This document shows positions 1-64,000 of a DNA stretch of 64,000 nucleotides, piece after piece. The translations under genes were made by a program, and so were the position numbers. The notes below the pieces were generated by a model. That model made no database searches and was not told where the DNA came from. It was given only the letters and a program-made list of their open reading frames with translations. Origin of the DNA: Actinoplanes derwentensis (GTDB taxonomy: Bacteria; Actinomycetota; Actinomycetes; Mycobacteriales; Micromonosporaceae); NCBI RefSeq assembly GCF_900104725.1, contig NZ_LT629758.1, forward strand, positions 5,842,501 to 5,906,500, given 5' to 3'. The stretch's first letter is position 1, and every line of letters begins with the position of its first letter.

Positions 1-90
1 GCCGCTGCCGTCGGCCTTCTCGACCCGGCACGTGTCGATGCGAAGCTCTCCGGGCTCGAACGGATCCCAGTCGATGCCCCAGCCCCGCAG
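1..90 (-). other. Possible gene fragment at the left edge
   Basis: On the minus strand a 30-codon frame with strong G/C third-position bias runs off the window. It reads LRGWGIDWDPFEPG and onward through ELRIDTCRVEKADG. It opens directly after an in-frame TGA with no ATG or GTG, so it is either a fragment or the inner part of a gene whose start is broken. The plus strand is also open here but has weaker codon bias. I do not recognise the family. Positions 91-250 hold nothing I can support. Confidence 0.2.
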
Positions 91-250
91 TCAAACCCGC
101 TGAGCCCGCAGACAGCCTGAAGCGGACACGTCGCCACCGCTGACCCACAGAATCATCCACCCGGGCTCGCTCATTCCCGAAGAGTAGACGCCGTTCCCGT
201 CAGTGGATATCCAGTTGCCACGACCAGACCGCCTGGACAACCATCGATCG

Positions 251-1039
251 ATGGAGACGATCGCCGCGATCAGCGGCTACTACGACCGGGGCGGCGAGGT
301 GAACCGGCTGCACACCGGTCGCGGCCGGCTGGAGTTCCGGCGAACCCAGGACGTGCTCAGGCGCGTACTGCCACCCGCACCGGCCCGGGTGCTCGACGTC
401 GGCGGCGGCGCCGGAGCGCACGCCCGCTGGCTCGCGGCCGACGGCCATCAGGTGCGGCTGGTGGACCCGATGCCGATGCACGTCCAGCATGCCGGGACGA
501 TCGCCGGAGTGGACGCGGTCCTCGGCGACGCCCGCCGCCTCGACGAGCCGGACGCCGCCTACCAGGCCACCCTGCTGCTCGGGCCGCTGTACCACCTGCC
601 CGACCGCCAGGACCGGGTGACCGCCCTACGCGAGGCGGCGCGGGTGACAGCCCCCGGCGGCATCGTCGCCGCGGCGACGATCAGCCGGTACGCCGGCCTG
701 TACGACACTCTGGTCCGAGGCCGCTACCCCGACCCGGAGGTACGCCGGATCACCGACCGGGAACTCGTCACCGGCGTCCACGAGCCGGTCGGCCAGGAAC
801 TGTTCACCCACGCGTACTTCCACCATCCCGACGAGATCGTGACCGAATTCGCCGACGCCGGCCTGACTCAGGTGACGACGTACGCCCTGGAAGGCGGAGC
901 CTGGCTCTTCGCCGACCGAGACGGCTGGCTGGAGGACGACGACCGCACGACGGCGCTGCTGGAGGCGTTGCGCGCCACCGAGCAGGAACCAAGCCTGTTC
1001 GGCATCAGCTCCCACCTGCTGACGGTGGCCGTCGTGTAG
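251..1039 (+). CDS. Class I SAM-dependent methyltransferase
   Basis: A soluble Rossmann-fold methyltransferase of about 262 residues. The glycine-rich SAM loop is visible as VLDVGGGAGAHARWL (motif I), followed by an acidic strand end (LVDPMP) and a LLLGPLYHLPDRQDR segment in the motif IV/V region, as in UbiE/BioC-like enzymes. I chose ATG 251 because the conserved-looking sequence METIAAISGYYDRGGE begins there; an in-frame GTG at 203 would add 16 residues. No clear Shine-Dalgarno precedes either start, so the mRNA may be leaderless. The substrate cannot be told from sequence. The stop TAG at 1037 is followed in the same frame by a deaminase-like remnant. Confidence 0.8.
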   Translation: METIAAISGYYDRGGEVNRLHTGRGRLEFRRTQDVLRRVLPPAPARVLDVGGGAGAHARWLAADGHQVRLVDPMPMHVQHAGTIAGVDAVLGDARRLDEPDAAYQATLLLGPLYHLPDRQDRVTALREAARVTAPGGIVAAATISRYAGLYDTLVRGRYPDPEVRRITDRELVTGVHEPVGQELFTHAYFHHPDEIVTEFADAGLTQVTTYALEGGAWLFADRDGWLEDDDRTTALLEALRATEQEPSLFGISSHLLTVAVV

Positions 1040-1294
1040 CAGGCCAGAAACCTGAATGGGGCGCTTTACATTTTTGGCGAGGGGCATGCTGAAGCAAAGA
1101 TTGTAGGCACCCTGGGTGACGACTGTCATCTCCCAGGAATCGCGTCCAGCACCCGATTCTGCCCTAAGTGTTTCGATGCAATCAAAACCGTTTCTGGAAT
1201 GAGCGAAACGACGGCGGGTAGCTGGCATGAGGAGCCGCCTGGCTACACGGAGTGGCGCACTGCGGTGAACAGAAAATTTTGGGACGGAAACTAG
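1040..1294 (+). pseudogene. Deaminase-fold toxin tip remnant, no start codon
   Basis: An 84-codon open frame begins right after the methyltransferase stop, in the same frame, and ends at TAG 1292-1294. It contains FGEGHAEAKIVG followed about 22 residues later by STRFCPKCFDAIK, which is the HAE...CxxC zinc/catalytic signature of cytidine-deaminase-fold enzymes, as in DddA/SCP1.201-like polymorphic toxin tips. No ATG or GTG start lies in the expected N-terminal position and the upstream strands of the fold are missing. My hand count gives about 52% G+C over 1040-1380, far below the surroundings, suggesting acquired DNA. I infer the broken C-terminus of a polymorphic toxin. Translation would need read-through of the TAG or an unseen start. 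Confidence 0.5.
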
Positions 1295-1357
1295 ACTTTT
1301 AGGCCTAAAACTACTTGCGACTGGGTATCCAGTGAGCAATTTTAGGTTGGACGAATT

Positions 1358-1763
1358 GTGACCTGTGAAGTATGCGGCCATCAGGCGCAAGTGTTATCGG
1401 CGAATACCGATCACCAGCCGAACGCTGTGCGGATATGCGGCTGGTGCTACGCGGTGACAGATGGACAGTGGTCGCCGGAATACGCGAGATGGGAGCAGCG
1501 ATGGGAACTGGCCGACATGGACAACGGCTGGGAGGACCAACCCCTGCACGTGTACGGCTTCTTCAACACGACACTTGTGTGGCATTTCCGGGGACAAAGT
1601 AACCACGTCACCGCACAAATGGACTCCCGAGTGGGCGAATGCTTGTCAAGCCTGCAAGGACGCCGCCGTCGCCATCGACAAGCGCTGGCCACTGGATCGA
1701 CGCGAGCCGCGTCCGATCCGGGCCGGGTTCGACCCTCTGGTGGATGACGGTCCGCCGTTCTGA
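1358..1763 (+). pseudogene. Frameshifted Cys-rich zinc-ribbon-like ORF (possible immunity gene)
   Basis: From GTG 1358 one frame reads MTCEVCGHQ...RICGWCYAVTDGQW...LHVYGFF, with two CxxC knuckles, and looks coding to about 1600. After that the plausible coding continues one frame over as HKWTPEWANACQACKDAAV...FDPLVDDGPPF, ending at TGA 1763 and adding a third CxxC. A single frameshift near 1590-1610 would join them into about 135 residues. It follows the deaminase remnant on the same strand, the usual place for an immunity gene, but the sequence matches no immunity family I know. The two halves could also be separate small ORFs. Confidence 0.35.
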
Positions 1764-1786
1764 TCGAAGTTGTGGCCGAAACGCAG

Positions 1787-1823
1787 GTTCGGGTGCCATC
1801 CGCTTGGCGGATGGCACCCGAAC
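1787..1823. terminator. Perfect 17-bp hairpin with 3-nt loop
   Basis: GTTCGGGTGCCATCCGC pairs perfectly with its complement across a TTG loop. It lies 24 nt after the stop of the Cys-rich ORF and about 185 nt beyond the end of glnA1, in a convergent gap. No U-tract follows on either side, so it may be a bidirectional GC-rich terminator or the scar of a mobile insertion. The rest of 1764-2007 shows nothing else. Confidence 0.5.
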
Positions 1824-2007
1824 ATCGGCGAATCCTTGGCCGCGCCGCTTGTACCGTGCCAGAACACGCACGACGGCGCTCTCGGAACGCAAGACGGCGG
1901 CCACGGCGGCTGAGAGCCGAGCATGACCGCCGCCTCACGGGTTGTTCCCGAGATGTGCCCAAGATCAGATCAGCGAGTAAACCCGCTGGTCAGTGCCTTG
2001 GTCAGCG

Positions 2008-3432
2008 TCAGACGTTGTAGTACATCTCGAACTCGTGCGGGGTCGGGCGGAGCCGGACCGGGTCGATCTCGTTGGAGCGCTTGTAGTCGATCCACGTGGA
2101 GATCAGGTCGTCGGTGAAGACGCCGCCGGCCGTGAGGAAGTCGTTGTCGGCTTCCAGGGAGTTCAGCACCGCGTCCAGGGAGCCGGGGACCTGCTTGACG
2201 CTGCCCCACTCCTCCGGCGGCAGGTCGTACAGGTCCTTGTCGATCGGGGCCGGCGGCTCGATCTTGTTCTTGATGCCGTCGAGGCCAGCCATCATCTGGG
2301 CCGAGAACGCCAGGTACGGGTTCGACGACGGGTCCGGCACGCGGAACTCGATGCGCTTGGCCTTCGGGTTGCTGCCGGTGACCGGGATGCGGGTGCAGGC
2401 GGACCGGTTGCGCTGCGAGTAGACCAGGTTGACCGGGGCCTCGTAGCCGGGAACCAGGCGCCGGTACGAGTTGACGGTCGGGTTGGTGAACGCGAGCAGC
2501 GACGGCGCGTGGTGCAGGAGGCCGCCGATGTACCAGCGGGCCATGTCGGACAGGCCGGCGTAACCAGTCTCGTCGTAGAACAGCGGCTCGCCGTTCAGCC
2601 AGAGGCTCTGGTGGGTGTGCATGCCGGAGCCGTTGTCCCCGAAGAGCGGCTTCGGCATGAACGTCGCGGTCTTGCGGTGCTCCCAGGCGGTGTTCTTGAT
2701 GATGTACTTGAACAGCTGCATCTGGTCGCCGGCGTGCAGCAGGGTCGAGAACTTGTAGTTGATCTCGGCCTGGCCCGCGGTGCCGACCTCATGGTGCGAC
2801 CGCTCGACGGTGAAGCCGGTGTCGATGAGGCGGCGGACCATGGCGTCACGCAGGTCGCTGTAGTGGTCGACCGGCGAGACCGGGAAGTAACCACCCTTGT
2901 AGGCGGTCTTGAAACCCTTGTTGCCGCCCTCTTCCTCGCGGCCCGAGTTCCAGGCGCCCTCGATCGAGTCGATGTAGTAGAACGATTGGTGGGCGGAGGT
3001 CTCGTGGCGGATCGAGTCGAAGATGTAGAACTCGGCCTCGGCCCCGAAGTAGGCGGTGTCGGCGATGCCGCTGGCGGCCAGGTAGGCCTCGGCCTTCTTG
3101 GCGACGTTCCGCGGGTCACGCGAGTAGGCCTCGCGGGTGAACGGGTCGTGGATGAAGAAGTTGAGCGCAAGGGTCTTCTGAATGCGGAACGGGTCCACGA
3201 AGGCGGTGGCGACGTCCGGCAGCAGCATCATGTCGGATTCGTGGATGGCCTGGAAGCCGCGGATCGAGGACCCGTCGAAGGCGAGGCCGTCGGTCACCAC
3301 ACTGTCGTCGAACGACTCGACCGGGATGTTGAAGTGCTGCATCACACCCGGGAGGTCACAGAATCGTACGTCGACGAACTTGACGTCCTCGTCTTTGAGG
3401 TATCGCAGGAGTTCCTCGGGATTGGCGAACAC
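2008..3432 (-). CDS. glnA: Glutamine synthetase type I (GlnA1)
   Basis: A cytosolic dodecameric enzyme making glutamine from glutamate, ammonia and ATP. The protein is 474 residues, the usual GSI length. Visible signatures are the beta-Grasp N-domain ([11 protein letters not shown]), the metal/glutamate site ([10 protein letters not shown]), the [16 protein letters not shown] stretch, the ATP-binding [16 protein letters not shown] and the adenylylation loop [11 protein letters not shown] with its tyrosine near residue 402. I chose GTG 3432 ([15 protein letters not shown]) because AGGAGG lies 4 nt upstream; a longer open frame extends to 3480. The adenylyltransferase GlnE is encoded about 30 kb to the right. 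The RDD gene is divergent, with about 190 bp between the starts. Confidence 0.97.
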
Positions 3433-3623
3433 ACGTCCTCCTGGCACAGTTTTCCGATACCGGGCGGCATGAGCCGCCACCTGGCAAGGCTTGTCGCGAC
3501 GTTATGACCCTGGAGTTGCTCCAGCGTATCCCCGCTGTTTCCGCCGTGTTACGCAGCGCTCGGAGCAGGTGCGGCGAGAGCGTCAACCGGACCCCCGGAC
3601 CATATCGCGTACGCTCGTCATCC

Positions 3624-4019
3624 GTGGCTGCTTCAACGAAGGCGGAGACGAACACCGAACCGAACGCCGAACCGGCCGGGCTCGGTCCCCGGCTCGGCGC
3701 CCTGGTGCTCGACTGGGTGCTCTGCCTGCTGATCGCGAGTCTCTACGCCAGCCCGTTCGAGAAATCGTGGCCGGCGGTTCTGGTGCTGATCCTCGCCAAC
3801 ACGTTCTTCCTCGGCCTGTTCGGACAGACGCCGGGCATGCGGTTGCTGCGGGTGCGCTGTGACTCCTATCCGGACGGTGGCGTCATCGGCCCGGCCCGCG
3901 GCCTGTTCCGGGCGCTGCTGCTGTCCCTCTTCATCCCGGCGATCATCCTGAACAGCGAGGGCCGGGGCCTGCACGACCGCCTCGCCGGCTCGATCGTCGT
4001 GACAGTCCCCCGGCCGTGA
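3624..4019 (+). CDS. RDD family membrane protein
   Basis: A protein of 131 residues. A charged, Thr/Asn/Glu-rich N-terminus leads to the RDD-type arginine region (GPRLGALVLDWVLC) and about three membrane helices (near 35-55, 60-80 and 105-120). It ends with GLHDRLAGSIVVT, the conserved C-terminal RDD motif. GTG 3624 is the most likely start; no Shine-Dalgarno is evident, so the message may be leaderless. RDD proteins beside glnA are a conserved actinobacterial arrangement (compare the Rv2219-Rv2220 region). Function is unknown; some RDD proteins have been linked to ion transport. Confidence 0.85.
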   Translation: MAASTKAETNTEPNAEPAGLGPRLGALVLDWVLCLLIASLYASPFEKSWPAVLVLILANTFFLGLFGQTPGMRLLRVRCDSYPDGGVIGPARGLFRALLLSLFIPAIILNSEGRGLHDRLAGSIVVTVPRP

Positions 4020-4024
4020 CCGGC

Positions 4025-6307
4025 CTACTCGTCCGGGCGTGAATTTCGGCCGGTCACCACGCCACCGCCCGGGGTTCGTACTCCGAAGGCCTGTTCGCCG
4101 GTGATCGGCTCGTGCTCCTCCCGCACCGGGATCGGATCACCGCCGCCACGACGCCGGCCCAGTTCCGGCGCGACCGTTCCGGGCGTCTCCGACCGGGCCG
4201 CCGCCGGGCTGCGCAGACCCCACGGCCCACCGGCCGGCCTGGACCGCTCGGGCGCGCCGACGACAGCGTCCCCGGCCGGCCGGCGAGCCTCTTCAGCACC
4301 GAACAGGTCGGACCAGGCCGCACCGGGGCGTTCCCGGCGTTCCGGGCGCCACGGCGGCGGCGCGGCGGGTGAGACGGGCCGGTTCAGCACCGGCGGCGCG
4401 GTTCCCCCGGGTCGCTGGGTGGTGGGTTGCGGTCGCACCTCCGCCGCACTGCCGGGCCGTGTGCCACGATCTTCAACCGGGTTCTTGAGTACGGGTGGAG
4501 CAGCGTTCGGACGACTGAACGTCTCCGGCCCGGCCGGCGCCCCGGGAACCCGGTCCGGCACTCCCGCCCTGGTACCCGGCCGATAGACGGGCTGCCCGGA
4601 CGACGACGGCGGCATGACTCCGGGCTGCCCGGTCTGCGGCGGAACGACACCGGTCCCGGACCGTCCACCCGGCGTGTCACCAGTACCGGAGAAGCCTCCC
4701 GGCGGCGTGATCCCCGTACCGGAACGTCCAGCCGGCGGGGTACCCGCTCCGGTGGCCCGGCGATCTCCGGGACGACCGGTGGGCAGCGGCGGAACCACTC
4801 CCGGCGTGGTCCGCACCGGAACCGGCGTGGTGCGCCCGGGTCGTCCGGCCGGCGGCGGAATGGCACCCGGCGGAGTGCCGCCCGGTGTGGTGCGGCCCGG
4901 CCGCCCGGCAGGTCCGGGACGTGCGCTGATCGGCGGGATGACGGTAGGTGTAGGCCGTGCGCCACCGGGGACGACGGTGGGCGTGGGCCGCGCGCCCCCG
5001 ACGGGTGTGGGTCGCACGCCGCCCGGCGGCACGGTGGGTGCGGGCCGCCCGATCTGGCGTCCACCGGTCGGCGGCACGATCGGTGTGGTCTGGCCGGACG
5101 GCCGGCGGATCGTCCGTCCCGGCAGTCCACCGGGCGGCACCACGACCGGGCCACGTCCGCCCGGGCGGACGACCTGTGGAGGCAGCGTCGGCCGTACCAC
5201 CGGGGGAATGATCGTGGTGCCTCCCGGCGGTGTCCCGGGAGCCGGAACCGGCGCACCCGGCGGAAGTGTCCCCGGCGGCAGGGCACCGGGCGGCAACGCG
5301 CCCGGCGGCGGCGTGCCGGGCGGGATGACGGCGGGCGGCACGGTGCCGGGCGGCAGACCACCCGGTTGCGGCAGACCGGCACCCGGCGGAAGGGTTCCGG
5401 GCGGCGTCACACCGGGCGGCAGGACTCCCGGCGGTACGACTCCGGGCTGCTGTGGGAGCGGCAGTGAAATCCCCGGCGGCAGCAGCCCGGCCGGCGGGTT
5501 CTGCCCCGGCAGGAGCCCTTGCGGCGGCTGGTTGCCGACCGGCGAGGGCAGCGGCCCCGGCCCCGCCTGACCCCCCGGACCGCCGGTGCCGGGAATCCCA
5601 CCGGGATCGCTGAGCACCGCGTTCAACGGCTGGACCGGCGGGCCGACCCCGCTGGACACCACCGCGATGTAGTCGAAGAACTGGTCCCCGTAGTGCTGGG
5701 CGAGGCGCTGCGCCTCGATCCGGTACTTCTCCCGGACCAGCCCCTGGTCCTCGTCGATCTTCTCCAGGGCGGCGGCGTTCCAGCTCACTCCCTCGCTGAC
5801 GAAGGCGCCGAGGTTCTCCAGGAAGCCGACCTCCCGCGTCTGCTTCAGCTCCTGCTCGTAGTCGCGTAGCAGCAGTTCCATCTGGTGCCGCGCCTCGGTC
5901 GACACGGTCACCAGGTGGCGCAGCGCGATCACGTTCTTCTGTGCGGCCTCCATCCACACGTCCAGGTAGGCGAGGGTCTCGCCGGGCCCCAGCCGCAGGA
6001 ACGTGTCGCGGGCGGCCGGTGACTGCCAGCTCTCGTCGCGCAGCACGGTGCTCTGCCGGAACACGACGTCGCGCACGTCGGCGAGGAACGCCCAGGCGTT
6101 CTGCCACTGGTCGGCCAGTGCCGCCATCTGTTCCGGGTGCAGGTTCCGGATCCGCTGGGAGATCTGTTCGACGGTGGCCGGGTTACCCGGTCCGGGCGGT
6201 GCCGAGAACGGCAGGGTCGACGGCGGGTAGCTGCCGTAATGGGTCTGGCCGCTGTACGGGCTGTACCCGTAGTTGGGGTCGGCGGTGGCGCCGAAGTAGT
6301 CAGGCAT
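4025..6307 (-). CDS. Proline-rich PPE-like protein of an ESX-type locus
   Basis: A protein of 760 residues in three parts. Residues 1-45 are Tyr/Pro/Gly-rich. Residues about 45-225 are a helical domain (VEQISQRIRNLHPEQMAAL...) resembling WXG100/PPE-type helical hairpins. The rest is a very long Pro/Gly region with many xPPG and GRP repeats (LPPG, TPPG) and an Arg-rich acidic tail. It has no signal peptide or membrane helix. It is the downstream member of a two-gene minus-strand operon, 4 nt after the partner gene, and divergent from two WXG100 genes. I infer a secreted or surface-associated ESX substrate, possibly wall-spanning. The GC-rich repeats make the DNA prone to length change. Confidence 0.7.
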   Translation of the reverse strand: MPDYFGATADPNYGYSPYSGQTHYGSYPPSTLPFSAPPGPGNPATVEQISQRIRNLHPEQMAALADQWQNAWAFLADVRDVVFRQSTVLRDESWQSPAARDTFLRLGPGETLAYLDVWMEAAQKNVIALRHLVTVSTEARHQMELLLRDYEQELKQTREVGFLENLGAFVSEGVSWNAAALEKIDEDQGLVREKYRIEAQRLAQHYGDQFFDYIAVVSSGVGPPVQPLNAVLSDPGGIPGTGGPGGQAGPGPLPSPVGNQPPQGLLPGQNPPAGLLPPGISLPLPQQPGVVPPGVLPPGVTPPGTLPPGAGLPQPGGLPPGTVPPAVIPPGTPPPGALPPGALPPGTLPPGAPVPAPGTPPGGTTIIPPVVRPTLPPQVVRPGGRGPVVVPPGGLPGRTIRRPSGQTTPIVPPTGGRQIGRPAPTVPPGGVRPTPVGGARPTPTVVPGGARPTPTVIPPISARPGPAGRPGRTTPGGTPPGAIPPPAGRPGRTTPVPVRTTPGVVPPLPTGRPGDRRATGAGTPPAGRSGTGITPPGGFSGTGDTPGGRSGTGVVPPQTGQPGVMPPSSSGQPVYRPGTRAGVPDRVPGAPAGPETFSRPNAAPPVLKNPVEDRGTRPGSAAEVRPQPTTQRPGGTAPPVLNRPVSPAAPPPWRPERRERPGAAWSDLFGAEEARRPAGDAVVGAPERSRPAGGPWGLRSPAAARSETPGTVAPELGRRRGGGDPIPVREEHEPITGEQAFGVRTPGGGVVTGRNSRPDE

Positions 6308-6311
6308 CGGA

Positions 6312-7319
6312 TCACCCGTTCACTCGGTAGCGGTCGGCGATCGGGGCGGGCGTGGCCGGCTGCCCGTCGGTACGGATTCCGGTGATCACCCGGTTCGTCT
6401 CGACGAGGTCGCCCTTGTCGTCGCGTTCGGAGGTGACGGTGACCTGTTCACGGGTCACCGAGTCGGTGATCTCGATGGTCCGCTGGACGGCCTGCCCGGA
6501 GGCGTCACGGATCTCGGTGCTGCGGCCGACGGTGTCCGTTCCCTCGTACCGCTCCCGGGTCTCGGTCGTCCCGGTCTTGTTGCCGTCGGCACCGAACGTC
6601 TCCTGGACGGTGATCCGCACGTCGTCGGTCTGTTCGGTCGAGGTGCGGGTGGTGACCGAGGAGTCCGTCTCGCCGCTCGCGCGGTAGATCGTGGTGGTGG
6701 TCGTGACCGGTCCGCCGGGCGGAACGAACGTCAGGATCTCGCGGCGTTCCCCGTTCGGCCCGGCCGCCGTCTCCAGGGTCTGGTAGGCGGAGATCCGGGC
6801 CGCCGAGGTGGGCTCCCAGTCGGTGCTGGTCGCGGCCGGTACCGGCGGCCCGACTGCCGTCCGCAGATCCTGGGCCGTGGCGCCGACGTTGTCCGCCAGT
6901 CCCCGCGGGCGCGGGGCCGTCTTGTCGCCGTACGCGAACAGGACGTCGTTCAGGGAAGCCGCGGAGAGGGCGTCGCCGGTGCCGTAACTGTTCGCCACGA
7001 CCCGGGCCGCGTTGCCGATGTTGCCGACCGACTCGGCGAGCTTCTGCAGGTAGACGGTGAGTTCGCCGGCGTTGGCCACCAGCCGGGCCCGGACCGCGTC
7101 CGCCTCACCGAGCACCTCGCCGTCGAACGCCTCGCCGGGCATCTGCCCGAGCGGGAGCAGGTAGGCGGTGCGGGAGGCGATGTCCTGCTGCTGGTTCGTC
7201 ATGACGGTCGCGTAGTCGCGCAGCCCGTCGAGGTCGACGTCGACCGCCGGACCGCCGCCGAGCCACGGCGCGCCGGTGTTCCTCGCCGTCTGGTCCGCGT
7301 AGGGATTGTCCGCGACCAT
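6312..7319 (-). CDS. ESX-associated two-domain protein (helical N-terminus, beta-rich C-terminus)
   Basis: A protein of 335 residues. Residues about 30-140 are predicted helical, with WXG100/EspG-like spacing (LRDYATVMTNQQQDIASRTAY... AGELTVYLQKLAESVGN). The C-terminal half is Thr/Glu/Arg-rich with repeated beta-strand patterns (TTTTTIYRASGETDSS, TVTSERDDKGDLVET). There is no signal peptide. ATG 7319 was chosen because GGGGAGG lies 6 nt upstream; a GTG immediately before it would add one residue. It is the first gene of a minus-strand pair with the proline-rich protein and shares a divergent promoter region (7320-7492) with the WXG100 pair. I do not recognise a named family for the C-terminal part. 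Confidence 0.65.
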   Translation of the reverse strand: MVADNPYADQTARNTGAPWLGGGPAVDVDLDGLRDYATVMTNQQQDIASRTAYLLPLGQMPGEAFDGEVLGEADAVRARLVANAGELTVYLQKLAESVGNIGNAARVVANSYGTGDALSAASLNDVLFAYGDKTAPRPRGLADNVGATAQDLRTAVGPPVPAATSTDWEPTSAARISAYQTLETAAGPNGERREILTFVPPGGPVTTTTTIYRASGETDSSVTTRTSTEQTDDVRITVQETFGADGNKTGTTETRERYEGTDTVGRSTEIRDASGQAVQRTIEITDSVTREQVTVTSERDDKGDLVETNRVITGIRTDGQPATPAPIADRYRVNG

Positions 7320-7492
7320 CACGCCTCCCCATTGATCAAAATGTTTCCGGATAACACAGGGGAGTACACCCGCGACACGGATCGGGTTCGACAAGATTCT
7401 TTTTAAATGCTTCGAACCAGCGCCGTACGACCGGTGTACGGATAGGCATAACCACCGGCACGGGCCGGACCAGAGAATCGGGGAGTGACATC

Positions 7493-7849
7493 GTGGCAGG
7501 AACGCCGGGCATGGGTCAGGTCCATGCCACTCAGGAACAGCTCACCTCGATGGCCGGCCGTTGCGCCGACACCGGGCAGAACATCTCGCGTGGCATGAAC
7601 CAGCTGCTCGGCCAGATCCAAGGCCTGAGCGGCGGCGCCTTCGCCGGAACCGCGAACAACGCGCTCCAGGACGTCTCCATCCAGCTCAACGACGGTCTCT
7701 CGAAGATCATGCAGGCGCTGGACGAGCTCGGCGGCAAGATGTCGGCCGCCTCGCAGACCTACGGCGTCAACGACGAAGAGGCCGCCCAGACCATCCGTGG
7801 TGCCGCCGCCGGTGGCGACAGCGCCGTCATCAACGCCCTCCGCGGCTGA
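7493..7849 (+). CDS. WXG100-like protein lacking the WXG tryptophan
   Basis: A protein of 118 residues with a predicted helix-turn-helix hairpin (ATQEQLTSMAGRCADTGQNISRGMNQLLGQI, turn, ALQDVSIQLNDGLSKIMQALDELGGKM). At the turn, where ESAT-6/CFP-10 proteins carry WxG, it reads LSGGAFAGTA, so Ala-Phe-Ala-Gly stands in for Trp-x-Gly. GTG 7493 has a GGGAG site 8 nt upstream. It precedes a canonical WXG100 gene by 20 nt, so the two probably form a heterodimeric ESX substrate pair. Confidence 0.8.
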   Translation: MAGTPGMGQVHATQEQLTSMAGRCADTGQNISRGMNQLLGQIQGLSGGAFAGTANNALQDVSIQLNDGLSKIMQALDELGGKMSAASQTYGVNDEEAAQTIRGAAAGGDSAVINALRG

Positions 7850-7869
7850 CCGGGAACGGGGAGAACACC

Positions 7870-8154
7870 ATGAACATCACTTACAACTTCGGCCAGATCG
7901 CTGACGTCTCGTCCTCGATCAACAGCTTCCAGGGCCAGATGGACCAGCAGCTCAACGACCTGTACACCGCGTTCTCCCAGCTCTTCGCCCAGGACTGGAC
8001 CGGCGCCGCCGGCACCGCCTGCGACGAGGCCCGGCAGAAGTGGAACCAGGGCGCCACCGAGATCAAGCAGGCTCTGGCCACCGTCGGCGTGAAGCTCGGG
8101 GCGTCCGCCGAGCGGATGCAGCAGGTCGACGCGCAAATCGCCTCGAACATGTGA
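7870..8154 (+). CDS. WXG100 family type VII secretion target
   Basis: A protein of 94 residues, the classical EsxA/EsxB size. Two long helices flank the loop DWTGAAGTA, which contains the W-x-G motif. The second helix carries CDEARQKWNQGATEIKQAL, and no typical YxxxD/E export signal is obvious at the C-terminus. ATG 7870 follows GGGGAGAACACC. It is probably co-transcribed with the preceding WXG100-like gene and the mycosin homologue 59 nt downstream. Confidence 0.9.
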   Translation: MNITYNFGQIADVSSSINSFQGQMDQQLNDLYTAFSQLFAQDWTGAAGTACDEARQKWNQGATEIKQALATVGVKLGASAERMQQVDAQIASNM

Positions 8155-8213
8155 CCACACAACGGAACGAGCCGCCGGTTCTCGACCGGCGGCTCTATTT
8201 CCAGGAGTGCGTA

Positions 8214-9434
8214 ATGGCTTCATGGCTTTTCATATCCGTACTGGCCGCGTCTTTAATGGTGTCCGCTCCGGCTTTTGCGGCGCCCGGGCAGAACTGTGCC
8301 GAACCCGGCCGGGCGCAGATAACCGGATCTTATGCGCGGGTCATGCTCCAGGCCGACGAGATCAATGCCATCGAGAACGGCGGCGGTACGACGGTGGCCG
8401 TTCTCGCCACCGGAGTCGACGCCGGCCAGCCGCAACTCGGCAACCGGGTCCTCGACGGCGCCGACGTGCTCGCGAACGCGGGCCGGGCAGGCGACGACTG
8501 CACCGGCCTCGGCACCCAGGTCGCCGGAGTGATCAGCGGCCAGCGCGGCGGCGGCGACAACGACGTGGCCGGCCTCAGCCCCGGCTCCCGCATCCTGCCG
8601 GTCCGGGTGATGCCCGACGATCCCGCCGGTTCCGAACCCACTCCCGGCTCCCTGGCCCGAGGCATCGACACGGCGGTCCAGAACGGCGCCGACGTGATCG
8701 TGGTGGCCGCGCCGGTCCGCACCGACCAGGCGATCCTCGAATCAGCAGTGGCCGACGCCGTGGCCCGAGGCGTGATCATCGTCGCCGCGGTGGGCGAACG
8801 CGCCCGCGACGAACAAGCCGACGCGGGCGGCGAGACGCCGTACCCCGCCGGGTATCGCGATGTCATCGGCGTCGGCGCGATCGACCGGGCCGGCCAGGTC
8901 CCGGCCACGTCCCGTTCCGGCGACTTCGTCGACCTGGTGGCGCCCGGAGTGGCCGTCCCCGCCCTGCAGACCGGCCGCGGCCTGGTCGAGGTGGACGGCA
9001 CCGCCGTGGCCGCCGGTTTCGTAGCCGCGTCGGCCGCCCTACTCCGAGCCCGCCGCCCCGACTTGACCGTCACCGAGGTCACCGACCTGCTCCGGGCCAC
9101 CGCGAGCCCCACCGCGTTCGGCACCGGCGTGGTGAACCCGTACGCCGCCTTGACCGCCCGGACTGTCGACGCGAAGACCCGGCAGCTACCGGCGTTGAAG
9201 CCCGCCCCGCTACCCGACCAGACCGCCGAGGCCCACCGCCGAACAGTGGCCCTAACTAGCGCCCTCCTGGCCGCGATCCTGGTACTGGCCCTCCTGCTGA
9301 CAGCCGCAGCCTTACGCCGAAGCCGCCGCCGGCAGTGGCGCCCGGCCCTGGCCCCACACCTCCACGCCCGCCCCGAGCCACTGGAACCGGGCCCGCCGGT
9401 GATGCTCCTCGACCCGGCAGTTCCTCAGCGGTGA
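8214..9434 (+). CDS. Mycosin (subtilisin-like MycP) homologue, catalytically dead
   Basis: A protein of 406 residues with the architecture of MycP, the membrane-anchored subtilase of ESX secretion systems. It has a signal peptide (1-22), an S8 fold and a C-terminal membrane helix (about 350-370) followed by an Arg-rich cytosolic tail. All catalytic positions are changed. The Asp motif reads VAVLATGVD (Ala65 for Asp), the His motif GLGTQVAG (Leu99 for His), the Ser motif DGTAVAAG (Ala264 for Ser), and the oxyanion Asn region AAVGE (Glu195). Framework residues around each motif are kept, so this is a pseudoprotease rather than a decayed gene. I infer a structural role in stabilising a secretion complex encoded elsewhere. 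Confidence 0.85.
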   Translation: MASWLFISVLAASLMVSAPAFAAPGQNCAEPGRAQITGSYARVMLQADEINAIENGGGTTVAVLATGVDAGQPQLGNRVLDGADVLANAGRAGDDCTGLGTQVAGVISGQRGGGDNDVAGLSPGSRILPVRVMPDDPAGSEPTPGSLARGIDTAVQNGADVIVVAAPVRTDQAILESAVADAVARGVIIVAAVGERARDEQADAGGETPYPAGYRDVIGVGAIDRAGQVPATSRSGDFVDLVAPGVAVPALQTGRGLVEVDGTAVAAGFVAASAALLRARRPDLTVTEVTDLLRATASPTAFGTGVVNPYAALTARTVDAKTRQLPALKPAPLPDQTAEAHRRTVALTSALLAAILVLALLLTAAALRRSRRRQWRPALAPHLHARPEPLEPGPPVMLLDPAVPQR

Positions 9435-9614
9435 CGGACCACTGGCGACCGATGGCGCACAGGCCTTCGGGGGTCTGCCAGGTGAGTGCGGGGAATGCTG
9501 GAAGCAGGCCGACGACCGCGTTCATCAGGCGTGCGGCCATCGGCGGCCGTAGCCGTGTCACCTCGGGTCGCCGGGAACCATGCGGTGGATCATCGCAGCA
9601 CCCCAGCCCGTTGA

Positions 9615-10244
9615 TCAGGAGCGTCTGCCCAGCAGGCCGGCGGCTCGCCACAGGCGGTCGGCTCGGCGGGTGGCCTCCGGCACGGCAGCCGCGCCGCCGG
9701 GCAGGAAGGCGGTGATCAGCCGACTCATCGGTAGCAGCGCCGGGTTCTCCCGCGGGGGCCCGCCGGGGACGACCACACCCAGGTAGGGGCGGCGCAGGGT
9801 GCGCGGAGCGATCACCGACAGGATGCGCCGCAGGTGACTGCGATGGGAGACGATCGCCACCGGCCGCTCGTCGCCGAACCAGAGGTCGGACCGGAGCAGG
9901 TTGGTCACCGTGTCGACCGATCGGCGTTCGACCCGGATGGACGCGGGGTCGGCTCCGGTCTCCACCAGCCAGGCGCGCATCAGGTCGGCTTCGGGAACGC
10001 CCTGGTAGGAGCACCCGTCGATGCTCTGCGGCGCTCCTGTGTGGTCGGCCGGGGATTTGTAGCCGGAGCAGACGATCAGGCCACGGTTCAGGGACCGGTG
10101 CAGGGCCAGCGCGGTCCGGCAGCGGTCGACTCCGCCGGAGGTCAGGGCGGTGGCGTCGGCGTCGCGGCCGTAACCGGGGATCAGGACGTGTGTGACGTCG
10201 GCCAGCGTCAGCCCCGGGGTTCCGGGCAGCACCTCGAACTCCAC
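9615..10244 (-). CDS. YdcF/DUF218-family protein
   Basis: A protein of 209 residues. The family pattern is visible in THVLIPGYGRDAD, GGVDRCRTALAL, LIVCSGYK, LMRAWLVETGADPASIRVERRSVDTVTN and PVAIVSHRSHLRR, the alternating strands and conserved Glu/Asn/Ser/His of the DUF218 alpha/beta fold found in SanA/ElyC/YdcF proteins. There is no signal peptide or membrane segment, unlike SanA/ElyC. GTG 10244 (VEFEVLPG) is the likely start; the open frame continues upstream through the divergent regulator gene. Its substrate is unknown. Confidence 0.75.
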   Translation of the reverse strand: MEFEVLPGTPGLTLADVTHVLIPGYGRDADATALTSGGVDRCRTALALHRSLNRGLIVCSGYKSPADHTGAPQSIDGCSYQGVPEADLMRAWLVETGADPASIRVERRSVDTVTNLLRSDLWFGDERPVAIVSHRSHLRRILSVIAPRTLRRPYLGVVVPGGPPRENPALLPMSRLITAFLPGGAAAVPEATRRADRLWRAAGLLGRRS

Positions 10245-10294
10245 GAGATCAGTCTGACAGCCGGGGACCCGTGCCGGAGTGCCCGGGCGGCAAG

Positions 10295-13200
10295 ATGGGA
10301 GGTGTGGAGATCGGGGTGCTCGGGCCGGTTGAGGTTCGAGGGGATGACGGGGCGCTTCGGCCGGTGGCGGGAGTGCGGCTGCGTACCCTCGTGGTCCTGC
10401 TCGCTCTGGACGCCGGCCGTGAGGTGACCGCCGACCGGTTGATCGACGGCATCTGGGGTGTGCGGGCGGCCGCGAACGCACTGCAGGCGCTGATGTCCCG
10501 GCTGCGGCGGACCGGGCTGACCGTGGAGGCCACCCGGAGCGGTTATCGCCTGGTGCTGGATCCGGAGCGGGTCGACGCGCACCGGTTCGCCGGGGATCCG
10601 GGGCGGTACCTGCATCTGTGGCGTGGTGATCTGGAGTTCCCGGCGGTCGCGGAGCCGGAGGCGGTCCGGTTGCGCGGGTTGCGGCTGGCGGCACAGCGGT
10701 CGGCTCTGACCGGGAACGTTCCGGAGCTGGAGGCGCTGGTCACGGCGCATCCGCTGGACGAACCGCTGGCCGCGCTGCTGATCCGGGCGCTCCGGGACGA
10801 CGGTAACCGCGGGGGCGCGCTGGAGGTTTTCGAACAGACCCGGCGGCGTCTCGCGGATCAGCTGGGTGTGGATCCGTCGGCCGAGTTGTCCGGACTGCAT
10901 CGGGAGCTGCTTCAGGAGCGGCGGGGCAATCTTCCGGTCGAGGTGAGCAGTTTCATCGGTGACGTGAGCACCGTGGACGTTTTGGTGAAGAGTCACCGGC
11001 TGGTCACGTTGACCGGTCCGGGTGGCAGCGGCAAGACGCGGCTGTCGGTCGAGGTCGGCGCCCGGCTGCCGGGTGAGGTGTGGCTGGTGGAGCTGGCTTC
11101 GGTGCGGGATCCGGCCGAGGTTGCGCAGGCGGTCCTGACCACGTTGGGTCTGCGCGGTCAGGGGGTGCCGCTGACCCGGCTGCGGGAGGCTCTGTCCGGC
11201 CGGGAGATGCTGCTGATCCTGGACAACTGCGAGCATGTGATCGGGGCGGCCGCCGAGGTCGCCGACGTGCTGCTGCGGGCCGCGCCGGGGCTGCGGGTGC
11301 TGGCCACCAGCCGGGAGCCGCTGGGCATCGTGGGTGAGCGGCTGTTCCCGGTGGAGCCTCTCGAACTGCCTCCACCGGGTGCGGGGCCGGAGAGCGCGGC
11401 GCGGGCTCCGGCGGTCCGGTTGCTGCTGGAGCGGGCTTCCGGTTTCACCCTGACAAGCGACAACACCACTGCGGTGGTACGGGTGTGCCGAGCCCTCGAC
11501 GGCATCCCGCTCGCCATCGAGCTGGCGGCGGCTCGGCTCCGGACGCTGCCGGTGGCTGTTCTCGCCGACCGCCTGACCGACCGGTTCCGGCTGCTGACCG
11601 GCGGCAGCCGTACCGCGCTCCCCCGGCATCGGACGCTGCGCGCGGTGGTCGACTGGAGCTGGGATCTGCTGTCCGAACCGGAACGGCGGCTGTGGCGGCG
11701 GTTGTCGGCGCTGCCGGGTGGTGCCGAGGTGGCCACGGCCGAGCAGGTGTGCGGTGCCGACCCGGACCTGCTGGGCATGCTTGTCGACAAGTCGCTGCTG
11801 GGGCTGGGTGTGGACGGCCGGTACCGGATGCTGGAGTCGATCCGCGAGTACGGCCTGGAGCGCCTGGCCGAGGCCGGTGAGACCGAGTCGATGCGCCGCA
11901 CTCTGGCCGCCCATCTGATCGCGCTGGCGGCCGAGGCCGAACCGCATCTGCGCCGGGCCGACCAGTTGATCTGGCTGGACCGGCTGGGCCGGGAGCACGA
12001 CAACCTGCACGCGGCCGTCCGGGACGCGATCACCGCGGGCGACCGGGGGAACGCGGCCACGCTGGTGGCGAACCTGGGCTGGTACTGGTGGCTGAACGGG
12101 CACCGGACCGAAGGCACCCGGCTGTGTGTGGAGGTGCTCGCGATGACCGGGCCCACCGACCGGGCCGACCTCGCGCTGGTGCACGCGTTCACCGCGCTCA
12201 ACGGGGTAGAGGGCCCGATGGGCTTCGACGAGGTGAAGTGCTATTTCCGGGAGGCCGAACGGCTCGCTGTGGGGGTGTCGGCCCGGCATCCGGGGTTGCG
12301 CATGCTCACCCCGTTGGCGGCCATCTATTCGGGTTCGCCGATGCTGTCGCGGGGTGTGTTCGGCGGTGCGGAGGACCTGGCCGACGATCCGGACCCGTGG
12401 TTGCGGGCCATCTCCCGGATGCTGATCGGGCAGGTCCGGCTGAATCTGGGGGAACCCGCGGAGGTCGCCGAGGAGGATCTACGGTTCGCGCTGGCCGGTT
12501 TCCGGGCGGTCGGGGATCGCTGGGGCATCGGGTTCACGCTCAGTTCGCTGGCCGATCTGACGGCCGCGCGCGGCGAGCTGCGGCAGGCGCTGGTGTGGCA
12601 GCGGGAGGCGCTGGCCCTGCTGGAGGTGGTGGGCATGCGGGAGGATCTGCCGCAGCTCGCCGTCAAGATGGCCCATCAGGTGTGGCTCAGTGGCGAGCAC
12701 GAGGAGGCGCATCGGCTGCTCGAACGCGCCCGTGAGTACGCCCGGGACGTCGGCGCGCCCGAGGTGATGGCGTCGGTGCACCACTGTCACGCCGTGATCG
12801 CCCTGGCCGAGGGGGATCTGGACGCGGCCCGTGAGTTCAACGCGCTGGCGGTCCGGCTGATCGAGAACTCGACGTTCGCACCGCAGTTCCGGGCGATGGC
12901 GCACAGTACCGGCGCGCTGATCGAGGGGGCCGCCGGTGACCTGGCGACGGCCCGGCGGAAGCACCGGACGGCGATCCGGCTGGCGGCGAGCGCGCAGGAC
13001 TCCCCGGTGATCGCGCAGGTGCTGGCCGGGATCGCGGATCTGGCGCTGAGGGAGGGCGATCCGGGGCGGGCGGCCCGGCTGCTGGGTGCCGCGGACTCGG
13101 TGCGCGGTTCCCTGGACCGGACGGTGGAGCAGGCGGAACGGACCGGCCGCGAAGCCCGCGCCGCACTGGGCGACGCGGGCTTCGAGACGGCCTACCGACG

Positions 13201-13318
13201 GGGTGCCGGGGTCACCATGGCGACGGCGCTGGCCGCCAGTGGGCTAGATCCGGCGCCGGAACGCCCAGACCGACAGTGGGGCGAAGACGACCAGGGAGCC
13301 GGCGCCCCACAGCAGTGA
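10295..13318 (+). CDS. AfsR/SARP-type transcriptional regulator (OmpR-like HTH, BTAD, NB-ARC, TPR)
   Basis: About 1007 residues. The N-terminal OmpR-like winged helix (EIGVLGPVEVRGDDG...VTADRLIDGIWG, 1-90) and a BTAD helical region (90-215) are followed by an NB-ARC ATPase with P-loop TLTGPGGSGKTRLS near 240 and Walker B MLLILDNCEH. TPR-like helices run from about 540 to the end. This architecture usually activates secondary-metabolite or exporter genes in response to ATP binding. ATG 10295 is chosen; GTG 10304 (VEIGVLG) is an alternative start. The last 75 bp overlap the end of the convergent ABC permease gene. The neighbouring DrrAB exporter is a candidate target. Confidence 0.88.
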   Translation: MGGVEIGVLGPVEVRGDDGALRPVAGVRLRTLVVLLALDAGREVTADRLIDGIWGVRAAANALQALMSRLRRTGLTVEATRSGYRLVLDPERVDAHRFAGDPGRYLHLWRGDLEFPAVAEPEAVRLRGLRLAAQRSALTGNVPELEALVTAHPLDEPLAALLIRALRDDGNRGGALEVFEQTRRRLADQLGVDPSAELSGLHRELLQERRGNLPVEVSSFIGDVSTVDVLVKSHRLVTLTGPGGSGKTRLSVEVGARLPGEVWLVELASVRDPAEVAQAVLTTLGLRGQGVPLTRLREALSGREMLLILDNCEHVIGAAAEVADVLLRAAPGLRVLATSREPLGIVGERLFPVEPLELPPPGAGPESAARAPAVRLLLERASGFTLTSDNTTAVVRVCRALDGIPLAIELAAARLRTLPVAVLADRLTDRFRLLTGGSRTALPRHRTLRAVVDWSWDLLSEPERRLWRRLSALPGGAEVATAEQVCGADPDLLGMLVDKSLLGLGVDGRYRMLESIREYGLERLAEAGETESMRRTLAAHLIALAAEAEPHLRRADQLIWLDRLGREHDNLHAAVRDAITAGDRGNAATLVANLGWYWWLNGHRTEGTRLCVEVLAMTGPTDRADLALVHAFTALNGVEGPMGFDEVKCYFREAERLAVGVSARHPGLRMLTPLAAIYSGSPMLSRGVFGGAEDLADDPDPWLRAISRMLIGQVRLNLGEPAEVAEEDLRFALAGFRAVGDRWGIGFTLSSLADLTAARGELRQALVWQREALALLEVVGMREDLPQLAVKMAHQVWLSGEHEEAHRLLERAREYARDVGAPEVMASVHHCHAVIALAEGDLDAAREFNALAVRLIENSTFAPQFRAMAHSTGALIEGAAGDLATARRKHRTAIRLAASAQDSPVIAQVLAGIADLALREGDPGRAARLLGAADSVRGSLDRTVEQAERTGREARAALGDAGFETAYRRGAGVTMATALAASGLDPAPERPDRQWGEDDQGAGAPQQ

Positions 13319-14005
13319 CTGGATCACCGGACCGGCGACCGGACCGCCGCTGAGCAGGCCGCGGGCCGCGTCGGCGAGGATGCTTGTCGGGTTGACGTCG
13401 GCGAACGCCCGGAGCCAGCCCGGCATGGTGTCGACGGGCACGAACGCCCCGCTGGCGAAGGTGATCGGGAACAGCAGCACGAACCCGAAGATCTGCACCT
13501 TCTCCGGGGAGCTGACCAGCATCGCCACCAGCACCGACATCCAGGAGACGGCGAAACCGAAACCGAGCAGCAGGGCGAACGCGGCGAGCACCTGGACCGG
13601 GCCGGTCCCGATCCGGAACCCGAGCACCATGCCGAGGCCGAGGAGCAGGGCGACCGCCCAGGCCTGTTTGATCACGTCGGCGACGATCCGGCCGGCGAGT
13701 GGCGAGAACCGGGCGATCGGCAGGGACCGGAGCCGGTCGAAGACTCCTTTACTGATGTCGGTGTTCAGGCCGACGCCGGTGTTGAGGGTGGCGAAGAGCA
13801 GGTTCTGCACGATGATGCCGGGCAGCGCGTAGGTCAGGTACTGGCCGGGACTGTCCGCGATGGCCCCGCCGAAGACGTAGGTGAAGAGCAGCAGGAACAT
13901 GATCGGCTGCACGCTGAAGTCGAACAGTTCGAACGGGTTGTGCTTGATCTGGACCAGGGTCCGCCAGGCCAGCGTGGCGGTGTTGCGGACGGCCGTCGTG
14001 GTCAT
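13244..14005 (-). CDS. ABC-2 type transporter permease (DrrB-like)
   Basis: A protein of 253 residues with six predicted membrane helices and the ABC-2 layout. The N-terminus is cytosolic (TLVQIKHNPFELFDFSVQP), and the signature loop between helices reads FDRLRSLPIARFSPL. The later segment FPITFASGAFVPVDTMPGWL resembles the conserved DrrB/NodJ region. Its ATG overlaps the stop of the ATPase gene (ATGA), so the two are translationally coupled. It probably exports a hydrophobic drug-like or self-made compound. Its 3' end overlaps the convergent regulator gene. Confidence 0.92.
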   Translation of the reverse strand: MTTTAVRNTATLAWRTLVQIKHNPFELFDFSVQPIMFLLLFTYVFGGAIADSPGQYLTYALPGIIVQNLLFATLNTGVGLNTDISKGVFDRLRSLPIARFSPLAGRIVADVIKQAWAVALLLGLGMVLGFRIGTGPVQVLAAFALLLGFGFAVSWMSVLVAMLVSSPEKVQIFGFVLLFPITFASGAFVPVDTMPGWLRAFADVNPTSILADAARGLLSGGPVAGPVIQSLLWGAGSLVVFAPLSVWAFRRRI

Positions 14006-14937
14006 GAGCGGGCTCCGGTCAGACTGAGGAAGACTTCGTCGAGGCTGGGGCTGCGCAGGGCCAGTTCGGCTACCACGAGGCCGTGTTCATCCAGTTCGCG
14101 GACCAGTTCGGCGAGCGCTCCGGGGTCACTGACCGGGGCGGTGACGAGTTCGCCGCGCACGTCGACCGGGCCGATGGCGACCCGGGCCACCGCCGCGCGT
14201 ACCCGGTCCAGTTCGTCGGTGAAGGCCGGTCGCACGGTCACCGTCTGGGCTCCGGTCTGTGCCTTCAGCGAGGCGGGGGTGCCGGTGGCGATGACCCGGC
14301 CGTGGTCGATCACCACGATCTCGTGGGCGAGCTGGTCGGCCTCGTCCAGGTACTGGGTGGTGAGCAGCACGGTGGTGCCGCCGGTGACCAGGGTGCGGAT
14401 GACGTCCCATACTTCGTTGCGGCTGCGCGGGTCCAGGCCGGTGGTGGGTTCGTCGAGGTAGAGCACCTGCGGGTCGCCGACCAGGCTGGCGGCCAGGTCG
14501 AGGCGGCGGCGCATGCCTCCGGAGTACTTTCCGGCGGCTCGGCTCGCGGCGTCGGTCAGTTCGAAGCGTTCCAGCAGTTCAGCGGCCCGAGCGCGGGCGT
14601 CGCGGCGGGACAGGCCGAGCAGCCGGCCGATCATCAGCAGGTTCTCGGTGCCGTTCAGGGTCTCGTCGACCGACGCGTACTGGCCGGTCAGCCCGATCAG
14701 TCTGCGGACCTCGTGCGGGTTGCGGACCACGTCGTGGCCGCCGACCCGGGCGTGCCCGGAGTCGGGGCGGATCAGGGTGGCCAGGACCCGGACGGCGGTG
14801 GTCTTCCCGGCGCCGTTCGGGCCGAGCAGTCCGAGCACGGTGCCCGGTCGCACGGCCAGGTCGACGCCGTCGAGAGCGGTGGTGTCGCCGAAGCGTTTCC
14901 CTAGCCCTTCGGCGCGGATGGCATAGGTGGTGTCCAT
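14002..14937 (-). CDS. ABC transporter ATP-binding protein (DrrA-like)
   Basis: A protein of 311 residues. Walker A is GLLGPNGAGKTTAVR, the Q-loop sits in GLTGQYASVDE, the signature is YSGGMRRRLDLA, Walker B/D-loop is VLYLDEPTTGLDPRSR and the switch region LLTTQYLDEADQL carries Gln where the H-loop His is expected, typical of DrrA-type daunorubicin-resistance ATPases. The C-terminal 90 residues form the DrrA extension ending in LRSPSLDEVFLSLTG. ATG 14937 is chosen; a GTG three codons earlier is possible. It is coupled to the permease gene downstream. Confidence 0.95.
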   Translation of the reverse strand: MDTTYAIRAEGLGKRFGDTTALDGVDLAVRPGTVLGLLGPNGAGKTTAVRVLATLIRPDSGHARVGGHDVVRNPHEVRRLIGLTGQYASVDETLNGTENLLMIGRLLGLSRRDARARAAELLERFELTDAASRAAGKYSGGMRRRLDLAASLVGDPQVLYLDEPTTGLDPRSRNEVWDVIRTLVTGGTTVLLTTQYLDEADQLAHEIVVIDHGRVIATGTPASLKAQTGAQTVTVRPAFTDELDRVRAAVARVAIGPVDVRGELVTAPVSDPGALAELVRELDEHGLVVAELALRSPSLDEVFLSLTGARS

Positions 14938-15004
14938 GCCGGACACGGTGCCCGGCGGGGCTGATACGGCGCTGACACGAGGGCCGGCGCCGTATCAGCG
15001 GATG

Positions 15005-17131
15005 TCAGAGCAGCCGGCCGAGGTCCAGGAAGACGGTCTCGCCGGTGGCGTCGTCGATGCCGTCGTTGTCGGTGACCGCGTAGGTGCGCCCGTCACCGGC
15101 GACCGCGAGGCCTTCGACCTTGTCCTGCGTCCAGCCACGGTCCGCCGTCAGCAGCGGCAGAAGATCCTTGACCAGCTTCTTCCGTACGATCGGAGTACCG
15201 GTCCCGCTCTTCGGGGCGTCGAAGATGTAGACCTTCTTGATCGCGGCAAGGGTGCCCCGCTGGTTGTCCCGCTCGATGACGGCGAAGGTGTCGGCGTCGA
15301 CCGCGACCAGCTCGGAGAGCCCGGTCCAGCCGGTGGGTGCGGTGTCGAGCGGGTAGAGCAGCCACGACCAGGTCTTGCTGACCGTGTCGTAGCGGCCGAT
15401 CCGGGCGGTGTTGACCGGGTCGCCCTTGATGGCGCGCTGGACGGCCACCCACACGCCGGTGCCGTTCTCAGCCACGCCCTCCAGACCGTTGCTGGTGATC
15501 GCCGAGGCCACTTCGGACGGCAGGGCGATCTCCTCCTCGACTTCGGCGCGCTTGTTCAGGCGTACCAGCAAGTCGGGCTTTTTGCCCGCACCGGTGCCCT
15601 CGACGGCCAGCCAGTAGCCGCCTGCCTTGCGCACCACCAACCCCTCGGCGTCGTAGCCGACCGGCTTGCCGTCCTTGGTGACGGTGATCTGCGAGTCGAT
15701 CACGCCGCTGGTGGTGAGGCCGAGGATGCGGGTCGGCGAGTAGACCGAGTCGGTGACGGTGGCCAGCCGGTCGCGGCGGCCGGGGACCGCGGCGAGTGCC
15801 GACAGCGCGCCCCACGGGATGTCGTTCACCGAGACCGGGTGCTCGGCGCGCGGTTTGCCGAACCCGAAGAGCTGGATGCCGCCGCGGATGCCGATCGACG
15901 GGTCCTCCTCCTCGCTGGAGACGACGATCAGGTTGCGCGACGGGACCACGACGACACCCTCGGGCGCGTTGGTGGTCGGCAGGAGCCGGGTGAACCGCGG
16001 TCTGCGCGGGTTCGACACGTCGTAGACCGCGGTGAAGTTGCCGCGTTCGGAGTTCACGAAGACGTACGGCACCCGGTTGAGCACGGCGAACGCGACGTTC
16101 TCCACTTCGATGCCCTTGGCGTCGGAGCGTTTGTCCGGGTACTGGCCGTGGGCGACGGCGAGGCGTTCCAGGGTGTTGCCGGCGTCCCAGACGACCTTGC
16201 CGGTCTTCTTGTCGAAGATCGACCAGCCGCGGGAGCCGCCCTCGTAGTCGCCCTCGTTGGCGGTGGCGAACAGGTCGTCGCTGATCCAGGCGACGCCGTC
16301 CGGCTCGCGCTTGGCGGTGATCGTGCCGGTCAGTTCGATCTCGTCGTCGTCGAGCGTGTCGACCTTCGTCAGCGTCACCGATCCCGCGTCGATGCTCTTC
16401 TTGATCTTGCGGGTCGGGAGGTCGACGACCACGACGTGGTTGTTCTCCTGCAGCGAGACGACCGCCTCGTCACGGGAGTTGATGCTGACGTACTCCGGCT
16501 CGGGATCGGTCGGCGCCACGGTGGACAATTCGGACAGATCTACTTTTTTCACGATCCACGTGCGGGTGTCGATCACGGCGAGGTAGCCCGCCGGGCCCTG
16601 CGGGATCGCGCCGTCGTCGACGTCCTCGTCCCGCTCGTTCTCGATGGCGACGGCGATGTAACGACCGCTCGGCGCGACGGCGACCGAGTCCGGTTGCCCG
16701 CCGAGGTCGATCTCGCGGACGGTCGCGCGGGATGCGGCGTCGATCACGACCAGCTTGCCGGACGGCGACGTGAAACTCGCCGAGGTGTTCACCCCGGCGA
16801 GCAGCAGCCGGCCCAGGTGCGCCACCGACGTCGGCTCGCCGCCGACCGCGAGAGTGCCCGATGGCTTCGGCGCCGTCGGGTTCGTGATGTCGACGAAACC
16901 GAGGCGTCTGCCGGGGCTGTCGGTGTAGACGACGGTGCGGCCGTCCTCGGTGACCGTGGAGATCTCGGCAGCGGCGGTGTCGCCGATCGACGAGTTCAGG
17001 TAGGCCGGGAAGGTGGCGAGCCGGCGGAACTCCGGGGTGCGGCCGTGGGCGGCCGCCGCGGTGGGCACGGCGCCGGCCGCGGCCAGGACCACGACGGAGA
17101 CGACCGCCGAGGTGGAACGGCGTAGAGACAT
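15005..17131 (-). CDS. Secreted beta-propeller protein with C-terminal phytase-like (esterase-like) domain
   Basis: A protein of 708 residues with a Sec signal peptide (MSLRRSTSAVVSVVVLAAAG, cleavage likely after AAAA near 27). The first about 400 residues have propeller-like blades with LVVIDAASR, YLAVIDTRTW and VVVVDLPTR repeats, as in LVIVD/choice-of-anchor proteins. The last about 280 residues contain SPTRILGLTTSG...VGYDAEGLVVRKAGGYWLAVE...SNGLEGVAENG...DKVEGLAVAGDGRTYAVTDNDG, the pattern of the phytase-like esterase domain. There is no membrane anchor. An extracellular role is inferred; the substrate is unknown. A mannosyltransferase gene lies immediately downstream on the same strand. 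Confidence 0.85.
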   Translation of the reverse strand: MSLRRSTSAVVSVVVLAAAGAVPTAAAAHGRTPEFRRLATFPAYLNSSIGDTAAAEISTVTEDGRTVVYTDSPGRRLGFVDITNPTAPKPSGTLAVGGEPTSVAHLGRLLLAGVNTSASFTSPSGKLVVIDAASRATVREIDLGGQPDSVAVAPSGRYIAVAIENERDEDVDDGAIPQGPAGYLAVIDTRTWIVKKVDLSELSTVAPTDPEPEYVSINSRDEAVVSLQENNHVVVVDLPTRKIKKSIDAGSVTLTKVDTLDDDEIELTGTITAKREPDGVAWISDDLFATANEGDYEGGSRGWSIFDKKTGKVVWDAGNTLERLAVAHGQYPDKRSDAKGIEVENVAFAVLNRVPYVFVNSERGNFTAVYDVSNPRRPRFTRLLPTTNAPEGVVVVPSRNLIVVSSEEEDPSIGIRGGIQLFGFGKPRAEHPVSVNDIPWGALSALAAVPGRRDRLATVTDSVYSPTRILGLTTSGVIDSQITVTKDGKPVGYDAEGLVVRKAGGYWLAVEGTGAGKKPDLLVRLNKRAEVEEEIALPSEVASAITSNGLEGVAENGTGVWVAVQRAIKGDPVNTARIGRYDTVSKTWSWLLYPLDTAPTGWTGLSELVAVDADTFAVIERDNQRGTLAAIKKVYIFDAPKSGTGTPIVRKKLVKDLLPLLTADRGWTQDKVEGLAVAGDGRTYAVTDNDGIDDATGETVFLDLGRLL

Positions 17132-17140
17132 GCACTCTGC

Positions 17141-18292
17141 CTACGCGATGATCTTGTCCGTCTCGTGGACCGCAGACGAACGGCGAGTGCCCAGAGGTGT
17201 CCAGATCAGCAGAGCCAGGCTGAACCAGACATAGAGGTTCGAGCCGAACACCGCCAGCGGCGGCCGCGGGCCGGTCTCCCACAGCCAGGTGGCGTGCGAG
17301 GTCATCAGCACGTAGGCGGACGCGCCCAGCCAGAACCGTGGCCGGTCGGTGTCGAACAGTTTCAGGCAGAGGATCAGCGCCGGGATCAACCAGACACAGT
17401 GGTGGATCCAGGTGACCGGGCTGAGCAGACAGCCCAGCACGCCGGTCAGGGCCAGGCCACCGGCCACGTCGGCGGGGGTGCGGGCCACCCGCCACGCCCA
17501 GAACCCGAGCACGGCCAGCGCGCAGAGCAGCCACAACGTCGACTCGACCGTGTCGAACGGGCCTCGGGCCAGGGCGCCGCGCAGCGACTGGTTGGACAGG
17601 AACGACAGCACGCCGACCCGGTTGGTGTCCCACAGTGCCGACGTCCAGAACACCCGGGACTGGTCCGGGAAGATCGCCCCGGCCAGCAGGGTCACCGCCG
17701 TCGCCGCCCCGATCGAGGTGAACAGGGCCCGCCAGCGCCGGGTGACCAGCAGGTAGATGATGAAGACGCCGGGGGTCAGTTTGATCGCGGTGGCCAGGCC
17801 GATGCCGATGCCGGCCCACTTACGGTCCGTCCCGACGCCGAACAGCATGTCGAACGCGACGACGGCCAGCAGCAGCGTGTTGACTTGTCCGAAAGTGATC
17901 GTCTCGCGGACCGGTTCGAAGGCGAGGGCGAAACAGACCGCGACCGCCAGCGGGAACCATCCGGTCCAGCCCCTGCCCCGCAGGTACGACCCGGCCAGCC
18001 AGTGCACCAGCAGGGCCACCGTGACCACGGTGCCGATCGTCGCGAACGTCACCACCAGCGGCAACGGCAGCCACGCCATCGGGGCCATCACCAGACCGGC
18101 GAACGGCGGGTAGGTGAAGCCGTACGGAGTCCCCGGGCGCAGCCAGTCGTAGACCATGCCGCCGTCACGGAACCAGTACTGGACCGCCCCGTAGTAGACC
18201 TTCGAGTCGAAGAACTCGTTACGAAGCCCGCTGACCACGATCAGGGCCACCGCCACCGAGAACAAGCCGAAGACCGTTGCGATTCGTTTCAT
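17141..18292 (-). CDS. GT-C mannosyltransferase, GT87 (PimE-like/DUF2029) family
   Basis: A protein of 383 residues with about nine to ten membrane helices. The acidic first extracellular loop contains RNEFFDSKVYYGA, followed by YGFTYPPFAGLVMAP, FGQVNTLLLAVVAFDML and SPVTWIHHCVWLIP, all typical of polyprenyl-phosphate-mannose-dependent alpha-1,2-mannosyltransferases. The first 74 bp overlap the 3' end of the MptB-like gene on the same strand, pointing to one operon. I infer mannan, phosphatidylinositol mannoside or glycan elaboration at the outer face of the membrane. Confidence 0.85.
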   Translation of the reverse strand: MKRIATVFGLFSVAVALIVVSGLRNEFFDSKVYYGAVQYWFRDGGMVYDWLRPGTPYGFTYPPFAGLVMAPMAWLPLPLVVTFATIGTVVTVALLVHWLAGSYLRGRGWTGWFPLAVAVCFALAFEPVRETITFGQVNTLLLAVVAFDMLFGVGTDRKWAGIGIGLATAIKLTPGVFIIYLLVTRRWRALFTSIGAATAVTLLAGAIFPDQSRVFWTSALWDTNRVGVLSFLSNQSLRGALARGPFDTVESTLWLLCALAVLGFWAWRVARTPADVAGGLALTGVLGCLLSPVTWIHHCVWLIPALILCLKLFDTDRPRFWLGASAYVLMTSHATWLWETGPRPPLAVFGSNLYVWFSLALLIWTPLGTRRSSAVHETDKIIA

Positions 18293-19610
18293 AGAACACT
18301 TTCCACGTCAGGTAGCCCACGAGCGCGGTCATCACGATCGCGCCCTGCGCCTTCGTCGCGAGGGCCAGGTTGTAACCGTCCGGCAGGCACAGGACAGCGG
18401 CCACGGTGACCGGCACCAGCAGCCACTTGGTGTCGTTCTTCGAGGTCACGGCCAGGACCGCGAGCGGCCACAGGGCGTACCAGGGATGGAAGACCGGGGC
18501 CAGCACCACGGTCGCGGTCAGGGCCAGGGCCGCGTTGCGCAGAGCGTCACCCCGCCGCAGCGCGCGCACTCCGAGCAGCACCAGCACCCCGGCCAGCAGG
18601 ATCATCCCGAGCACCCGGGTCACCGGGACCGCGTGCGGCACCCCCAGCATCTGCAGGGTCATCCCGACCGCCGTCGAGGGTGCGGTCCACTGCACCGACA
18701 CCCCGCTGCCGGTCAGGCCGGTGATCCAGCCCAGCCCGAGCCCCGAACCGAGCGAGACCGCCACCAGGGCCAGCACCGCCCCTCCCCCCGACCGGACGAT
18801 CCGGTTGATCCGGCCCGGGATCAGCAGCAGCACGAACGGCAGCACCACGATCGCGGTCGCTTTCACCCCCACCGCGAGACCCAGCAGCACCCCGGTGGTC
18901 AGCGCCCGCTCACTGGTCGCCGCCACCATGCCGCCGAGGATCAGCGCGATCATCACGGCCTCGTTGTGAGCGCCCGAGATCAGATGCACCGGCACCAGCG
19001 GGCAGGCCAGGAACAGCCAGGTCGCCCGCTCCGGCACCAGAGCCACCCGGCGGGCCAGCACCGGCAGGCACACGGCGATCGCCACCACTCCGAGCACCGC
19101 GATCAGGCGGAGCAGCACGACGGTTGCGATCAGCGAGCCGCCGAGCTTGGCGGCCACCGCCGCCAGTACCAGGAAGACCGGACCGTAGGGGGCCGGGGAG
19201 GTGCGCCAGGTGGGCGCGACCGCGTCGCTCCAGGGACACCCCAGAAGATCAACGCCGCCGTCGTACGGGTTGAGCCCCGCCGCCTGCTGCCAGCCCTGAC
19301 ACGCGTACGAATACACGTCATAGCTGCCCAGCGGCAACGACACCAGCAACGGCAGCGACCACAGCCCCGCCGTCACCCACACCCACCGCACCGACGGCGG
19401 ATTCCGGCGGCCCCACCACCAGGCGACGATCAGTAGTACGGTGCCGAACAGCCAGCAGAGCGGCAGCAGCACCCCGTCCTGCCCGGCGAGAATGGTGCGC
19501 GGCGTCACCGTGGGTTCCCACGGATCGGTCGCTCCACCGAGCCAGGACGCGCCGGTGAGGAAGAGACTTCCTGCCAGCCCCGTGTATCGGACGACAGACG
19601 GACGGGGCAT
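18219..19610 (-). CDS. MptB-like polyprenol-phosphomannose alpha-1,6-mannosyltransferase
   Basis: A protein of 463 residues with about 12 membrane helices. The first large loop has LGSYDVYSYACQGWQQA, LNPYDGG and TSPAPYGPVF, matching the MptA/MptB family (acidic residue after the first helices, Tyr/Ser pairs and SPAPYGP). Later helices contain SGAHNEAVMIALIL and FHPWYALWPLAVLAV. ATG 19610 (MPRPSVVRYTG) starts it; the same frame is open much further upstream through the divergent gene, where it is not coding. It overlaps the GT87 gene, so both probably build the same mannose-containing glycan. Confidence 0.85.
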   Translation of the reverse strand: MPRPSVVRYTGLAGSLFLTGASWLGGATDPWEPTVTPRTILAGQDGVLLPLCWLFGTVLLIVAWWWGRRNPPSVRWVWVTAGLWSLPLLVSLPLGSYDVYSYACQGWQQAAGLNPYDGGVDLLGCPWSDAVAPTWRTSPAPYGPVFLVLAAVAAKLGGSLIATVVLLRLIAVLGVVAIAVCLPVLARRVALVPERATWLFLACPLVPVHLISGAHNEAVMIALILGGMVAATSERALTTGVLLGLAVGVKATAIVVLPFVLLLIPGRINRIVRSGGGAVLALVAVSLGSGLGLGWITGLTGSGVSVQWTAPSTAVGMTLQMLGVPHAVPVTRVLGMILLAGVLVLLGVRALRRGDALRNAALALTATVVLAPVFHPWYALWPLAVLAVTSKNDTKWLLVPVTVAAVLCLPDGYNLALATKAQGAIVMTALVGYLTWKVFYETNRNGLRLVLGGGGPDRGQRAS

Positions 19611-19667
19611 GCCGCAGACCCTACCGTGACAGGCTGCTACCGCTGACGTACCGGTAGGGTCGTCCGG

Positions 19668-21257
19668 ATGTGGGCGCGGCACCGGCTGGAGTGGAGCACC
19701 GCGCTGACGGCGGCGGCGCTCGGCGTGCTCTACCTGCTGCTGCCGCCGATGGGTTCGGACCTGGCCGCCCAGGTCGCCCGGACCGGGTTCTTCACCGGGC
19801 ACGGTTTCACCCCGGTCGACCTGCGGTGGTATTCCGGGATCGAACAGTTCGGCTACAGCCTGATCGCGCAGCCGGTGATGGCTCTGCTCGGCGTCCGGGT
19901 CGCCGGCGTGCTGACCCTGGTGGCCGGGCCGGTGCTGCTGACGACGCTGCTCCGCCGCACCGGCGCCGCGCGCCCCGCGCTGGGCGCGGTCCTCGGGACG
20001 GTCACCTTCGCGGGAAACCTGATCAGCGGACGGGTGACGTACGGCCTGGGCGTCTGTCTCGGCCTGGCCGCCCTGCTCACCCTGACTTTCCTGGCCGCCC
20101 GCACTCCCGCCCCTCCTTCTCCCCGGGTCCGGGGGCTCGTGGCGGCCGGGGCGGTTCTCGCCGCGTTCCTCACCGGCGCGGCCAGCCCGGTCGCCGGGCT
20201 CTTCCTCGGCCTGGCCGGGGTCGCGCTGCTGCTGTCGGGCCACTACCGGGCGGGCCTGCTGGTGGCGGTGCCGGCCGCCGTGCCACTCGCGCTGACGTCC
20301 CTGCTCTTCGGCGACGGCGGATGGATGAACATCAGCCGCACCGACACCACCCAGGCCGTGCTGACCGGACTGGTGGTGGCCGCCCTGGTCCCGGTGCGAC
20401 CGATCCGGATCGGCGCCCTGATCTCCTGCGCCGGAGTCCTGGCCGCCGCCCTGATCCACACCCCGGTCGGCCTGAACGCGACCCGCCTCGCGGTGATGTT
20501 CGGCCTGCCGATCCTGGCCGCCTACGCGGAACTCCCCCGCCGCTGCCCCGGATGGGCCGTCTATCCGCTGGTGGCGGTCATGGTGTGGTGGCAGCCGCCG
20601 GTGGTGATCAGTGACGTGCGGGACGTCGGGAATCCCTCCGCCGATCCGGCCTACTTCCAGCCACTGCTGGACCGGCTGGCCGAAGAGCCACTGACCGGCC
20701 GGGTGGAGATCCCACCGACCCGGTCCTATTGGGAGGCGGCCTCACTGGGCGAGATCCCCCTGGCCAGGGGCTGGCTGCGACAGGCCGACATCGACCGGAA
20801 CCCACTGTTCTTCACCACGGTCCCCGGCGCGTCCGGAACCGGCGTCGAGCTGACCGCCGACAGCTACCGGGCGTGGTTGGACGAGCAGGCGGTGCAGTTC
20901 GTAGCCGTACCGGATGTGGAGATCTCCTGGTCCGGGCGAACCGAGGCGCAGATGGTCACGGCCGGGCTGCCGTATCTGTCGCTGATCTGGTCCAGCGAAC
21001 ACTGGCGTCTCTACGCGGTGGCCGCACCCCGGCCGATCGTCGCCGCCCCCGCCACCCTGGTCCGCCAGGATGCCGCGACGATCGTCCTGGACGCCCCCGC
21101 CGCCGGGGAGATCCCCGTCCGGGTGCGCCACCACCGCTGGCTCACCGTCTCCGGCGGAGCGACCGTGACAGCCGACGGCGCGTGGACCCGGATCCGGGTC
21201 CCGGCGGCCGGCCGCTACACATTGACCAGTGACGTGACCCTTGCGGTCCGGAGATAG
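19668..21257 (+). CDS. Polytopic membrane protein, GT-C-like, function unknown
   Basis: A protein of 529 residues. About nine to ten hydrophobic helices occupy residues 8-320 (for example VYPLVAVMVWW), followed by a soluble region of about 200 residues with SYWEAASLGEIPLARGW and a beta-rich end (IPVRVRHHRWLTVSGGATV). The layout resembles glycosyltransferase-like or MFS-annotated actinobacterial proteins with an extracytoplasmic C-terminal domain. ATG 19668 starts it, 57 bp from the divergent MptB-like gene, so a shared promoter region is likely. The context suggests cell-envelope glycan work. I do not recognise catalytic residues. Confidence 0.7.
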   Translation: MWARHRLEWSTALTAAALGVLYLLLPPMGSDLAAQVARTGFFTGHGFTPVDLRWYSGIEQFGYSLIAQPVMALLGVRVAGVLTLVAGPVLLTTLLRRTGAARPALGAVLGTVTFAGNLISGRVTYGLGVCLGLAALLTLTFLAARTPAPPSPRVRGLVAAGAVLAAFLTGAASPVAGLFLGLAGVALLLSGHYRAGLLVAVPAAVPLALTSLLFGDGGWMNISRTDTTQAVLTGLVVAALVPVRPIRIGALISCAGVLAAALIHTPVGLNATRLAVMFGLPILAAYAELPRRCPGWAVYPLVAVMVWWQPPVVISDVRDVGNPSADPAYFQPLLDRLAEEPLTGRVEIPPTRSYWEAASLGEIPLARGWLRQADIDRNPLFFTTVPGASGTGVELTADSYRAWLDEQAVQFVAVPDVEISWSGRTEAQMVTAGLPYLSLIWSSEHWRLYAVAAPRPIVAAPATLVRQDAATIVLDAPAAGEIPVRVRHHRWLTVSGGATVTADGAWTRIRVPAAGRYTLTSDVTLAVRR

Positions 21258-21328
21258 CGCCGTGAACAGTCGGCAGTTGCCCGTCCTTCCCCAGGTGCTG
21301 TGCCCTTCCGCAGGGTTCCGGCCGTAGT

Positions 21329-21356
21329 TACTATCCCGTTGGCCGTCCTGTGGGAC
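21329..21356 (+). promoter_or_regulatory. Possible promoter/operator upstream of fxsA
   Basis: The 240-bp gap before fxsA holds a TACTAT -10-like hexamer at 21329-21334 and a short inverted repeat GTCC-TGTG-GGAC at 21345-21356. No convincing -35 element is seen. The rest of 21258-21498 shows no other structure. This is inference from short motifs only. Confidence 0.25.
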
Positions 21357-21498
21357 AGTTGCGGGTGGTGCTAGGCGTCGTCGGTTCGGTTCGAGCTTCG
21401 TCACACGAGACCCCGCACCGCACCTCCACAGGCCTCTGCCTCGTTGAATCACAGCGCGGCCGACCGCGAGCGCGAACCTCATACGACCTGGAGACATC

Positions 21499-21672
21499 GT
21501 GAACACCGAAGCCGCGACCATGGACGATCTGGTCGAGCCGCTGGCCGTCATCAAGCAGACCCCGCTGCGGGAGATCCGGGCCGAACACGCCGACCGAGTG
21601 GTGCGCCGGATCGTGGACAAGGAGTCCCTCCTCCGGCGGCTGGATGTCGCCGCCTTCCAGTCCGCACATTGA
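21499..21672 (+). CDS. fxsA: FxSxx-COOH precursor peptide (FxsA)
   Basis: A 57-residue peptide starting at GTG 21499, with GGAG 6 nt upstream. It ends in FQSAH at the carboxyl terminus, an exact F-x-S-x-x-COOH motif. The leader is Leu/Glu/Arg-rich (PLAVIKQTPLREIRAEHAD, then RRIVDKESLLRRLDVAAF), as expected for recognition by a radical SAM enzyme. Its TGA overlaps the ATG of the radical SAM gene (TGATG), so precursor and enzyme are translationally coupled. Family knowledge: these peptides sit beside FxsB-type radical SAM/SPASM enzymes that are annotated as cyclophane-forming. The exact crosslink here is not known from sequence; Phe53 and Ser55 are candidates. Confidence 0.9.
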   Translation: MNTEAATMDDLVEPLAVIKQTPLREIRAEHADRVVRRIVDKESLLRRLDVAAFQSAH

Positions 21673-23978
21673 TGCCCGGCTCGACGGATGGTGCGGCTGG
21701 TGGAGCCCATCCGCTGAGCCAGTTCGTTCTGAAGGTGCACGGCCGGTGCGACCTGGCATGCGACCACTGCTATGTCTACGAGCACGCCGATCAGAGCTGG
21801 CGGACGAAACCCCGGATGATGTCCTTGGACGTCGCCGGGGCTGCCGCGCGCCGGATCGCCGAGCACGCGGCGAGCTGGGAGCTGCCGCACGTGCGGCTGG
21901 TTCTGCACGGTGGTGAGCCGCTGCTGCTCGGGCCGGATCGGATGGACGCTCTCATCACGCGGGTGCGGGCGCCGATCGAGGCGGTCACCCGGCTCTCCCT
22001 GACGATGCAGACCAACGGTGTACGCCTCGGCACCGAGATGTGTGACGTGCTGAAGCGTCACGGGGTGCGGGTGGGTGTCTCTCTCGACGGCGATCGGGAC
22101 GCCAACGACAGGCACCGCCGGTTCGCGACCGGTGCGGGCAGTTTCGACCAGGTGCGCGCGGCACTGTCGTTGCTGCGCCGGCCGGATTACCGGGAACTCT
22201 ACGCCGGAATCCTCTGCACCGTGGACGTTCGCAACTCCCCGGAGCAGGTTTACCGGGCGCTGCTCGCCGAGCGCCCGCCGAACGTCGATTTCCTGCTCCC
22301 CCACGCCACCTGGGACAGTCCGCCGTACCGGCCGGAGGGGCAGCCCACCCCGTACGCGGACTGGTTCTCGGTGATCCACCGGCTCTGGCTCGCCGACGGG
22401 CAGCCGATGCGGATCCGCCTCTTCGAGGGTCTGTACTCCACCGCACGTGGCGGCCCCAGCGGCAGTGAGCAGCTCGGCGCCGACACCGTAGACCTGGCCG
22501 TGATCGAGACCGACGGGCGCTACGAGCAGGCCGATTCGGTGAAGACCGCCTACGACGGCGCCCCGGCGACCGGCCTGAGCGTGCTCACCGCCACCGTCGA
22601 CGACGTCTCCCGGCTGCAGCCGATCGCCGCGCGGCAGCACAGCATCGACAACCTGAACCCGGTCTGCCGGTCGTGCCCGGTGGTCCGGCAGTGCGCCGGT
22701 GGTCTCTACGCGCACCGGTTCCGCACCGGCCACGGGTTCGCCAACCCGTCGGTCTTCTGCCCGGACCTGCGTGTCCTGATCGAGCGAACCGACAAGGAGG
22801 TCAGCGTGCACAGCGCGAACACCGAACCGGTACGGACCGGGCCTACCGGGCTGATCAGCGACATCGCGTCGGGTTTCGGCGACGAGGTGACGATCGGGTG
22901 GCTGGCCGAGCAGCAACGGTCGGTCACCCGGGCGCTGATCGCCGCGACGGTCGAGCAGCACGGCACGACCGACGGTTGGGAGACGCTCGCCTGGGTGGAG
23001 GGTGAGCGCCCGGATGCGGTCCGCCGGGTGCTGGCCCATCCGTACGCCCGGGCCTGGGCGGTCGGCATGCTCCGCACCGGCGATCCGGCCGGGATGCCTT
23101 ACCTGGGCGGTCTCGCGGCGGCGGCGGCCGTGCACGCGAACCTTCAGGTGGAGACCGGGGTACGGATCGACCGGGGTGTGGTCACGCTGCCCACGGTCGG
23201 CACGCTCTACTGGCCTCAGACCGTGACCGCCGACGCCCGGATCACCATGGACCAGGGGAAACTGTGGCTCACCGGCCCCGGCGACCAGACGCTCGCGGTC
23301 GATCTCGCCGAGCCGGGTTCCACCTGGCAGCCGACCCGGTGGATCGCGCGGGACGGCTGGAGTGTGCGGATCGAGGACGGTGACCCGGCTCGGGACTGTC
23401 ACGGCTGGACCCCCGCGGGCCGGCTCGACGATCGTGCCGCCGGCCGGTGGCACGAGTCGCTGACCGCGGCATGGGATCTGGTCGACACCGAGCTGCCCGG
23501 GTACGCGCCGGCCCTGCGCGCCGGACTTCAGGTGATCATGCCGTTGGAGCCGGATCCCGCCGGGAAGCAGCGGGCGGCCACCGCGATGGACGCGTTCGGC
23601 TCGATGGCCGCCGCCTTGACCGGCCCGGCCGAGCTGGCGGTGCTGTTGGTGCACGAGTTCCAGCACGCCAAGCTGGGGGCGCTCCTGGACCTTTACGACT
23701 TGCATGTCCGGGACTCGGACGAGCTGGTGGCGGTGGGCTGGAAACCCGAGCCGAGGCCGGTGGAGGCCGCCTTGCAGGGTGTTTACGCGCATGCCGCGGT
23801 GGCCGACGTGTGGCGGCTGCGTTCCGGCACCGATCCGCGCGCCGCCGAGCTGTACTCGATGTACCACCGCTGGACCACCGACGCGATCGCCGCACTGCGG
23901 CGCACGGAGGCGCTGACCCCGCTGGGGACGGACTTCGTCGACCGGCTGGCCGGCACCGTGGAGTCCTGGGGATCGTGA
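21672..23978 (+). CDS. fxsB: FxsB: radical SAM/SPASM peptide maturase fused to a HExxH domain
   Basis: A protein of 768 residues. The radical SAM cluster motif is CDLACDHC (Cys26, Cys30, Cys33) with the glycine motif LHGGEPLLLG near 78. A SPASM-type auxiliary cluster region has CRSCPVVRQC (Cys332, Cys335, Cys341) and a further Cys363 in SVFCPD. The C-terminal half (about 380-768) is a second domain with HEFQH at 661-665, the HExxH motif of the peptide-modification domain fused or adjacent to FxsB proteins. It should install a C-C crosslink on FxsA, with the HExxH domain perhaps adding a second modification. The start overlaps the fxsA stop and the end overlaps the next gene by GTGA. Confidence 0.93.
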   Translation: MPGSTDGAAGGAHPLSQFVLKVHGRCDLACDHCYVYEHADQSWRTKPRMMSLDVAGAAARRIAEHAASWELPHVRLVLHGGEPLLLGPDRMDALITRVRAPIEAVTRLSLTMQTNGVRLGTEMCDVLKRHGVRVGVSLDGDRDANDRHRRFATGAGSFDQVRAALSLLRRPDYRELYAGILCTVDVRNSPEQVYRALLAERPPNVDFLLPHATWDSPPYRPEGQPTPYADWFSVIHRLWLADGQPMRIRLFEGLYSTARGGPSGSEQLGADTVDLAVIETDGRYEQADSVKTAYDGAPATGLSVLTATVDDVSRLQPIAARQHSIDNLNPVCRSCPVVRQCAGGLYAHRFRTGHGFANPSVFCPDLRVLIERTDKEVSVHSANTEPVRTGPTGLISDIASGFGDEVTIGWLAEQQRSVTRALIAATVEQHGTTDGWETLAWVEGERPDAVRRVLAHPYARAWAVGMLRTGDPAGMPYLGGLAAAAAVHANLQVETGVRIDRGVVTLPTVGTLYWPQTVTADARITMDQGKLWLTGPGDQTLAVDLAEPGSTWQPTRWIARDGWSVRIEDGDPARDCHGWTPAGRLDDRAAGRWHESLTAAWDLVDTELPGYAPALRAGLQVIMPLEPDPAGKQRAATAMDAFGSMAAALTGPAELAVLLVHEFQHAKLGALLDLYDLHVRDSDELVAVGWKPEPRPVEAALQGVYAHAAVADVWRLRSGTDPRAAELYSMYHRWTTDAIAALRRTEALTPLGTDFVDRLAGTVESWGS

Positions 23979-24790
23979 CCGGCGAGGCTGTCACGCACGA
24001 CGATCTCGTCGCCGGCCTGACCGCTCTGGGCCTCCCCGAGGGGGGCCTCCTGCTGGTGCACTGCTCGATGCGCCGGATCGGCCGGGTGGACGGTGGCGCG
24101 GCGACCCTGCTCGCCGCGCTGCGTACGGTGGGCGGCCCGGCGGTCACGATCGTGGTGCCGGCCCAGACGCCGGACAATTCGCTGACCAGTCCGGTGTACC
24201 GCACGGCCACGGCCGGGATGACCGGCGCCGAACGCGCTCGCTACGTCGCCGGCATGCCGGGCTTCGATCCGGACCACACACCGTCGTACGGCGTCGGGGT
24301 CTTCGCCGAGCAGATCCGGTCACATCCGGGGGCGCTGCGCAGCCGGCACCCGCAGACGTCCTTCGCCGCGCTGGGGCCGGAGGCCGCCGCCGTGGTGGCC
24401 GTGCACGATCTGGACTGTCATCTCGGCGAGCGTTCCCCCCTCGGTACGCTCTACCGACGTCACGCCATGATCCTGATGCTCGGTGCCGGGATGGCGAAAT
24501 GCACGGCACTGCATCTCGCCGAATATCGTCTCGGCGGCCCGGTACCGACCATGGATTACTCGTGCTTCATGTCCAAAAACGGTCAACGAATCCCGCTGCG
24601 ATTCAGCGCCAGGAAATTGAACGACAGCGATTTCCAGGAAGCCGGAAACGACATTCTCCGGCATTCCTGGGCGATTACCGGCCAGGTGGGCGGCGCGGAA
24701 GCCCATCTCCTGCCACTCGCCCCCGCGGTGGACCAGGCCCGCAGGTGGTTCAGCACGAGCCGCCGAATCAACAACGAAATCAATCAATGA
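23975..24790 (+). CDS. AAC(3)-family N-acetyltransferase of the Fxs operon
   Basis: A protein of 271 residues of the aminoglycoside N(3)-acetyltransferase fold. Family landmarks visible are GGLLLVHCSMRRIG, VVPAQTPDNS, HTPSYGVGVFAEQIR, SRHPQTSFAALGP, SPLGTLYRR and GAGMAKCTALHLAEYRLG, with the His of TALHLAE as the candidate catalytic residue. The GTG start overlaps the fxsB stop, so it is part of the peptide operon rather than a free resistance gene. I infer acyl transfer from CoA onto the modified peptide or a partner. Actual aminoglycoside activity is not implied. Confidence 0.85.
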   Translation: MTGEAVTHDDLVAGLTALGLPEGGLLLVHCSMRRIGRVDGGAATLLAALRTVGGPAVTIVVPAQTPDNSLTSPVYRTATAGMTGAERARYVAGMPGFDPDHTPSYGVGVFAEQIRSHPGALRSRHPQTSFAALGPEAAAVVAVHDLDCHLGERSPLGTLYRRHAMILMLGAGMAKCTALHLAEYRLGGPVPTMDYSCFMSKNGQRIPLRFSARKLNDSDFQEAGNDILRHSWAITGQVGGAEAHLLPLAPAVDQARRWFSTSRRINNEINQ

Positions 24791-24880
24791 CAGCGTGAAG
24801 TCGGGCCACTACTCTGAATCTCCGGACAGGCGGCAGGAAACGGGGATCACAGTGGACGTGCGCGTCGAGGGGAAAAGATC

Positions 24881-25906
24881 GTGCCCACGCCCGATCTCTA
24901 TTTCGCGCTGATTCACGCGCGCACCTCGATCCCGAACCAATGGGTCGACGCCTTCTATCATCGGCTCGACCTGGAGGTGCAGAGCCGGGCCGCGCCGGCC
25001 CCCGGCCTGCGGGTGGGGTCGCTCTACTTCCCGACGGCCGGTGAGGTCCGCCGGGCGCTCGACGCCGGGCTCCCCCGGGTGCGGGTGCTGGTGCCGCTCT
25101 ACACCCGGGAGTTCCTGCACGACCCGCCGCCCGACTTCGGCGACCGGCTGCACCGTCTGGAGGATCCGGCCGAGCAGCCCTTCGTGCATCCGGTGCTCTG
25201 GGAGCCGCACCTGCCGGCCCGCCGGGTGAACGGGCTCGCCCAGGCCGTCTCGCTGGGCGACTCGGTCCAGGAGTACCTGGACTGCGGCATGGCCTCGATC
25301 TGCCGGCTCAACGCCTTCACCCGGCAACTGCGGCGCATCGTCGAGGAGCTGGCCGACCGGCTGGTCGTCGCGGCCGAGGCCCCGGACCGGACGCCCGCGT
25401 GGATGCTGAGCCGGGCGAGACCGCCGGTGCCGCAGAAGCCGCTCGCGCCGAGTTTCCTGATCATCGTGGTCCGGGCGGACTGGCGGGACCCCGACTGGTC
25501 GCCGTACGGCACCGGGCCGGTGACCGAGCGGGCCCGGGACGCCGCTCAGCGGCTCTCCCTGCTGACCGAGATCCGGACCGGGCCGGCGACCGACGGTCTG
25601 CAGGAGTCCGCCGGGGTTCTGCTGCTCGACTCCGGCATGCTCGACGACCCGCGGGACCGGCGGGCGGCCGAGGAGTTCCTTCGCAAGGTGCCGCCGTGGA
25701 TGACGGTGGTGATGGTGATCGGGACGGATCACGCCGACCGGGCTCACGAACTGGCCGCCGAGGCGCGGGCGATGGCACCGAACGGTGTGCAGATCGCCCG
25801 GGACGGCCGGGAGTTCCAACGGGCCGTCGACGAGGCGGTCTCCAAGGCCCGCCGCAACTTCCTTCGCAGCCGGCAGACCAGAAGACCGTGGGAGGACTCG
25901 CGATGA
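24881..25906 (+). CDS. fxsC: TIR-like protein FxsC
   Basis: A protein of 341 residues. The N-terminal about 170 residues resemble the TIR-like fold (LYFALIHARTS...QWVDAFYHRL, RVRVLVPLYTREFL). The C-terminal half has a second alpha/beta unit (FLIIVVRADWRDPDWSPYGTG) and ends in the helical FxsC tail with AVSKARRNFLRSR. GTG 24881 follows GGGGAAAA. Its stop overlaps the fxsT start (ATGA). FxsC proteins accompany FxSxx-COOH peptides; their role is unproven. A signalling or NAD-related function by analogy with TIR domains is speculative, because I cannot confirm a catalytic Glu. Confidence 0.88.
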   Translation: MPTPDLYFALIHARTSIPNQWVDAFYHRLDLEVQSRAAPAPGLRVGSLYFPTAGEVRRALDAGLPRVRVLVPLYTREFLHDPPPDFGDRLHRLEDPAEQPFVHPVLWEPHLPARRVNGLAQAVSLGDSVQEYLDCGMASICRLNAFTRQLRRIVEELADRLVVAAEAPDRTPAWMLSRARPPVPQKPLAPSFLIIVVRADWRDPDWSPYGTGPVTERARDAAQRLSLLTEIRTGPATDGLQESAGVLLLDSGMLDDPRDRRAAEEFLRKVPPWMTVVMVIGTDHADRAHELAAEARAMAPNGVQIARDGREFQRAVDEAVSKARRNFLRSRQTRRPWEDSR

Positions 25907-28900
25907 CCAGCGACCGCGACGGGCAGGTCGTCACGTTCTATTCGTACAAGGGTGGGACCGGCCGGACCATGGCGCTGGCCAACGTCGCCTGGATCCTGGC
26001 GGCGAACGGATACCGGGTGCTCACGATCGACTGGGATCTCGAATCACCCGGGCTGCACCGCTTCTTCCAGCCCTTCCTGGATCCGCGTTTCCTGGCCAGC
26101 ACCAGCGGCGTGGTCGACATGATCAATCTGTACGAGTGGGACTCGTCCAAACCGGAGTGGGATCCGGGGCAGGTCGGTGGTTACGCCAGTGTCCAGCAGC
26201 ACTCGTTCTCGCTGGACTGGGACCATTTCCCGGTGGGCGGCACGCTCGACTTCCTCTCCGCGGGCCGGCAGAACCCGGTGTACGAAGGTGTGCTCAGCAA
26301 CATCAACTGGGACGACTTCTACCAGAACGGTGACGGCAACGGCGGCCGCTTCTTCGACGCGATGCGCGCCGACATGAAGGCCCGGTACGACTTCACCCTG
26401 ATCGACAGCCAGACCGGGAACAGCGACATCGCCGGGATCTGCACCAACCATCTGCCGGACGTGCTGGTGGACTGTTTCACCTTCAGCGGCCAGGGCATCG
26501 AGGGCGCGGCCCGGATGGCCCGGCAGCTGCACAGTTCCCGGGACATCCGGGTGCTGCCGGTGCCGATGCGGGTGGATCCGGCCGAGAAGCACAAAGCCGA
26601 GATCGGGCGGACCGTGGCGATGCGGGAGTTCGCCGAGCTGCCGGCCGGACTCGACGCCGGCCGGCGCCGGGCGTACTGGCACGGTGTCGAGGTCCCCTAC
26701 CAGGCGTATTACGCGTACGAGGAGACCCTGGCGACGTTCGGGGACGCTCCGGGCGCCCCGGGAACGCTGCTGAGCGCGTACGAGGCGCTCGCGGCACAGA
26801 TCACCGAGGACCGGGTCACCTCGATGCCGCTGATCAATCCGAGTCTGCGCGCGCAGTTCGTCACCCGGTTCGAGCGCAAGCCGTTCTCCGAGGCCCACAC
26901 GGTGCTGCTCTCCGGCGCCGGGGTGGACCAGGTGTGGCTGGAGTGGGCGCGACACATCCTGACCAACGGTGGACTCGAGGTCGTGCCCCCGCCCGAGGAG
27001 AGCGGAGACGCCGGGGAGGCGCAGCTGGTGAACGCCCAGCACGTCAAGATCATCTCTCGGGCGGAGAGCGCCGGCCAGCATGCCGGCGGCGAGAGCCCCG
27101 AGCTCCGGGCGGTCTACACCGCGGACATCACCCCGTGGAGCCGGGTGCCGTCGGTGCAGTCGGCGTTCATCGCCGGATGTGACGCCGCCACCGCGGCCAC
27201 CCGGATCCTCGAACTCGTCGGCCGGCCCGCCAGCGACCTGGACGTCGTGCTGAGCGGCACCCCGCGATACCCCGGTGACGAGCCGGAACTGGTGGTGAAC
27301 CTCCCGGCCCGCAACGCCCGGTTCACCGGCCGGGAGACCAACCTGCTGACCCTCCGCGAGCAGTTGCGCTCCGGGTCGGCGGTGGTCCTGTTCGGCACCC
27401 AGGCGGTCGCGCTCCAGGGCATGGGCGGGGTCGGCAAGACCCAGCTGGCGCTGGAGTACGCGTACCGCTATCGCGCCGCCTACGACGTGGTGGCGTGGCT
27501 GAACGCCGACACGGAGGAGAGTCTGCAGGGCTCCCTGCGCGACCTGGGTGCCCGGCTGAACCTGCACTCCGACCAGACCGGCCCGGAGTACGCCCGCGCG
27601 GTCGTGCAGGAACTCAGCCGGGGCCGGCGGCGCTGGCTGCTGATCCTGGACAACGCGGACGAGCCGGACGCGGTGCGCACCTATCTCCCGCACGGCGGGC
27701 ACGTTCTGATCACGTCCCGGAACAAGGCCTGGGGTGAGCAGACCCGGCCGTTCGAGGTCGACGTCTTCACCCGCGACGAGAGCATCGATCACCTGGTGCA
27801 ACGGGTCAACGAGATCGACCGGGCGGATGCCGACCGCGTCGCCGAGCAGCTCGCCGATCTGCCGATCGCGGTCGCGGCGGCCGCCGCGTGGCTCGACGAG
27901 ACGCACACCTCCGTCGACGAATACCTCCGGCTCATCCAGGAGGAAGGGCCGAGTGCGGTGCTCACCGCGGTGACCGACCGGCCGATCGCGCGCACCTGGG
28001 ATCTGTCGCTGACCCGGCTGCGCGAGCGGGATCCGGCGGCCTACCGGCTCTTCCAGCTGTGCAGTGTGCTGGCTCCGGAGATCTCCCTCGATCTGATCTT
28101 CAGTGATCAGATGGCGGAGTACCTCAAACCGTATAAACCGGCGCTCTCCGAACGGATGGTGCGTGGCTCGCTGATCCAGCAGATCAACCGGCTGGCCCTG
28201 TCCCGGCTGGACCAGCGGCCCGCCTCGTCCGGCGACGGCGACCGCAGCGGGCGGGTCCTGATCCACCGGGTGGTGCAGAACGTCGTCCGCGACCGGATGA
28301 CCGAGGAGGAACTCGCCCAGGCCCGGCTGGAGGTGCATCAGGTGCTGGCGAAGGCCCGGCCGGAGGACGGTGACGTCACCGACCCGGAGCACTGGCCCCG
28401 GTTCCGGATGCTCTGGCCGCACCTGGACGCCTCGGACGCCGTCTACAGCACCGACGAGTCGGTGCGCCAGCTGCTCATCGACCGGATCCGCTACTACTAC
28501 GTCCAGGCCGAGCCGATCACCGGCCGCAGCCGGGCCGAACGGATCGCCGAGATCTGGCGGCAGCAGCTGGCCGAGACCACCGACCCGGAGCAGGCGGCCA
28601 CCCTGCGCCTGCAGTTGCTGCAGCTCCGCTTCAACCTGGCCAACCTGATTCGTGACCTGGGTGAGTTCGAACCCTCCCGGCAGATCGACGAGGAGGTCCT
28701 GGCCGAGCAGATGCGCCTGCTCGGGCCGGAGCATCCGCACACCCTGATGACGCGGGGCAGTTACGCGGCCGATCTGCGGGGCCTGGGCCGTTACCCGGAG
28801 GCCCTCGAACTCGACATCGACACCTACCAGACCTGGCAGGACACGTACGGCGAGGACTACCCGCGCACGTTGGCGGCCCGCAACAACCTCGCCGTGTCGT

Positions 28901-29820
28901 ACCGGCTGATGGGCCTGTTCCGGGAGGCCGGCGAGCACGACAAGGAGGCCTGGGAACGGCGCCGGGCGATGGACGGCGACACCAACATCTGGGCGCTCGG
29001 CACCGCCGGCTGCCTGGCCCGGGACATGCGCGACGCCGGGGACTTCGGGCGCTCCGCCACGCTGCTGAAACAGACCCTCGAATACCTGATCGACACTCGC
29101 GGCCCGGACTCCCGGTCGACCCTGACCACCAAGTCGAACTACGCGGTCTCGCTGCGCAGTCTCGGCCGGATCGGCGAGGCACTTCAACTGCATCAGGAGG
29201 CGTACGCCCGGCTCCTCGAAGTCTTCGGCCCGGAGAATCCGGAGACGGTGAGCTGCCGGTTCAGTCTCGCCCTCACGCTGCTCAACTCCGGCCAGGGCGA
29301 TCAGGCGGTGGCCGAACTCCTCGACGTGCACGAGTTCTGGCAGCGCCGGCTCGGCGACCGGCACCCGTACACCCTGGTCTGCAAGACCGACCTGGCCATC
29401 GCGGAACGCCAGCTCGGCCGGTTCGGTGACGCCCGCGACTGGATCCGGCCGACGGTGGAGATCTTCTCCGAGGTGCTGGGACCGGAACACCCGTACACGC
29501 TCTCCGGTCTGATGAATCTCGCGATCTGCGAGACCGAACCGTCCGAGGACGACCGCACCGGCCCGGCCGCGGCCCGGGAGACGCTGCTGAGCATCGCCGC
29601 GGGCATCCGCCGGGTGTTCGGGCCGGACCACCCGAACACGTTCCGGTTCGAGGCGAACCTCGCCCTCGTCGAGGAGACGCTGGGTGTGGTGTCCGCCGAC
29701 GACCGTCTCGCGGCGCTGCGGGAACGGATCGTCCTCAAGCTCGGCGAGACCCATCCGCTGGTGGACGGGCTGGACCGCCGCCGCTACCTGTACCGGGTCA
29801 TCGACCCGCACCAGTTCTAG
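25903..29820 (+). CDS. fxsT: FxsT: ParA/MinD-like and NB-ARC ATPase with TPR repeats (FxSxx-COOH system)
   Basis: A protein of 1305 residues with several modules. Residues 1-260 are a ParA/MinD-like domain with the deviant P-loop YSYKGGTGRTMAL and the following LTIDWDLESPG. A linker of about 200 residues includes a second TIR-like stretch (EAHTVLLSGAGVDQVWLEWA). An NB-ARC ATPase has P-loop QGMGGVGKTQLALEYA near 505, Walker B WLLILDNADEP and GHVLITSRNK. TPR repeats run from about 900 to 1250, with repeated GPEHPHTL/GPENPETV/GPEHPYTL motifs. This is a STAND-type sensor architecture fused to a SIMIBI ATPase. The start is coupled to fxsC. I infer a sensor or scaffold for the Fxs peptide. Confidence 0.9.
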   Translation: MTSDRDGQVVTFYSYKGGTGRTMALANVAWILAANGYRVLTIDWDLESPGLHRFFQPFLDPRFLASTSGVVDMINLYEWDSSKPEWDPGQVGGYASVQQHSFSLDWDHFPVGGTLDFLSAGRQNPVYEGVLSNINWDDFYQNGDGNGGRFFDAMRADMKARYDFTLIDSQTGNSDIAGICTNHLPDVLVDCFTFSGQGIEGAARMARQLHSSRDIRVLPVPMRVDPAEKHKAEIGRTVAMREFAELPAGLDAGRRRAYWHGVEVPYQAYYAYEETLATFGDAPGAPGTLLSAYEALAAQITEDRVTSMPLINPSLRAQFVTRFERKPFSEAHTVLLSGAGVDQVWLEWARHILTNGGLEVVPPPEESGDAGEAQLVNAQHVKIISRAESAGQHAGGESPELRAVYTADITPWSRVPSVQSAFIAGCDAATAATRILELVGRPASDLDVVLSGTPRYPGDEPELVVNLPARNARFTGRETNLLTLREQLRSGSAVVLFGTQAVALQGMGGVGKTQLALEYAYRYRAAYDVVAWLNADTEESLQGSLRDLGARLNLHSDQTGPEYARAVVQELSRGRRRWLLILDNADEPDAVRTYLPHGGHVLITSRNKAWGEQTRPFEVDVFTRDESIDHLVQRVNEIDRADADRVAEQLADLPIAVAAAAAWLDETHTSVDEYLRLIQEEGPSAVLTAVTDRPIARTWDLSLTRLRERDPAAYRLFQLCSVLAPEISLDLIFSDQMAEYLKPYKPALSERMVRGSLIQQINRLALSRLDQRPASSGDGDRSGRVLIHRVVQNVVRDRMTEEELAQARLEVHQVLAKARPEDGDVTDPEHWPRFRMLWPHLDASDAVYSTDESVRQLLIDRIRYYYVQAEPITGRSRAERIAEIWRQQLAETTDPEQAATLRLQLLQLRFNLANLIRDLGEFEPSRQIDEEVLAEQMRLLGPEHPHTLMTRGSYAADLRGLGRYPEALELDIDTYQTWQDTYGEDYPRTLAARNNLAVSYRLMGLFREAGEHDKEAWERRRAMDGDTNIWALGTAGCLARDMRDAGDFGRSATLLKQTLEYLIDTRGPDSRSTLTTKSNYAVSLRSLGRIGEALQLHQEAYARLLEVFGPENPETVSCRFSLALTLLNSGQGDQAVAELLDVHEFWQRRLGDRHPYTLVCKTDLAIAERQLGRFGDARDWIRPTVEIFSEVLGPEHPYTLSGLMNLAICETEPSEDDRTGPAAARETLLSIAAGIRRVFGPDHPNTFRFEANLALVEETLGVVSADDRLAALRERIVLKLGETHPLVDGLDRRRYLYRVIDPHQF

Positions 29821-29823
29821 GCC

Positions 29824-30630
29824 ATGGCGGACTCGGAGAACACCATCCCGTCGCTGGTCGCGTCGGCCTGGCGGACCGCGCCACCGGTGCTGCGCCGGTT
29901 CGCGTACTGGGTGTGGAGCATCGGTTTCGTGGCGGTGACCCTGTCGGTCATCGCGGACGCCCGGAACTGGTGGAACGGCCTCCAGTTCACCACCAACATC
30001 ATCGCCGAGCTGGTCTGCGGCATGGTCGCACTGCCGGTCGCCCTGGTGATCATCGCCAGGCTGGCCGAGTACCAGGTGAAGGAGCTGGAGCAGGCCCGGC
30101 TGAAGACGCGATACGCGGCGGCGCTGCAACAGATGACCGGTTCGGCCCAGATCACCAACGACTATCTCCAGGAGCTGGTGCAGGAGGTGGCGTCCAGCAC
30201 CAACACCTTCGTGGCGGCCGCCTGGGTGGTGGACGGCTCGCTCACCGACCCGGAGGGCGCGCTCGAATCGGCCCACCTGTTGCAGGCCCAGATGGAGAGC
30301 CAGCAGTGGCTCTTCTACGAGCGGGTGATGATCCCGCTGCGGATCGAGGGCAACCAACTCCGGGTGCTGCTCAGCGAGCGTGTCAACAACGGCGAACAGA
30401 CCTCCGAACGGCTCCGCTTCGAACGACTGTGGCACAACCTGGAGTCCGCGCTGCGGCACCAGAAGGTGACCATGGCGGCCGGGTACCAGGAGTTCGCCCG
30501 GGGTGTGCCCACCGCGCACCGGGCGGTCCGCCTGCGCGACGCCGCGCTCAATCACCTGCGCAGCGTCGACCAGTTGCAGCGGTACTGCGCCGAACTGGCC
30601 GCGTTCGCCACCCCGGCTCTGGAGGGTTAG
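29824..30630 (+). CDS. Two-helix membrane protein with long cytosolic helical domain, Fxs-associated
   Basis: A protein of 268 residues starting 4 nt after the fxsT stop, so it belongs to the same operon. Two membrane helices are seen near 24-44 (FAYWVWSIGFVAVTLSVIA) and 58-80 (ELVCGMVALPVALVII). The rest is a soluble, probably coiled-coil region (EYQVKELEQARLKTRYAAALQQM) with a later VMIPLRIEGNQLRVLLSERV stretch. I do not recognise the family. Its place suggests it anchors the FxsT/FxsC machinery at the membrane. It converges with the alpha/beta hydrolase gene, overlapping by 4 nt. Confidence 0.7.
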   Translation: MADSENTIPSLVASAWRTAPPVLRRFAYWVWSIGFVAVTLSVIADARNWWNGLQFTTNIIAELVCGMVALPVALVIIARLAEYQVKELEQARLKTRYAAALQQMTGSAQITNDYLQELVQEVASSTNTFVAAAWVVDGSLTDPEGALESAHLLQAQMESQQWLFYERVMIPLRIEGNQLRVLLSERVNNGEQTSERLRFERLWHNLESALRHQKVTMAAGYQEFARGVPTAHRAVRLRDAALNHLRSVDQLQRYCAELAAFATPALEG

Positions 30631-31505
30631 GCGGTCAGCCAGGCCAGGATCGGGGGCAGCGCCTCCATCGCACCGAAGTGCGCCGCGTCGTGCTGCACGT
30701 GCACTTCCGAGCGGGGGATCCGCTGCGCCAGCCACCGGCTGTGGCTGGCCGGCGAGAACGTGTCGTGTGCGCCGTGCCAGAGCCGGACCGGCGGCACGAT
30801 GGTGTCGAGGGCGAACCCCCACTCGCGGCGGAACGCCTGGATGTCGTCGAGCCAGCCGTACGGACCGACGCGCAGCGCGTCGGCGTAACTCTTCGCCAGC
30901 AGCCGCTGGAACAGCACACTCCGGGTGAACAGCAGGTCTGGCCCGGACATCTGCGCCCGCAGCTCGGCCAGCAGGCTTTCCGGGTCGTCGGCGGTCTGCT
31001 CGGCCAGAGCACGCAGTTCGTGCATGTGGTCGGCGGTGCCCCGATCGGCGGTGACGTGTTTCCGGGCGTTCGCGTCGGCCATGCCCTCGTACCAGTTGAG
31101 GTCGGCGGCGTTCCGGGGCGCCAGCCCGACCAGGACCGCGGCCCGTTCGACCCGGTGCGGCAGCACGGCGGCGCAGGCGAGCGCGTGCGGGCCACCACCG
31201 GACCGGCCGACCACGGCGAACCGGTCGAGACGCAGCCGGTCGGCGATCGCACGGACGTCGGCGGCGGCATCGACCACGCTGCGGTCCGGCAGGCGGGTGG
31301 AGCCGCCGTAACCGGGGCGGTCGTAGCTGATCAGCCGGATCCCCTGCCGGTAGAGCATGCTGGGCCGGGGCCGTGGACCGGTGCTCGAACCGGGGGTGCC
31401 GTGTAGCAGGAACACCGGTGAACCGTGCGCCGCACCGGACACCTCGACCGTGAGAACCCGGGCACCGACGCCGACCTCGAAACGTGTTGCCAAGGCGATC
31501 CTCAT
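30627..31505 (-). CDS. Alpha/beta hydrolase
   Basis: A protein of 292 residues. The oxyanion HGTPGSS motif lies near 35, the nucleophile elbow is VGRSGGGPHAL (Ser in GRSGG), the acid is in WHGAHDTFSP and the His is in HDAAHFGAME. A lid region of about 100 residues sits between strands 6 and 7. There is no signal peptide, so it is cytosolic. The substrate is unknown; haloperoxidase- or epoxide-hydrolase-like members of this group act on small esters or epoxides. The gene stands alone, converging with the Fxs operon. Confidence 0.88.
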   Translation of the reverse strand: MRIALATRFEVGVGARVLTVEVSGAAHGSPVFLLHGTPGSSTGPRPRPSMLYRQGIRLISYDRPGYGGSTRLPDRSVVDAAADVRAIADRLRLDRFAVVGRSGGGPHALACAAVLPHRVERAAVLVGLAPRNAADLNWYEGMADANARKHVTADRGTADHMHELRALAEQTADDPESLLAELRAQMSGPDLLFTRSVLFQRLLAKSYADALRVGPYGWLDDIQAFRREWGFALDTIVPPVRLWHGAHDTFSPASHSRWLAQRIPRSEVHVQHDAAHFGAMEALPPILAWLTA

Positions 31506-31574
31506 CCCCGGGGCACGGCCAATGCATCGATGGTAATCGTCGCAGCGACCGGCAAGCCGGGGATTTACGGTGTC

Positions 31575-31787
31575 TCAGACCGTGGTGCGCCGGGCCGCCC
31601 GCTCGGCACGTTTGCGCTCGCGCTGTTCGCGGGTGTGGCGCTTGCGGTTCTCCAGGTCTTGCTTCCACTGCTCGCGCGCGGGTTCGTCGCAGCCCTGGAC
31701 GGCGCCCTTGGTCTGTGCGGGGCCGATGAAGGACCGGAAGGCCCAGTCGTCGAAGGTCCGGTGGTACCAGGCCTTGAACCTCTCCAT
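31575..31787 (-). CDS. Small basic protein divergent from OhrR-type regulator
   Basis: A protein of 70 residues, unusually basic and aromatic: MERFKAWYHRTFDDWAF near the start and a C-terminal Arg/Lys/Glu helix (WKQDLENRKRHTREQRERK). GGGGAG lies about 7 nt upstream of the ATG, which supports translation. It has no membrane segment. It diverges from the OhrR-type gene across an 85-bp gap holding a palindromic operator, so the two are probably co-regulated. No family is recognised. Confidence 0.65.
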   Translation of the reverse strand: MERFKAWYHRTFDDWAFRSFIGPAQTKGAVQGCDEPAREQWKQDLENRKRHTREQRERKRAERAARRTTV

Positions 31788-31814
31788 AGCAGTCTCCCCA
31801 GAATAGTTAGTGGG

Positions 31815-31840
31815 CCAATGGTTGGTACCCCAACTATTGG
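31815..31840. promoter_or_regulatory. Palindromic MarR/OhrR operator between divergent genes
   Basis: CCAATGGTTGG and CCAACTATTGG face each other across TACC and match at 10 of 11 positions when inverted. A TAGAAT -10-like hexamer abuts the right arm (31841-31846), and TAACTAT is found on the minus strand just left of it. The placement fits autorepression of the regulator together with control of the small divergent gene. Confidence 0.65.
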
Positions 31841-31872
31841 TAGAATACCCGGTGACCTGAGGAGAACCGCAA

Positions 31873-32313
31873 GTGAGCGAGACCCCGGAAGACCCCCTGG
31901 CCCTGGAGCAACAGGTCTGTTTCGCCCTGTCGGTCGCCGCCCGTGGGGTGGTCGCGCTCTACCGCCCGCTGCTGGAGCCGATGGGCCTGACCCATCCGCA
32001 GTATCTGGTGATGCTCGCCCTCTGGCAGCACGCCCCGCTCTCCGTGCGCCGCCTCAGCGAGTTGCTCCAATTGGACCCCGGCACCCTCTCCCCGCTGCTC
32101 AAACGCCTCGAGGCGATCGGCTATCTGCACCGCGAGCGGAACCGCGCCGACGAGCGCAGTCTCGCCATCACGCTGACCGAGCGCGGCCGGGCCCTGCGGG
32201 CCGAGGCGGAGAAGATCCCGCCGGCCGTGGTCGAGCGCCTCGGCATGCCGATCGACGAGCTGCGCCGGGTGCACGAGGCGCTCACCAGGGTGATCGCGGC
32301 CACCAGCGCCTAG
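31873..32313 (+). CDS. OhrR-type MarR family regulator
   Basis: A protein of 146 residues. It follows the organic-peroxide sensor OhrR closely: LALEQQVCFALSVAARG carries Cys16 at the position of the peroxidatic Cys, then the conserved YRPLLEPMGLTHPQYLVML dimer helix, the recognition helix LDPGTLSPLLKRLE and the wing ERNRADERSLAITLTERG. Peroxide oxidation of Cys16 should release DNA. No ohr gene lies beside it; the target here is the divergent small basic protein and probably itself. GTG 31873 follows GAGGAGAACC. Confidence 0.9.
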   Translation: MSETPEDPLALEQQVCFALSVAARGVVALYRPLLEPMGLTHPQYLVMLALWQHAPLSVRRLSELLQLDPGTLSPLLKRLEAIGYLHRERNRADERSLAITLTERGRALRAEAEKIPPAVVERLGMPIDELRRVHEALTRVIAATSA

Positions 32314-32320
32314 GGCTCGC

Positions 32321-32359
32321 GTGGTGACTCAAGGTGCGAATCGCACCCCGAGTCACCAC
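32321..32359 (+). terminator. Nested hairpin after the OhrR-type gene
   Basis: The outer stem GTGGTGACTC/GAGTCACCAC (10 bp) encloses an inner stem GGTGCG/CGCACC with an AAT loop. It starts 8 nt after the stop codon. No strong U-tract follows, so it is probably a GC-rich terminator. Confidence 0.5.
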
Positions 32360-32423
32360 GAGAGCGTGAATTCCCCGGCACCCATCCGCGCCCGTCGTTG
32401 GGCACGGTGGGAGGACGAGGCCG

Positions 32424-33198
32424 GATGTGGAACTGCGTCAACTGTGGTGAGCGGAACACCCTGCCCGACGGGTGCGCGTCGTGCGGAAGACCGAGACGGT
32501 CGTTGCTGCCGTGGGAGGCGCCACCGCGGGCCCCGATATTCGGGGAGCCCGATCCACCGGCACCGCTGTGGATTCCGGAGGAGGCCGAACCGGCACCGCC
32601 GGAGGAACCGATCCGCAGCCCGATCCTCCCCGCCCTGCCGATCGCCGTCCTGGTCGGGGCCCTGATCACGGCCGCGATCTTCGGCGGGCCCCGGCTGTTC
32701 GGCGGCGACCAGCCGAAGAGCACCCGGCCCGCGGCCGTCGCCCCGGTCGCGCCGGAACCTGCGCCGGTGCCGATCCTGGAGGACGATGACGTCCGGCTGG
32801 TGACGATCGACCCGGCGGTCACCGATCCACGGGCTGAGAAGGTGGCGGCCACCTTCGAGACGTTCTTCACCGGCATCAACGAACGGGACTACACGGCGGT
32901 GGCCGGTGTCCTGGACCCGGCCGGTGAACTGGACCCGCAAGCACCCGGGCAGATGGCCGCGTTCGCGAAGGGCACGTCGACCACCCGTGACGCCGACGTG
33001 GTGCTGCGGAACCTGGACCCGGCCGGAGCCGGGCGGGCGCGCGCCGAGGTGACCTTCCGCAGCAGCCAGCGGGCCGGGCACGGGCCACCGGGGCGACCGA
33101 ATGAGACGTGCACCCGCTGGCGGGTGATCTATCTGCTCAGCCCGGACGGCGGCCGGTATCGGATCCGGCAGGCCGACGCCGTGACGGAGCCCTGCTGA
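32424..33198 (+). CDS. Zinc-ribbon single-pass membrane protein
   Basis: A protein of 257 residues. An N-terminal zinc ribbon of the RanBP2/double-ribbon type (WNCVNCGERN...DGCASCGRP, four Cys within 20 residues) is followed by a Pro/Glu-rich linker and one membrane helix (ILPALPIAVLVGALITAAIF, about 72-95). An extracellular domain of about 150 residues then resembles NTF2-like folds (KVAATFETFFTGINERDYTAVAGVLDP) with two Cys near the end. Its stop directly abuts the convergent glnE stop. The function is unknown; it could be an envelope sensor. Confidence 0.75.
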
Positions 33199-36153
33199 TC
33201 AGGACTCCAGCACCCGTTCCATCGCTGCCCGGGACCGCCGGGTCAGACGCAGGTACCGGTCCACGAACTCACCCGGGTCGCCGCCGCCCAGCAGGAGCAC
33301 CGCGCCCGCCAGCTCGGCCCCGTGCCGGGGAAGCTGGTCGGTGGGCCGGCCGCGAACCAGGGTGAGGGCGTTGCGCACCTGGGCGGCGAGGGTCCACCCG
33401 GCCTCCATCTCGGCCGCGTCCGAGGCGCTGATCAGCCCGTCGGCCGCCGCCGAGGCGAGAGCCTCCAGGGTCCGGGTCTTTCGAAGATCCGAGCGGGCGT
33501 ACGCGTTGCGCAGTTGAGTGAGCTGCACCGCCCACTCCACGTCGGAGAGCCCGCCCCGGCCCAGTTTGGTGTGCGTGTTCGGGTCCGCACCGCGGGGCAG
33601 CCGCTCGGTCTCCACCCGGGCCTTGATCCGCCGGATCTCGATCACCTGTTCGCGAGTGAGGCCACCGTCCGGGTAGCGGGAACCGTCGGCCATGGTCTCG
33701 AACCGGCGGCCCAGTTCGACGTCGCCACAGACGAACCGGGCCCGCAGCAGCGCCTGCGCCTCCCACACCTTCGACCAGCGGTCGTAGTACTGCCGGTAGG
33801 CCTGCAGGCTGCGCACCAGCGGGCCCTGCCGGCCTTCCGGGCGCAGGTCGGCGTCCACACCGAGGGCCGGGTCGGGGGCGGGCGCGTTGAGCAGCCGGCG
33901 CATCTCCTCGGCGACGGCGTGCGCGGCCGCGCTGGCCTCCCCTTCCGGACAGCCCTCCGGTTTCTCGTAGACGAAGAGCACGTCGGCGTCGGACGGGTAA
34001 CTCATCTCGTAACCGCCGAGCCGGCCCATGCCGATCACGGCGAACCGCAGGCCGTCCGGGCCGGGTTTGGTGCGGCGGGCGATCCGCAGCGCCGCGTTCA
34101 GGGTGGCGTCGGTGACGTCGGAGAGGGCGACACCGATCGCGTCCACGGTCAGCGGCCGGTCCGGGGCCAGTTCGCCACCCTGGCTCAGGATGTCGGCGCA
34201 GGCGATCCGGAACAGTTCCCGGCGGCGCAGCGCCCGGACCGCGGCGATCGCCTTGACCGGGTCGGTGTGCCGGTCCCCGGCCGCGGCGAACCCGTCCAGC
34301 AGCGACTCCCGCGCGCGCGGCTGGAGTTCGGCGTCGTCGGCGAGCAGGCGCAGCGCCTCCGGGTCCCGAGTGAGCAGGTCGGTGGCGTACCGGGAGAGGC
34401 TCAGCACCCGGGCCAGCCGGCGGGCCACCGGTCCCCCGTCGCGCAGCAGCCTTAGATACCACGGGGTGCTGCCCAGCTTGTCCGAGACGGCCCGGTAGTT
34501 GAGCAGGCCCCGATCCGGTTCCGGGGCGTCGGCGAAGTCCTGCAGCAGCATCGGCAACAGGGTGCGCTGGATCGCCGCGGTCCGGGTCACCCCACCGGTC
34601 AGCGCCTCCAGATGCCGCAGTGCCCCGGCCGCGTCGGCGAACCCGAGGATCTCCAGGCGCCGGCGGGCCGACTCCGGGACCATCCGCAGCTGTTCGGCGG
34701 GCACCCGGGCGACCGCTTCGAGCAGCGGCTGGTAGAGAAGTTTCACGTGCAGGCGCCGGACCCCGGCGGCATGACCGACCCAGTCGGAACGGAACGCCTC
34801 GACGGCGTCCCGTCCGGGCAGCGCGGTGTAGCCGAGTGCCGCCGCGAGCCAGCGCAGCCCGGCCGGATCGTCGGGGACCGTGTGGGTGCGCTTGAGCTGC
34901 TGCAGTTGCAGGCGGTGCTCGACGCCGCGCAGGAAGCGGTAACCCCGTACCAGCGTCTCGCCGTCCTGCCGTCCGACATAACCGCCGGCGACCAGCGCGC
35001 GCAACGCCGGGATCGTCCCCGGGTCCCGCAGCGTCTCGTCCACCCGGCCGTGCACGAGCTGCAACAACTGCACCGCGAACTCGATGTCCCGCAGCCCGCC
35101 GGAACCGCGTTTGATCTCGCGGTCCTGTTCCTTCTTCGGGATGTTGTCGATGATCCGGCGGCGCATGTCGCGCACGTCGGCGACCGCTTCGGGCCGTTCC
35201 GCCGCGTGCCAGACCAGCGGCGCCAGATCGGCGATCCACTCCAGGGCCAGCGCCAGGTCACCGGCGGCCGGGCGGGCCTTGAGCAACGCCTGGAACTCCC
35301 AGGTACGGGCCCAGCGCCGGTAGTACGCCTGGTGACTGGCGAGGGTGCGGACCAGCGGGCCACGGCTGCCCTCGGGGCGCAACGCCGCGTCGACCGGCCA
35401 GGCCACCATGCCGCAGATCTCCATCAGCCGGGCCGCGACGGTGGTGCCCGCACTCAGGTCCTCGTCCCCGGCGGCCACGAAGATCACGTCCACGTCGGAG
35501 ACGTAGTTCAGCTCGTTGCCACCGCACTTGCCCATCGCCACGACCGCGAGACGAGGCTCCGGCGTCGCTGCCGGGAGGGCGGCGACGGCTATCGCGTACG
35601 CCGCCGCCAGGGTCTCGTCGGCGAGCCGGGACAGGGCCGCCATGGTGGGCTCCAGGCCGCGGCCCGCCGTCAGGTCGGCGGCGACGATGCGCAACAGCGA
35701 GATCCGGTACGCCGTACGCAAAGCCGGCACGGTGAGCTGCTCGAAGTCGGCCAGCCCGCCCTCGGCCTCCGGCGGCAGCCCGGTCCGGCCGGTGGCCAGC
35801 GACCGCCAGTGTTCCGGGTTGGCCACCAGATGGTCACCGAGCGCCGACGACGCCCCGAGCACGGCGAGGAACCGCCGCCGCAGCCCGTGATCCTCGGCGA
35901 GTCCGCCGAGCAGTTCCGCGGCCTTCGTCTCGTCACCACGCCCGGCCGACTCGACGATCCGGTGCAGCTGCCGCAGCGCCAGGTTCGGGTCGGCGGCCTT
36001 GGAGAGCGCGTCGAGCAGCCCGGCGGCGTGCTCGTCCACCGGGACCTGCGCGTCGACGTCCCAGAGCCGCAGACCGCCGGGTCCGAGCAGGTCGCTGGCG
36101 CGGGCGCCGTTGTCGGCGAACCCGTACCGCGCGAGGCGGGTGGGCCGCGTCAT
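33199..36153 (-). CDS. glnE: Bifunctional glutamine synthetase adenylyltransferase/deadenylase
   Basis: A protein of 984 residues, the normal length. It adds AMP to, and removes it from, the loop tyrosine of GlnA1 in response to nitrogen status. Two nucleotidyltransferase domains are visible: an N-terminal removase site MGKCGGNELNYVSDVDVIFV near 209-228 and a C-terminal adenylylase site GMGRLGGYEMSYPSDADV near 708-725. Each is followed by a GlnE helical domain, with IKRGSGGLRDIEFAVQLLQL and LGRGGLSDVEWAVQLTQL patterns. ATG 36153 overlaps the stop of the upstream amidotransferase gene (TGATG). In mycobacteria glnE lies between glnA1 and glnA2; here glnA1 is 30 kb away. Confidence 0.97.
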   Translation of the reverse strand: MTRPTRLARYGFADNGARASDLLGPGGLRLWDVDAQVPVDEHAAGLLDALSKAADPNLALRQLHRIVESAGRGDETKAAELLGGLAEDHGLRRRFLAVLGASSALGDHLVANPEHWRSLATGRTGLPPEAEGGLADFEQLTVPALRTAYRISLLRIVAADLTAGRGLEPTMAALSRLADETLAAAYAIAVAALPAATPEPRLAVVAMGKCGGNELNYVSDVDVIFVAAGDEDLSAGTTVAARLMEICGMVAWPVDAALRPEGSRGPLVRTLASHQAYYRRWARTWEFQALLKARPAAGDLALALEWIADLAPLVWHAAERPEAVADVRDMRRRIIDNIPKKEQDREIKRGSGGLRDIEFAVQLLQLVHGRVDETLRDPGTIPALRALVAGGYVGRQDGETLVRGYRFLRGVEHRLQLQQLKRTHTVPDDPAGLRWLAAALGYTALPGRDAVEAFRSDWVGHAAGVRRLHVKLLYQPLLEAVARVPAEQLRMVPESARRRLEILGFADAAGALRHLEALTGGVTRTAAIQRTLLPMLLQDFADAPEPDRGLLNYRAVSDKLGSTPWYLRLLRDGGPVARRLARVLSLSRYATDLLTRDPEALRLLADDAELQPRARESLLDGFAAAGDRHTDPVKAIAAVRALRRRELFRIACADILSQGGELAPDRPLTVDAIGVALSDVTDATLNAALRIARRTKPGPDGLRFAVIGMGRLGGYEMSYPSDADVLFVYEKPEGCPEGEASAAAHAVAEEMRRLLNAPAPDPALGVDADLRPEGRQGPLVRSLQAYRQYYDRWSKVWEAQALLRARFVCGDVELGRRFETMADGSRYPDGGLTREQVIEIRRIKARVETERLPRGADPNTHTKLGRGGLSDVEWAVQLTQLRNAYARSDLRKTRTLEALASAAADGLISASDAAEMEAGWTLAAQVRNALTLVRGRPTDQLPRHGAELAGAVLLLGGGDPGEFVDRYLRLTRRSRAAMERVLES

Positions 36154-36935
36154 CACTGCCCCAGGATCGGCAGCGTCCGGCCGGTGGGGTTCGGGATGTC
36201 GGCGTCCGGCAGCGTGCCCAGGGCCAGCTCGGCGAACCGCTGCGCGAACGGCTGCCACACCTCCTCCACGTCGGCGAGCGCCGCCGAGGTGGCCAGCACC
36301 ACGGCCTCCGGGTCGTAGTCCAGCTCGGCCAGCGTGTCGGCGTCCGCACCCGCCCAGTCGGCGATCATCGCGGCGTCGCACTCGATGTGGAACTGGAGTC
36401 CCCAGGCCCGGTCACCGATCCGGAACGCCTGGACCGGGAACCGCGACGAGGCGGCGAGCAGCACCGCGTTCGCCGGCAGCTCGGTGATCTCGTCGTGGTG
36501 CCACTGGAGCACGTCGGGCAGCAGCGGCACCCACTTGAACAGCGGGTCGTCGTCGGCGGTGTCCCGTTTGGCGACCAGGCCGGGGCCGATCTCCGGGCCG
36601 CCCTCGCTGAGCTGGACCAGGCCGCCGTTCGCCCGGGCCAGCAGCTGGCCGCCGAGGCAGACACCGAGGGTCGGCACCCGGTGCCGGACCGCCTTGCGCA
36701 GCAGCCCCTCCAGCGCCGGGAACCAGGACGCGCCGGGTGCGCCCGTCTCGTCGGGATAGGCGTGCTGATCACCTCCCAGCACGATCAGCGCCAGGAAGCC
36801 CTCCGGGGTCTCCGGAAGCTCGTCCCCGGCGTGCGGCCGGAGAACGGTCAGCTCCAGACCGGCCTCGGTCAGCCATTCCCCGAGCCGCCGGGGGTCGTCA
36901 CTCGGGTCGTTCTCGATGACTAGTGCGGTACCCAC
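36153..36935 (-). CDS. Class I glutamine amidotransferase-like protein
   Basis: A protein of 260 residues with one GATase1 domain. The catalytic Cys is in LGVCLGGQLLA (near 92-102), and the triad His-x-Glu is in GLQFHIECDA (near 184-192). The helical tail ends in GRTLPILGQ. There is no synthetase domain, so it resembles stand-alone GMP-synthase-like amidotransferases. It is coupled to glnE through TGATG, linking it to nitrogen metabolism. The acceptor substrate is unknown. GTG 36935 (GTALVIEND) is the start. Confidence 0.88.
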   Translation of the reverse strand: MGTALVIENDPSDDPRRLGEWLTEAGLELTVLRPHAGDELPETPEGFLALIVLGGDQHAYPDETGAPGASWFPALEGLLRKAVRHRVPTLGVCLGGQLLARANGGLVQLSEGGPEIGPGLVAKRDTADDDPLFKWVPLLPDVLQWHHDEITELPANAVLLAASSRFPVQAFRIGDRAWGLQFHIECDAAMIADWAGADADTLAELDYDPEAVVLATSAALADVEEVWQPFAQRFAELALGTLPDADIPNPTGRTLPILGQ

Positions 36936-36963
36936 ACGTCGAGGCTATCGGAGCCGGCCGACT

Positions 36964-37407
36964 TCAGCGGGCGGGCGTCCAGCGGGCGATCACCTCATCG
37001 TCGTCCACCTCGCCGGTCTCCACGAAGCCCATCGACAGGTAGAGGTCCCGGGCCGCGGTGTTGGCCGGCTGGTAACTCAGGGCCACGTCGGGTGTTCCGG
37101 GTTCGGCGATCAGCCGTTCCCGCAGCTGGCGGACCACCTCGCGGCCGATGCCCTGCCGCTGGTGCTTCCCGTCCACGACCACCCCGCCGATCCAGCGGCT
37201 GCCGTCGTCGTCCAGGCCCCACATCACGAAGCCGGCCACCTCGCCGCCCCGCACCACGGCGAGCGGGTTCCAGGTGTCGCCGTAGTTGCACAGGCAGAGG
37301 TAGTAGGCCACCTCCGCGACGAAGTCCCGCTGCTCGGGGTGCACGGTGAGGGCTGCGCAGTCACGCCAGTTGGCGGCGGTGACGGGTTCGAGCCGGATGT
37401 CGGTCAT
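36964..37407 (-). CDS. GNAT family N-acetyltransferase
   Basis: A protein of 147 residues. The acetyl-CoA loop is VVDGKHQRQGIGREVVRQL, strand 4 is AGFVMWGLDDDG and the C-terminal motif B is NTAARDLYLSMGFVETGEV. It resembles SpeG/diamine-acetyltransferase-like GNATs (DIRLEPVTAANWRDCAAL...QRDFVAEVAYYL). ATG 37407 is chosen; an in-frame extension upstream reads through the divergent VOC gene leader. The substrate is unproven. Confidence 0.85.
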   Translation of the reverse strand: MTDIRLEPVTAANWRDCAALTVHPEQRDFVAEVAYYLCLCNYGDTWNPLAVVRGGEVAGFVMWGLDDDGSRWIGGVVVDGKHQRQGIGREVVRQLRERLIAEPGTPDVALSYQPANTAARDLYLSMGFVETGEVDDDEVIARWTPAR

Positions 37408-37504
37408 TCGGGCGATCTTGCCAAACGACCCGGAAACACCGACGGGACGCTGTCGCCGGGGGCGAGCAGAGTCAGGGCTGTTCCCGACATCAAGGAGAGA
37501 CGAC

Positions 37505-37864
37505 ATGGCTGCGATCAACGGCATCGGCTGGTTCCAGATCGGCACCGACCAGCCGCAGGAGGCCGAGCGGTTCTACGGCGGGCTGTTCGGCTGGACCTTC
37601 AGCGAGGCCGCCCCGAACTACCGGTTCGTCAGCACCCCGGACCCGGACGGCCCGCAGGGCGGTATCGCCGACACCAGCGGCGGCGGCCCGAACCACGCGG
37701 TCTTCTCGGTGCTGGTCGCCGACGTCGACGCGACCTGCGCGGCGGCCGAGGCGGCCGGCGGAAAGGTGCTGGTCAACCGGACCGCCGGCGAGGGGACCCG
37801 GATCGCCCACCTGCTCGACCCGGCCGGCAACCAGTTCCAGATCTACCAACCGCCGGCTAGCTGA
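37505..37864 (+). CDS. VOC (glyoxalase/bleomycin-resistance-like) family protein
   Basis: A protein of 119 residues with a beta-alpha-beta-beta-beta fold and family motifs IGWFQIGTDQPQEAERFYGGLFGW and HLLDPAGNQFQIYQPP. AAGGAGAG lies about 6 nt upstream of ATG 37505. Its 3' end overlaps the convergent WYL regulator by 8 bp; VOC and HTH/WYL genes often sit together in actinobacteria, and the regulator may control it. The ligand is unknown. Confidence 0.88.
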   Translation: MAAINGIGWFQIGTDQPQEAERFYGGLFGWTFSEAAPNYRFVSTPDPDGPQGGIADTSGGGPNHAVFSVLVADVDATCAAAEAAGGKVLVNRTAGEGTRIAHLLDPAGNQFQIYQPPAS

Positions 37865-38549
37865 GCGTCAACGGCCGCAGGCGGTGGGGGAGGTCGAGGT
37901 CGACCTCCGCCAGCGTCCGCGGCCGGACCGTCTCCCGGGTCGGAATCACCGAGGCGATCCGGTCCGGGCGGAACACCCGCACCGACTCGCGCAACCGGCA
38001 CCAGGCGATCAGATACCACCGGCCGCGGGCCCCGACGTAACCCAGCGGCTCGATGTCGCGTGAGGTGACCCGGCCGTGCCGGTCGGCGTAACCGATCCGG
38101 AGCACGCAACCCACCGGGAGCGCGCCACCGGACAGCCGGGGCAGCTCGGCCGGCACCGTGTCACCGGTGAGCTGGATCCGGCCGGCCAGGTCGCGGGCCT
38201 CGGCCACGTCCTCCGGGCGCATCGCCGCGAGCAGTTTACGCAGCGCGCTCGCCGCCGGATGACGGAACGGCGTGCCCTCCATGCTCCGCAGGGCGAGCGC
38301 CATCGCGACCGCTTCCTCCGGAGTCAGGTTGACCGGCGGCAGGGTGTGCGCCCGGTCCAGGCAGTAACCACCGGTGCGGCCGGTCTCCGCGTAGATCGGG
38401 GTACCAGACTGCTGTAACGCCGAGATGTCCCGCTCGACGGTGCGCAGACTCACCTCGAAACGGCCGGCGAGCCAGCGGGCGCTGCGCGGCCGCGGGGCCA
38501 CCGCCCGTAACTCCTCGACGAGGGCGTAGAGGCGATCGGTGCGGTTCAC
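37857..38549 (-). CDS. HTH/WYL-domain transcriptional regulator
   Basis: A protein of 230 residues. The N-terminal winged helix (SARWLAGRFEVSLRTVERDISALQQSG, 23-50) is followed by the DeoR-like linker YAETGRTGGYCLD. The C-terminal WYL domain carries EPLGYVGARGRWYLIAWCRL with its core Trp-Tyr-Leu. Arg residues in VRVFRPDRIASV fit the ligand-binding pattern. It is convergent with the VOC gene. GTG 38549 is the start. Confidence 0.9.
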   Translation of the reverse strand: MNRTDRLYALVEELRAVAPRPRSARWLAGRFEVSLRTVERDISALQQSGTPIYAETGRTGGYCLDRAHTLPPVNLTPEEAVAMALALRSMEGTPFRHPAASALRKLLAAMRPEDVAEARDLAGRIQLTGDTVPAELPRLSGGALPVGCVLRIGYADRHGRVTSRDIEPLGYVGARGRWYLIAWCRLRESVRVFRPDRIASVIPTRETVRPRTLAEVDLDLPHRLRPLTLS

Positions 38550-38583
38550 CCCCGGGACGCTAGCCCGGGGGTACGACGTTTTC

Positions 38584-39009
38584 TTACGCGATACAGGCGC
38601 AGACGATGATCGCCGCCCCGAAGTGGGAGGCCGCGCTGACCAGTGCTCCCGGGTGTTTCTCCTGGGTGCAGATGACCTCGCCGAGCTTGCCCGGGGTCAG
38701 CCAGTCCAGCACCAGGAAGGCCAGGCCCATGATCGCGATGCCGATCAGGCCGAACAGCACCGTCGACACCAGGCCCTGACCGAACGAGTCCCAGGTCGTG
38801 AAGATCGAGGTGAAGACGATCGCCGCGATACCGAGCTGGTTCGCCGACAGCAGCAGTGCGGCGTTCGGGTTCTTCTCGACCCAGATCAGGTCGCGCAGTT
38901 TGCCCGGGGTGAGCAGGTCGACCAGAACGAATCCGACCGCCATCAGCCCGATGCCGACCGCCCCGAACACTATGCTGCGCCCGGCGCCCTCGAGTAGATC
39001 CTCCAGCAC
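38584..39009 (-). CDS. DUF350 family membrane protein
   Basis: A protein of 141 residues with two tandem DUF350 halves, each two membrane helices followed by a short charged segment (VLVDLLTPGKLRDLIWVEKNPNAA and VLDWLTPGKLGEVICTQEKHPGA). The tail ends in VCACIA. GTG 39009 is preceded by GAGGGAGAAG. The function of DUF350 is unknown; members are often found near envelope-stress genes. The ECF sigma factor gene is divergent, 165 bp away. Confidence 0.85.
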   Translation of the reverse strand: MLEDLLEGAGRSIVFGAVGIGLMAVGFVLVDLLTPGKLRDLIWVEKNPNAALLLSANQLGIAAIVFTSIFTTWDSFGQGLVSTVLFGLIGIAIMGLAFLVLDWLTPGKLGEVICTQEKHPGALVSAASHFGAAIIVCACIA

Positions 39010-39174
39010 GGCTTCTCCCTCATCATGTGTAGTCCGTCCAAGACCGTATCGGAGCCGATCTACCGCGTCGATCGGACGGCGGGACCCGCGGTGACGATTT
39101 TCCGTCAGGTGGCGCTGTACCAGGGGAGCCCGCATGCGGTGTGAGGGCGCAACGAGGGGGTCGGTGGTCTTCGG

Positions 39175-39807
39175 ATGGTGGACGCGGAGGACCTCGACGC
39201 CGTCGTGATCGCGGCGCAGTCGGGTGATGAGGAGGCGTTCCGCCTGCTCTACCGCACCCAGCAGCCGGCGCTGCTGCGCTACCTGCGGGTCCTGGTCGGG
39301 GAGGACGCCGAGGACGTCGCCTCCGAGGCCTGGTTGCAGATCGCCCGGGACCTGCGGAAGTTCTCCGGCGACGGGGACGGTTTCCGGGGCTGGACCGCGA
39401 CGATCGCCCGGCACCGGGCCATGGATCTGCTGCGGTCCCAGCGGCGCCGCCCACAGGCCGGGGTGCCGGTCGAGTTCCTGACCGACTTGAGCGCCGGTGA
39501 CGACACCGCCGACCGCGCTCTGGAGCTGGTGACCACCGACGCCGCGGTCGCGATGATCGCGGCACTGCCGCCGGAGCAGGCCGAGGCGGTGATGCTGCGG
39601 GTGGTGGTCGGCTTGGACGCGAAGAGCACCGGGGAGATCCTCGGACGGCGGGCGGGCGCCGTTCGTACCGCCGCTTATCGGGGTTTGCGACAACTCGCGG
39701 CCCGCCTGGGCCAACCCGCGCACCCCCCTCCTGAGCAGCGCCGATCCGCCTCGTGGAGCGGCCCGGTGACAACTTCGGCGGCGCCGGCGCTGAAGGAGAT
39801 GAGATGA
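39175..39807 (+). CDS. ECF-type RNA polymerase sigma factor
   Basis: A protein of 210 residues. Region 2 (about 10-85) contains DEEAFRLLYRTQQPALLRYLRVLVGEDAEDVASEAWLQIARDL and the WTATIARHRAMDLLR region. Region 4 (about 120-170) has LPPEQAEAVMLRVVVGLDAKSTGEILGRRAGAVRTAAYRGLRQL. The C-terminal 35 residues are a Pro/Ser-rich extension. The stop overlaps the start of the next gene (ATGA), which is probably its regulator. Confidence 0.92.
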   Translation: MVDAEDLDAVVIAAQSGDEEAFRLLYRTQQPALLRYLRVLVGEDAEDVASEAWLQIARDLRKFSGDGDGFRGWTATIARHRAMDLLRSQRRRPQAGVPVEFLTDLSAGDDTADRALELVTTDAAVAMIAALPPEQAEAVMLRVVVGLDAKSTGEILGRRAGAVRTAAYRGLRQLAARLGQPAHPPPEQRRSASWSGPVTTSAAPALKEMR

Positions 39808-40499
39808 CCAGCCGCGAGGAGTGGACCCCGATGGACCGGACGACCGCAGAGAGTCTGCTGCGCGGCGACCGGACCGGGCATGCCCTCGACCGGGTGCTGG
39901 CCGCCGCACAGGCGCCCGCGACCGAGACGGAGCTGGCGGGTGAGGCCGACGCGATGGCGGCCTTCCGGGCCGCGGCACACGCGCCGGTGCCCCGCCGGAG
40001 ACGGCCGTCGACTCTCCAGTCGTGCCTGGCCCGGATGATGACCCTCAAGGTCGCGGCGGTCGCGTTCGCCACCAGCGCGACGGTCGGCGGGGTGGCCCTG
40101 GCCGCGAACACCAGCACCCTCCACGACACCACGATCAGCGCGGCGGAGACCTCGGCCGCCACCACCGCGGCGGCGACCGCACCCGTGTCGCCGTCGCCCC
40201 GCTCCACCGTCACCGTCCCCTCGTCCGCGGCCGCGTCGCCGTCGGCGGTCCCGCCGAACCGGGCCACCGACCTGTGCACCGAGTTCCAGCGGGACGACGA
40301 ACGCTTCCACGAGCAGGTGAAACGGGCCGGGAAGAACCGGGCCGAGGTGGAGCGGGCCTGCCGGGCCCGAGCCGGTTCACCGAACAAGTCGCCGTCCGCC
40401 CGGCCCACCCGGGACCGGACCGGCGGTCCGAAGCCCTCCGAACGGCCCTGGCCGGGCGGAGGTGGGAATGTGACCAGCAGCGCGGGACCGCGCCGCTGA
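39804..40499 (+). CDS. Single-pass membrane protein coupled to the ECF sigma factor (putative anti-sigma)
   Basis: A protein of 231 residues. Residues 1-80 are cytosolic with ESLLRGDRTGHALDRVLAAAQAP, then one membrane helix (MTLKVAAVAFATSATVGGVALA, about 76-97). An extracellular Thr/Ser/Pro-rich stalk and a short helical domain (DLCTEFQRDDERFHEQVKRAGKNRAEVERAC) with a Cys pair follow. There is no HxxxCxxC zinc anti-sigma motif. The ATGA overlap with the sigma gene makes it the likely sigma partner, but direct inhibition is inferred only. Confidence 0.7.
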   Translation: MTSREEWTPMDRTTAESLLRGDRTGHALDRVLAAAQAPATETELAGEADAMAAFRAAAHAPVPRRRRPSTLQSCLARMMTLKVAAVAFATSATVGGVALAANTSTLHDTTISAAETSAATTAAATAPVSPSPRSTVTVPSSAAASPSAVPPNRATDLCTEFQRDDERFHEQVKRAGKNRAEVERACRARAGSPNKSPSARPTRDRTGGPKPSERPWPGGGGNVTSSAGPRR

Positions 40500-40655
40500 C
40501 ACGAGCCGGCACTCGGCGGACCGGATCTGGGGAACGGGCGGTCCGCCGGGTGCCTTAACGGTCGGTCATCGGTTGGGTCGCCCCCACCCAGCTCCCGATG
40601 ACCGCACCAGCCAGGCGGTGACGGCTCGGACACCGTCGCCGCCTGGCGCTTAACG

Positions 40656-40693
40656 CCAAGAAGGGCCCCTCTCGCGCGAGGGGCCCTTCTTGG
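40656..40693 (-). terminator. Strong hairpin terminator after glnA2
   Basis: CCAAGAAGGGCCCCTC pairs perfectly with its complement across TCGCGC (16-bp stem). It lies 11 nt beyond the glnA2 stop on the minus strand and 156 nt past the sigma partner, so it may serve both convergent transcripts. No T-tract follows. Confidence 0.8.
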
Positions 40694-40703
40694 TAAGTCG
40701 TTA

Positions 40704-42056
40704 CTACAGCGCGCCCAGGTACCGCTGCCGCTCGTACGGCGTGACCTCGCGGCGGAACTGCTCCCACTCGGCCCGCTTGTTGCGCAGGAAGAAGTCGAAG
40801 ACGTGCTCGCCGAGCACCTCGGCGACCAGCTCGGAGCCGGCCATCACGTCGATCGCCTCGGACAGGTTCTCCGGCAGCGCCTCGTAACCGGCGGCCTTGC
40901 GCTCGGCCGGCGACAGCGACCACACGTCGTCCTCGGCGCCCGGCGGCAGCTCGTAGCCCTCTTCGATGCCCTTCAGACCGGCACCGAGCATCACAGCGAA
41001 GGCCAGGTACGGGTTCGCCGCCGAATCGATCGACCGCACCTCGACGCGAGCCGAGCTGGGCTTACCGAACGCGGGCACCCGGACCAGGGCGGACCGGTTC
41101 AGGTGGCCCCAGCTCACGAACGCCGGCGACTCGGTGATCCGGTCCGGCAGCTGCAGCGGGAACAGCCGCTTGTACGAGTTGACCCACTGGTTGGTGACCG
41201 CGGTGATCTCCCGGGCGTGCACCAGCAGACCGGCGATGAACGAACGGGCCGTCTTGGACAGCTTCTGCGGGTCCTCGCTGTCGTAGAAGGCGTTGCGCTC
41301 GCCCTCCATCAGCGACAGGTGGGTGTGCATGCCGGAACCGGGCTGGTCGGTGTACGGCTTCGGCATGAAGGTGGCCCGGACACCCTGGGTGACCGCCACC
41401 TCCTTGACCACGTGCCGGAACGTCATGATGTTGTCGGCGGTGGTGAGGGCGTCCGCATACCGCAGGTCGATCTCCTGCTGGCCGGGCGCGACCTCGTGGT
41501 GGCTGAACTCGACCGAGATGCCGATCCGCTCCAGCGAGAGCACGGCCTGACGGCGGAAGTCACGGGCCACCGCGTGGGTGGTGTGGTCGAAGTAACCACC
41601 GGTGTCGACCGGAACCGGCACCGAGCCGTCGTTCGGCCCGTCCTGGATCAGGAAGAACTCGACCTCGGGGTGCGTGTAGAAGGTGAAGCCCTTCTCGGCG
41701 GCCTTGGCCAGGGCGCGGCGCAGCACGTGCCGCGGGTCGGCCCAGGCGGCACTGCCGTCGGGCAGCAGGATGTCGCAGAACATCCGGGCGCTCTCGCCGG
41801 AGACGCCACCCTCGAACGGGAAGACCTGGAAGGTGGTCGGGTCCGGCATGGCCACCATGTCGGACTCGAAGACCCGGGCGAAGCCCTCGATCGCCGAGCC
41901 GTCGATGCCGATGCCCTCTTCGAAGGCGGACTCCAGTTCGGCCGGGGCCACCGAGACGCTCTTGAGAGTGCCGAGCACGTCGGTGAACCAGAGGCGCACG
42001 AAACGGATGTCGCGCTCCTCGAGCGTGCGAAGCACGAACTCCTGCTGTCGGTCCAC
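40704..42056 (-). CDS. glnA2: Type I glutamine synthetase homologue GlnA2
   Basis: A protein of 450 residues, close to the usual GlnA2 length. Start GTG 42056 (VDRQQEFVLRTLEERDIRF) matches the conserved GlnA2 N-terminus and follows AGGGG. Catalytic landmarks are GIDGSAIEGFARV, HPEVEFFLIQ, HHEVAPGQQEIDLRYADALT and KPYTDQPGSGMHTHLS. The adenylylation-loop position reads DDVWSLSPAER, with Trp instead of Tyr, so GlnE should not modify it. Cytosolic; a role in glutamine synthesis or gamma-glutamyl ligation is possible. A strong terminator follows. Confidence 0.95.
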   Translation of the reverse strand: MDRQQEFVLRTLEERDIRFVRLWFTDVLGTLKSVSVAPAELESAFEEGIGIDGSAIEGFARVFESDMVAMPDPTTFQVFPFEGGVSGESARMFCDILLPDGSAAWADPRHVLRRALAKAAEKGFTFYTHPEVEFFLIQDGPNDGSVPVPVDTGGYFDHTTHAVARDFRRQAVLSLERIGISVEFSHHEVAPGQQEIDLRYADALTTADNIMTFRHVVKEVAVTQGVRATFMPKPYTDQPGSGMHTHLSLMEGERNAFYDSEDPQKLSKTARSFIAGLLVHAREITAVTNQWVNSYKRLFPLQLPDRITESPAFVSWGHLNRSALVRVPAFGKPSSARVEVRSIDSAANPYLAFAVMLGAGLKGIEEGYELPPGAEDDVWSLSPAERKAAGYEALPENLSEAIDVMAGSELVAEVLGEHVFDFFLRNKRAEWEQFRREVTPYERQRYLGAL

Positions 42057-42169
42057 TGCCACCCCTAGTCCCGGATGTCTACCTATCGAGCCGAGACTAC
42101 GCTGTTCACGGCATGTGACGTCGGCCTGGGTCAGGATCAAACCGGGCGGACAGGGGCCAGAATAAGGGC

Positions 42170-43909
42170 ATGCCCACGCTGCGCATCGCCCTCGCCCAGG
42201 TGAACTCGACAGTCGGTGACATTCCCGGCAACGTCGCGGCGGTCCGCCGCTGGTCGCGGGAGGCGGCCGACGCGGGAGCGCATCTGGTGGCGTTCCCGGA
42301 GATGATGCTGACCGGCTATCCGATCGAGGATCTGGTCTTCCGCAACTCGTTCGTCGAGGCGTCCCGGCAGGCGCTCACCGCCCTCGCCGAGGGCCTGGCC
42401 GCCGACGGTCTCGGCGAGCTGGCGGTCGTCGTCGGCTACGTGGACGCCGACGGCCCGCCCGCGATCAGCTCCGCCGCGGTGCCCGGCTCCGGCCGGCGGG
42501 ACGCGTCCGCGCTGCTGCACCGCGGGGCGGTCGTCGCCACCTACTACAAGCACCACCTGCCCAACTACGGCGTCTTCGACGAGGACCGCTATTTCGAGCC
42601 CGGCGACACCCTCACCGTGGTCCGGCTCGGCGGGGCCGACGTCGCTCTCACCGTCTGCGAGGACATCTGGCAGGCCGGGGGGCCGTTCAGCGCGGCGCGT
42701 CGGGCCGGCGTCGGGCTGGTGGTCAACATCAACGCCTCGCCGTACGAGTTGAACAAGGACGACGTCCGGCTGGCCCTCGTGCAGCGGCGCGCGATCGAGG
42801 CGGGGGCGGCGGTCGCGTTCGTCAACATGGTCGGCGGGCAGGACGAGCTGGTCTTCGACGGTGACTCGATGATCGTCTCGGCGGGCGGGGAGCTACTCGC
42901 TCGTACCGGCCAGTTCTCGGAAGAACTTCTGGTTCATGATCTTGAGCTGCCGGTAGCGGCGGACAACGCTCCGGCCCCGGACGGTCGCGACGGGATGATG
43001 ATCGAGCGCTTTCTGGTCTCGGGCGACATCTCCGAAATCTCCGGCACCGCGGACGGCGGTATCGCCGACCGGCTCCCCGACCATGCCGAGATCTGGTCCG
43101 CCCTGGTCCTGGGCCTGCGCGACTACGTCGACAAGAACCGGTTCCGCTCGGTGATCTTCGGCCTGTCCGGCGGCATCGACTCCGCGGTGGTCGCCGCGAT
43201 CGCCGTCGACGCCCTCGGCCCCGAGCGGGTGGTCGGCGTCTCGCTGCCCAGTGGCTTCTCCTCCGGCCACTCCAAGGACGACGCCGCCGACATGGCCAAA
43301 CGCACCGGCCTGGACTACCGCATCGAGCCGATCCAGCCGATGGTCGACGCGTTCCTGGCGAACATGTCGCTCTCCGGCCTGGCCGTGGAGAACCTGCAGG
43401 CCCGGGTCCGCGGCGTGATCCTGATGGCGCTCTCCAACCAGGAAGGCCACCTGGTCCTGACCACCGGCAACAAGAGCGAGCTGGCGGTCGGCTACTCCAC
43501 GCTCTACGGCGACTCGGTCGGCGGATTCAACCCGCTCAAGGACGTGCCGAAGACCATGGTGTGGCAGCTCGCCCGGTGGCGGAACACCCAGGGCGACCCG
43601 CCGATCCCGGAGAACTCGATCACCAAACCGCCGAGCGCCGAACTGCGACCGGACCAGAAGGACTCGGACTCGCTGCCCGACTACGAGATCCTCGACCCGA
43701 TCATCAAGGGGTACGTCGACCACGACCTCGGCCGGGACGAGCTGATCGCGGCGGGCAACGATCCGGCGCTGGTGGACCGGACGCTGCGCATGATCGACCT
43801 GGCCGAGTACAAGCGGCGCCAGTCGGCCCCCGGCACCAAGATCTCCGGCAAGGCGTTCGGCCGTGACCGTCGTCTCCCCATTACGAACTTGTTTCGCGAG
43901 GGTGTGTAG
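42170..43909 (+). CDS. nadE: Glutamine-dependent NAD+ synthetase
   Basis: A protein of 579 residues. The N-terminal nitrilase-fold glutaminase (1-280) has VAFPEMMLTGYPIEDL (catalytic Glu), YKHHLPNYGVFDE (Lys) and VALTVCEDIWQ (Cys). The C-terminal synthetase (about 300-579) has the ATP pyrophosphatase P-loop VIFGLSGGIDSAVVAA near 328. It amidates deamido-NAD using glutamine, so it draws on GlnA1/GlnA2 product. ATG 42170 has no strong Shine-Dalgarno (CCAGAATAAGGGC upstream). panB lies 63 bp downstream. Confidence 0.96.
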   Translation: MPTLRIALAQVNSTVGDIPGNVAAVRRWSREAADAGAHLVAFPEMMLTGYPIEDLVFRNSFVEASRQALTALAEGLAADGLGELAVVVGYVDADGPPAISSAAVPGSGRRDASALLHRGAVVATYYKHHLPNYGVFDEDRYFEPGDTLTVVRLGGADVALTVCEDIWQAGGPFSAARRAGVGLVVNINASPYELNKDDVRLALVQRRAIEAGAAVAFVNMVGGQDELVFDGDSMIVSAGGELLARTGQFSEELLVHDLELPVAADNAPAPDGRDGMMIERFLVSGDISEISGTADGGIADRLPDHAEIWSALVLGLRDYVDKNRFRSVIFGLSGGIDSAVVAAIAVDALGPERVVGVSLPSGFSSGHSKDDAADMAKRTGLDYRIEPIQPMVDAFLANMSLSGLAVENLQARVRGVILMALSNQEGHLVLTTGNKSELAVGYSTLYGDSVGGFNPLKDVPKTMVWQLARWRNTQGDPPIPENSITKPPSAELRPDQKDSDSLPDYEILDPIIKGYVDHDLGRDELIAAGNDPALVDRTLRMIDLAEYKRRQSAPGTKISGKAFGRDRRLPITNLFREGV

Positions 43910-43972
43910 AGGTGCAACGATGTGCGGACCCGGGGACCGCATCCGCGCGGCCTCGAGGGAGGAGTCAACGAC

Positions 43973-44803
43973 ATGTCGGAAATCCCGACCTTGTACGGGG
44001 GCCCGGCCACTCGCCGTGTCCGCACCCGTGACCTGATCAACGCCAAGGCCCGCGGCGACCGCTGGCCGATGCTCACGTCGTACGACATGTACACCGCCCA
44101 GATCTTCGAACAGGCCGGCGTGCCCGTCCTGCTCGTCGGCGACTCGGCCGCCAACAACGTCTTCGGCCACGAGACCACCATCCCGGTCACCGTCGACGAG
44201 ATGTTGTCGCTGGTCCGGGGCGTGGTGCGGGCCACCAAGACCGCGCTGATCGTCGGTGACCTGCCGTTCGGCAGCTACGAGGAGAGCCCCACCCAGGCGC
44301 TGCGCACCGCCGTCCGCTTCATGAAGGAAGGCGGCTGCCACGCGGTCAAGCTGGAGGGCGGCATCCGGATGGCCCCGCAGATCGAGGCGATCACCGGGGC
44401 CGGCATTCCGGTGATGGCGCACATCGGCTTCACCCCGCAGCGCGAGCACACCATCGGCGGCTACCGGGTGCAGGGCCGGGAGAACGAGGGCGCCGAAGTG
44501 ATCGCGGACGCCCGCGCGATCACCGAAGCCGGGGCCTTCGCCGTCGTGCTGGAGATGGTCCCCGGCGACGTGGCTAAGCAAATCACCAAGGAGTTGCCGA
44601 TCCCCACGGTCGGCATCGGCGCCGGCCCCGACACCGACGCCCAGGTCCTCGTCTGGCAGGACATGGCCGGCCTGCGCACCGGCAAGATCCCACGGTTCGT
44701 GAAGCGCTACGGCGACCTGGCGGGCGCTCTCACCGAGGCCACCCGCCAGTTCGCCGACGAGGTCCGGTCCGGCGAGTTCCCGGCCCAGGAGCACACCTTC
44801 TAA
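43973..44803 (+). CDS. panB: 3-methyl-2-oxobutanoate hydroxymethyltransferase
   Basis: A protein of 276 residues, the usual length. It makes ketopantoate from alpha-ketoisovalerate and methylene-THF, the first step of pantothenate/CoA synthesis. It has a TIM barrel with metal-binding [29 protein letters not shown] and catalytic [12 protein letters not shown], plus [31 protein letters not shown] sits about 8 nt before ATG 43973. A hairpin terminator follows. Confidence 0.97.
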
Positions 44804-44815
44804 TTCGCGGGTACG

Positions 44816-44847
44816 GGGGAACGCCGAGCTTCCACCTCGCGTTCCCC
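44816..44847 (+). terminator. Hairpin after panB
   Basis: GGGGAACGC pairs with GCGTTCCCC (9 bp) across a loop of about 14 nt, starting 13 nt after the panB stop. A pyrimidine-rich stretch follows (TTCCTCCCGCCGTTTCTTC). Confidence 0.55.
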
Positions 44848-44940
44848 TTCCTCCCGCCGTTTCTTCGTCCGCCCCTGGTGTGTTTCCCTTTGGCCCGCCC
44901 GGCTCTGCACGCCGCAGCCTTCAGCCCGGCGCCGCCGCCT

Positions 44941-46425
44941 TCAGAGGCGTTCGAAGCCGACCGTCCGGGATGCCGGGTCGGCGGCCGTCAAACGCACCCG
45001 GATCCGCTGCCCGAGCGGCAGATCCCCGAGACATTTGGCCCGCACCGCCGGATCGTCGAGAGCGATACTGCCGCCGGCCGGCCGTTTCGCCGACGGCTCG
45101 TCCCGGTCAAGCACCGCGGCGTCGAACTCCTCCCCGACCCGCCCCTGCAACAGCACCGCCTCAGTCAGGTCGATCGCCCCCCGGTCAGCCGCCGAGGCGA
45201 CCCGATCGGTCGACGACATGGCCTTGGGCAGACGGGGCAACGCGGCGGTCACCCACTCCGGAACCGCCCGCCCGGCATGCAGCGCCAGACAGATCTCCGT
45301 CGCGTACCGATCCGCAAGCCGCCGCAGCGGAGCCGTCACATGCGCGTACGGCGCCCCCACCCCACCATGCCCCGCATCCGCCGTCCCCGGCACAGCCGAC
45401 AGCCCACTCCCGTTCCGTCCGGCCTCCGCCGACCCGGCCGGAAGTGCGGTGGCGTCGAACGCGGTGTAGCCGGCGCCTCTCAGCAGCTCAGCCGCCTGGT
45501 CGAGGAAGGCGGCCCCGCGCGGATCCGCCGGATCGACGGCGGCCACCACCACACCGACGGCCGCCCCGTCCGGCCAGGAGATTCCGAGCGGCTCAGCCGC
45601 GGCCCGCAGCTTGGCGACGGCCTCCGGTCTCGGCGACGGCATGGTCCGCAACAGCCCGACCCCGCCACCGAGCATGATCCGAGCCGCGGCCATACCGGTG
45701 AGCAGGGAGATCTGCGCGTTGTACTCCTCGATCGGCAACGGCGCCCGAAGCACCAGCCGCCATCCGCCCCCGGCTTCGTCCCGCTCGACCTCCTGCGACG
45801 GCAGCGGAAGGTTCACGGCCCCACGATCAGCGGCCCGGCGAGCCAGCAGCCCCCCGATCTCCGGCAACAGCGCCAGAGCCTCCGGCGCCTCACCGGCGTC
45901 GATCAGGCGCTGTACCCCCGCATAGTCCAGCTTGGCCCGGCTCCGGATCCGCCCCCGCTCCACGTCGACGGCCACCATCGCCCCGTCACCGTCGAGGTCG
46001 ATGGTCCAGACGACCGCGGCACGCTCGACCCCCGGCAGCAGGCTGACCGCGTCCTCACTGAGCACCGGCGGATGCAACGGAATCCGCCCGTCCGGCAGAT
46101 AAATGGTCTGCCCCCGAACCCAGCTCTCCGCCTCAACAGCCCCACCGGGCCGAACATAGGAGGCGACGTCAGCGATCGCGTAACAAACCCGGTACCCGCC
46201 ACCGTCGAGCCGGCTCAAATGCATGGCCTGATCAAGATCCCGGGACTCGGCCGGATCGATGGTCAGAAATTCGATACCGGTCCGATCCACCAACGGCAAC
46301 GGGGTGGCCCGTACCGCCTCCCCCGCTTCCGCAAGCACCGCCCCCGGAAACTCCTCCGGCAACCCCAGTTCCCGCCGCAGTCCCGAAAAGTCAATCTGCG
46401 GCGCCACCACCCGTTTGATCGGCAC
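44941..46425 (-). CDS. RNB-domain (RNase II/R family) protein without RNA-binding domains
   Basis: A protein of 494 residues, much shorter than RNase R, with essentially only the RNB barrel. The catalytic loop reads TIDPAESRDLDQAMHL: the first three acidic positions of the RNase II D-x5-D-x-D-D motif are kept, but the fourth Asp is Gln. Other family segments are YRVCYAIADVASYV, LPDGRIPLHPPVLSEDAVSLLPG and HVTAPLRRLADRY. N-terminal cold-shock domains and a canonical S1 domain are absent; only a short C-terminal beta region remains. Probably 3'-5' exoribonuclease-like, with altered activity. The terminator-like hairpin at 46499-46536 lies upstream of its start. Confidence 0.88.
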   Translation of the reverse strand: MPIKRVVAPQIDFSGLRRELGLPEEFPGAVLAEAGEAVRATPLPLVDRTGIEFLTIDPAESRDLDQAMHLSRLDGGGYRVCYAIADVASYVRPGGAVEAESWVRGQTIYLPDGRIPLHPPVLSEDAVSLLPGVERAAVVWTIDLDGDGAMVAVDVERGRIRSRAKLDYAGVQRLIDAGEAPEALALLPEIGGLLARRAADRGAVNLPLPSQEVERDEAGGGWRLVLRAPLPIEEYNAQISLLTGMAAARIMLGGGVGLLRTMPSPRPEAVAKLRAAAEPLGISWPDGAAVGVVVAAVDPADPRGAAFLDQAAELLRGAGYTAFDATALPAGSAEAGRNGSGLSAVPGTADAGHGGVGAPYAHVTAPLRRLADRYATEICLALHAGRAVPEWVTAALPRLPKAMSSTDRVASAADRGAIDLTEAVLLQGRVGEEFDAAVLDRDEPSAKRPAGGSIALDDPAVRAKCLGDLPLGQRIRVRLTAADPASRTVGFERL

Positions 46426-46498
46426 GCCCCATTCCTACCAGCCCCACCCCGGACTCTTCGCTGACACCGTCCACCGAAGGACGAGTCGACACAGAAAA

Positions 46499-46536
46499 GC
46501 GGCGTGCCTCCGGTCCCCCGACCGAAGCCACGCCGC
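46499..46536 (-). terminator. Intrinsic terminator of the histone-like gene
   Basis: GCGGCGTGCCTCCGGTC and GACCGAAGCCACGCCGC form a 17-bp stem with two mismatches and a CCCC loop. On the minus strand it is followed by TTTTC, a short U-tract. It lies 35 nt after the histone-like protein stop. Confidence 0.7.
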
Positions 46537-46570
46537 CACTCTGATGAGCCACCGATTCCCGCCGCCGCTC

Positions 46571-49500
46571 CTACCGGCGACGGGCAGGTGCCCGAGACGC
46601 CTTGACCGGCTCACCGTCGGCGGTGCCACGAGCACTTCGAGCACTTCCCGGCGTACGCCCGGAACCCCCCACCCCCGAATTGGCCCCCGAGGTACGCGAG
46701 ACCCGCCCCGCCTTGGCAGCATTACCGGCCACTTTGCCAGCCCCCGCCGCCACCGACTTGTTGACCGCCCGCCCAGCCCCGCCACTCCGGGAGTTGCCGG
46801 CTTTCCCGCTCGCCGCCCCGCCTCCCGACGCCGCAGCCCGCCCCGGAACAGCCTTGGCTCCAGCTTTAGCCACAGACTTCCCAGACGCTTTGGCAACAGG
46901 TTTCACCACCGCAGCCTTGGCAGCATTCCCCCTGCCCCCAGCCCCGGCCCCGTTAGCCGCACCAGCTCGGGATCCCCCAGTCGCAGAAGCCCTGGTCCCC
47001 GCCGTCTTAACCGCGCTAACCCGAGTAGCCCCAGCCACAGCCGCCTTAGCCGCAGTCGCCTTGGTCCCAGTCGCTTTGGTCCCCGTCGCCTTGGCCGCAG
47101 TCGCCTTGGCCCCCGCCGCCTTGGCCCCCGCCGCCTTAGCCGCACTCGCCCGGGTCGCTTTAGCCGCACCTACCTTGGCCCCAGTCGCTTTAACCGCACT
47201 CGCCCTTACTGCAACAGGCGTCGCGACCGCCTTCCCAGAAGCGGTCTTAGCCCCTGCAGCCTTGGCTCCCGCCGCTTTAGTCCCGGCCGCCTTGACTCCG
47301 CCTGCTTTGACAACCGGCCCCTTGGCCGGAGCCGCCTTAACGGCTGCTGCCTTGGAAGCTGTCGCTTTAGCCGTCGTCGCCTTAGCAGCAGTGCCCTTCG
47401 CAGCAGTCGCCTTGACCGCAGCACTCTTAGCCGGACCAGCCTTCGCGGCGGCCGACTTCGCCACCGTGGCTTTGCCAGCCGCCGCCTTACTGACCGGAGC
47501 CTTACCCGGAACCACCTTGCCCGGCCTCGCACCTCGACTATTCGTGGCCGCAGCAGCTTTAGCCGCACTGGCCTTGGCCGCACCAGCCTTAGCCGCACCG
47601 GCCTTAGCCACAGCCGACTTCACCGGAGTCGCCTTGGCAGCGGCCCTCTTAGCGGTCGTCTTAGCAGCGGTCGTCGCCGAAGACGCGGCCCTGGCCAGAG
47701 AGTTTCCGCCCATTGCCGTCTTCTTCGCCGCCACCTTCTTCGCGGGTGCAGCCTTCACGGGTGCAGCCTTCGCCACCGCACCAGCCCGAGCCACAGAACC
47801 ACGACCCGCAGTGCCAGCAGCCGTAGCCTGCTTGGCCCCGCCCGCTGTCGTGACCCGCTTGGCCCCGCCCGCTGTCACGGCCTGCTTAGCCCCGGTTGCT
47901 TTGACGCCGACCGCTTTGCCCCCACGAGTTCCGGCGGCCGTCGCCTTACCAGCAGCGGTCTTACCCGCAGCAGTTCCAGTACCGGCCGACTTGGCCACCG
48001 TCGCCTTAGCTGCCGTCGTCTTAGCCCCCGCAGTCTTTCTTACGGTCGCCCCGCCAACGGTCGTCCCAGTCGCAGCGGCCCTACCTGCAGTGGTCCTACC
48101 CGCCGTGGCCTTACCCGCAGCGGCCCTAGTCCCAGCCGTCTTGGTCGCCTTCGCCCCGGCGGATTTGGCACCAGTGGCCCTTGTCGCGGTAGCACGAGAA
48201 GATGCCACCTGAGCAGTCCCTGCCCTCGACGTGCCGACCTCAGTGGCACTCGCCTTAGCAGCACCCGTCTTAGAGGCCTTCGCCTTCGTAGCTCCCGCTT
48301 TGGTGGCACCCGCCTTCAGAGCGGTCGCTTTGGCGGTAACGCCCGTCGTCTTGGCAGCAACCCCGGTGGTCCCAGCACCGGCAGTCCTAGCACCGCCCGC
48401 CCTGACTTCGGACGTCCTGGTATCGGACGCCGCGATTCTCGATCTCGTCGGTCTGGTCGAGGTCGGTTTGGAAGCCGCAGACTTGGCAAGGCTCTTCTTC
48501 GGAGCATCCGACCCATCAGCAGCCGCCTTCAGCCCACCAGTTCGGGTCTCCGAACCCGCAGCCTTCGAACCAGCCGCCCTCGTGCCGGTCGCCCTCGTGC
48601 CGGTCGCTCTCGTCCCAGTCGACCTCGTACCGGCTGGCTTGGCAGCACCGGTCTTGGTTCCAGCGCGAGTGGCAGCAGGCCTTCGGGGCGTCTCAGAACG
48701 AGACGAGCTCCTGCCGGAGCCGGCAGCCACGACCGGCCTGGCCGCGGTCACCTCATGGTCGGAAGTGGTCACCTCGTCGCCGCGGTCCGCTACCGGTCCG
48801 GTCGCCTCAGCCAGGTCATCATCGAACTCATCGTCCCCAAGTTCGTCGTCCTCAAGGTCGTCATCGTCGAGACCGTCGTCGCCAAGGTCGCCGTCGAGGT
48901 CGTCATCGCCGAGGGCATCGGCATCGCGGGTCTCGTCGAGATCGGCTGAAGCAGGGCCGCTGCGGTGGAGGTCGTCGGCGACTGGGTCGCTGTCCATCCC
49001 GCCCAGGCCGCCAGCAATGACTCCGGTGGAGGCGGTGGCGATGCGGCGCCGGAGTTCGTCGGCGGTGACCGGTTCGGTGGATTCGCCGGTTTCGGCGGGT
49101 GCCAGGTCGCGGCCGTCCGAACCGGAGATGCGGGCGAGGGTCGACACCCACCCCGATTCGACGGCGTCGGCCGGGCCGGTGTAGTCCGATCCGGAACCGT
49201 CCTCGCCAGCGGGATCGTCGGCGCCGAGTACCTCCAGGTCCGGGCGGTCGGCACCCCACTGGTCGGAATCCTGGTCCGGGTGTGCCGGGCCAGGATTCTT
49301 CGGGAACCAGCCACCGACGAACGTCTTGTCGGTCAGTTTCCCGGCGTCGACCGTGGCCTCTTCACCATCGTCCTGAAGACCGGAGAAAAGCTGATCCGGG
49401 CGAATACTATCGGCCGGGTACGCGGCGGCACGGGTCGCGGACTTCTCGTCCCGTTCACCGCCCCCGGTGGAAACGGTCACCTGGTTCCGCGGCAGGCTGC

Positions 49501-51583
49501 CCATGGCTGCCGCCACACGCCGTGAACCACCGGCACCCCCCGCAGCGGCGGACTGCCCGACACGGCGCCTCCGGGTCTCGGACCCGATCAGTACCGTGAC
49601 CCCACTTCCAGCCGTCCCACCACCGCTCTTACCAGCAGACCGCCGCGCACCCGTGACACCGCCGTTACTGCTGCTGGTGCCGCCAGCGCTGCCGCTCTTC
49701 GTTCCGCCGCTCTTGGTTCCGCCAGTCCTGATAGGCCCGCCGACTGTCTCTACAGGCTGCCGTTTCGAGGACCGCTTGAACGCGACCACGTTCTCAGCAC
49801 CGCCTGGCCCAGCACCCGCTTTCCTAGCCGAGCCCTTCCCAGCAACAGCAGTCCTGGTACCAGCATTGCTAGCAACAGCGGTCGTAGTACCAGCCACGGT
49901 TTTCCCGGTACCGGCCTTCCCGGTACCGGCCTTACCAGCGGGGACCTTTCCGGTACCGGCCTTTCCCATCCCAGCCTTCGCGGAGGCTTTCGCCACGGCG
50001 GGTTTCCCCGCGGTGCTCCTTCCAGCAGTAGCCGCCAAAACGACGGTCTTGCCTGCCGTGCGCTTGGTGGCCACATTCGTGGAAGCGGTGTTCTTGGAAC
50101 CCGGGCTCTTTCCGGCCGCACCCTTCACCGCAGCGCTTTTCCCCGCCAACGCCTTCGCGGCAAGGCTCTTGGCGGCCGGAGCCAGCACGACGGTCTTCCC
50201 GGTCAACGCTTTGCCGCCCGCGACCTTGCTGACCGCACCTTTGCCAGCCGAGGCTTTGCCAGCCGAGGCTTTACCAACCGGTGCTTTACCAACCGGTGCT
50301 TTAGCGGTCGAGGCTTTAGCGGTCGAGGCATTGCCGACCGGCGCCTTCGGGGTCGTGACCTTCCCGATCGACGCGGTCGTGGTCTTTCCCACTGGCGCTT
50401 TCGCGGTAGCGGGCTTCGACGATCCGACCTTCGCGCTGGTACGGGTGGAAGCCCCAGTACCCCCGGAAGCGACCTTGCCCGTGGACGCAACCTTGCCCGT
50501 GGGTTTGGTGGACGCCGCGGAACGGCTCCTGGATTTGGGTGCGATCGTCTCGGTCTCGGCAGCCGCCCGGGCTGAGACGACCCGAGCAGGGCGAGTCTTA
50601 GTCGCCGCGACTGCACGACCGACGGGCCTCTTTGCTGAAACGGAGGCCGCGCCGAGCTTTCCACCGGTCCGCTGAGCAGTGATTTTCCCGGCGCTGACCG
50701 TCTTCACCGCAGTGGTTCCGGCCTTGCTCGTCTTGGCAGCGACTACCGAGGTCTTGGAAAGGGCCACCGACGGTTTGGCAGCAGATGCCAAGGTCTTGGT
50801 GGCCGACTTCGCAGGGTCTTTCGCCGGGGCCGACTTAGTGGCAGCGGACCTGACAGCGGCAGACCTGGCCGCGACGGGCTTGGCAGGAACGAGCTTGGCA
50901 GCGACGGGCTTGGCGGCAACAGGCTTGGCGGTAACAGGCTTGGCGGTAACAGGCTTGGCGGCAACAGGCTTGGCGGATGCCGTCTTGGCCGGGCTGGCCT
51001 TACTGCCGCTTCGCGATGTCGCAGGAAGCCGGGGCTTCACGATTCCAGCAGTACCGGTCGCCGCTTTTCCTCGACGTGGCTGGGAGGCGACAGCACTCTT
51101 GATGGCTCCGGCACTCTTGGTTGCGCCCACGTTCCTGGTAGGGACCGTGCTCTTCGCGGTCCTGGTCGAACTCGGGACCTTGGCCGCGACCTGCTTCGAA
51201 GCCACCGACTGTTTCGAAACTGCAGCCCCGCCCTGCCTCACCACTGCGGCCTTCTTGACCGGCCCGGTCGGCTTCCCTTTGACCGGAACCGACTTAGCGG
51301 CAACCGACTTGGCGGCGGTCACTTTGGCAACGGCCGACTTGGCGGCGGCCGGCTTGGCAACAGCGGCAGCGGCAGCGGCAGCGGCAGCGCGAGCCCGGGA
51401 CGGTTGAGCGGCAGCGGAGGCGGACCGGGTGGTGGAGCGGGCGGCCTGCCGGGGTGCGGTTCCCGTGGTGGACTTGGCGGTGACGGTGGAGTGGTCACCC
51501 GTACCAGCGGCGGGGTTGGATCTGGGTTTTGGGCCCGTGCCGGAGGCAGCGGGCCTGGTCGAGGCCTTTTTGGCAGCGGGCAT
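46571..51583 (-). CDS. Giant histone H1-like Lys/Ala-rich protein
   Basis: A protein of 1670 residues, made mostly of short AKxxA, KPVTA and AGAKA-type repeats of Lys, Ala, Thr, Gly, Val and Ser, as in bacterial histone H1/AlgP-like tails. It starts MPAAKKASTRPAASGTGPK at ATG 51583, with AAAGGA 8 nt upstream. The central part (about 640-980) is different: it contains SIRPDQLFSGLQDDGEEA and TFVGGWFPKNPG, then a strongly acidic patch (about 880-930, DDDLEDDELGDDEFDDDLA). It ends in KASRAPARRR. There is no signal peptide. It probably coats or bridges nucleoid DNA, with the acidic core as a self-binding or partner site. It is far larger than HupS/Lsr2/H1-like proteins. Confidence 0.8.
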   Translation of the reverse strand: MPAAKKASTRPAASGTGPKPRSNPAAGTGDHSTVTAKSTTGTAPRQAARSTTRSASAAAQPSRARAAAAAAAAAVAKPAAAKSAVAKVTAAKSVAAKSVPVKGKPTGPVKKAAVVRQGGAAVSKQSVASKQVAAKVPSSTRTAKSTVPTRNVGATKSAGAIKSAVASQPRRGKAATGTAGIVKPRLPATSRSGSKASPAKTASAKPVAAKPVTAKPVTAKPVAAKPVAAKLVPAKPVAARSAAVRSAATKSAPAKDPAKSATKTLASAAKPSVALSKTSVVAAKTSKAGTTAVKTVSAGKITAQRTGGKLGAASVSAKRPVGRAVAATKTRPARVVSARAAAETETIAPKSRSRSAASTKPTGKVASTGKVASGGTGASTRTSAKVGSSKPATAKAPVGKTTTASIGKVTTPKAPVGNASTAKASTAKAPVGKAPVGKASAGKASAGKGAVSKVAGGKALTGKTVVLAPAAKSLAAKALAGKSAAVKGAAGKSPGSKNTASTNVATKRTAGKTVVLAATAGRSTAGKPAVAKASAKAGMGKAGTGKVPAGKAGTGKAGTGKTVAGTTTAVASNAGTRTAVAGKGSARKAGAGPGGAENVVAFKRSSKRQPVETVGGPIRTGGTKSGGTKSGSAGGTSSSNGGVTGARRSAGKSGGGTAGSGVTVLIGSETRRRRVGQSAAAGGAGGSRRVAAAMGSLPRNQVTVSTGGGERDEKSATRAAAYPADSIRPDQLFSGLQDDGEEATVDAGKLTDKTFVGGWFPKNPGPAHPDQDSDQWGADRPDLEVLGADDPAGEDGSGSDYTGPADAVESGWVSTLARISGSDGRDLAPAETGESTEPVTADELRRRIATASTGVIAGGLGGMDSDPVADDLHRSGPASADLDETRDADALGDDDLDGDLGDDGLDDDDLEDDELGDDEFDDDLAEATGPVADRGDEVTTSDHEVTAARPVVAAGSGRSSSRSETPRRPAATRAGTKTGAAKPAGTRSTGTRATGTRATGTRAAGSKAAGSETRTGGLKAAADGSDAPKKSLAKSAASKPTSTRPTRSRIAASDTRTSEVRAGGARTAGAGTTGVAAKTTGVTAKATALKAGATKAGATKAKASKTGAAKASATEVGTSRAGTAQVASSRATATRATGAKSAGAKATKTAGTRAAAGKATAGRTTAGRAAATGTTVGGATVRKTAGAKTTAAKATVAKSAGTGTAAGKTAAGKATAAGTRGGKAVGVKATGAKQAVTAGGAKRVTTAGGAKQATAAGTAGRGSVARAGAVAKAAPVKAAPAKKVAAKKTAMGGNSLARAASSATTAAKTTAKRAAAKATPVKSAVAKAGAAKAGAAKASAAKAAAATNSRGARPGKVVPGKAPVSKAAAGKATVAKSAAAKAGPAKSAAVKATAAKGTAAKATTAKATASKAAAVKAAPAKGPVVKAGGVKAAGTKAAGAKAAGAKTASGKAVATPVAVRASAVKATGAKVGAAKATRASAAKAAGAKAAGAKATAAKATGTKATGTKATAAKAAVAGATRVSAVKTAGTRASATGGSRAGAANGAGAGGRGNAAKAAVVKPVAKASGKSVAKAGAKAVPGRAAASGGGAASGKAGNSRSGGAGRAVNKSVAAGAGKVAGNAAKAGRVSRTSGANSGVGGSGRTPGSARSARGTADGEPVKASRAPARRR
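50871..50975. repeat. 15-bp tandem repeats inside the histone-like gene
   Basis: Seven consecutive 15-bp units of the form GCRACRGGCTTGGCR encode AKPVA/AKPVT pentapeptides. Several units are identical, so copy number probably changes by slippage or recombination. Similar, less regular arrays recur across the rest of the gene, for example at 47080-47160. Confidence 0.8.
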
Positions 51584-51655
51584 CGAGGTGTTCCTTTCGA
51601 ATGACTGCGGGCACGTCGGCGCCGGGTGTGGACACGCCGGGAGCGGCGCTCGACG

Positions 51656-51862
51656 TCAGCTGGCTTCCCCTGTCCAGCGGGCGTCCTCGGCATCCCACTC
51701 GGCATTGCGCTTCTCGACCGTCTCGAGTGCCCGCGTCGCTTCGTCAGCCGTGGCGTAGGGACCGAGCCGGTATTGAGCGGGGCACACGTCGTCGCCGCTC
51801 TCCACCCGGTGGTCGCGGAGGCACCAGAAGTAGCCCGTTCCGCCCAGCCCACTGTCGTTCAT
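51656..51862 (-). CDS. Small conserved-looking protein, SPOR-like pattern
   Basis: A protein of 68 residues (from ATG 51862: MNDSGLGGTGYFWCLRDHR). It has GYFWCLRDHRVESGDDVCPAQYRLGPYATADEATRALETVEKR features: a YRLGPYATADEA segment that resembles the SPOR/peptidoglycan-binding turn, two Cys, and a helical acidic end. It has no signal peptide. An upstream in-frame start would add 16 residues. It is just upstream of the histone-like gene on the same strand, so the two may share a transcript. Confidence 0.65.
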   Translation of the reverse strand: MNDSGLGGTGYFWCLRDHRVESGDDVCPAQYRLGPYATADEATRALETVEKRNAEWDAEDARWTGEAS

Positions 51863-51950
51863 TCCATCACTCTGCCGCCAAAACCGTCCATGTGCTACCG
51901 ATTCAGGCAAAATGTCCCGGATTTCCTTTATGGAGCACGCGACCGGGCAT

Positions 51951-51985
51951 AAAAAACCGCCCCGGCCGGAATCGGCCGGGGCGGT
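51951..51985 (-). terminator. Intrinsic terminator of asd
   Basis: The stem ACCGCCCCGGCCG/CGGCCGGGGCGGT (13 bp, GAAT loop, 51956-51985) is followed on the minus strand by six T residues (51951-51956). It lies 10 nt after the asd stop and is a textbook rho-independent terminator. Confidence 0.92.
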
Positions 51986-51994
51986 GAGGAAGCA

Positions 51995-53917
<1,923 letters not shown>

Positions 53918-53923
53918 ACCCCA

Positions 53924-54523
53924 TCAAGACGGCGGCCGGTACGCCCAGTGCCAGGACTCGCGGGGCACGTTCTCCACGTAGCCGTAGTTCTTGCCGTTCT
54001 TGCGCATCCAGGAGAGGGCGTCGGAGTTGAGATCGAGGTCGGTGGCCATACCCCAGCCGTGTTCGCTGGTACCGGGCTTGGCCGCCAGCCCACCCTGGGA
54101 GTAGAGGCCTTTACGCCGGGCCAGGTCGACCTGCTCCTCGTACGGCCGGTAGGAGTCGGTGATGCCGATCTTGACACCGTCACGTTTGGCATCGTCGATC
54201 ATCCGGGTCAGCGACTGGGCGGCCGGCGCCCAGAGTTTGTGGTTGGTGTCGCCGACCTGTCCGAGTGCTTCCGCGGGGATCTTGCCGTTCCCGTACGCGA
54301 CAAGATCCTCCGGAATGCCCTTGCTGTTCAGTTTGTAACTCTTGTCGGCACCCTGGTTGGCCGCGACGGCACTCCGCAACTGGCTCGCGAAACTCCCCTG
54401 AGCGGGGGCCGCGCCACCCCGGGCCGCAGCCGGCCCGGTAGTGGTCGTGGCCTGCTGACCCTGCAGCGCGAGGATCCGGCTCTGGATATTCGCGATGCGC
54501 GAATTCACTCCCTCGATTCCCAC
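53924..54523 (-). CDS. M15 family metallopeptidase (D-Ala-D-Ala carboxypeptidase-like), no signal peptide
   Basis: A protein of 199 residues. The zinc-peptidase motifs are visible: TDSYRPYEEQVDLARRKG, TSEHGWGMATDLDL (His and Asp ligands) and SWHWAYRP (catalytic/ligand His). The N-terminal about 50 residues form a helix of a different kind (VNSRIANIQSRILALQGQQ) and an Ala/Gly/Thr-rich linker; there is no Sec signal or membrane segment. This suggests export by another route, such as a flagellar or ESX-like system, or action inside the cell. GTG 54523 is the start. Confidence 0.85.
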   Translation of the reverse strand: MGIEGVNSRIANIQSRILALQGQQATTTTGPAAARGGAAPAQGSFASQLRSAVAANQGADKSYKLNSKGIPEDLVAYGNGKIPAEALGQVGDTNHKLWAPAAQSLTRMIDDAKRDGVKIGITDSYRPYEEQVDLARRKGLYSQGGLAAKPGTSEHGWGMATDLDLNSDALSWMRKNGKNYGYVENVPRESWHWAYRPPS

Positions 54524-54575
54524 GCCTTCTCGTTCGGCGAGCCGGCCGGAAACTGAGGGGCAACCCGAAAAATAC

Positions 54576-55184
54576 TCAGGAAGCCGGGGCCAGATCGATC
54601 GTGTGCTGGGTGTGGGTCACCTTGGCCTGCAGGTAGCGCACGTTCGCCGGGGAGGCGTGCACCGCCGTCGGCCGGACCGCCCGCACCTCGACGCCCAGGT
54701 CCCGCAACTGCCGGCACTTGTCCGGGTTGTTGGTGAGCAGGTCGATGGCGTCGGCGCCGAGGGCTTCCAGCATCTGCGCGGCGGCGGTGTAGTCCCGCTC
54801 GTCGTCGGCATGACCCAGAGCGCGATTGGCCTCGTACGTGTCCATCCCGGTGTCCTGCAGCGCGTAGGCGTCGAGCTTCGCGTACAGCCCGATGCCCCGG
54901 CCCTCCTGCCGCAGGTAGAGCAGGTAGCCGCCGGTTTCGGCGATCCGCTCGACCGCCTCCCGGAGCTGGGGACCGCAGTCGCAGCGCTGCGAGCCGAAGA
55001 CGTCGCCGGTCATGCACTCGGAGTGCAGGCGGACCAACGGCACTTCAGCAGTCGCGACGTCGCCGAAGGCGAGCGCGAGATGCTCCTTGCCGTCCGACAG
55101 ACCGGTGAAGGTCACCACCTCGGCGGTGGCACGGTACCCGTCGGGGAACTCGAGCGGAACGGTGACGCGAGTACGAACCGGCAT
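54576..55184 (-). CDS. ribA: GTP cyclohydrolase II
   Basis: A protein of 202 residues with only the RibA domain; no RibB (DHBP synthase) domain precedes it. It opens GTP to the riboflavin precursor. Zinc ligands are in HSECMTGDVFGSQRCDCGPQ, the active site is RQEGRGIGLYAKLDAYALQDTG, and the phosphate-binding TNNPDK follows. ATG 55184 with AGGGAGAGG upstream was chosen over GTG 55208. Other rib genes are not in the window, so this copy may serve a dedicated pathway or be a paralogue. Confidence 0.93.
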   Translation of the reverse strand: MPVRTRVTVPLEFPDGYRATAEVVTFTGLSDGKEHLALAFGDVATAEVPLVRLHSECMTGDVFGSQRCDCGPQLREAVERIAETGGYLLYLRQEGRGIGLYAKLDAYALQDTGMDTYEANRALGHADDERDYTAAAQMLEALGADAIDLLTNNPDKCRQLRDLGVEVRAVRPTAVHASPANVRYLQAKVTHTQHTIDLAPAS

Positions 55185-55262
55185 GCCCTCTCCCTGTGCA
55201 CTTGACACTTCAAGTACGGATCGACCGTACGCGCCGGTTCATGAGGTGACCAAGGTCGCTGG

Positions 55263-56159
55263 TCACACCACAAGATCAACAGGGTTGGTGTTGGCCCCGC
55301 AGAGCAGAACGACCACCCGCTCCCCCGGCTCCGGCCGATAGGCCCCGGAGATCAGCGCGGCCTGCGCGGCGGCGGTGCCGTGCTCGACCACGATCCGATG
55401 CTCGTCCCACAGGTCACGGCGGGCCTCGACGATCGCGGCATCGGTGACGAGGACCGATTCGATCTTGGCGGCCACCGCGGCCTCGAAGGCGATGTCTCCG
55501 ATTCGCCGGGCACCCAGCGAGTCGGCCGCCACCCCGGAGACCGGCACATCCACCGGGGCGCCCTCCTCCAACGCCGCAAAAAGCGCACACGCGGTGACCG
55601 GCTCGACAGCGACTACACGTTTTGATCGATTTGTCGCGGCGATCACCCCGGCGATCAAGCCACCACCACCCACCGCGACCAGGATCGTGTCGAAGTCCGG
55701 CAGTTCCCCCACGAGCGTGCCGTTGCCCGCGACCATCGCCGCGTCGTCGTAGGCGTGGCAGAACAACGCCCCCGTCTCCTCGCCCCGGACCACCGCCGCC
55801 GCGTAGGCCTCGGCGTACTCCGTCCCCTGCCGCACCACCCGGGCACCCAGCTTGCCGAGCTTCGCCACCTTGACCGCGGGCGCGGTGACCGGCACGAACA
55901 CCTCGGCGGCGATCCCCAGTTCCCGGGCCGCGTACGCGGCGGCGAGCCCCGCGTTACCGCCGGACGCCGCGATGATCCCGGCGGCCGACGGGTTCCCGGC
56001 GAGGATCTGGTTGAACATGCCACGCGTCTTGAACGAACCCGCGTGCTGCAGGTACTCCAGCTTGAACCACCGGTCCGGCCCCGCCGCCACGGTCGGCGTC
56101 CGCCGGATCCGGCCGTCGATGCGCTTCGCCGCCGCCTGGACGTCCGACAGATTGATCAC
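55263..56159 (-). CDS. PLP-dependent serine/threonine dehydratase-like enzyme
   Basis: A protein of 298 residues of fold-type II PLP enzymes. The PLP lysine is in AGSFKTRGMFNQIL, the phosphate-binding loop ASGGNAGLAAAYA is near 66, and the Gly-rich loop is VAVGGGGLIAGVIAA. It is a catabolic type without the regulatory ACT domain. It likely deaminates serine or threonine, but related family members are racemases. GTG 56159 starts it, 9 bp after the GAPDH-like gene stop, so they probably share a transcript. Confidence 0.88.
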   Translation of the reverse strand: MINLSDVQAAAKRIDGRIRRTPTVAAGPDRWFKLEYLQHAGSFKTRGMFNQILAGNPSAAGIIAASGGNAGLAAAYAARELGIAAEVFVPVTAPAVKVAKLGKLGARVVRQGTEYAEAYAAAVVRGEETGALFCHAYDDAAMVAGNGTLVGELPDFDTILVAVGGGGLIAGVIAATNRSKRVVAVEPVTACALFAALEEGAPVDVPVSGVAADSLGARRIGDIAFEAAVAAKIESVLVTDAAIVEARRDLWDEHRIVVEHGTAAAQAALISGAYRPEPGERVVVLLCGANTNPVDLVV

Positions 56160-56168
56160 GAAACCAGC

Positions 56169-57227
56169 CTAGGCCACGCTCCAGGAGACCCGGCTCGACG
56201 GAACCGGTAAACGCTCACCGACCAGGCGGGCCAGGTCCAGTAATCGGTTCGAGAAGCCCCACTCGTTGTCGAACCAGCCCCGCACCTTCACCCCGCCGTC
56301 GGCGGTGGTCTGCGTGCCGGACGGGTCGAACAGGCAGGACGCCGGATTGTTCTTCACGTCGACCGACACGGTGGGGTCCGGGTCGTACGCCAGGATCCCG
56401 CGAAGCGGCCCGGCCGCCGCCTCGGCCATCGCCCGGTTGACCTCCTCCGCCGTCACCGGCCGGCCGGTCGTCCCGGAGAGTTCGGCGAGCGAACCGATCG
56501 GGGTGGGCACGCAGTAGTAGCTGTAGCGCATCTCGCCGATCTCCGGCAGCGCCACCCGGACCAGGTCACCGACCACGTAGTTGTGCGGGATGATGCTCTC
56601 CCCGGCGGCCCGGCCGAGCCGTGGATCGTCCCGCGACGTGGCGATCGCCGAGTCCTGCACGCGCTGCCAGCCCTGGGCGGCCAGGATCACCGACGTGTTC
56701 ACCGAGCCCAGCCCGAACCGGTCGAGCAGCACCTTCGCCATCACGGTGAGCGCGTTGACCCCGCACGACGCCGGGGAGACCACGTCGTGGCCGACCGGAT
56801 CGTACTTCTGATGGTTCGCGCCGAAGACCAGGAACGCGTCGGGATCGTCGGCCGAGGCGCTGATCACCACCTTGCGGGCACCACCGTGGGTGATGTGGTG
56901 CCGGGCGGTGGTGCCGGCCCGGAACCGGCCGGTCGCCTCGATCACCACGTCCACCCCGTGGTCGGCCCACGGGATCCGCTCCGGACGCTCGTGATGGAAG
57001 GCTTGAATGGCATGATCGTTGACCACCAGATAGTCCCCACGCGCGGCCACCGTGCCCGGGAACGCACCCCGGATGCTGTCACGGCGCAGCCCGTAGGCCA
57101 GTTTCTCGGTGGATGCGATGTCGTTCACCGCGGCGATCTCCACACCGGCGTCTGGCATGGCGGCCACGATCCGGGTCAAACTTCGGCCGATCCGCCCGAG
57201 TCCATTGATCCCGATCGTGACAGTCAT
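56169..57227 (-). CDS. GAPDH paralogue with altered active site
   Basis: A protein of 352 residues. The NAD fold is intact (VTIGINGLGRIGRSLTRI), and so is the C-terminal catalytic-domain end (GWFDNEWGFSNRLLDLARL). The catalytic Cys155 is present in SPASCGVNAL, but the usual SNASCTTN loop is changed. The region equivalent to the conserved Thr-Thr-Val-His reads NTSVILAAQ, so the proton-relay His is absent. The usual P-x-x-TGAA phosphate loop is IIPHNYVVGD. I infer a divergent aldehyde dehydrogenase or non-glycolytic GAPDH-like enzyme. ATG 57227 has GAGGAGC 4 nt upstream. An unusual promoter lies about 95 nt upstream. Confidence 0.88.
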   Translation of the reverse strand: MTVTIGINGLGRIGRSLTRIVAAMPDAGVEIAAVNDIASTEKLAYGLRRDSIRGAFPGTVAARGDYLVVNDHAIQAFHHERPERIPWADHGVDVVIEATGRFRAGTTARHHITHGGARKVVISASADDPDAFLVFGANHQKYDPVGHDVVSPASCGVNALTVMAKVLLDRFGLGSVNTSVILAAQGWQRVQDSAIATSRDDPRLGRAAGESIIPHNYVVGDLVRVALPEIGEMRYSYYCVPTPIGSLAELSGTTGRPVTAEEVNRAMAEAAAGPLRGILAYDPDPTVSVDVKNNPASCLFDPSGTQTTADGGVKVRGWFDNEWGFSNRLLDLARLVGERLPVPSSRVSWSVA

Positions 57228-57321
57228 CGAGCGCTCCTCGATATTGTTTACTTTGTCAGCATTTCTCCCGTGACTTGACCGCACCCACTCACACCAGGGT
57301 CCACCAGCCGTCACGGTACCG

Positions 57322-57351
57322 ACACTATGAGTTGTGCAAGTTGCACGTCAA
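57322..57351 (-). promoter_or_regulatory. Sigma70-like promoter with palindromic operator for the GAPDH paralogue
   Basis: On the minus strand, TTGACG (57351-57346) and TAGTGT (57327-57322) are 18 nt apart, a good -35/-10 pair pointing at the GAPDH-like gene. Between them sits a 13-bp palindrome GTGCAA-G-TTGCAC (57334-57346), ideal for a repressor that blocks RNA polymerase. The resulting leader would be about 88 nt. The palindrome does not match the full Rex consensus. Confidence 0.6.
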
Positions 57352-57434
57352 CGGACGACATTCTCACACCCCGCGAGTGAACGCCGCCGAAACCCCGGAA
57401 GGCACAGTGGACGACCGTCCGTCATGCTGGGAGC

Positions 57435-57848
57435 GTGCCCGTCCTCGTCTCCCACGCCACCGCCGACGAACCGTGGGCACAGTGGATCGCCGGCGCGCTG
57501 CGTGCCGCCGGCTACGAGACACGGCTCGACCCCGCCGACAGCGCGTTCGCCGCCCGGCTCAGCGGCACCCACCTCGACGGGGGTCACGTGCTCCTGCTCC
57601 TCTCCGCCGAACACCGCGCCACCCACGCCGACTGGACCCTGCTCGCCCAGACCCCGGCCCTGGTGGGACGACTGTTCACGGTGCGCCTCGACGCCGCCGG
57701 AACGCCGCGGCCACTGCATGCGATCCCCGGCCGTAGCCTGCACGGACTCGACGAGGAGGACGCCCTCGAAACGCTGCTCACCCTGACCGGCGGAATCCCC
57801 CGGAAAAACATCGGCGAACCAGGTTTACGGCCCACCGCCGGGTGGTAA
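57435..57848 (+). CDS. TIR-domain protein
   Basis: A protein of 137 residues covering one TIR-like domain: PVLVSHATADEPWAQWIAGALRAAGYETRLDPADSA, then HVLLLLSAEHRATHADWTLL. Such domains act as NADases or as signalling adaptors in bacteria; I cannot identify a convincing catalytic Glu. It stands alone, divergent from the GAPDH paralogue (208 bp apart) and 200 bp before rnpB. GTG 57435 is the start. Confidence 0.75.
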   Translation: MPVLVSHATADEPWAQWIAGALRAAGYETRLDPADSAFAARLSGTHLDGGHVLLLLSAEHRATHADWTLLAQTPALVGRLFTVRLDAAGTPRPLHAIPGRSLHGLDEEDALETLLTLTGGIPRKNIGEPGLRPTAGW

Positions 57849-58035
57849 TCGCACGGCCTCCCCCACGACGACCCACGATTTCCGGTACGCCCGTCGAAAG
57901 CCGCCGCCCCGACCTCCCCCGCCACCGGCCGGGTGACCCTACCGTCGCGATGACGCTCCGAAACGGAGATCAGCCGATGTACCCAGCGTGACGACCCACC
58001 TCAGGACAGGCCGCAACCGCGGATCGGCGCACCCG

Positions 58036-58041
58036 TAGGAT
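58036..58041 (+). promoter_or_regulatory. -10 element upstream of rnpB
   Basis: TAGGAT lies 7 nt before the predicted RNase P RNA start. A matching -35 is not clear (GCAACC at about 17 nt spacing). The rest of 57849-58035 shows nothing else. Confidence 0.4.
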
Positions 58042-58047
58042 GGTGGC

Positions 58048-58471
58048 GCGACGGACGAGTCGGCTGGGCGGTCGCGTCGGCATCCCTCACGGGGTGCCGC
58101 CGAGGAACGTCCGGACTCCGTAGAGCAGGGTGGTTGTTAATGGCAACCCGGGGCGACCCGCGGGAAAGTGCCACAGAGAACAGACCGCCGGCACGCGCCA
58201 CGGTGCGGAGCCGGTAAGGGTGAAACGGTGAGGTAAGAGCTCACCAGCACCCCGGGTGACCGGGGTGGCTAGGTAAACCCCACCCGGAGCAAGGCCAAGT
58301 AAGGCCACTGCCGCAAGGCGATGGCTGGCGCAGGCGTTCGAGGGCTGCTCGCCCGAGCCTGCGGGTAGGCCGCAAGAGCCTGTCGGCAACGGCAGGCCGA
58401 GATGGATGACCGCCTCCGGTGACCCAGGTCACCGGGACAGAATCCGGCGTACCGGCCGACTCGTCCGTCGC
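58048..58471 (+). ncRNA. rnpB: RNase P RNA (bacterial type A)
   Basis: About 424 nt, the catalytic RNA of tRNA 5'-end maturation. The ends pair perfectly as helix P1 (GCGACGGACGAGTCGGC with GCCGACTCGTCCGTCGC). Conserved core segments are present in order: GAGGAACGTCCGGACTCC near 58091, GGGTGAAACGGTGAGGTAAG near 58217, GAGCACC-type P8-P9 elements, AGGGCTGCTCGCCCGA near 58340 and the 3' core GACAGAATCCGGCGTACCGG near 58435. The 5' core differs from the common GAGGAAAGTCC by one base. Its ends were placed from the P1 helix. Confidence 0.95.
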
Positions 58472-58480
58472 CCCACAGGG

Positions 58481-59203
58481 CTACATCCGGATCATCGACT
58501 GCTCCGGGGCCCGGTGGGCACCGGAGGGCTCCAGCTCGACCCGGCCCTGGGTGAGGAAACGGTCGAGTTCTGACTGGTCGATGGCCTCTTTGTCGGCTCG
58601 GGCCTTGGCCCGTTCGGCGGCTCGGGCGGCCTTGGTCCGGGCCACCTCGTCGGCCGCCTCCTGTTTGGCCCGCCGGGTGGCAGCGGCTTTCGCCGCCCGC
58701 GCCCGCGCCACGTCGGGGTCGAGTTTTCCCTTCGGCCGGACTTCGGTGATCACTTCGACTTCGCGGGCCTCGATGGCGGCGAAGTCGGGCCTGATCTTCG
58801 CGGCGACCCATTCGACGCCGGCGACCAGGCCCACCACCAGCGCGAAGATGACGCGCAGCCCGAACGGGCCGGGGGCAGCGAAGTTCACCGCCGCGGAGAT
58901 GACCACCACGACGGACAGGATCTTCATGGCGGCTCGTTTGGCGTCGACGGCCATGCCCGCAGTCTGGGTGATCGTCAGCATGGAGAGCATGGCCAGGTCG
59001 AAGACGCCCGGCACGATCCACGCGAACATGCCGGCACCGAGCGACGCCAGGTAGTGGGCCTGGTGCAGGTAGCTGGCGGCGAGGGCACCGATCAGGATCA
59101 GGTTGTTGGCACGTTTGATGGTCCGGATCGCCCTGATCATGCCGGGCACCGCACCCTTGGCGTACTCGGTGGCGAACTGCTGCGTCAGGGTATGAGTCGG
59201 CAA
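58481..59203 (-). CDS. DUF2637-like membrane protein (Spd-like)
   Basis: A protein of about 240 residues. Four membrane helices lie in the first half (ILIGALAASYLHQ, AWIVPGVFDLAMLSMLTI, KILSVVVVISAAVNFA, VIFALVVGLVAGVEWVA), followed by a long Ala/Arg/Lys-rich charged helix (DVARARAAKAAATRRAKQEAA) and a short tail. DUF2637/SpdB-type proteins are found on actinobacterial plasmids and integrative elements, where they aid DNA transfer or spread, and also on chromosomes. I chose TTG 59203 because GGAGGAG lies 9 nt upstream; ATG 59248 is an alternative. No transfer genes are nearby. Confidence 0.72.
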   Translation of the reverse strand: MPTHTLTQQFATEYAKGAVPGMIRAIRTIKRANNLILIGALAASYLHQAHYLASLGAGMFAWIVPGVFDLAMLSMLTITQTAGMAVDAKRAAMKILSVVVVISAAVNFAAPGPFGLRVIFALVVGLVAGVEWVAAKIRPDFAAIEAREVEVITEVRPKGKLDPDVARARAAKAAATRRAKQEAADEVARTKAARAAERAKARADKEAIDQSELDRFLTQGRVELEPSGAHRAPEQSMIRM

Positions 59204-59383
59204 CGCTGAGGCTCCTCCGGGGTGACGGCCGGGGCAGAACGGCCGCATTGGGACTTCAGGGGCGGCGCCGGACACGACGCTACCGGAGCTTCAGCACTAT
59301 TCGGGCCAATACGGAAATTCATCTCGCGTATGCCCAAGGCGGGCGCGTATCCGGAGAACGCGCCCGCCGAAAGAGCAGCGGCC

Positions 59384-61015
59384 TCAGGTGGACGAGACGC
59401 TACTGACCGGAGCGACCCGCGGATCGTTCTCGTCGGCGAAGTAGTCGTCGAGCGCCGTACCGTCCGTACCCTCAGGTGTCTTGGCGGCGCGCAGCGCAAT
59501 GGTGACGACCACCGCGACCAGCGCGTTGACCAGAACCGCCACGAACCCGACGTAGATCGTCTTCTTGGTGTCGAAACCGAACTCGGCCAGCGGGAAGGCC
59601 GAGCCGCCGAAGTGCAGCCGCCCGGTGACCGCGTTGGGGATCTGCCAGAGCATCCAGAAACCCAGCGACATCCCGGCCGCCCAGCCGGCGATCAGGGCGC
59701 CCCGGTGCAGCCACCGGGTGTAGAGACCGACCACCACGGCCGGAGCTGTCTGCAGGATGATCACGCCGCCGATGAGCTGCAGGTCGATGGAGAACTGCGG
59801 GTCGAGGAAGATGATGCAGGCGACCGCCCCGACCTTCACCACCAGTGACGTGATCTTGGCGACGTTCGCCTCCTGCGCCGGGGACGCGTCCTTGCGCAGA
59901 TACTCCTTGTAGATGTTGCGGGTGAACAGGTTCGCCGCGGCGATCGACATGATCGCGGCCGGGACCAGCGCGCCGATCCCGATGGCGGCGAAGGCGACCC
60001 CGGTGAACCACGCCGGGAACTGCTGGTCGAACAGCAGCGGCACGACGGTGTTGCTGTCCACACTGCCGGGTTTCGCACCGGGCAGCGGTTTCACCCCGGC
60101 GGCGATGGCCATGTAGCCGAGCAGCGCGATGAGCCCGAGCAACAGGCTGTACGCCGGGAGCGCGCTCATGTTCCGCTTGATCACGTCCCGGTTCTTGCTG
60201 GCCAGGACGCCGGTGATGCTGTGCGGGTAGAGGAACAGGGCGAGCGCCGACCCGACAGCCAGGGTGAAGTACTGCAGCTGGTTGTTGGCGTTGAGGATGA
60301 TCCCGTCGTTGGGTGCCGGTGACGCCTGGAACTTCGCGTCGGCGGCGTCGAAGATCGCACCCCAACCACCGAGTTTGTACGGCAGCCAGATGATCGCCAC
60401 CAGGATCACGATGTAGATCAGGGTGTCCTTGACGAACGCGATCAACGCGGGCGCCCGCAGCCCCGACTGATAGGTGTAGGCGGCCAGGATCGCGAACGCG
60501 ATGATGATCGGCAGATGCCGGGCGACCGCACTCTCCCCGGTCATGCCCATGGTCTTGAGGACCGCTTCGATCCCGATCAACTGCAGGGCGATGTACGGCA
60601 TGGTCGCCACGATCCCGGTGATCGCGATGACCAGGGCGAGCAGCGGCGAATCGAACCGGGTGCGGACGAAATCGGCCGGCGTGACGAACCCGTGCCGGTG
60701 CGACACCGACCAGAGCCGGATCAGGATGAGGAAGAAGAGCGGATAGATCACCACGGTGTACGGCACCGCGAAGAACCCGGCGGCCCCCGCTCCGAAGACG
60801 AGTGCCGGCACGGCCACGAAGGTGTACGCCGTGTAGAGGTCACCGCCGACCAGGAACCAGGTGACCCAGCCGCCGAAACTGCGCCCGCCCAGCCCCCATT
60901 CGTCGAGGTGGGCCATGTCCTTGGGCGCCCGCCACCGGGACGCGACGAAACCCATCACACTGACCAGCAGGAACAGCAGAGTGAAGACGATGATCTCGGT
61001 GATGTGCTCGCTCAT
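59384..61015 (-). CDS. Sodium:solute symporter, monocarboxylate uptake (MctP-like)
   Basis: A protein of 543 residues with about 13 membrane helices, of the SSS (sodium/solute symporter) family. Family features are WGLGGRSFGGWVTWFLVGGDLYTAYTFVAVPAL at the N-terminus, HRHGFVTPADFVRTRFDSPLLALV, the Na-site region GIGALVPAAIMSIAAANLFTRN and a short Asp/Ser/Thr-rich cytosolic tail. This subgroup imports pyruvate, lactate or acetate. Its ATG overlaps the stop of the DUF3311 gene (ATGA). Confidence 0.9.
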   Translation of the reverse strand: MSEHITEIIVFTLLFLLVSVMGFVASRWRAPKDMAHLDEWGLGGRSFGGWVTWFLVGGDLYTAYTFVAVPALVFGAGAAGFFAVPYTVVIYPLFFLILIRLWSVSHRHGFVTPADFVRTRFDSPLLALVIAITGIVATMPYIALQLIGIEAVLKTMGMTGESAVARHLPIIIAFAILAAYTYQSGLRAPALIAFVKDTLIYIVILVAIIWLPYKLGGWGAIFDAADAKFQASPAPNDGIILNANNQLQYFTLAVGSALALFLYPHSITGVLASKNRDVIKRNMSALPAYSLLLGLIALLGYMAIAAGVKPLPGAKPGSVDSNTVVPLLFDQQFPAWFTGVAFAAIGIGALVPAAIMSIAAANLFTRNIYKEYLRKDASPAQEANVAKITSLVVKVGAVACIIFLDPQFSIDLQLIGGVIILQTAPAVVVGLYTRWLHRGALIAGWAAGMSLGFWMLWQIPNAVTGRLHFGGSAFPLAEFGFDTKKTIYVGFVAVLVNALVAVVVTIALRAAKTPEGTDGTALDDYFADENDPRVAPVSSVSST

Positions 61016-61227
61016 GACCGGCTCCGCTTGGTCATCTGGTACACGATCGTCGTAGTGGTGACGCCGAGCAGGATGAAGGCGAACTGGAGCCAGTAGAAGA
61101 GTGGGAAGCCGCCTATCCGCGGCTCGACATCGTTGTACAGGAATGTCAGCAGCGGCACCACGAACGGCACCACCAACAGCCAGTTCCAGGGACTTCTATC
61201 GCTACGGGGACGTTCCGGCTCAGCCAT
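61012..61227 (-). CDS. DUF3311 small membrane protein, symporter partner
   Basis: A protein of 71 residues with two membrane helices (WNWLLVVPFVVPLLTFLYN and PLFYWLQFAFILLGVTTTTIVYQM) and a basic end. AAGGAG lies 5 nt upstream of ATG 61227. DUF3311 proteins commonly precede MctP-type symporter genes and are coupled to them by ATGA, as here. They probably act as a small subunit or assembly factor. Confidence 0.9.
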   Translation of the reverse strand: MAEPERPRSDRSPWNWLLVVPFVVPLLTFLYNDVEPRIGGFPLFYWLQFAFILLGVTTTTIVYQMTKRSRS

Positions 61228-61362
61228 GAGGACTCCTTGGTCCAACATTTCATGTGCGTTACGTCACGCTAACGACACATCGGACTGCCGGGCGATCCCA
61301 AGTGCGCCGAACGGGTGTGGCGGTGCGCCGAACGGGCACACCACCACATCGACGAACTCCGA

Positions 61363-62499
61363 TTACCGAAGGTGTGCGGTCTCGTTCACCGAGCGGACCG
61401 CGATGTTGCCGTCCGGCCACACGTCCATCGTCGACACTCCGGCCGCGTCCAGGAACAGCCGGTGCAGGAAGGCATCCCCCGCGGCCAGCGCATCCCGCAG
61501 GATCAGCTTGATCGGCGACACATGCGAGACAAGGACGACGACCTTTCCCGGGTACGCCTGGAGCACGGTCGCCAAGGCACCCCGCACCCGTTTCGCGACC
61601 GTCTGGAACGACTCCCCCTCCGGCGGGGCGACACTCGTGGACGCCAGCCAGGCGTTCATCTCGTCCGGCCAGCCCTCCTGCACCTCGGCGAAGGTCTTGC
61701 CCTCCCAGACACCGAAGTCACACTCGATCAGGTCATCCATGATCGTCACGGGCAGGCCACCCGCCGCGTCGGCGATGTGCTGCGCGGTCCGCCGGCACCG
61801 CAGCAGCGGCGAACTCAGCACCGCGCCGATCTCCGGGGAGATCCCGGCCACCCGGCCGGCCGCGGCCATCGCCTGTGCCTCGCCCTCGTCGGTGAGCGGC
61901 ACATCGCCGCGCCCCGAGTACCGGCCCGCCGTGGTCATCGGCGTCTCACCGTGCCGAACCAGGATGATCCGGGTCGCCTCACTCAGCGAGGCCGGCGGAG
62001 CCCAGGACTTCGGGGTCTCCTTGACCGGGGGACGCTCGTCGACCGGGGGACGCGCTTCGACCGGGGGACGCGCTTCGGTGGCGATGCCCGCGGCCTCGTC
62101 CATGGCCCGGTTCGCCAGCGCGTCGGCCGCCTTGTTGCGCTCCCGCGGGATCCACTCGTAGGTGACCGCGGCGAACTTACCCACCAGCGCGGCCGCCTCG
62201 GCGGCGAGCGGGCGCAGACCGGCGTTCTTGATCTGCCAGCGGCCGGACATCTGCTCGACGACCAGTTTCGAGTCCATCTTCACGGCGACCCGTTCGGCGT
62301 TCAGCTCGGCCGCCGCCCGCAGCCCCGCGATCAGCCCCGAGTACTCCGCCACGTTGTTGGTGGCGACACCGAGCGTGTCGAACCGCTCGGCCAGCACCTC
62401 GCCGGACTCGGCGTCCCGGACCACCGCGCCGTACCCCGCCGGTCCGGGGTTCCCCCGAGAGCCACCGTCCGCCTCGATCGTGACCTTCAGTCCGCTCAC
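61363..62499 (-). CDS. RNase HI / histidine-phosphatase fusion (Rv2228c-type)
   Basis: A protein of 378 residues. The N-terminal RNase H domain (1-135) has KVTIEADGGSRGNPGPAGYG, NNVAEYSGLIAGLRAA and KMDSKLVVEQMSGRW (catalytic Asp/Glu/Asp). A Pro/Ala linker with repeated ARPPVEARPPV/DERPPV units leads to a phosphoglycerate-mutase-like phosphatase (about 175-378) with IILVRHGETP and SHVSPIKLILRD. It matches Mycobacterium Rv2228c, which combines RNase H and an alpha-ribazole/acid phosphatase-like activity. GTG 62499 overlaps the upstream stop (GTGA). It belongs to the Rv2228c-2230c-like operon. Confidence 0.93.
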   Translation of the reverse strand: MSGLKVTIEADGGSRGNPGPAGYGAVVRDAESGEVLAERFDTLGVATNNVAEYSGLIAGLRAAAELNAERVAVKMDSKLVVEQMSGRWQIKNAGLRPLAAEAAALVGKFAAVTYEWIPRERNKAADALANRAMDEAAGIATEARPPVEARPPVDERPPVKETPKSWAPPASLSEATRIILVRHGETPMTTAGRYSGRGDVPLTDEGEAQAMAAAGRVAGISPEIGAVLSSPLLRCRRTAQHIADAAGGLPVTIMDDLIECDFGVWEGKTFAEVQEGWPDEMNAWLASTSVAPPEGESFQTVAKRVRGALATVLQAYPGKVVVLVSHVSPIKLILRDALAAGDAFLHRLFLDAAGVSTMDVWPDGNIAVRSVNETAHLR

Positions 62500-63230
62500 A
62501 GGCCGGACTCCGCGGTCCGGACCATGATCCGGCGGCATTCCTCGCAGCGGACCACTTCGTCCTTGGCCGCCGCCTTCACCCGGTGCAGGTCGGCCCCGTA
62601 GAGCTCGATCCGGCAGCCACCACAGCGGCCCGCGTAGAACAGCGCCGCACCCAGGCCGCTGTCGGTACGGATCTTCTCGTACAGGGTGACCAGGTCCTCG
62701 GGCAGATCCGCGGCGAGCGGCCCGCGGGCCTGCTTCTTGAACTCCAGCTCCTTGGCGATCTCCGCCCACGCCGCGTCCCGGCGGTGCTCGGCGTCCGCAC
62801 GGCGCTCGGCCGTGGTACCCAGCTTCGCCTGCACCCTGGTCAGCGTCGCCTCGGCGGTCTCCCGCTGCTCCATCAGCTCCAGCTCGGCGTCCTCCAACTC
62901 GGACTGCCGGCGGTTCAGCGTGGTCAGCTCGTGCTGCAGGCCCTCGACCTCACGCAGTGAGCCACCCGCTTCCAGACGCTTCTGGTCCTTGTCCTTGCGC
63001 TGCCGGACCTGGTCGATGTCCTTCTCCAGCCGGGCGATGTCCCGGTCCAGGTCGTCGACGACCACCTGGGCGCGGACCCGCTCGTCCTCCAGCGCGGCGA
63101 TCTCCCGCGCGACCGCGTCGATCTCGGCCAGCTCGGGCAGCGACTTCCGCTTGTGGGCGAGCTGAGCCAGGGTGGTGTCGATGGTCTGCAGGTCGAGCAG
63201 ACGACGCTGGGCTTCCGGGGCGGCCTTCAC
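62496..63230 (-). CDS. C4 zinc-ribbon coiled-coil protein (CdsZ/Rv2229c-like)
   Basis: A protein of 244 residues. A long coiled coil (about 15-180, for example ELAEIDAVAREIAALEDERVR) is followed by a C-terminal zinc ribbon with CGGCRIELYG and CEECRRIMVRT. It resembles Chlamydia CT398/H. pylori HP0958 and Rv2229c. The function is unsettled; the family is annotated as a zinc-ribbon regulatory protein. Its start overlaps the Nif3 gene stop by 4 nt, and it is upstream of the RNase H fusion. Confidence 0.9.
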   Translation of the reverse strand: MKAAPEAQRRLLDLQTIDTTLAQLAHKRKSLPELAEIDAVAREIAALEDERVRAQVVVDDLDRDIARLEKDIDQVRQRKDKDQKRLEAGGSLREVEGLQHELTTLNRRQSELEDAELELMEQRETAEATLTRVQAKLGTTAERRADAEHRRDAAWAEIAKELEFKKQARGPLAADLPEDLVTLYEKIRTDSGLGAALFYAGRCGGCRIELYGADLHRVKAAAKDEVVRCEECRRIMVRTAESGL

Positions 63231-64000
63231 GGGCGGATCTCCAAATCATTGCGAATCGCATGGACGGTCCAGGGGTCGGTGTCCAGGTCCGACACCAGCA
63301 CTTCGACGCCGAACTCCGCGCGTAACCAGACCGCCACGTCATCTAGCCAGGGCCGCTCACTCGCCCAGTGGGCGACGTCGAGCAGGGCCGGGCCACCGGC
63401 CGCGAGATGCTCGCTCACCGGATGATGCCGAAGATCGGCACAGAGGTACGCGTCGGCACCCGCCCGGACGGCGTCGGCCAGAAACGAGTCGCCCGCGCCA
63501 CCGCAGACGGCGACCGTGCTGATCAGGCGCTCCGGATCGCCGGCCGCCCGCACTCCGGCCGTGGTCGCGGGCAGCCGCTGCGCCACGAACCGGGCCAGCT
63601 CGGCCAGGGTCAGCGACGCCGGCAGGGTGCCGATCCGGCCCAGGCCACGGCCCGCTCCGGCGGCCGCGCCGGTGGCCGGCACCAGCGGCCGCAGCCCGGT
63701 CAGATCCAGCCGGGCGGCGAGCGCGTCGGAGACGCCGGGGTTGGCGACGTCGGCGTTGGTGTGCGCGGTGTAGAGCGCCACACCGGCCCGGATCAGCCGG
63801 TGCACGAGGGCGCCCTTGAACGTGTCGGGCGCGATCGACGAGACCGGTTTCAACAGGAGCGGATGGTGGGCGACGATCAGGTCGGCACCGGCGTCGAGCG
63901 CCTGCTCCACGGTCTCCGGGACGCAGTCGACGACGCACAGGACACGGGACACCGGATGGTCGAACTCACCGAGCACCAGTCCGACCCGGTCCCAGGACTC
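63227..64000 (-). CDS. Nif3-like dinuclear metal centre protein (partial)
   Basis: At least 257 residues are in the window; the N-terminus lies beyond position 64000, where the frame continues as ESWDRVGLVLGEFD, the typical Nif3 start. Metal-binding features are LIVAHHPLLLKPV, YTAHTNADVAN and LRHHPVSEH. It carries the two Nif3 halves around the inserted segment with LVPATGAAAGAGRGLGRIGTLP. Probably the first gene of the operon with the zinc-ribbon and RNase H/phosphatase proteins. Its biochemical role (metal chaperone or hydrolase) is unproven. Confidence 0.93.
   Translation of the reverse strand, partial: ESWDRVGLVLGEFDHPVSRVLCVVDCVPETVEQALDAGADLIVAHHPLLLKPVSSIAPDTFKGALVHRLIRAGVALYTAHTNADVANPGVSDALAARLDLTGLRPLVPATGAAAGAGRGLGRIGTLPASLTLAELARFVAQRLPATTAGVRAAGDPERLISTVAVCGGAGDSFLADAVRAGADAYLCADLRHHPVSEHLAAGGPALLDVAHWASERPWLDDVAVWLRAEFGVEVLVSDLDTDPWTVHAIRNDLEIRP

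Follow-up and report, generated by a model that had tools for sequence, protein, structure and literature searches.

A standalone FxSxx locus of Actinoplanes derwentensis with a tentative two-module organization and a linked alpha/beta hydrolase

The closest described counterpart of the locus analyzed here is the standalone FxSxx system with an AP-ATPase (PMC7159879, section 24; TIGR04268, TIGR04269, NF040586, NF040588), with which it has in common an FxSxx precursor, a radical SAM/SPASM enzyme, an HExxH domain, an AP-ATPase/TPR protein with a MinD/ParA-like domain and a TIR-like protein. That section takes the HExxH domain as a peptidase and makes no mention of a hydrolase, an AAC(3)-fold enzyme or a two-TM protein. 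A preliminary description of the locus stated that the products and purpose of the class are poorly known, which is fair, but a conflict-system role for FxSxx systems has already been predicted (PMC7159879, section 24). Excerpts of the same paper cover SLATT/SLOG/TIR conflict systems, which share with the locus a STAND ATPase, TIR-like proteins and two-TM proteins, and report alpha/beta hydrolases with caspase-type and GAP1 systems. Individual components also have relatives elsewhere: both domains of the maturase align with fused radical SAM-HExxH cyclophane enzymes (ChlB; Morishita 2024, as given in excerpts of PMC12636437), and AAC(3)-fold acetyltransferases (FrbF, YokD, aminoglycoside AAC(3)) share with the third gene product the PF02522 fold family and conserved His and Glu/Asp positions.

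The window, i.e. the whole stretch of 64,000 nucleotides that was analyzed, contains the following genes of the system:

21499..21672, + strand: FxsA precursor, 57 aa, GTG start, C-terminus AAFQSAH (TIGR04268)
21672..23978, + strand: FxsBH, 768 aa, radical SAM, SPASM and HExxH domains (TIGR04269, TIGR04267)
23975..24790, + strand: AAC(3)-fold acyltransferase, probable tailoring enzyme (PF02522)
24881..25906, + strand: FxsC, TIR-like, with the loop that usually carries the Glu deleted (NF040588, TIGR04276)
25903..29820, + strand: FxsT, with KGGTGR ParA-like domain, NB-ARC and TPRs (NF040586, NF047398, PF00931)
29824..30630, + strand: two-TM helical protein of a lineage-restricted family, candidate effector
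30627..31505, - strand: FXS-linked alpha/beta hydrolase, convergent with the operon (PF00561)

The last of these genes had been missed in the preliminary description, while the other six were all found at 21499-30630 as listed there. The class name FxSxx-COOH given in it is correct, as FxsA, FxsB, HExxH and FxsT all pass the cut-offs of their curated models, and on sequence grounds the assignment to this already named family (FXS) is strong; that the locus is a standalone FXS system of two modules is put forward more tentatively. Several stop/start overlaps had been noted and do occur (FxsA/FxsB, 1 nt; FxsB/AAC, 4 nt; FxsC/FxsT, 4 nt), whereas spacers of 90 and 3 nt were read from the sequence between AAC and FxsC and between FxsT and the membrane protein gene, respectively; the hydrolase and membrane protein genes converge, their stops overlapping by 4 nt. 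Calling the operon complete was wrong, given that the hydrolase accompanying the system in most loci sits just outside those six genes.

For comparison, 81 FXS loci were examined and linkage was counted in 150 genomes of the family. A home-made caller based on codon usage supplied the genes of the loci; it overlooked the hydrolase in two of them, L065 (recovered by phmmer) and L121 (placed by coordinate). Gene order was conserved for FxsC in 76 of the 81 loci, for FxsT in 74, for the hydrolase in 67 and for the acyltransferase in 46. FxsB exceeded its cut-off in 83 of the 150 genomes, in 30 of them fused as judged by frame length.

FxsA scores 32.3 bits against TIGR04268 (cut-off 28) and is indeed a small precursor with the FQSAH tail attributed to it. 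Absence of the tail in close relatives, proposed as a refutation, was not found, with the seven nearest loci (L009-L015) all showing F[QN]SA[HP]. FxsB is preceded by a small FxsA-like ORF in 81/81 loci, and this ORF ends in FxSxx in 77; four distant ones (L031, L034, L064, L075) have FQASI instead, and two extra F.S.. frames seen in L034 and L064 were dismissed as spurious. Since such an ending was found in only about 8 of the 1262 remaining gene calls (from a list of 25, read by eye), the pairing of FxsA with FxsB exceeds chance. Fusion of the precursor to the maturase was considered for three FxsBH proteins that end in F.S.. (L031, L034, L064) and dropped, as separate FxsA genes ending in FQASI are present there.

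The radical SAM, SPASM and HExxH domains reported for FxsB are present in one protein, which passes both TIGR04269 (524 bits, cut-off 370) and the HExxH model TIGR04267 (131 bits, cut-off 40). Its motifs are intact (CxxxCxxC at 26-33, HEFQH at 661-665), with H661, E662 and H665 kept in 80/80 called relatives, and its sequence matches end to end those of ChlB (9gm3, 250 bits) and of an HExxH chain (22nu, 188 bits). It differs from ChlB-type enzymes in the substrate tail, FxSxx at the extreme C-terminus, and in its linkage to FxsT. FxsBH would most likely cross-link Phe53 of FxsA to Ser55, yielding a three-residue cyclophane, and most likely beta-hydroxylate a residue near that cross-link, every chemical step on FxsA being a prediction. 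The reading of the HExxH domain as a leader peptidase (PMC7159879) seems less likely, because the domain scores above the cut-off of the model for aKG beta-hydroxylases, aligns with the 22nu structure and belongs to a sort of enzyme reported to hydroxylate in excerpts of PMC12636437; a cleaving role is nevertheless conceivable, as these excerpts also describe other HExxH enzymes that cleave the peptide backbone.

The third gene product scores 230 bits against PF02522 and 131 bits against FrbF (3sma), and its H125, H149 and H180 are found in 46/46 sequences, with E183 in 42 and Asp in the other four. In contrast to AAC(3)-fold acetyltransferases, it falls below the cut-off of the curated AAC_3 model NF033082 (145 bits, cut-off 270) and is FXS-linked, 25 of the 26 close copies (at least 213 bits) being near an FxsB; its interpretation as a resistance gene was set aside for these reasons. 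Lower-scoring copies were near an FxsB in 14 of 47 cases, each of them unfused; together with the 26 high-scoring ones they made up the 73 rows whose neighborhoods were compared, further lower rows being omitted. In the tree, the group labeled as unfused FXS includes a fused case (L130) and a contig fragment (L145), and the L111 enzyme was grouped as non-FXS although an FxsB lies 7.7 kb away. Presence of the gene does not follow the FxsA tail, FNSSI occurring both with and without it. The enzyme is probably an optional tailoring acyltransferase of the maturation module.

The expression RiPP operon suits this maturation half, but the other half (FxsC, FxsT and the hydrolase) forms a tight separate unit, because pairwise distances correlate best among its members (0.90-0.91; the pairs computed with FxsBH or the acyltransferase give 0.59-0.87, and shared ancestry contributes to both) and because FxsT and the hydrolase occur together without FxsB in the examined stretches of L131, L133 and L135. 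FxsT scores 920 bits against NF040586 (cut-off 300), 130 bits against the KGGVGR model NF047398 (cut-off 90) and 40 bits against the NB-ARC family PF00931 (cut-off 23.5). It has the Walker A and B residues (K512, D583) and the C-terminal repeats (TPR_12, TPR_10) of STAND/NB-ARC NTPases, and K16, R21, K512 and D583 are conserved in 76/76 sequences.

FxsC lies in the expected place and gives weak matches to NF040588 (60.7 bits, cut-off 130) and TIGR04276 (28.8 bits, cut-off 55). The loop after strand C, where we take the catalytic Glu of TIR NADases to be, is deleted in the alignment in the window protein and six relatives, in contrast to the described standalone system. A canonical CxxEW was observed in that loop in 53 of 58 rows without a second TIR or two-TM gene (the exceptions being L016-L019 and L084), but in 1/11 rows with a second TIR gene and 0/8 with a two-TM gene. 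The predicted structure of FxsC (pLDDT 80, pTM 0.63; built from 20 of 77 rows) gave no fold match at E 0.001, the weak top rows being a mixture of TIR, receiver and flavodoxin-like folds that mostly cover the C-terminal half.

The two-TM protein belongs to a small family (19 proteins at E<=0.001, including the window copy), aligned as 18 rows, i.e. the window protein and 17 of its 18 other homologues (P0002 was left out). Its hydrophobic stretches lie at about 25-46 and 52-85 and its predicted structure is helical (pLDDT 84, pTM 0.63). Assignment to a known fold was rejected, with no Foldseek match at E 0.001 and a designed bundle as the best (0.05), and so was that to SLATT 2TM effectors: no Pfam family passed its cut-off and no SLATT model was matched. 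The gene is confined to loci in which the TIR loop of FxsC has been lost, seven of the eight by deletion and one (L015) by degeneration, the latter assigned manually despite an aligned Glu. This suggests an effector swap, in which the TIR enzyme was replaced by the two-TM protein, but the coincidence counts as a single event because all two-TM loci belong to one clade. SLATT was found in 19/81 loci (14 of the 19 covered by a genome check, places being paired to loci by coordinates, by eye) and SLOG in 8/81; thus, both occur beside relatives of the locus, as in the conflict systems described in excerpts of PMC7159879, but not in the window.

These partners bear on two other explanations. The matured FxsA could be secreted as an antibiotic or signal, with FxsC, FxsT, the two-TM protein and the hydrolase devoted to regulation, export or self-protection; antibacterial cyclophane peptides, darobactin and its kin, exist in other classes, and a two-TM protein could serve immunity or export. 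We consider this unlikely, as the five gene families that recur in at least 20 of the 81 loci include no transporter, exporter, leader peptidase or other peptidase, and the partners conserved in the system are a STAND ATPase and TIR-like proteins, with SLATT and SLOG in relatives. It is also doubtful, to a similar degree, that FxsA and FxsT control growth or sporulation of the producer instead of defence. Actinomycete STAND ATPases with TPRs are often regulatory, but the patchy distribution of FxsB in the family, the SLATT and SLOG partners and the change of effector point to conflict. On the regulatory side, CRP-like regulators are linked to some FxSxx systems (PMC7159879).

The hydrolase scores 81 bits against PF00561 and its S102, D248 and H276 are found in 67/67 sequences. 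It faces FxsT from the opposite strand in all 67 loci in which it was called, and is missing despite ample flank in five (L020, L057, L068, L080, L083). Of the 52 close homologues counted in the family genomes, 47 have an FxsB no more than 20 kb away and five are neighbours of an FxsT. That it is a mere frequent neighbour outside the system is very improbable: its constant opposite strand, the abundance of alpha/beta hydrolases and the 40 of 83 FxsB genomes without a close homologue would agree with it, but gene content past the hydrolase varies between genera, a gap from 281 to 208 bits sets the FXS-linked copies apart, FxsB is present in 43 of the 44 genomes carrying a close homologue (Fisher p 3e-13, relatedness uncorrected), and in L114, L115 and L124 the hydrolase is the first gene of a same-strand operon with TIR, FxsC, FxsT, FxsA, FxsB and HExxH (FxsA of L114 and L115 being a 67-aa ORF before FxsB). 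Judged by this linkage, the hydrolase is a previously unlisted partner of the FXS system; among the matches listed, titles and abstract beginnings did not tie it or the acyltransferase to FXS.

The neighborhoods examined comprised 71 rows (all 52 high-scoring and the next 19, the remaining lower ones being left out). FxsT was absent from the four lower-scoring neighborhoods read (L136-L139); another lower match (147 bits) is found in L135, a few kb away from FxsT. The G120 hydrolase is a partial match (190.8 bits); G246 has a second FxsT whose closest hydrolase is about 12 kb away, and its second hydrolase lies 18.7 kb from FxsB. In the linkage table, 34 matches have an FxsB classed as fused by open-frame length, one of which (G213:C78) proved unfused on reading and is the one listed without a hydrolase.

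From the observed gene content, catalytic motifs, linkage and loop loss we propose, while giving it slightly less than an even chance, that a peptide-maturation module feeds an intracellular NLR-like signaling module with exchangeable effectors. FxsT would be an NLR-like ATPase that responds to the peptide's state, or to something that perturbs it, by activating an effector. The candidate effector is, in most relatives, a TIR enzyme encoded by FxsC or by a second TIR gene and, in the Actinoplanes clade of the window, where the TIR loop is gone, probably the added two-TM protein. The hydrolase, found with FxsT, would probably strip the peptide, or a small signal, of an ester or acyl mark and thereby reset or trigger FxsT. 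A more specific version, which we regard as speculative and rather unlikely, is an immune system of the NLR type with a self-made internal ligand. This cyclophane peptide would be acylated by the acyltransferase as writer and de-acylated by the hydrolase as eraser, which would set the NB-ARC switch and fire interchangeable TIR, SLATT or new two-TM effectors, the last having taken over from TIR; if true, this would make a RiPP the internal ligand of an NLR-like receptor. The hydrolase linked to FxsT, the tight FxsC-FxsT-hydrolase unit and the lineage with a membrane protein and no TIR loop make the role of the FXS peptide testable genetically. PADLOC gave partial matches only on the locus, to pVip (35 bits, in the radical SAM part) and to PDC-M28B (64 bits, at the FxsT P-loop).

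The FxSxx-COOH (FXS) operon proposed in the preliminary description was recovered with its six same-strand genes, the FQSAH tail of FxsA (57 aa, passing TIGR04268) and an FxsB that is a single 768-residue protein with radical SAM, SPASM and HExxH parts (FxsBH). Taking that span as the whole system had overlooked an adjoining convergent hydrolase:

21499-30630 (+), FXS operon
29824-30630 (+), last operon gene, encoding a two-TM protein
30627-31505 (-), alpha/beta hydrolase

Residues 15-372 of FxsBH match ChlB (9gm3, 250 bits) and residues 397-766 the HExxH-domain structure 22nu (188 bits), the HExxH residues being conserved in all 80 gene-called relatives. According to PMC12636437, this enzyme class carries out cyclophane formation and aKG-dependent beta-hydroxylation. 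The third gene encodes an AAC(3)-fold acyltransferase (AAC) whose closest solved structures are FrbF and YokD; FxsC is divergent and scores under both curated cut-offs (NF040588 and TIGR04276), FxsT combines KGGTGR ParA-like, NB-ARC and TPR domains, and in the two-TM protein helices follow two hydrophobic stretches.

Relatives were taken from a scan of genome contigs, the set of 81 loci comprising the window and the best 80 of 335 confirmed stretches, with genes called by codon usage and clustered all-against-all. The usual order is FxsA-FxsBH-[AAC]-[second TIR]-FxsC-FxsT, followed by the hydrolase on the opposite strand. FxsC was called in 76 of the 81 loci, FxsT in 74, the hydrolase in 67, AAC in 46 (on the strand of the operon in 42 and on the other strand in 4), SLATT in 19, a second TIR gene in 11, and SLOG and the two-TM gene in 8 each. 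In four Streptomyces loci (L028, L030, L036, L045) AAC is encoded on the opposite strand, behind the hydrolase, so genes switch between the two arms that face each other. In L054, L057, L068 and L083, FxsT is upstream rather than downstream of FxsA/FxsBH; the fetched stretch, which in L054 ends early, yielded no hydrolase.

An FxsA-like ORF precedes FxsB in every locus, and its tail is FxSxx in 77 of 81. The possibility that close relatives had lost the tail was checked, and the seven loci nearest the window all retain F[QN]SA[HP]. The remaining four (L031, L034, L064, L075) end in FQASI, with Ala at the expected Ser, so that natural FxAxx precursors exist. FxsBH itself ends in AFQSQ plus one residue in L031, L034 and L064, probably by chance.

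The hydrolase faces FxsT in all 67 loci with both called, and its catalytic Ser, Asp and His are conserved in all 67. From the last operon gene (FxsT or two-TM) it is separated by a median of 6 nt; the gap lies between -60 and +100 nt in 59 of 67 loci, with overlap in 19, and six have about 1.0-1.3 kb. Gene content past the hydrolase varies by genus. A hydrolase was not called in 14 loci. In L065 phmmer detects one, eight (L038, L043, L054, L061, L067, L069, L071, L078) either have little downstream sequence or stop within FxsT, and in L020, L057, L068, L080 and L083 neither gene calls nor phmmer found one despite ample flank.

In 150 family genomes there were 142 FxsB matches and 52 hydrolase matches of at least 281 bits, the next score dropping to 208. 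Forty-seven of these hydrolases have an FxsB within 20 kb, in 40 cases on the opposite strand, and the other five adjoin an FxsT (L131-L135). The fetched 20 kb of L131, L133 and L135 contained no FxsB, although these genomes have one elsewhere; the L132 and L134 stretches reach contig ends. TIR-like genes stand beside FxsT and the hydrolase in L131 and L133. FxsB is present in 43 of the 44 genomes with such a hydrolase, the exception (G154) being fragmented, with a 3.5 kb contig that carries FxsC, TIR, AAC and HExxH pieces. Conversely, 40 of 83 FxsB-bearing genomes have no such hydrolase, which therefore accompanies a subset of the FxsB carriers. FxsT was present in all 19 fetched hydrolase regions outside the first locus set (L114-L125, L129-L135): it is the immediate neighbour in 15 (13 convergent, L116 and L133 same-strand), shares one operon with the hydrolase in L114, L115 and L124, and is three genes away in L130. 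Genome G246 has a second FxsT about 12 kb from the nearest hydrolase.

Pairwise protein-distance correlations, which are raw and include shared ancestry, were strongest for hydrolase-FxsT (0.913), FxsC-FxsT (0.904) and hydrolase-FxsC (0.898), lower for hydrolase-FxsBH (0.866) and FxsT-FxsBH (0.839), and lowest for AAC with FxsBH (0.593), FxsT (0.613) and hydrolase (0.774). We read the system as two modules, with FxsC, FxsT and the hydrolase as the tighter unit. A tree of 63 AAC rows places the six treated as non-FXS in a single clade, whose sister group consists of six AACs belonging to unfused FXS loci.

The TIR loop of FxsC suggests an effector swap. Its CxxEW motif, which marks the loop with the catalytic Glu in TIR NADases, has the canonical form in 53 of 58 rows with neither a second TIR nor a two-TM gene; L016-L019 and L084 are exceptions to this swap pattern. 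Among the 11 rows with a second TIR one is canonical, and the second TIR itself carries a clear WC..E in its loop in 9 of the 11. None of the eight rows with the two-TM gene is canonical (seven by deletion, L015 degenerate). The two-TM family comprises at least 19 proteins including that of the window, the best 8000 word-sharing candidates from 5.8 billion sequences having been scored. Of 67 genomes of the genus, 11 carry its gene; the distance to the hydrolase is 2-70 nt in ten of them and 1.6 kb in G243. The two-TM loci look like one clade, being the eight that FxsBH places nearest and, for seven of them, also a group in the AAC tree. Loss and gain are thus a single coincidence, not repeated evolution.

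As conflict-system partners, a SLATT_3+SLATT_1 gene and a SLOG-like gene, whose match lies under Pfam cut-offs, flank FXS mainly in Streptosporangiaceae, and SLATT is positioned behind the hydrolase in Kitasatospora-type loci. In 14 genomes picked for SLATT at FXS there were 17 SLATT_3 occurrences, 11 of these genomes having a single one whose place fits the FXS locus; among eight FXS genomes without SLATT_3 at the locus, three have one elsewhere and five none.

FXS is already named and partly described. In PMC7159879 the peptide, once processed, is predicted to act as a toxin or as a signal amplifying a conflict system with an AP-ATPase; the paper also describes alpha/beta hydrolases in combination with caspase-type and GAP1 systems. 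To this picture the present locus adds the hydrolase, the acyltransferase and the two-TM gene. Within the reach of our searches, the novel elements are the pairing of the hydrolase with FxsT, AAC copies linked to FXS, the two-TM family together with its accompanying TIR-loop loss, and natural FxAxx precursors. The five gene families present in at least 20 of the 81 loci include neither an exporter nor a leader peptidase, and an internal ligand is therefore the favoured role for the matured FxsA peptide. Acylation with its reversal, a trigger of the system, and an effector role of the two-TM protein are further inferences.

The genome of the window (G000) carries three more FxsB-like loci outside it (L111, L112, L113), with no hydrolase of the FXS-linked class called at any of them:

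G000:C1:2399002, FxsB-like locus, 452 bits
G000:C1:1136871, FxsB-like locus, 463 bits
G000:C1:796588, FxsB-like locus, 297 bits, under the cut-off

In L111, HExxH is encoded by a separate gene. Elsewhere in the window we observed:

10373-13318 (+), upstream of the operon by about 8 kb, large SARP-type regulator with BTAD, AAA and TPR parts
33199-42056, downstream of the hydrolase, nitrogen-metabolism genes (GlnE adenylyltransferase, class-I glutamine amidotransferase domain protein, glutamine synthetase)
46426-51655, about 5 kb with a single short gene call by the codon model (48755-48949), possibly of atypical composition or non-coding
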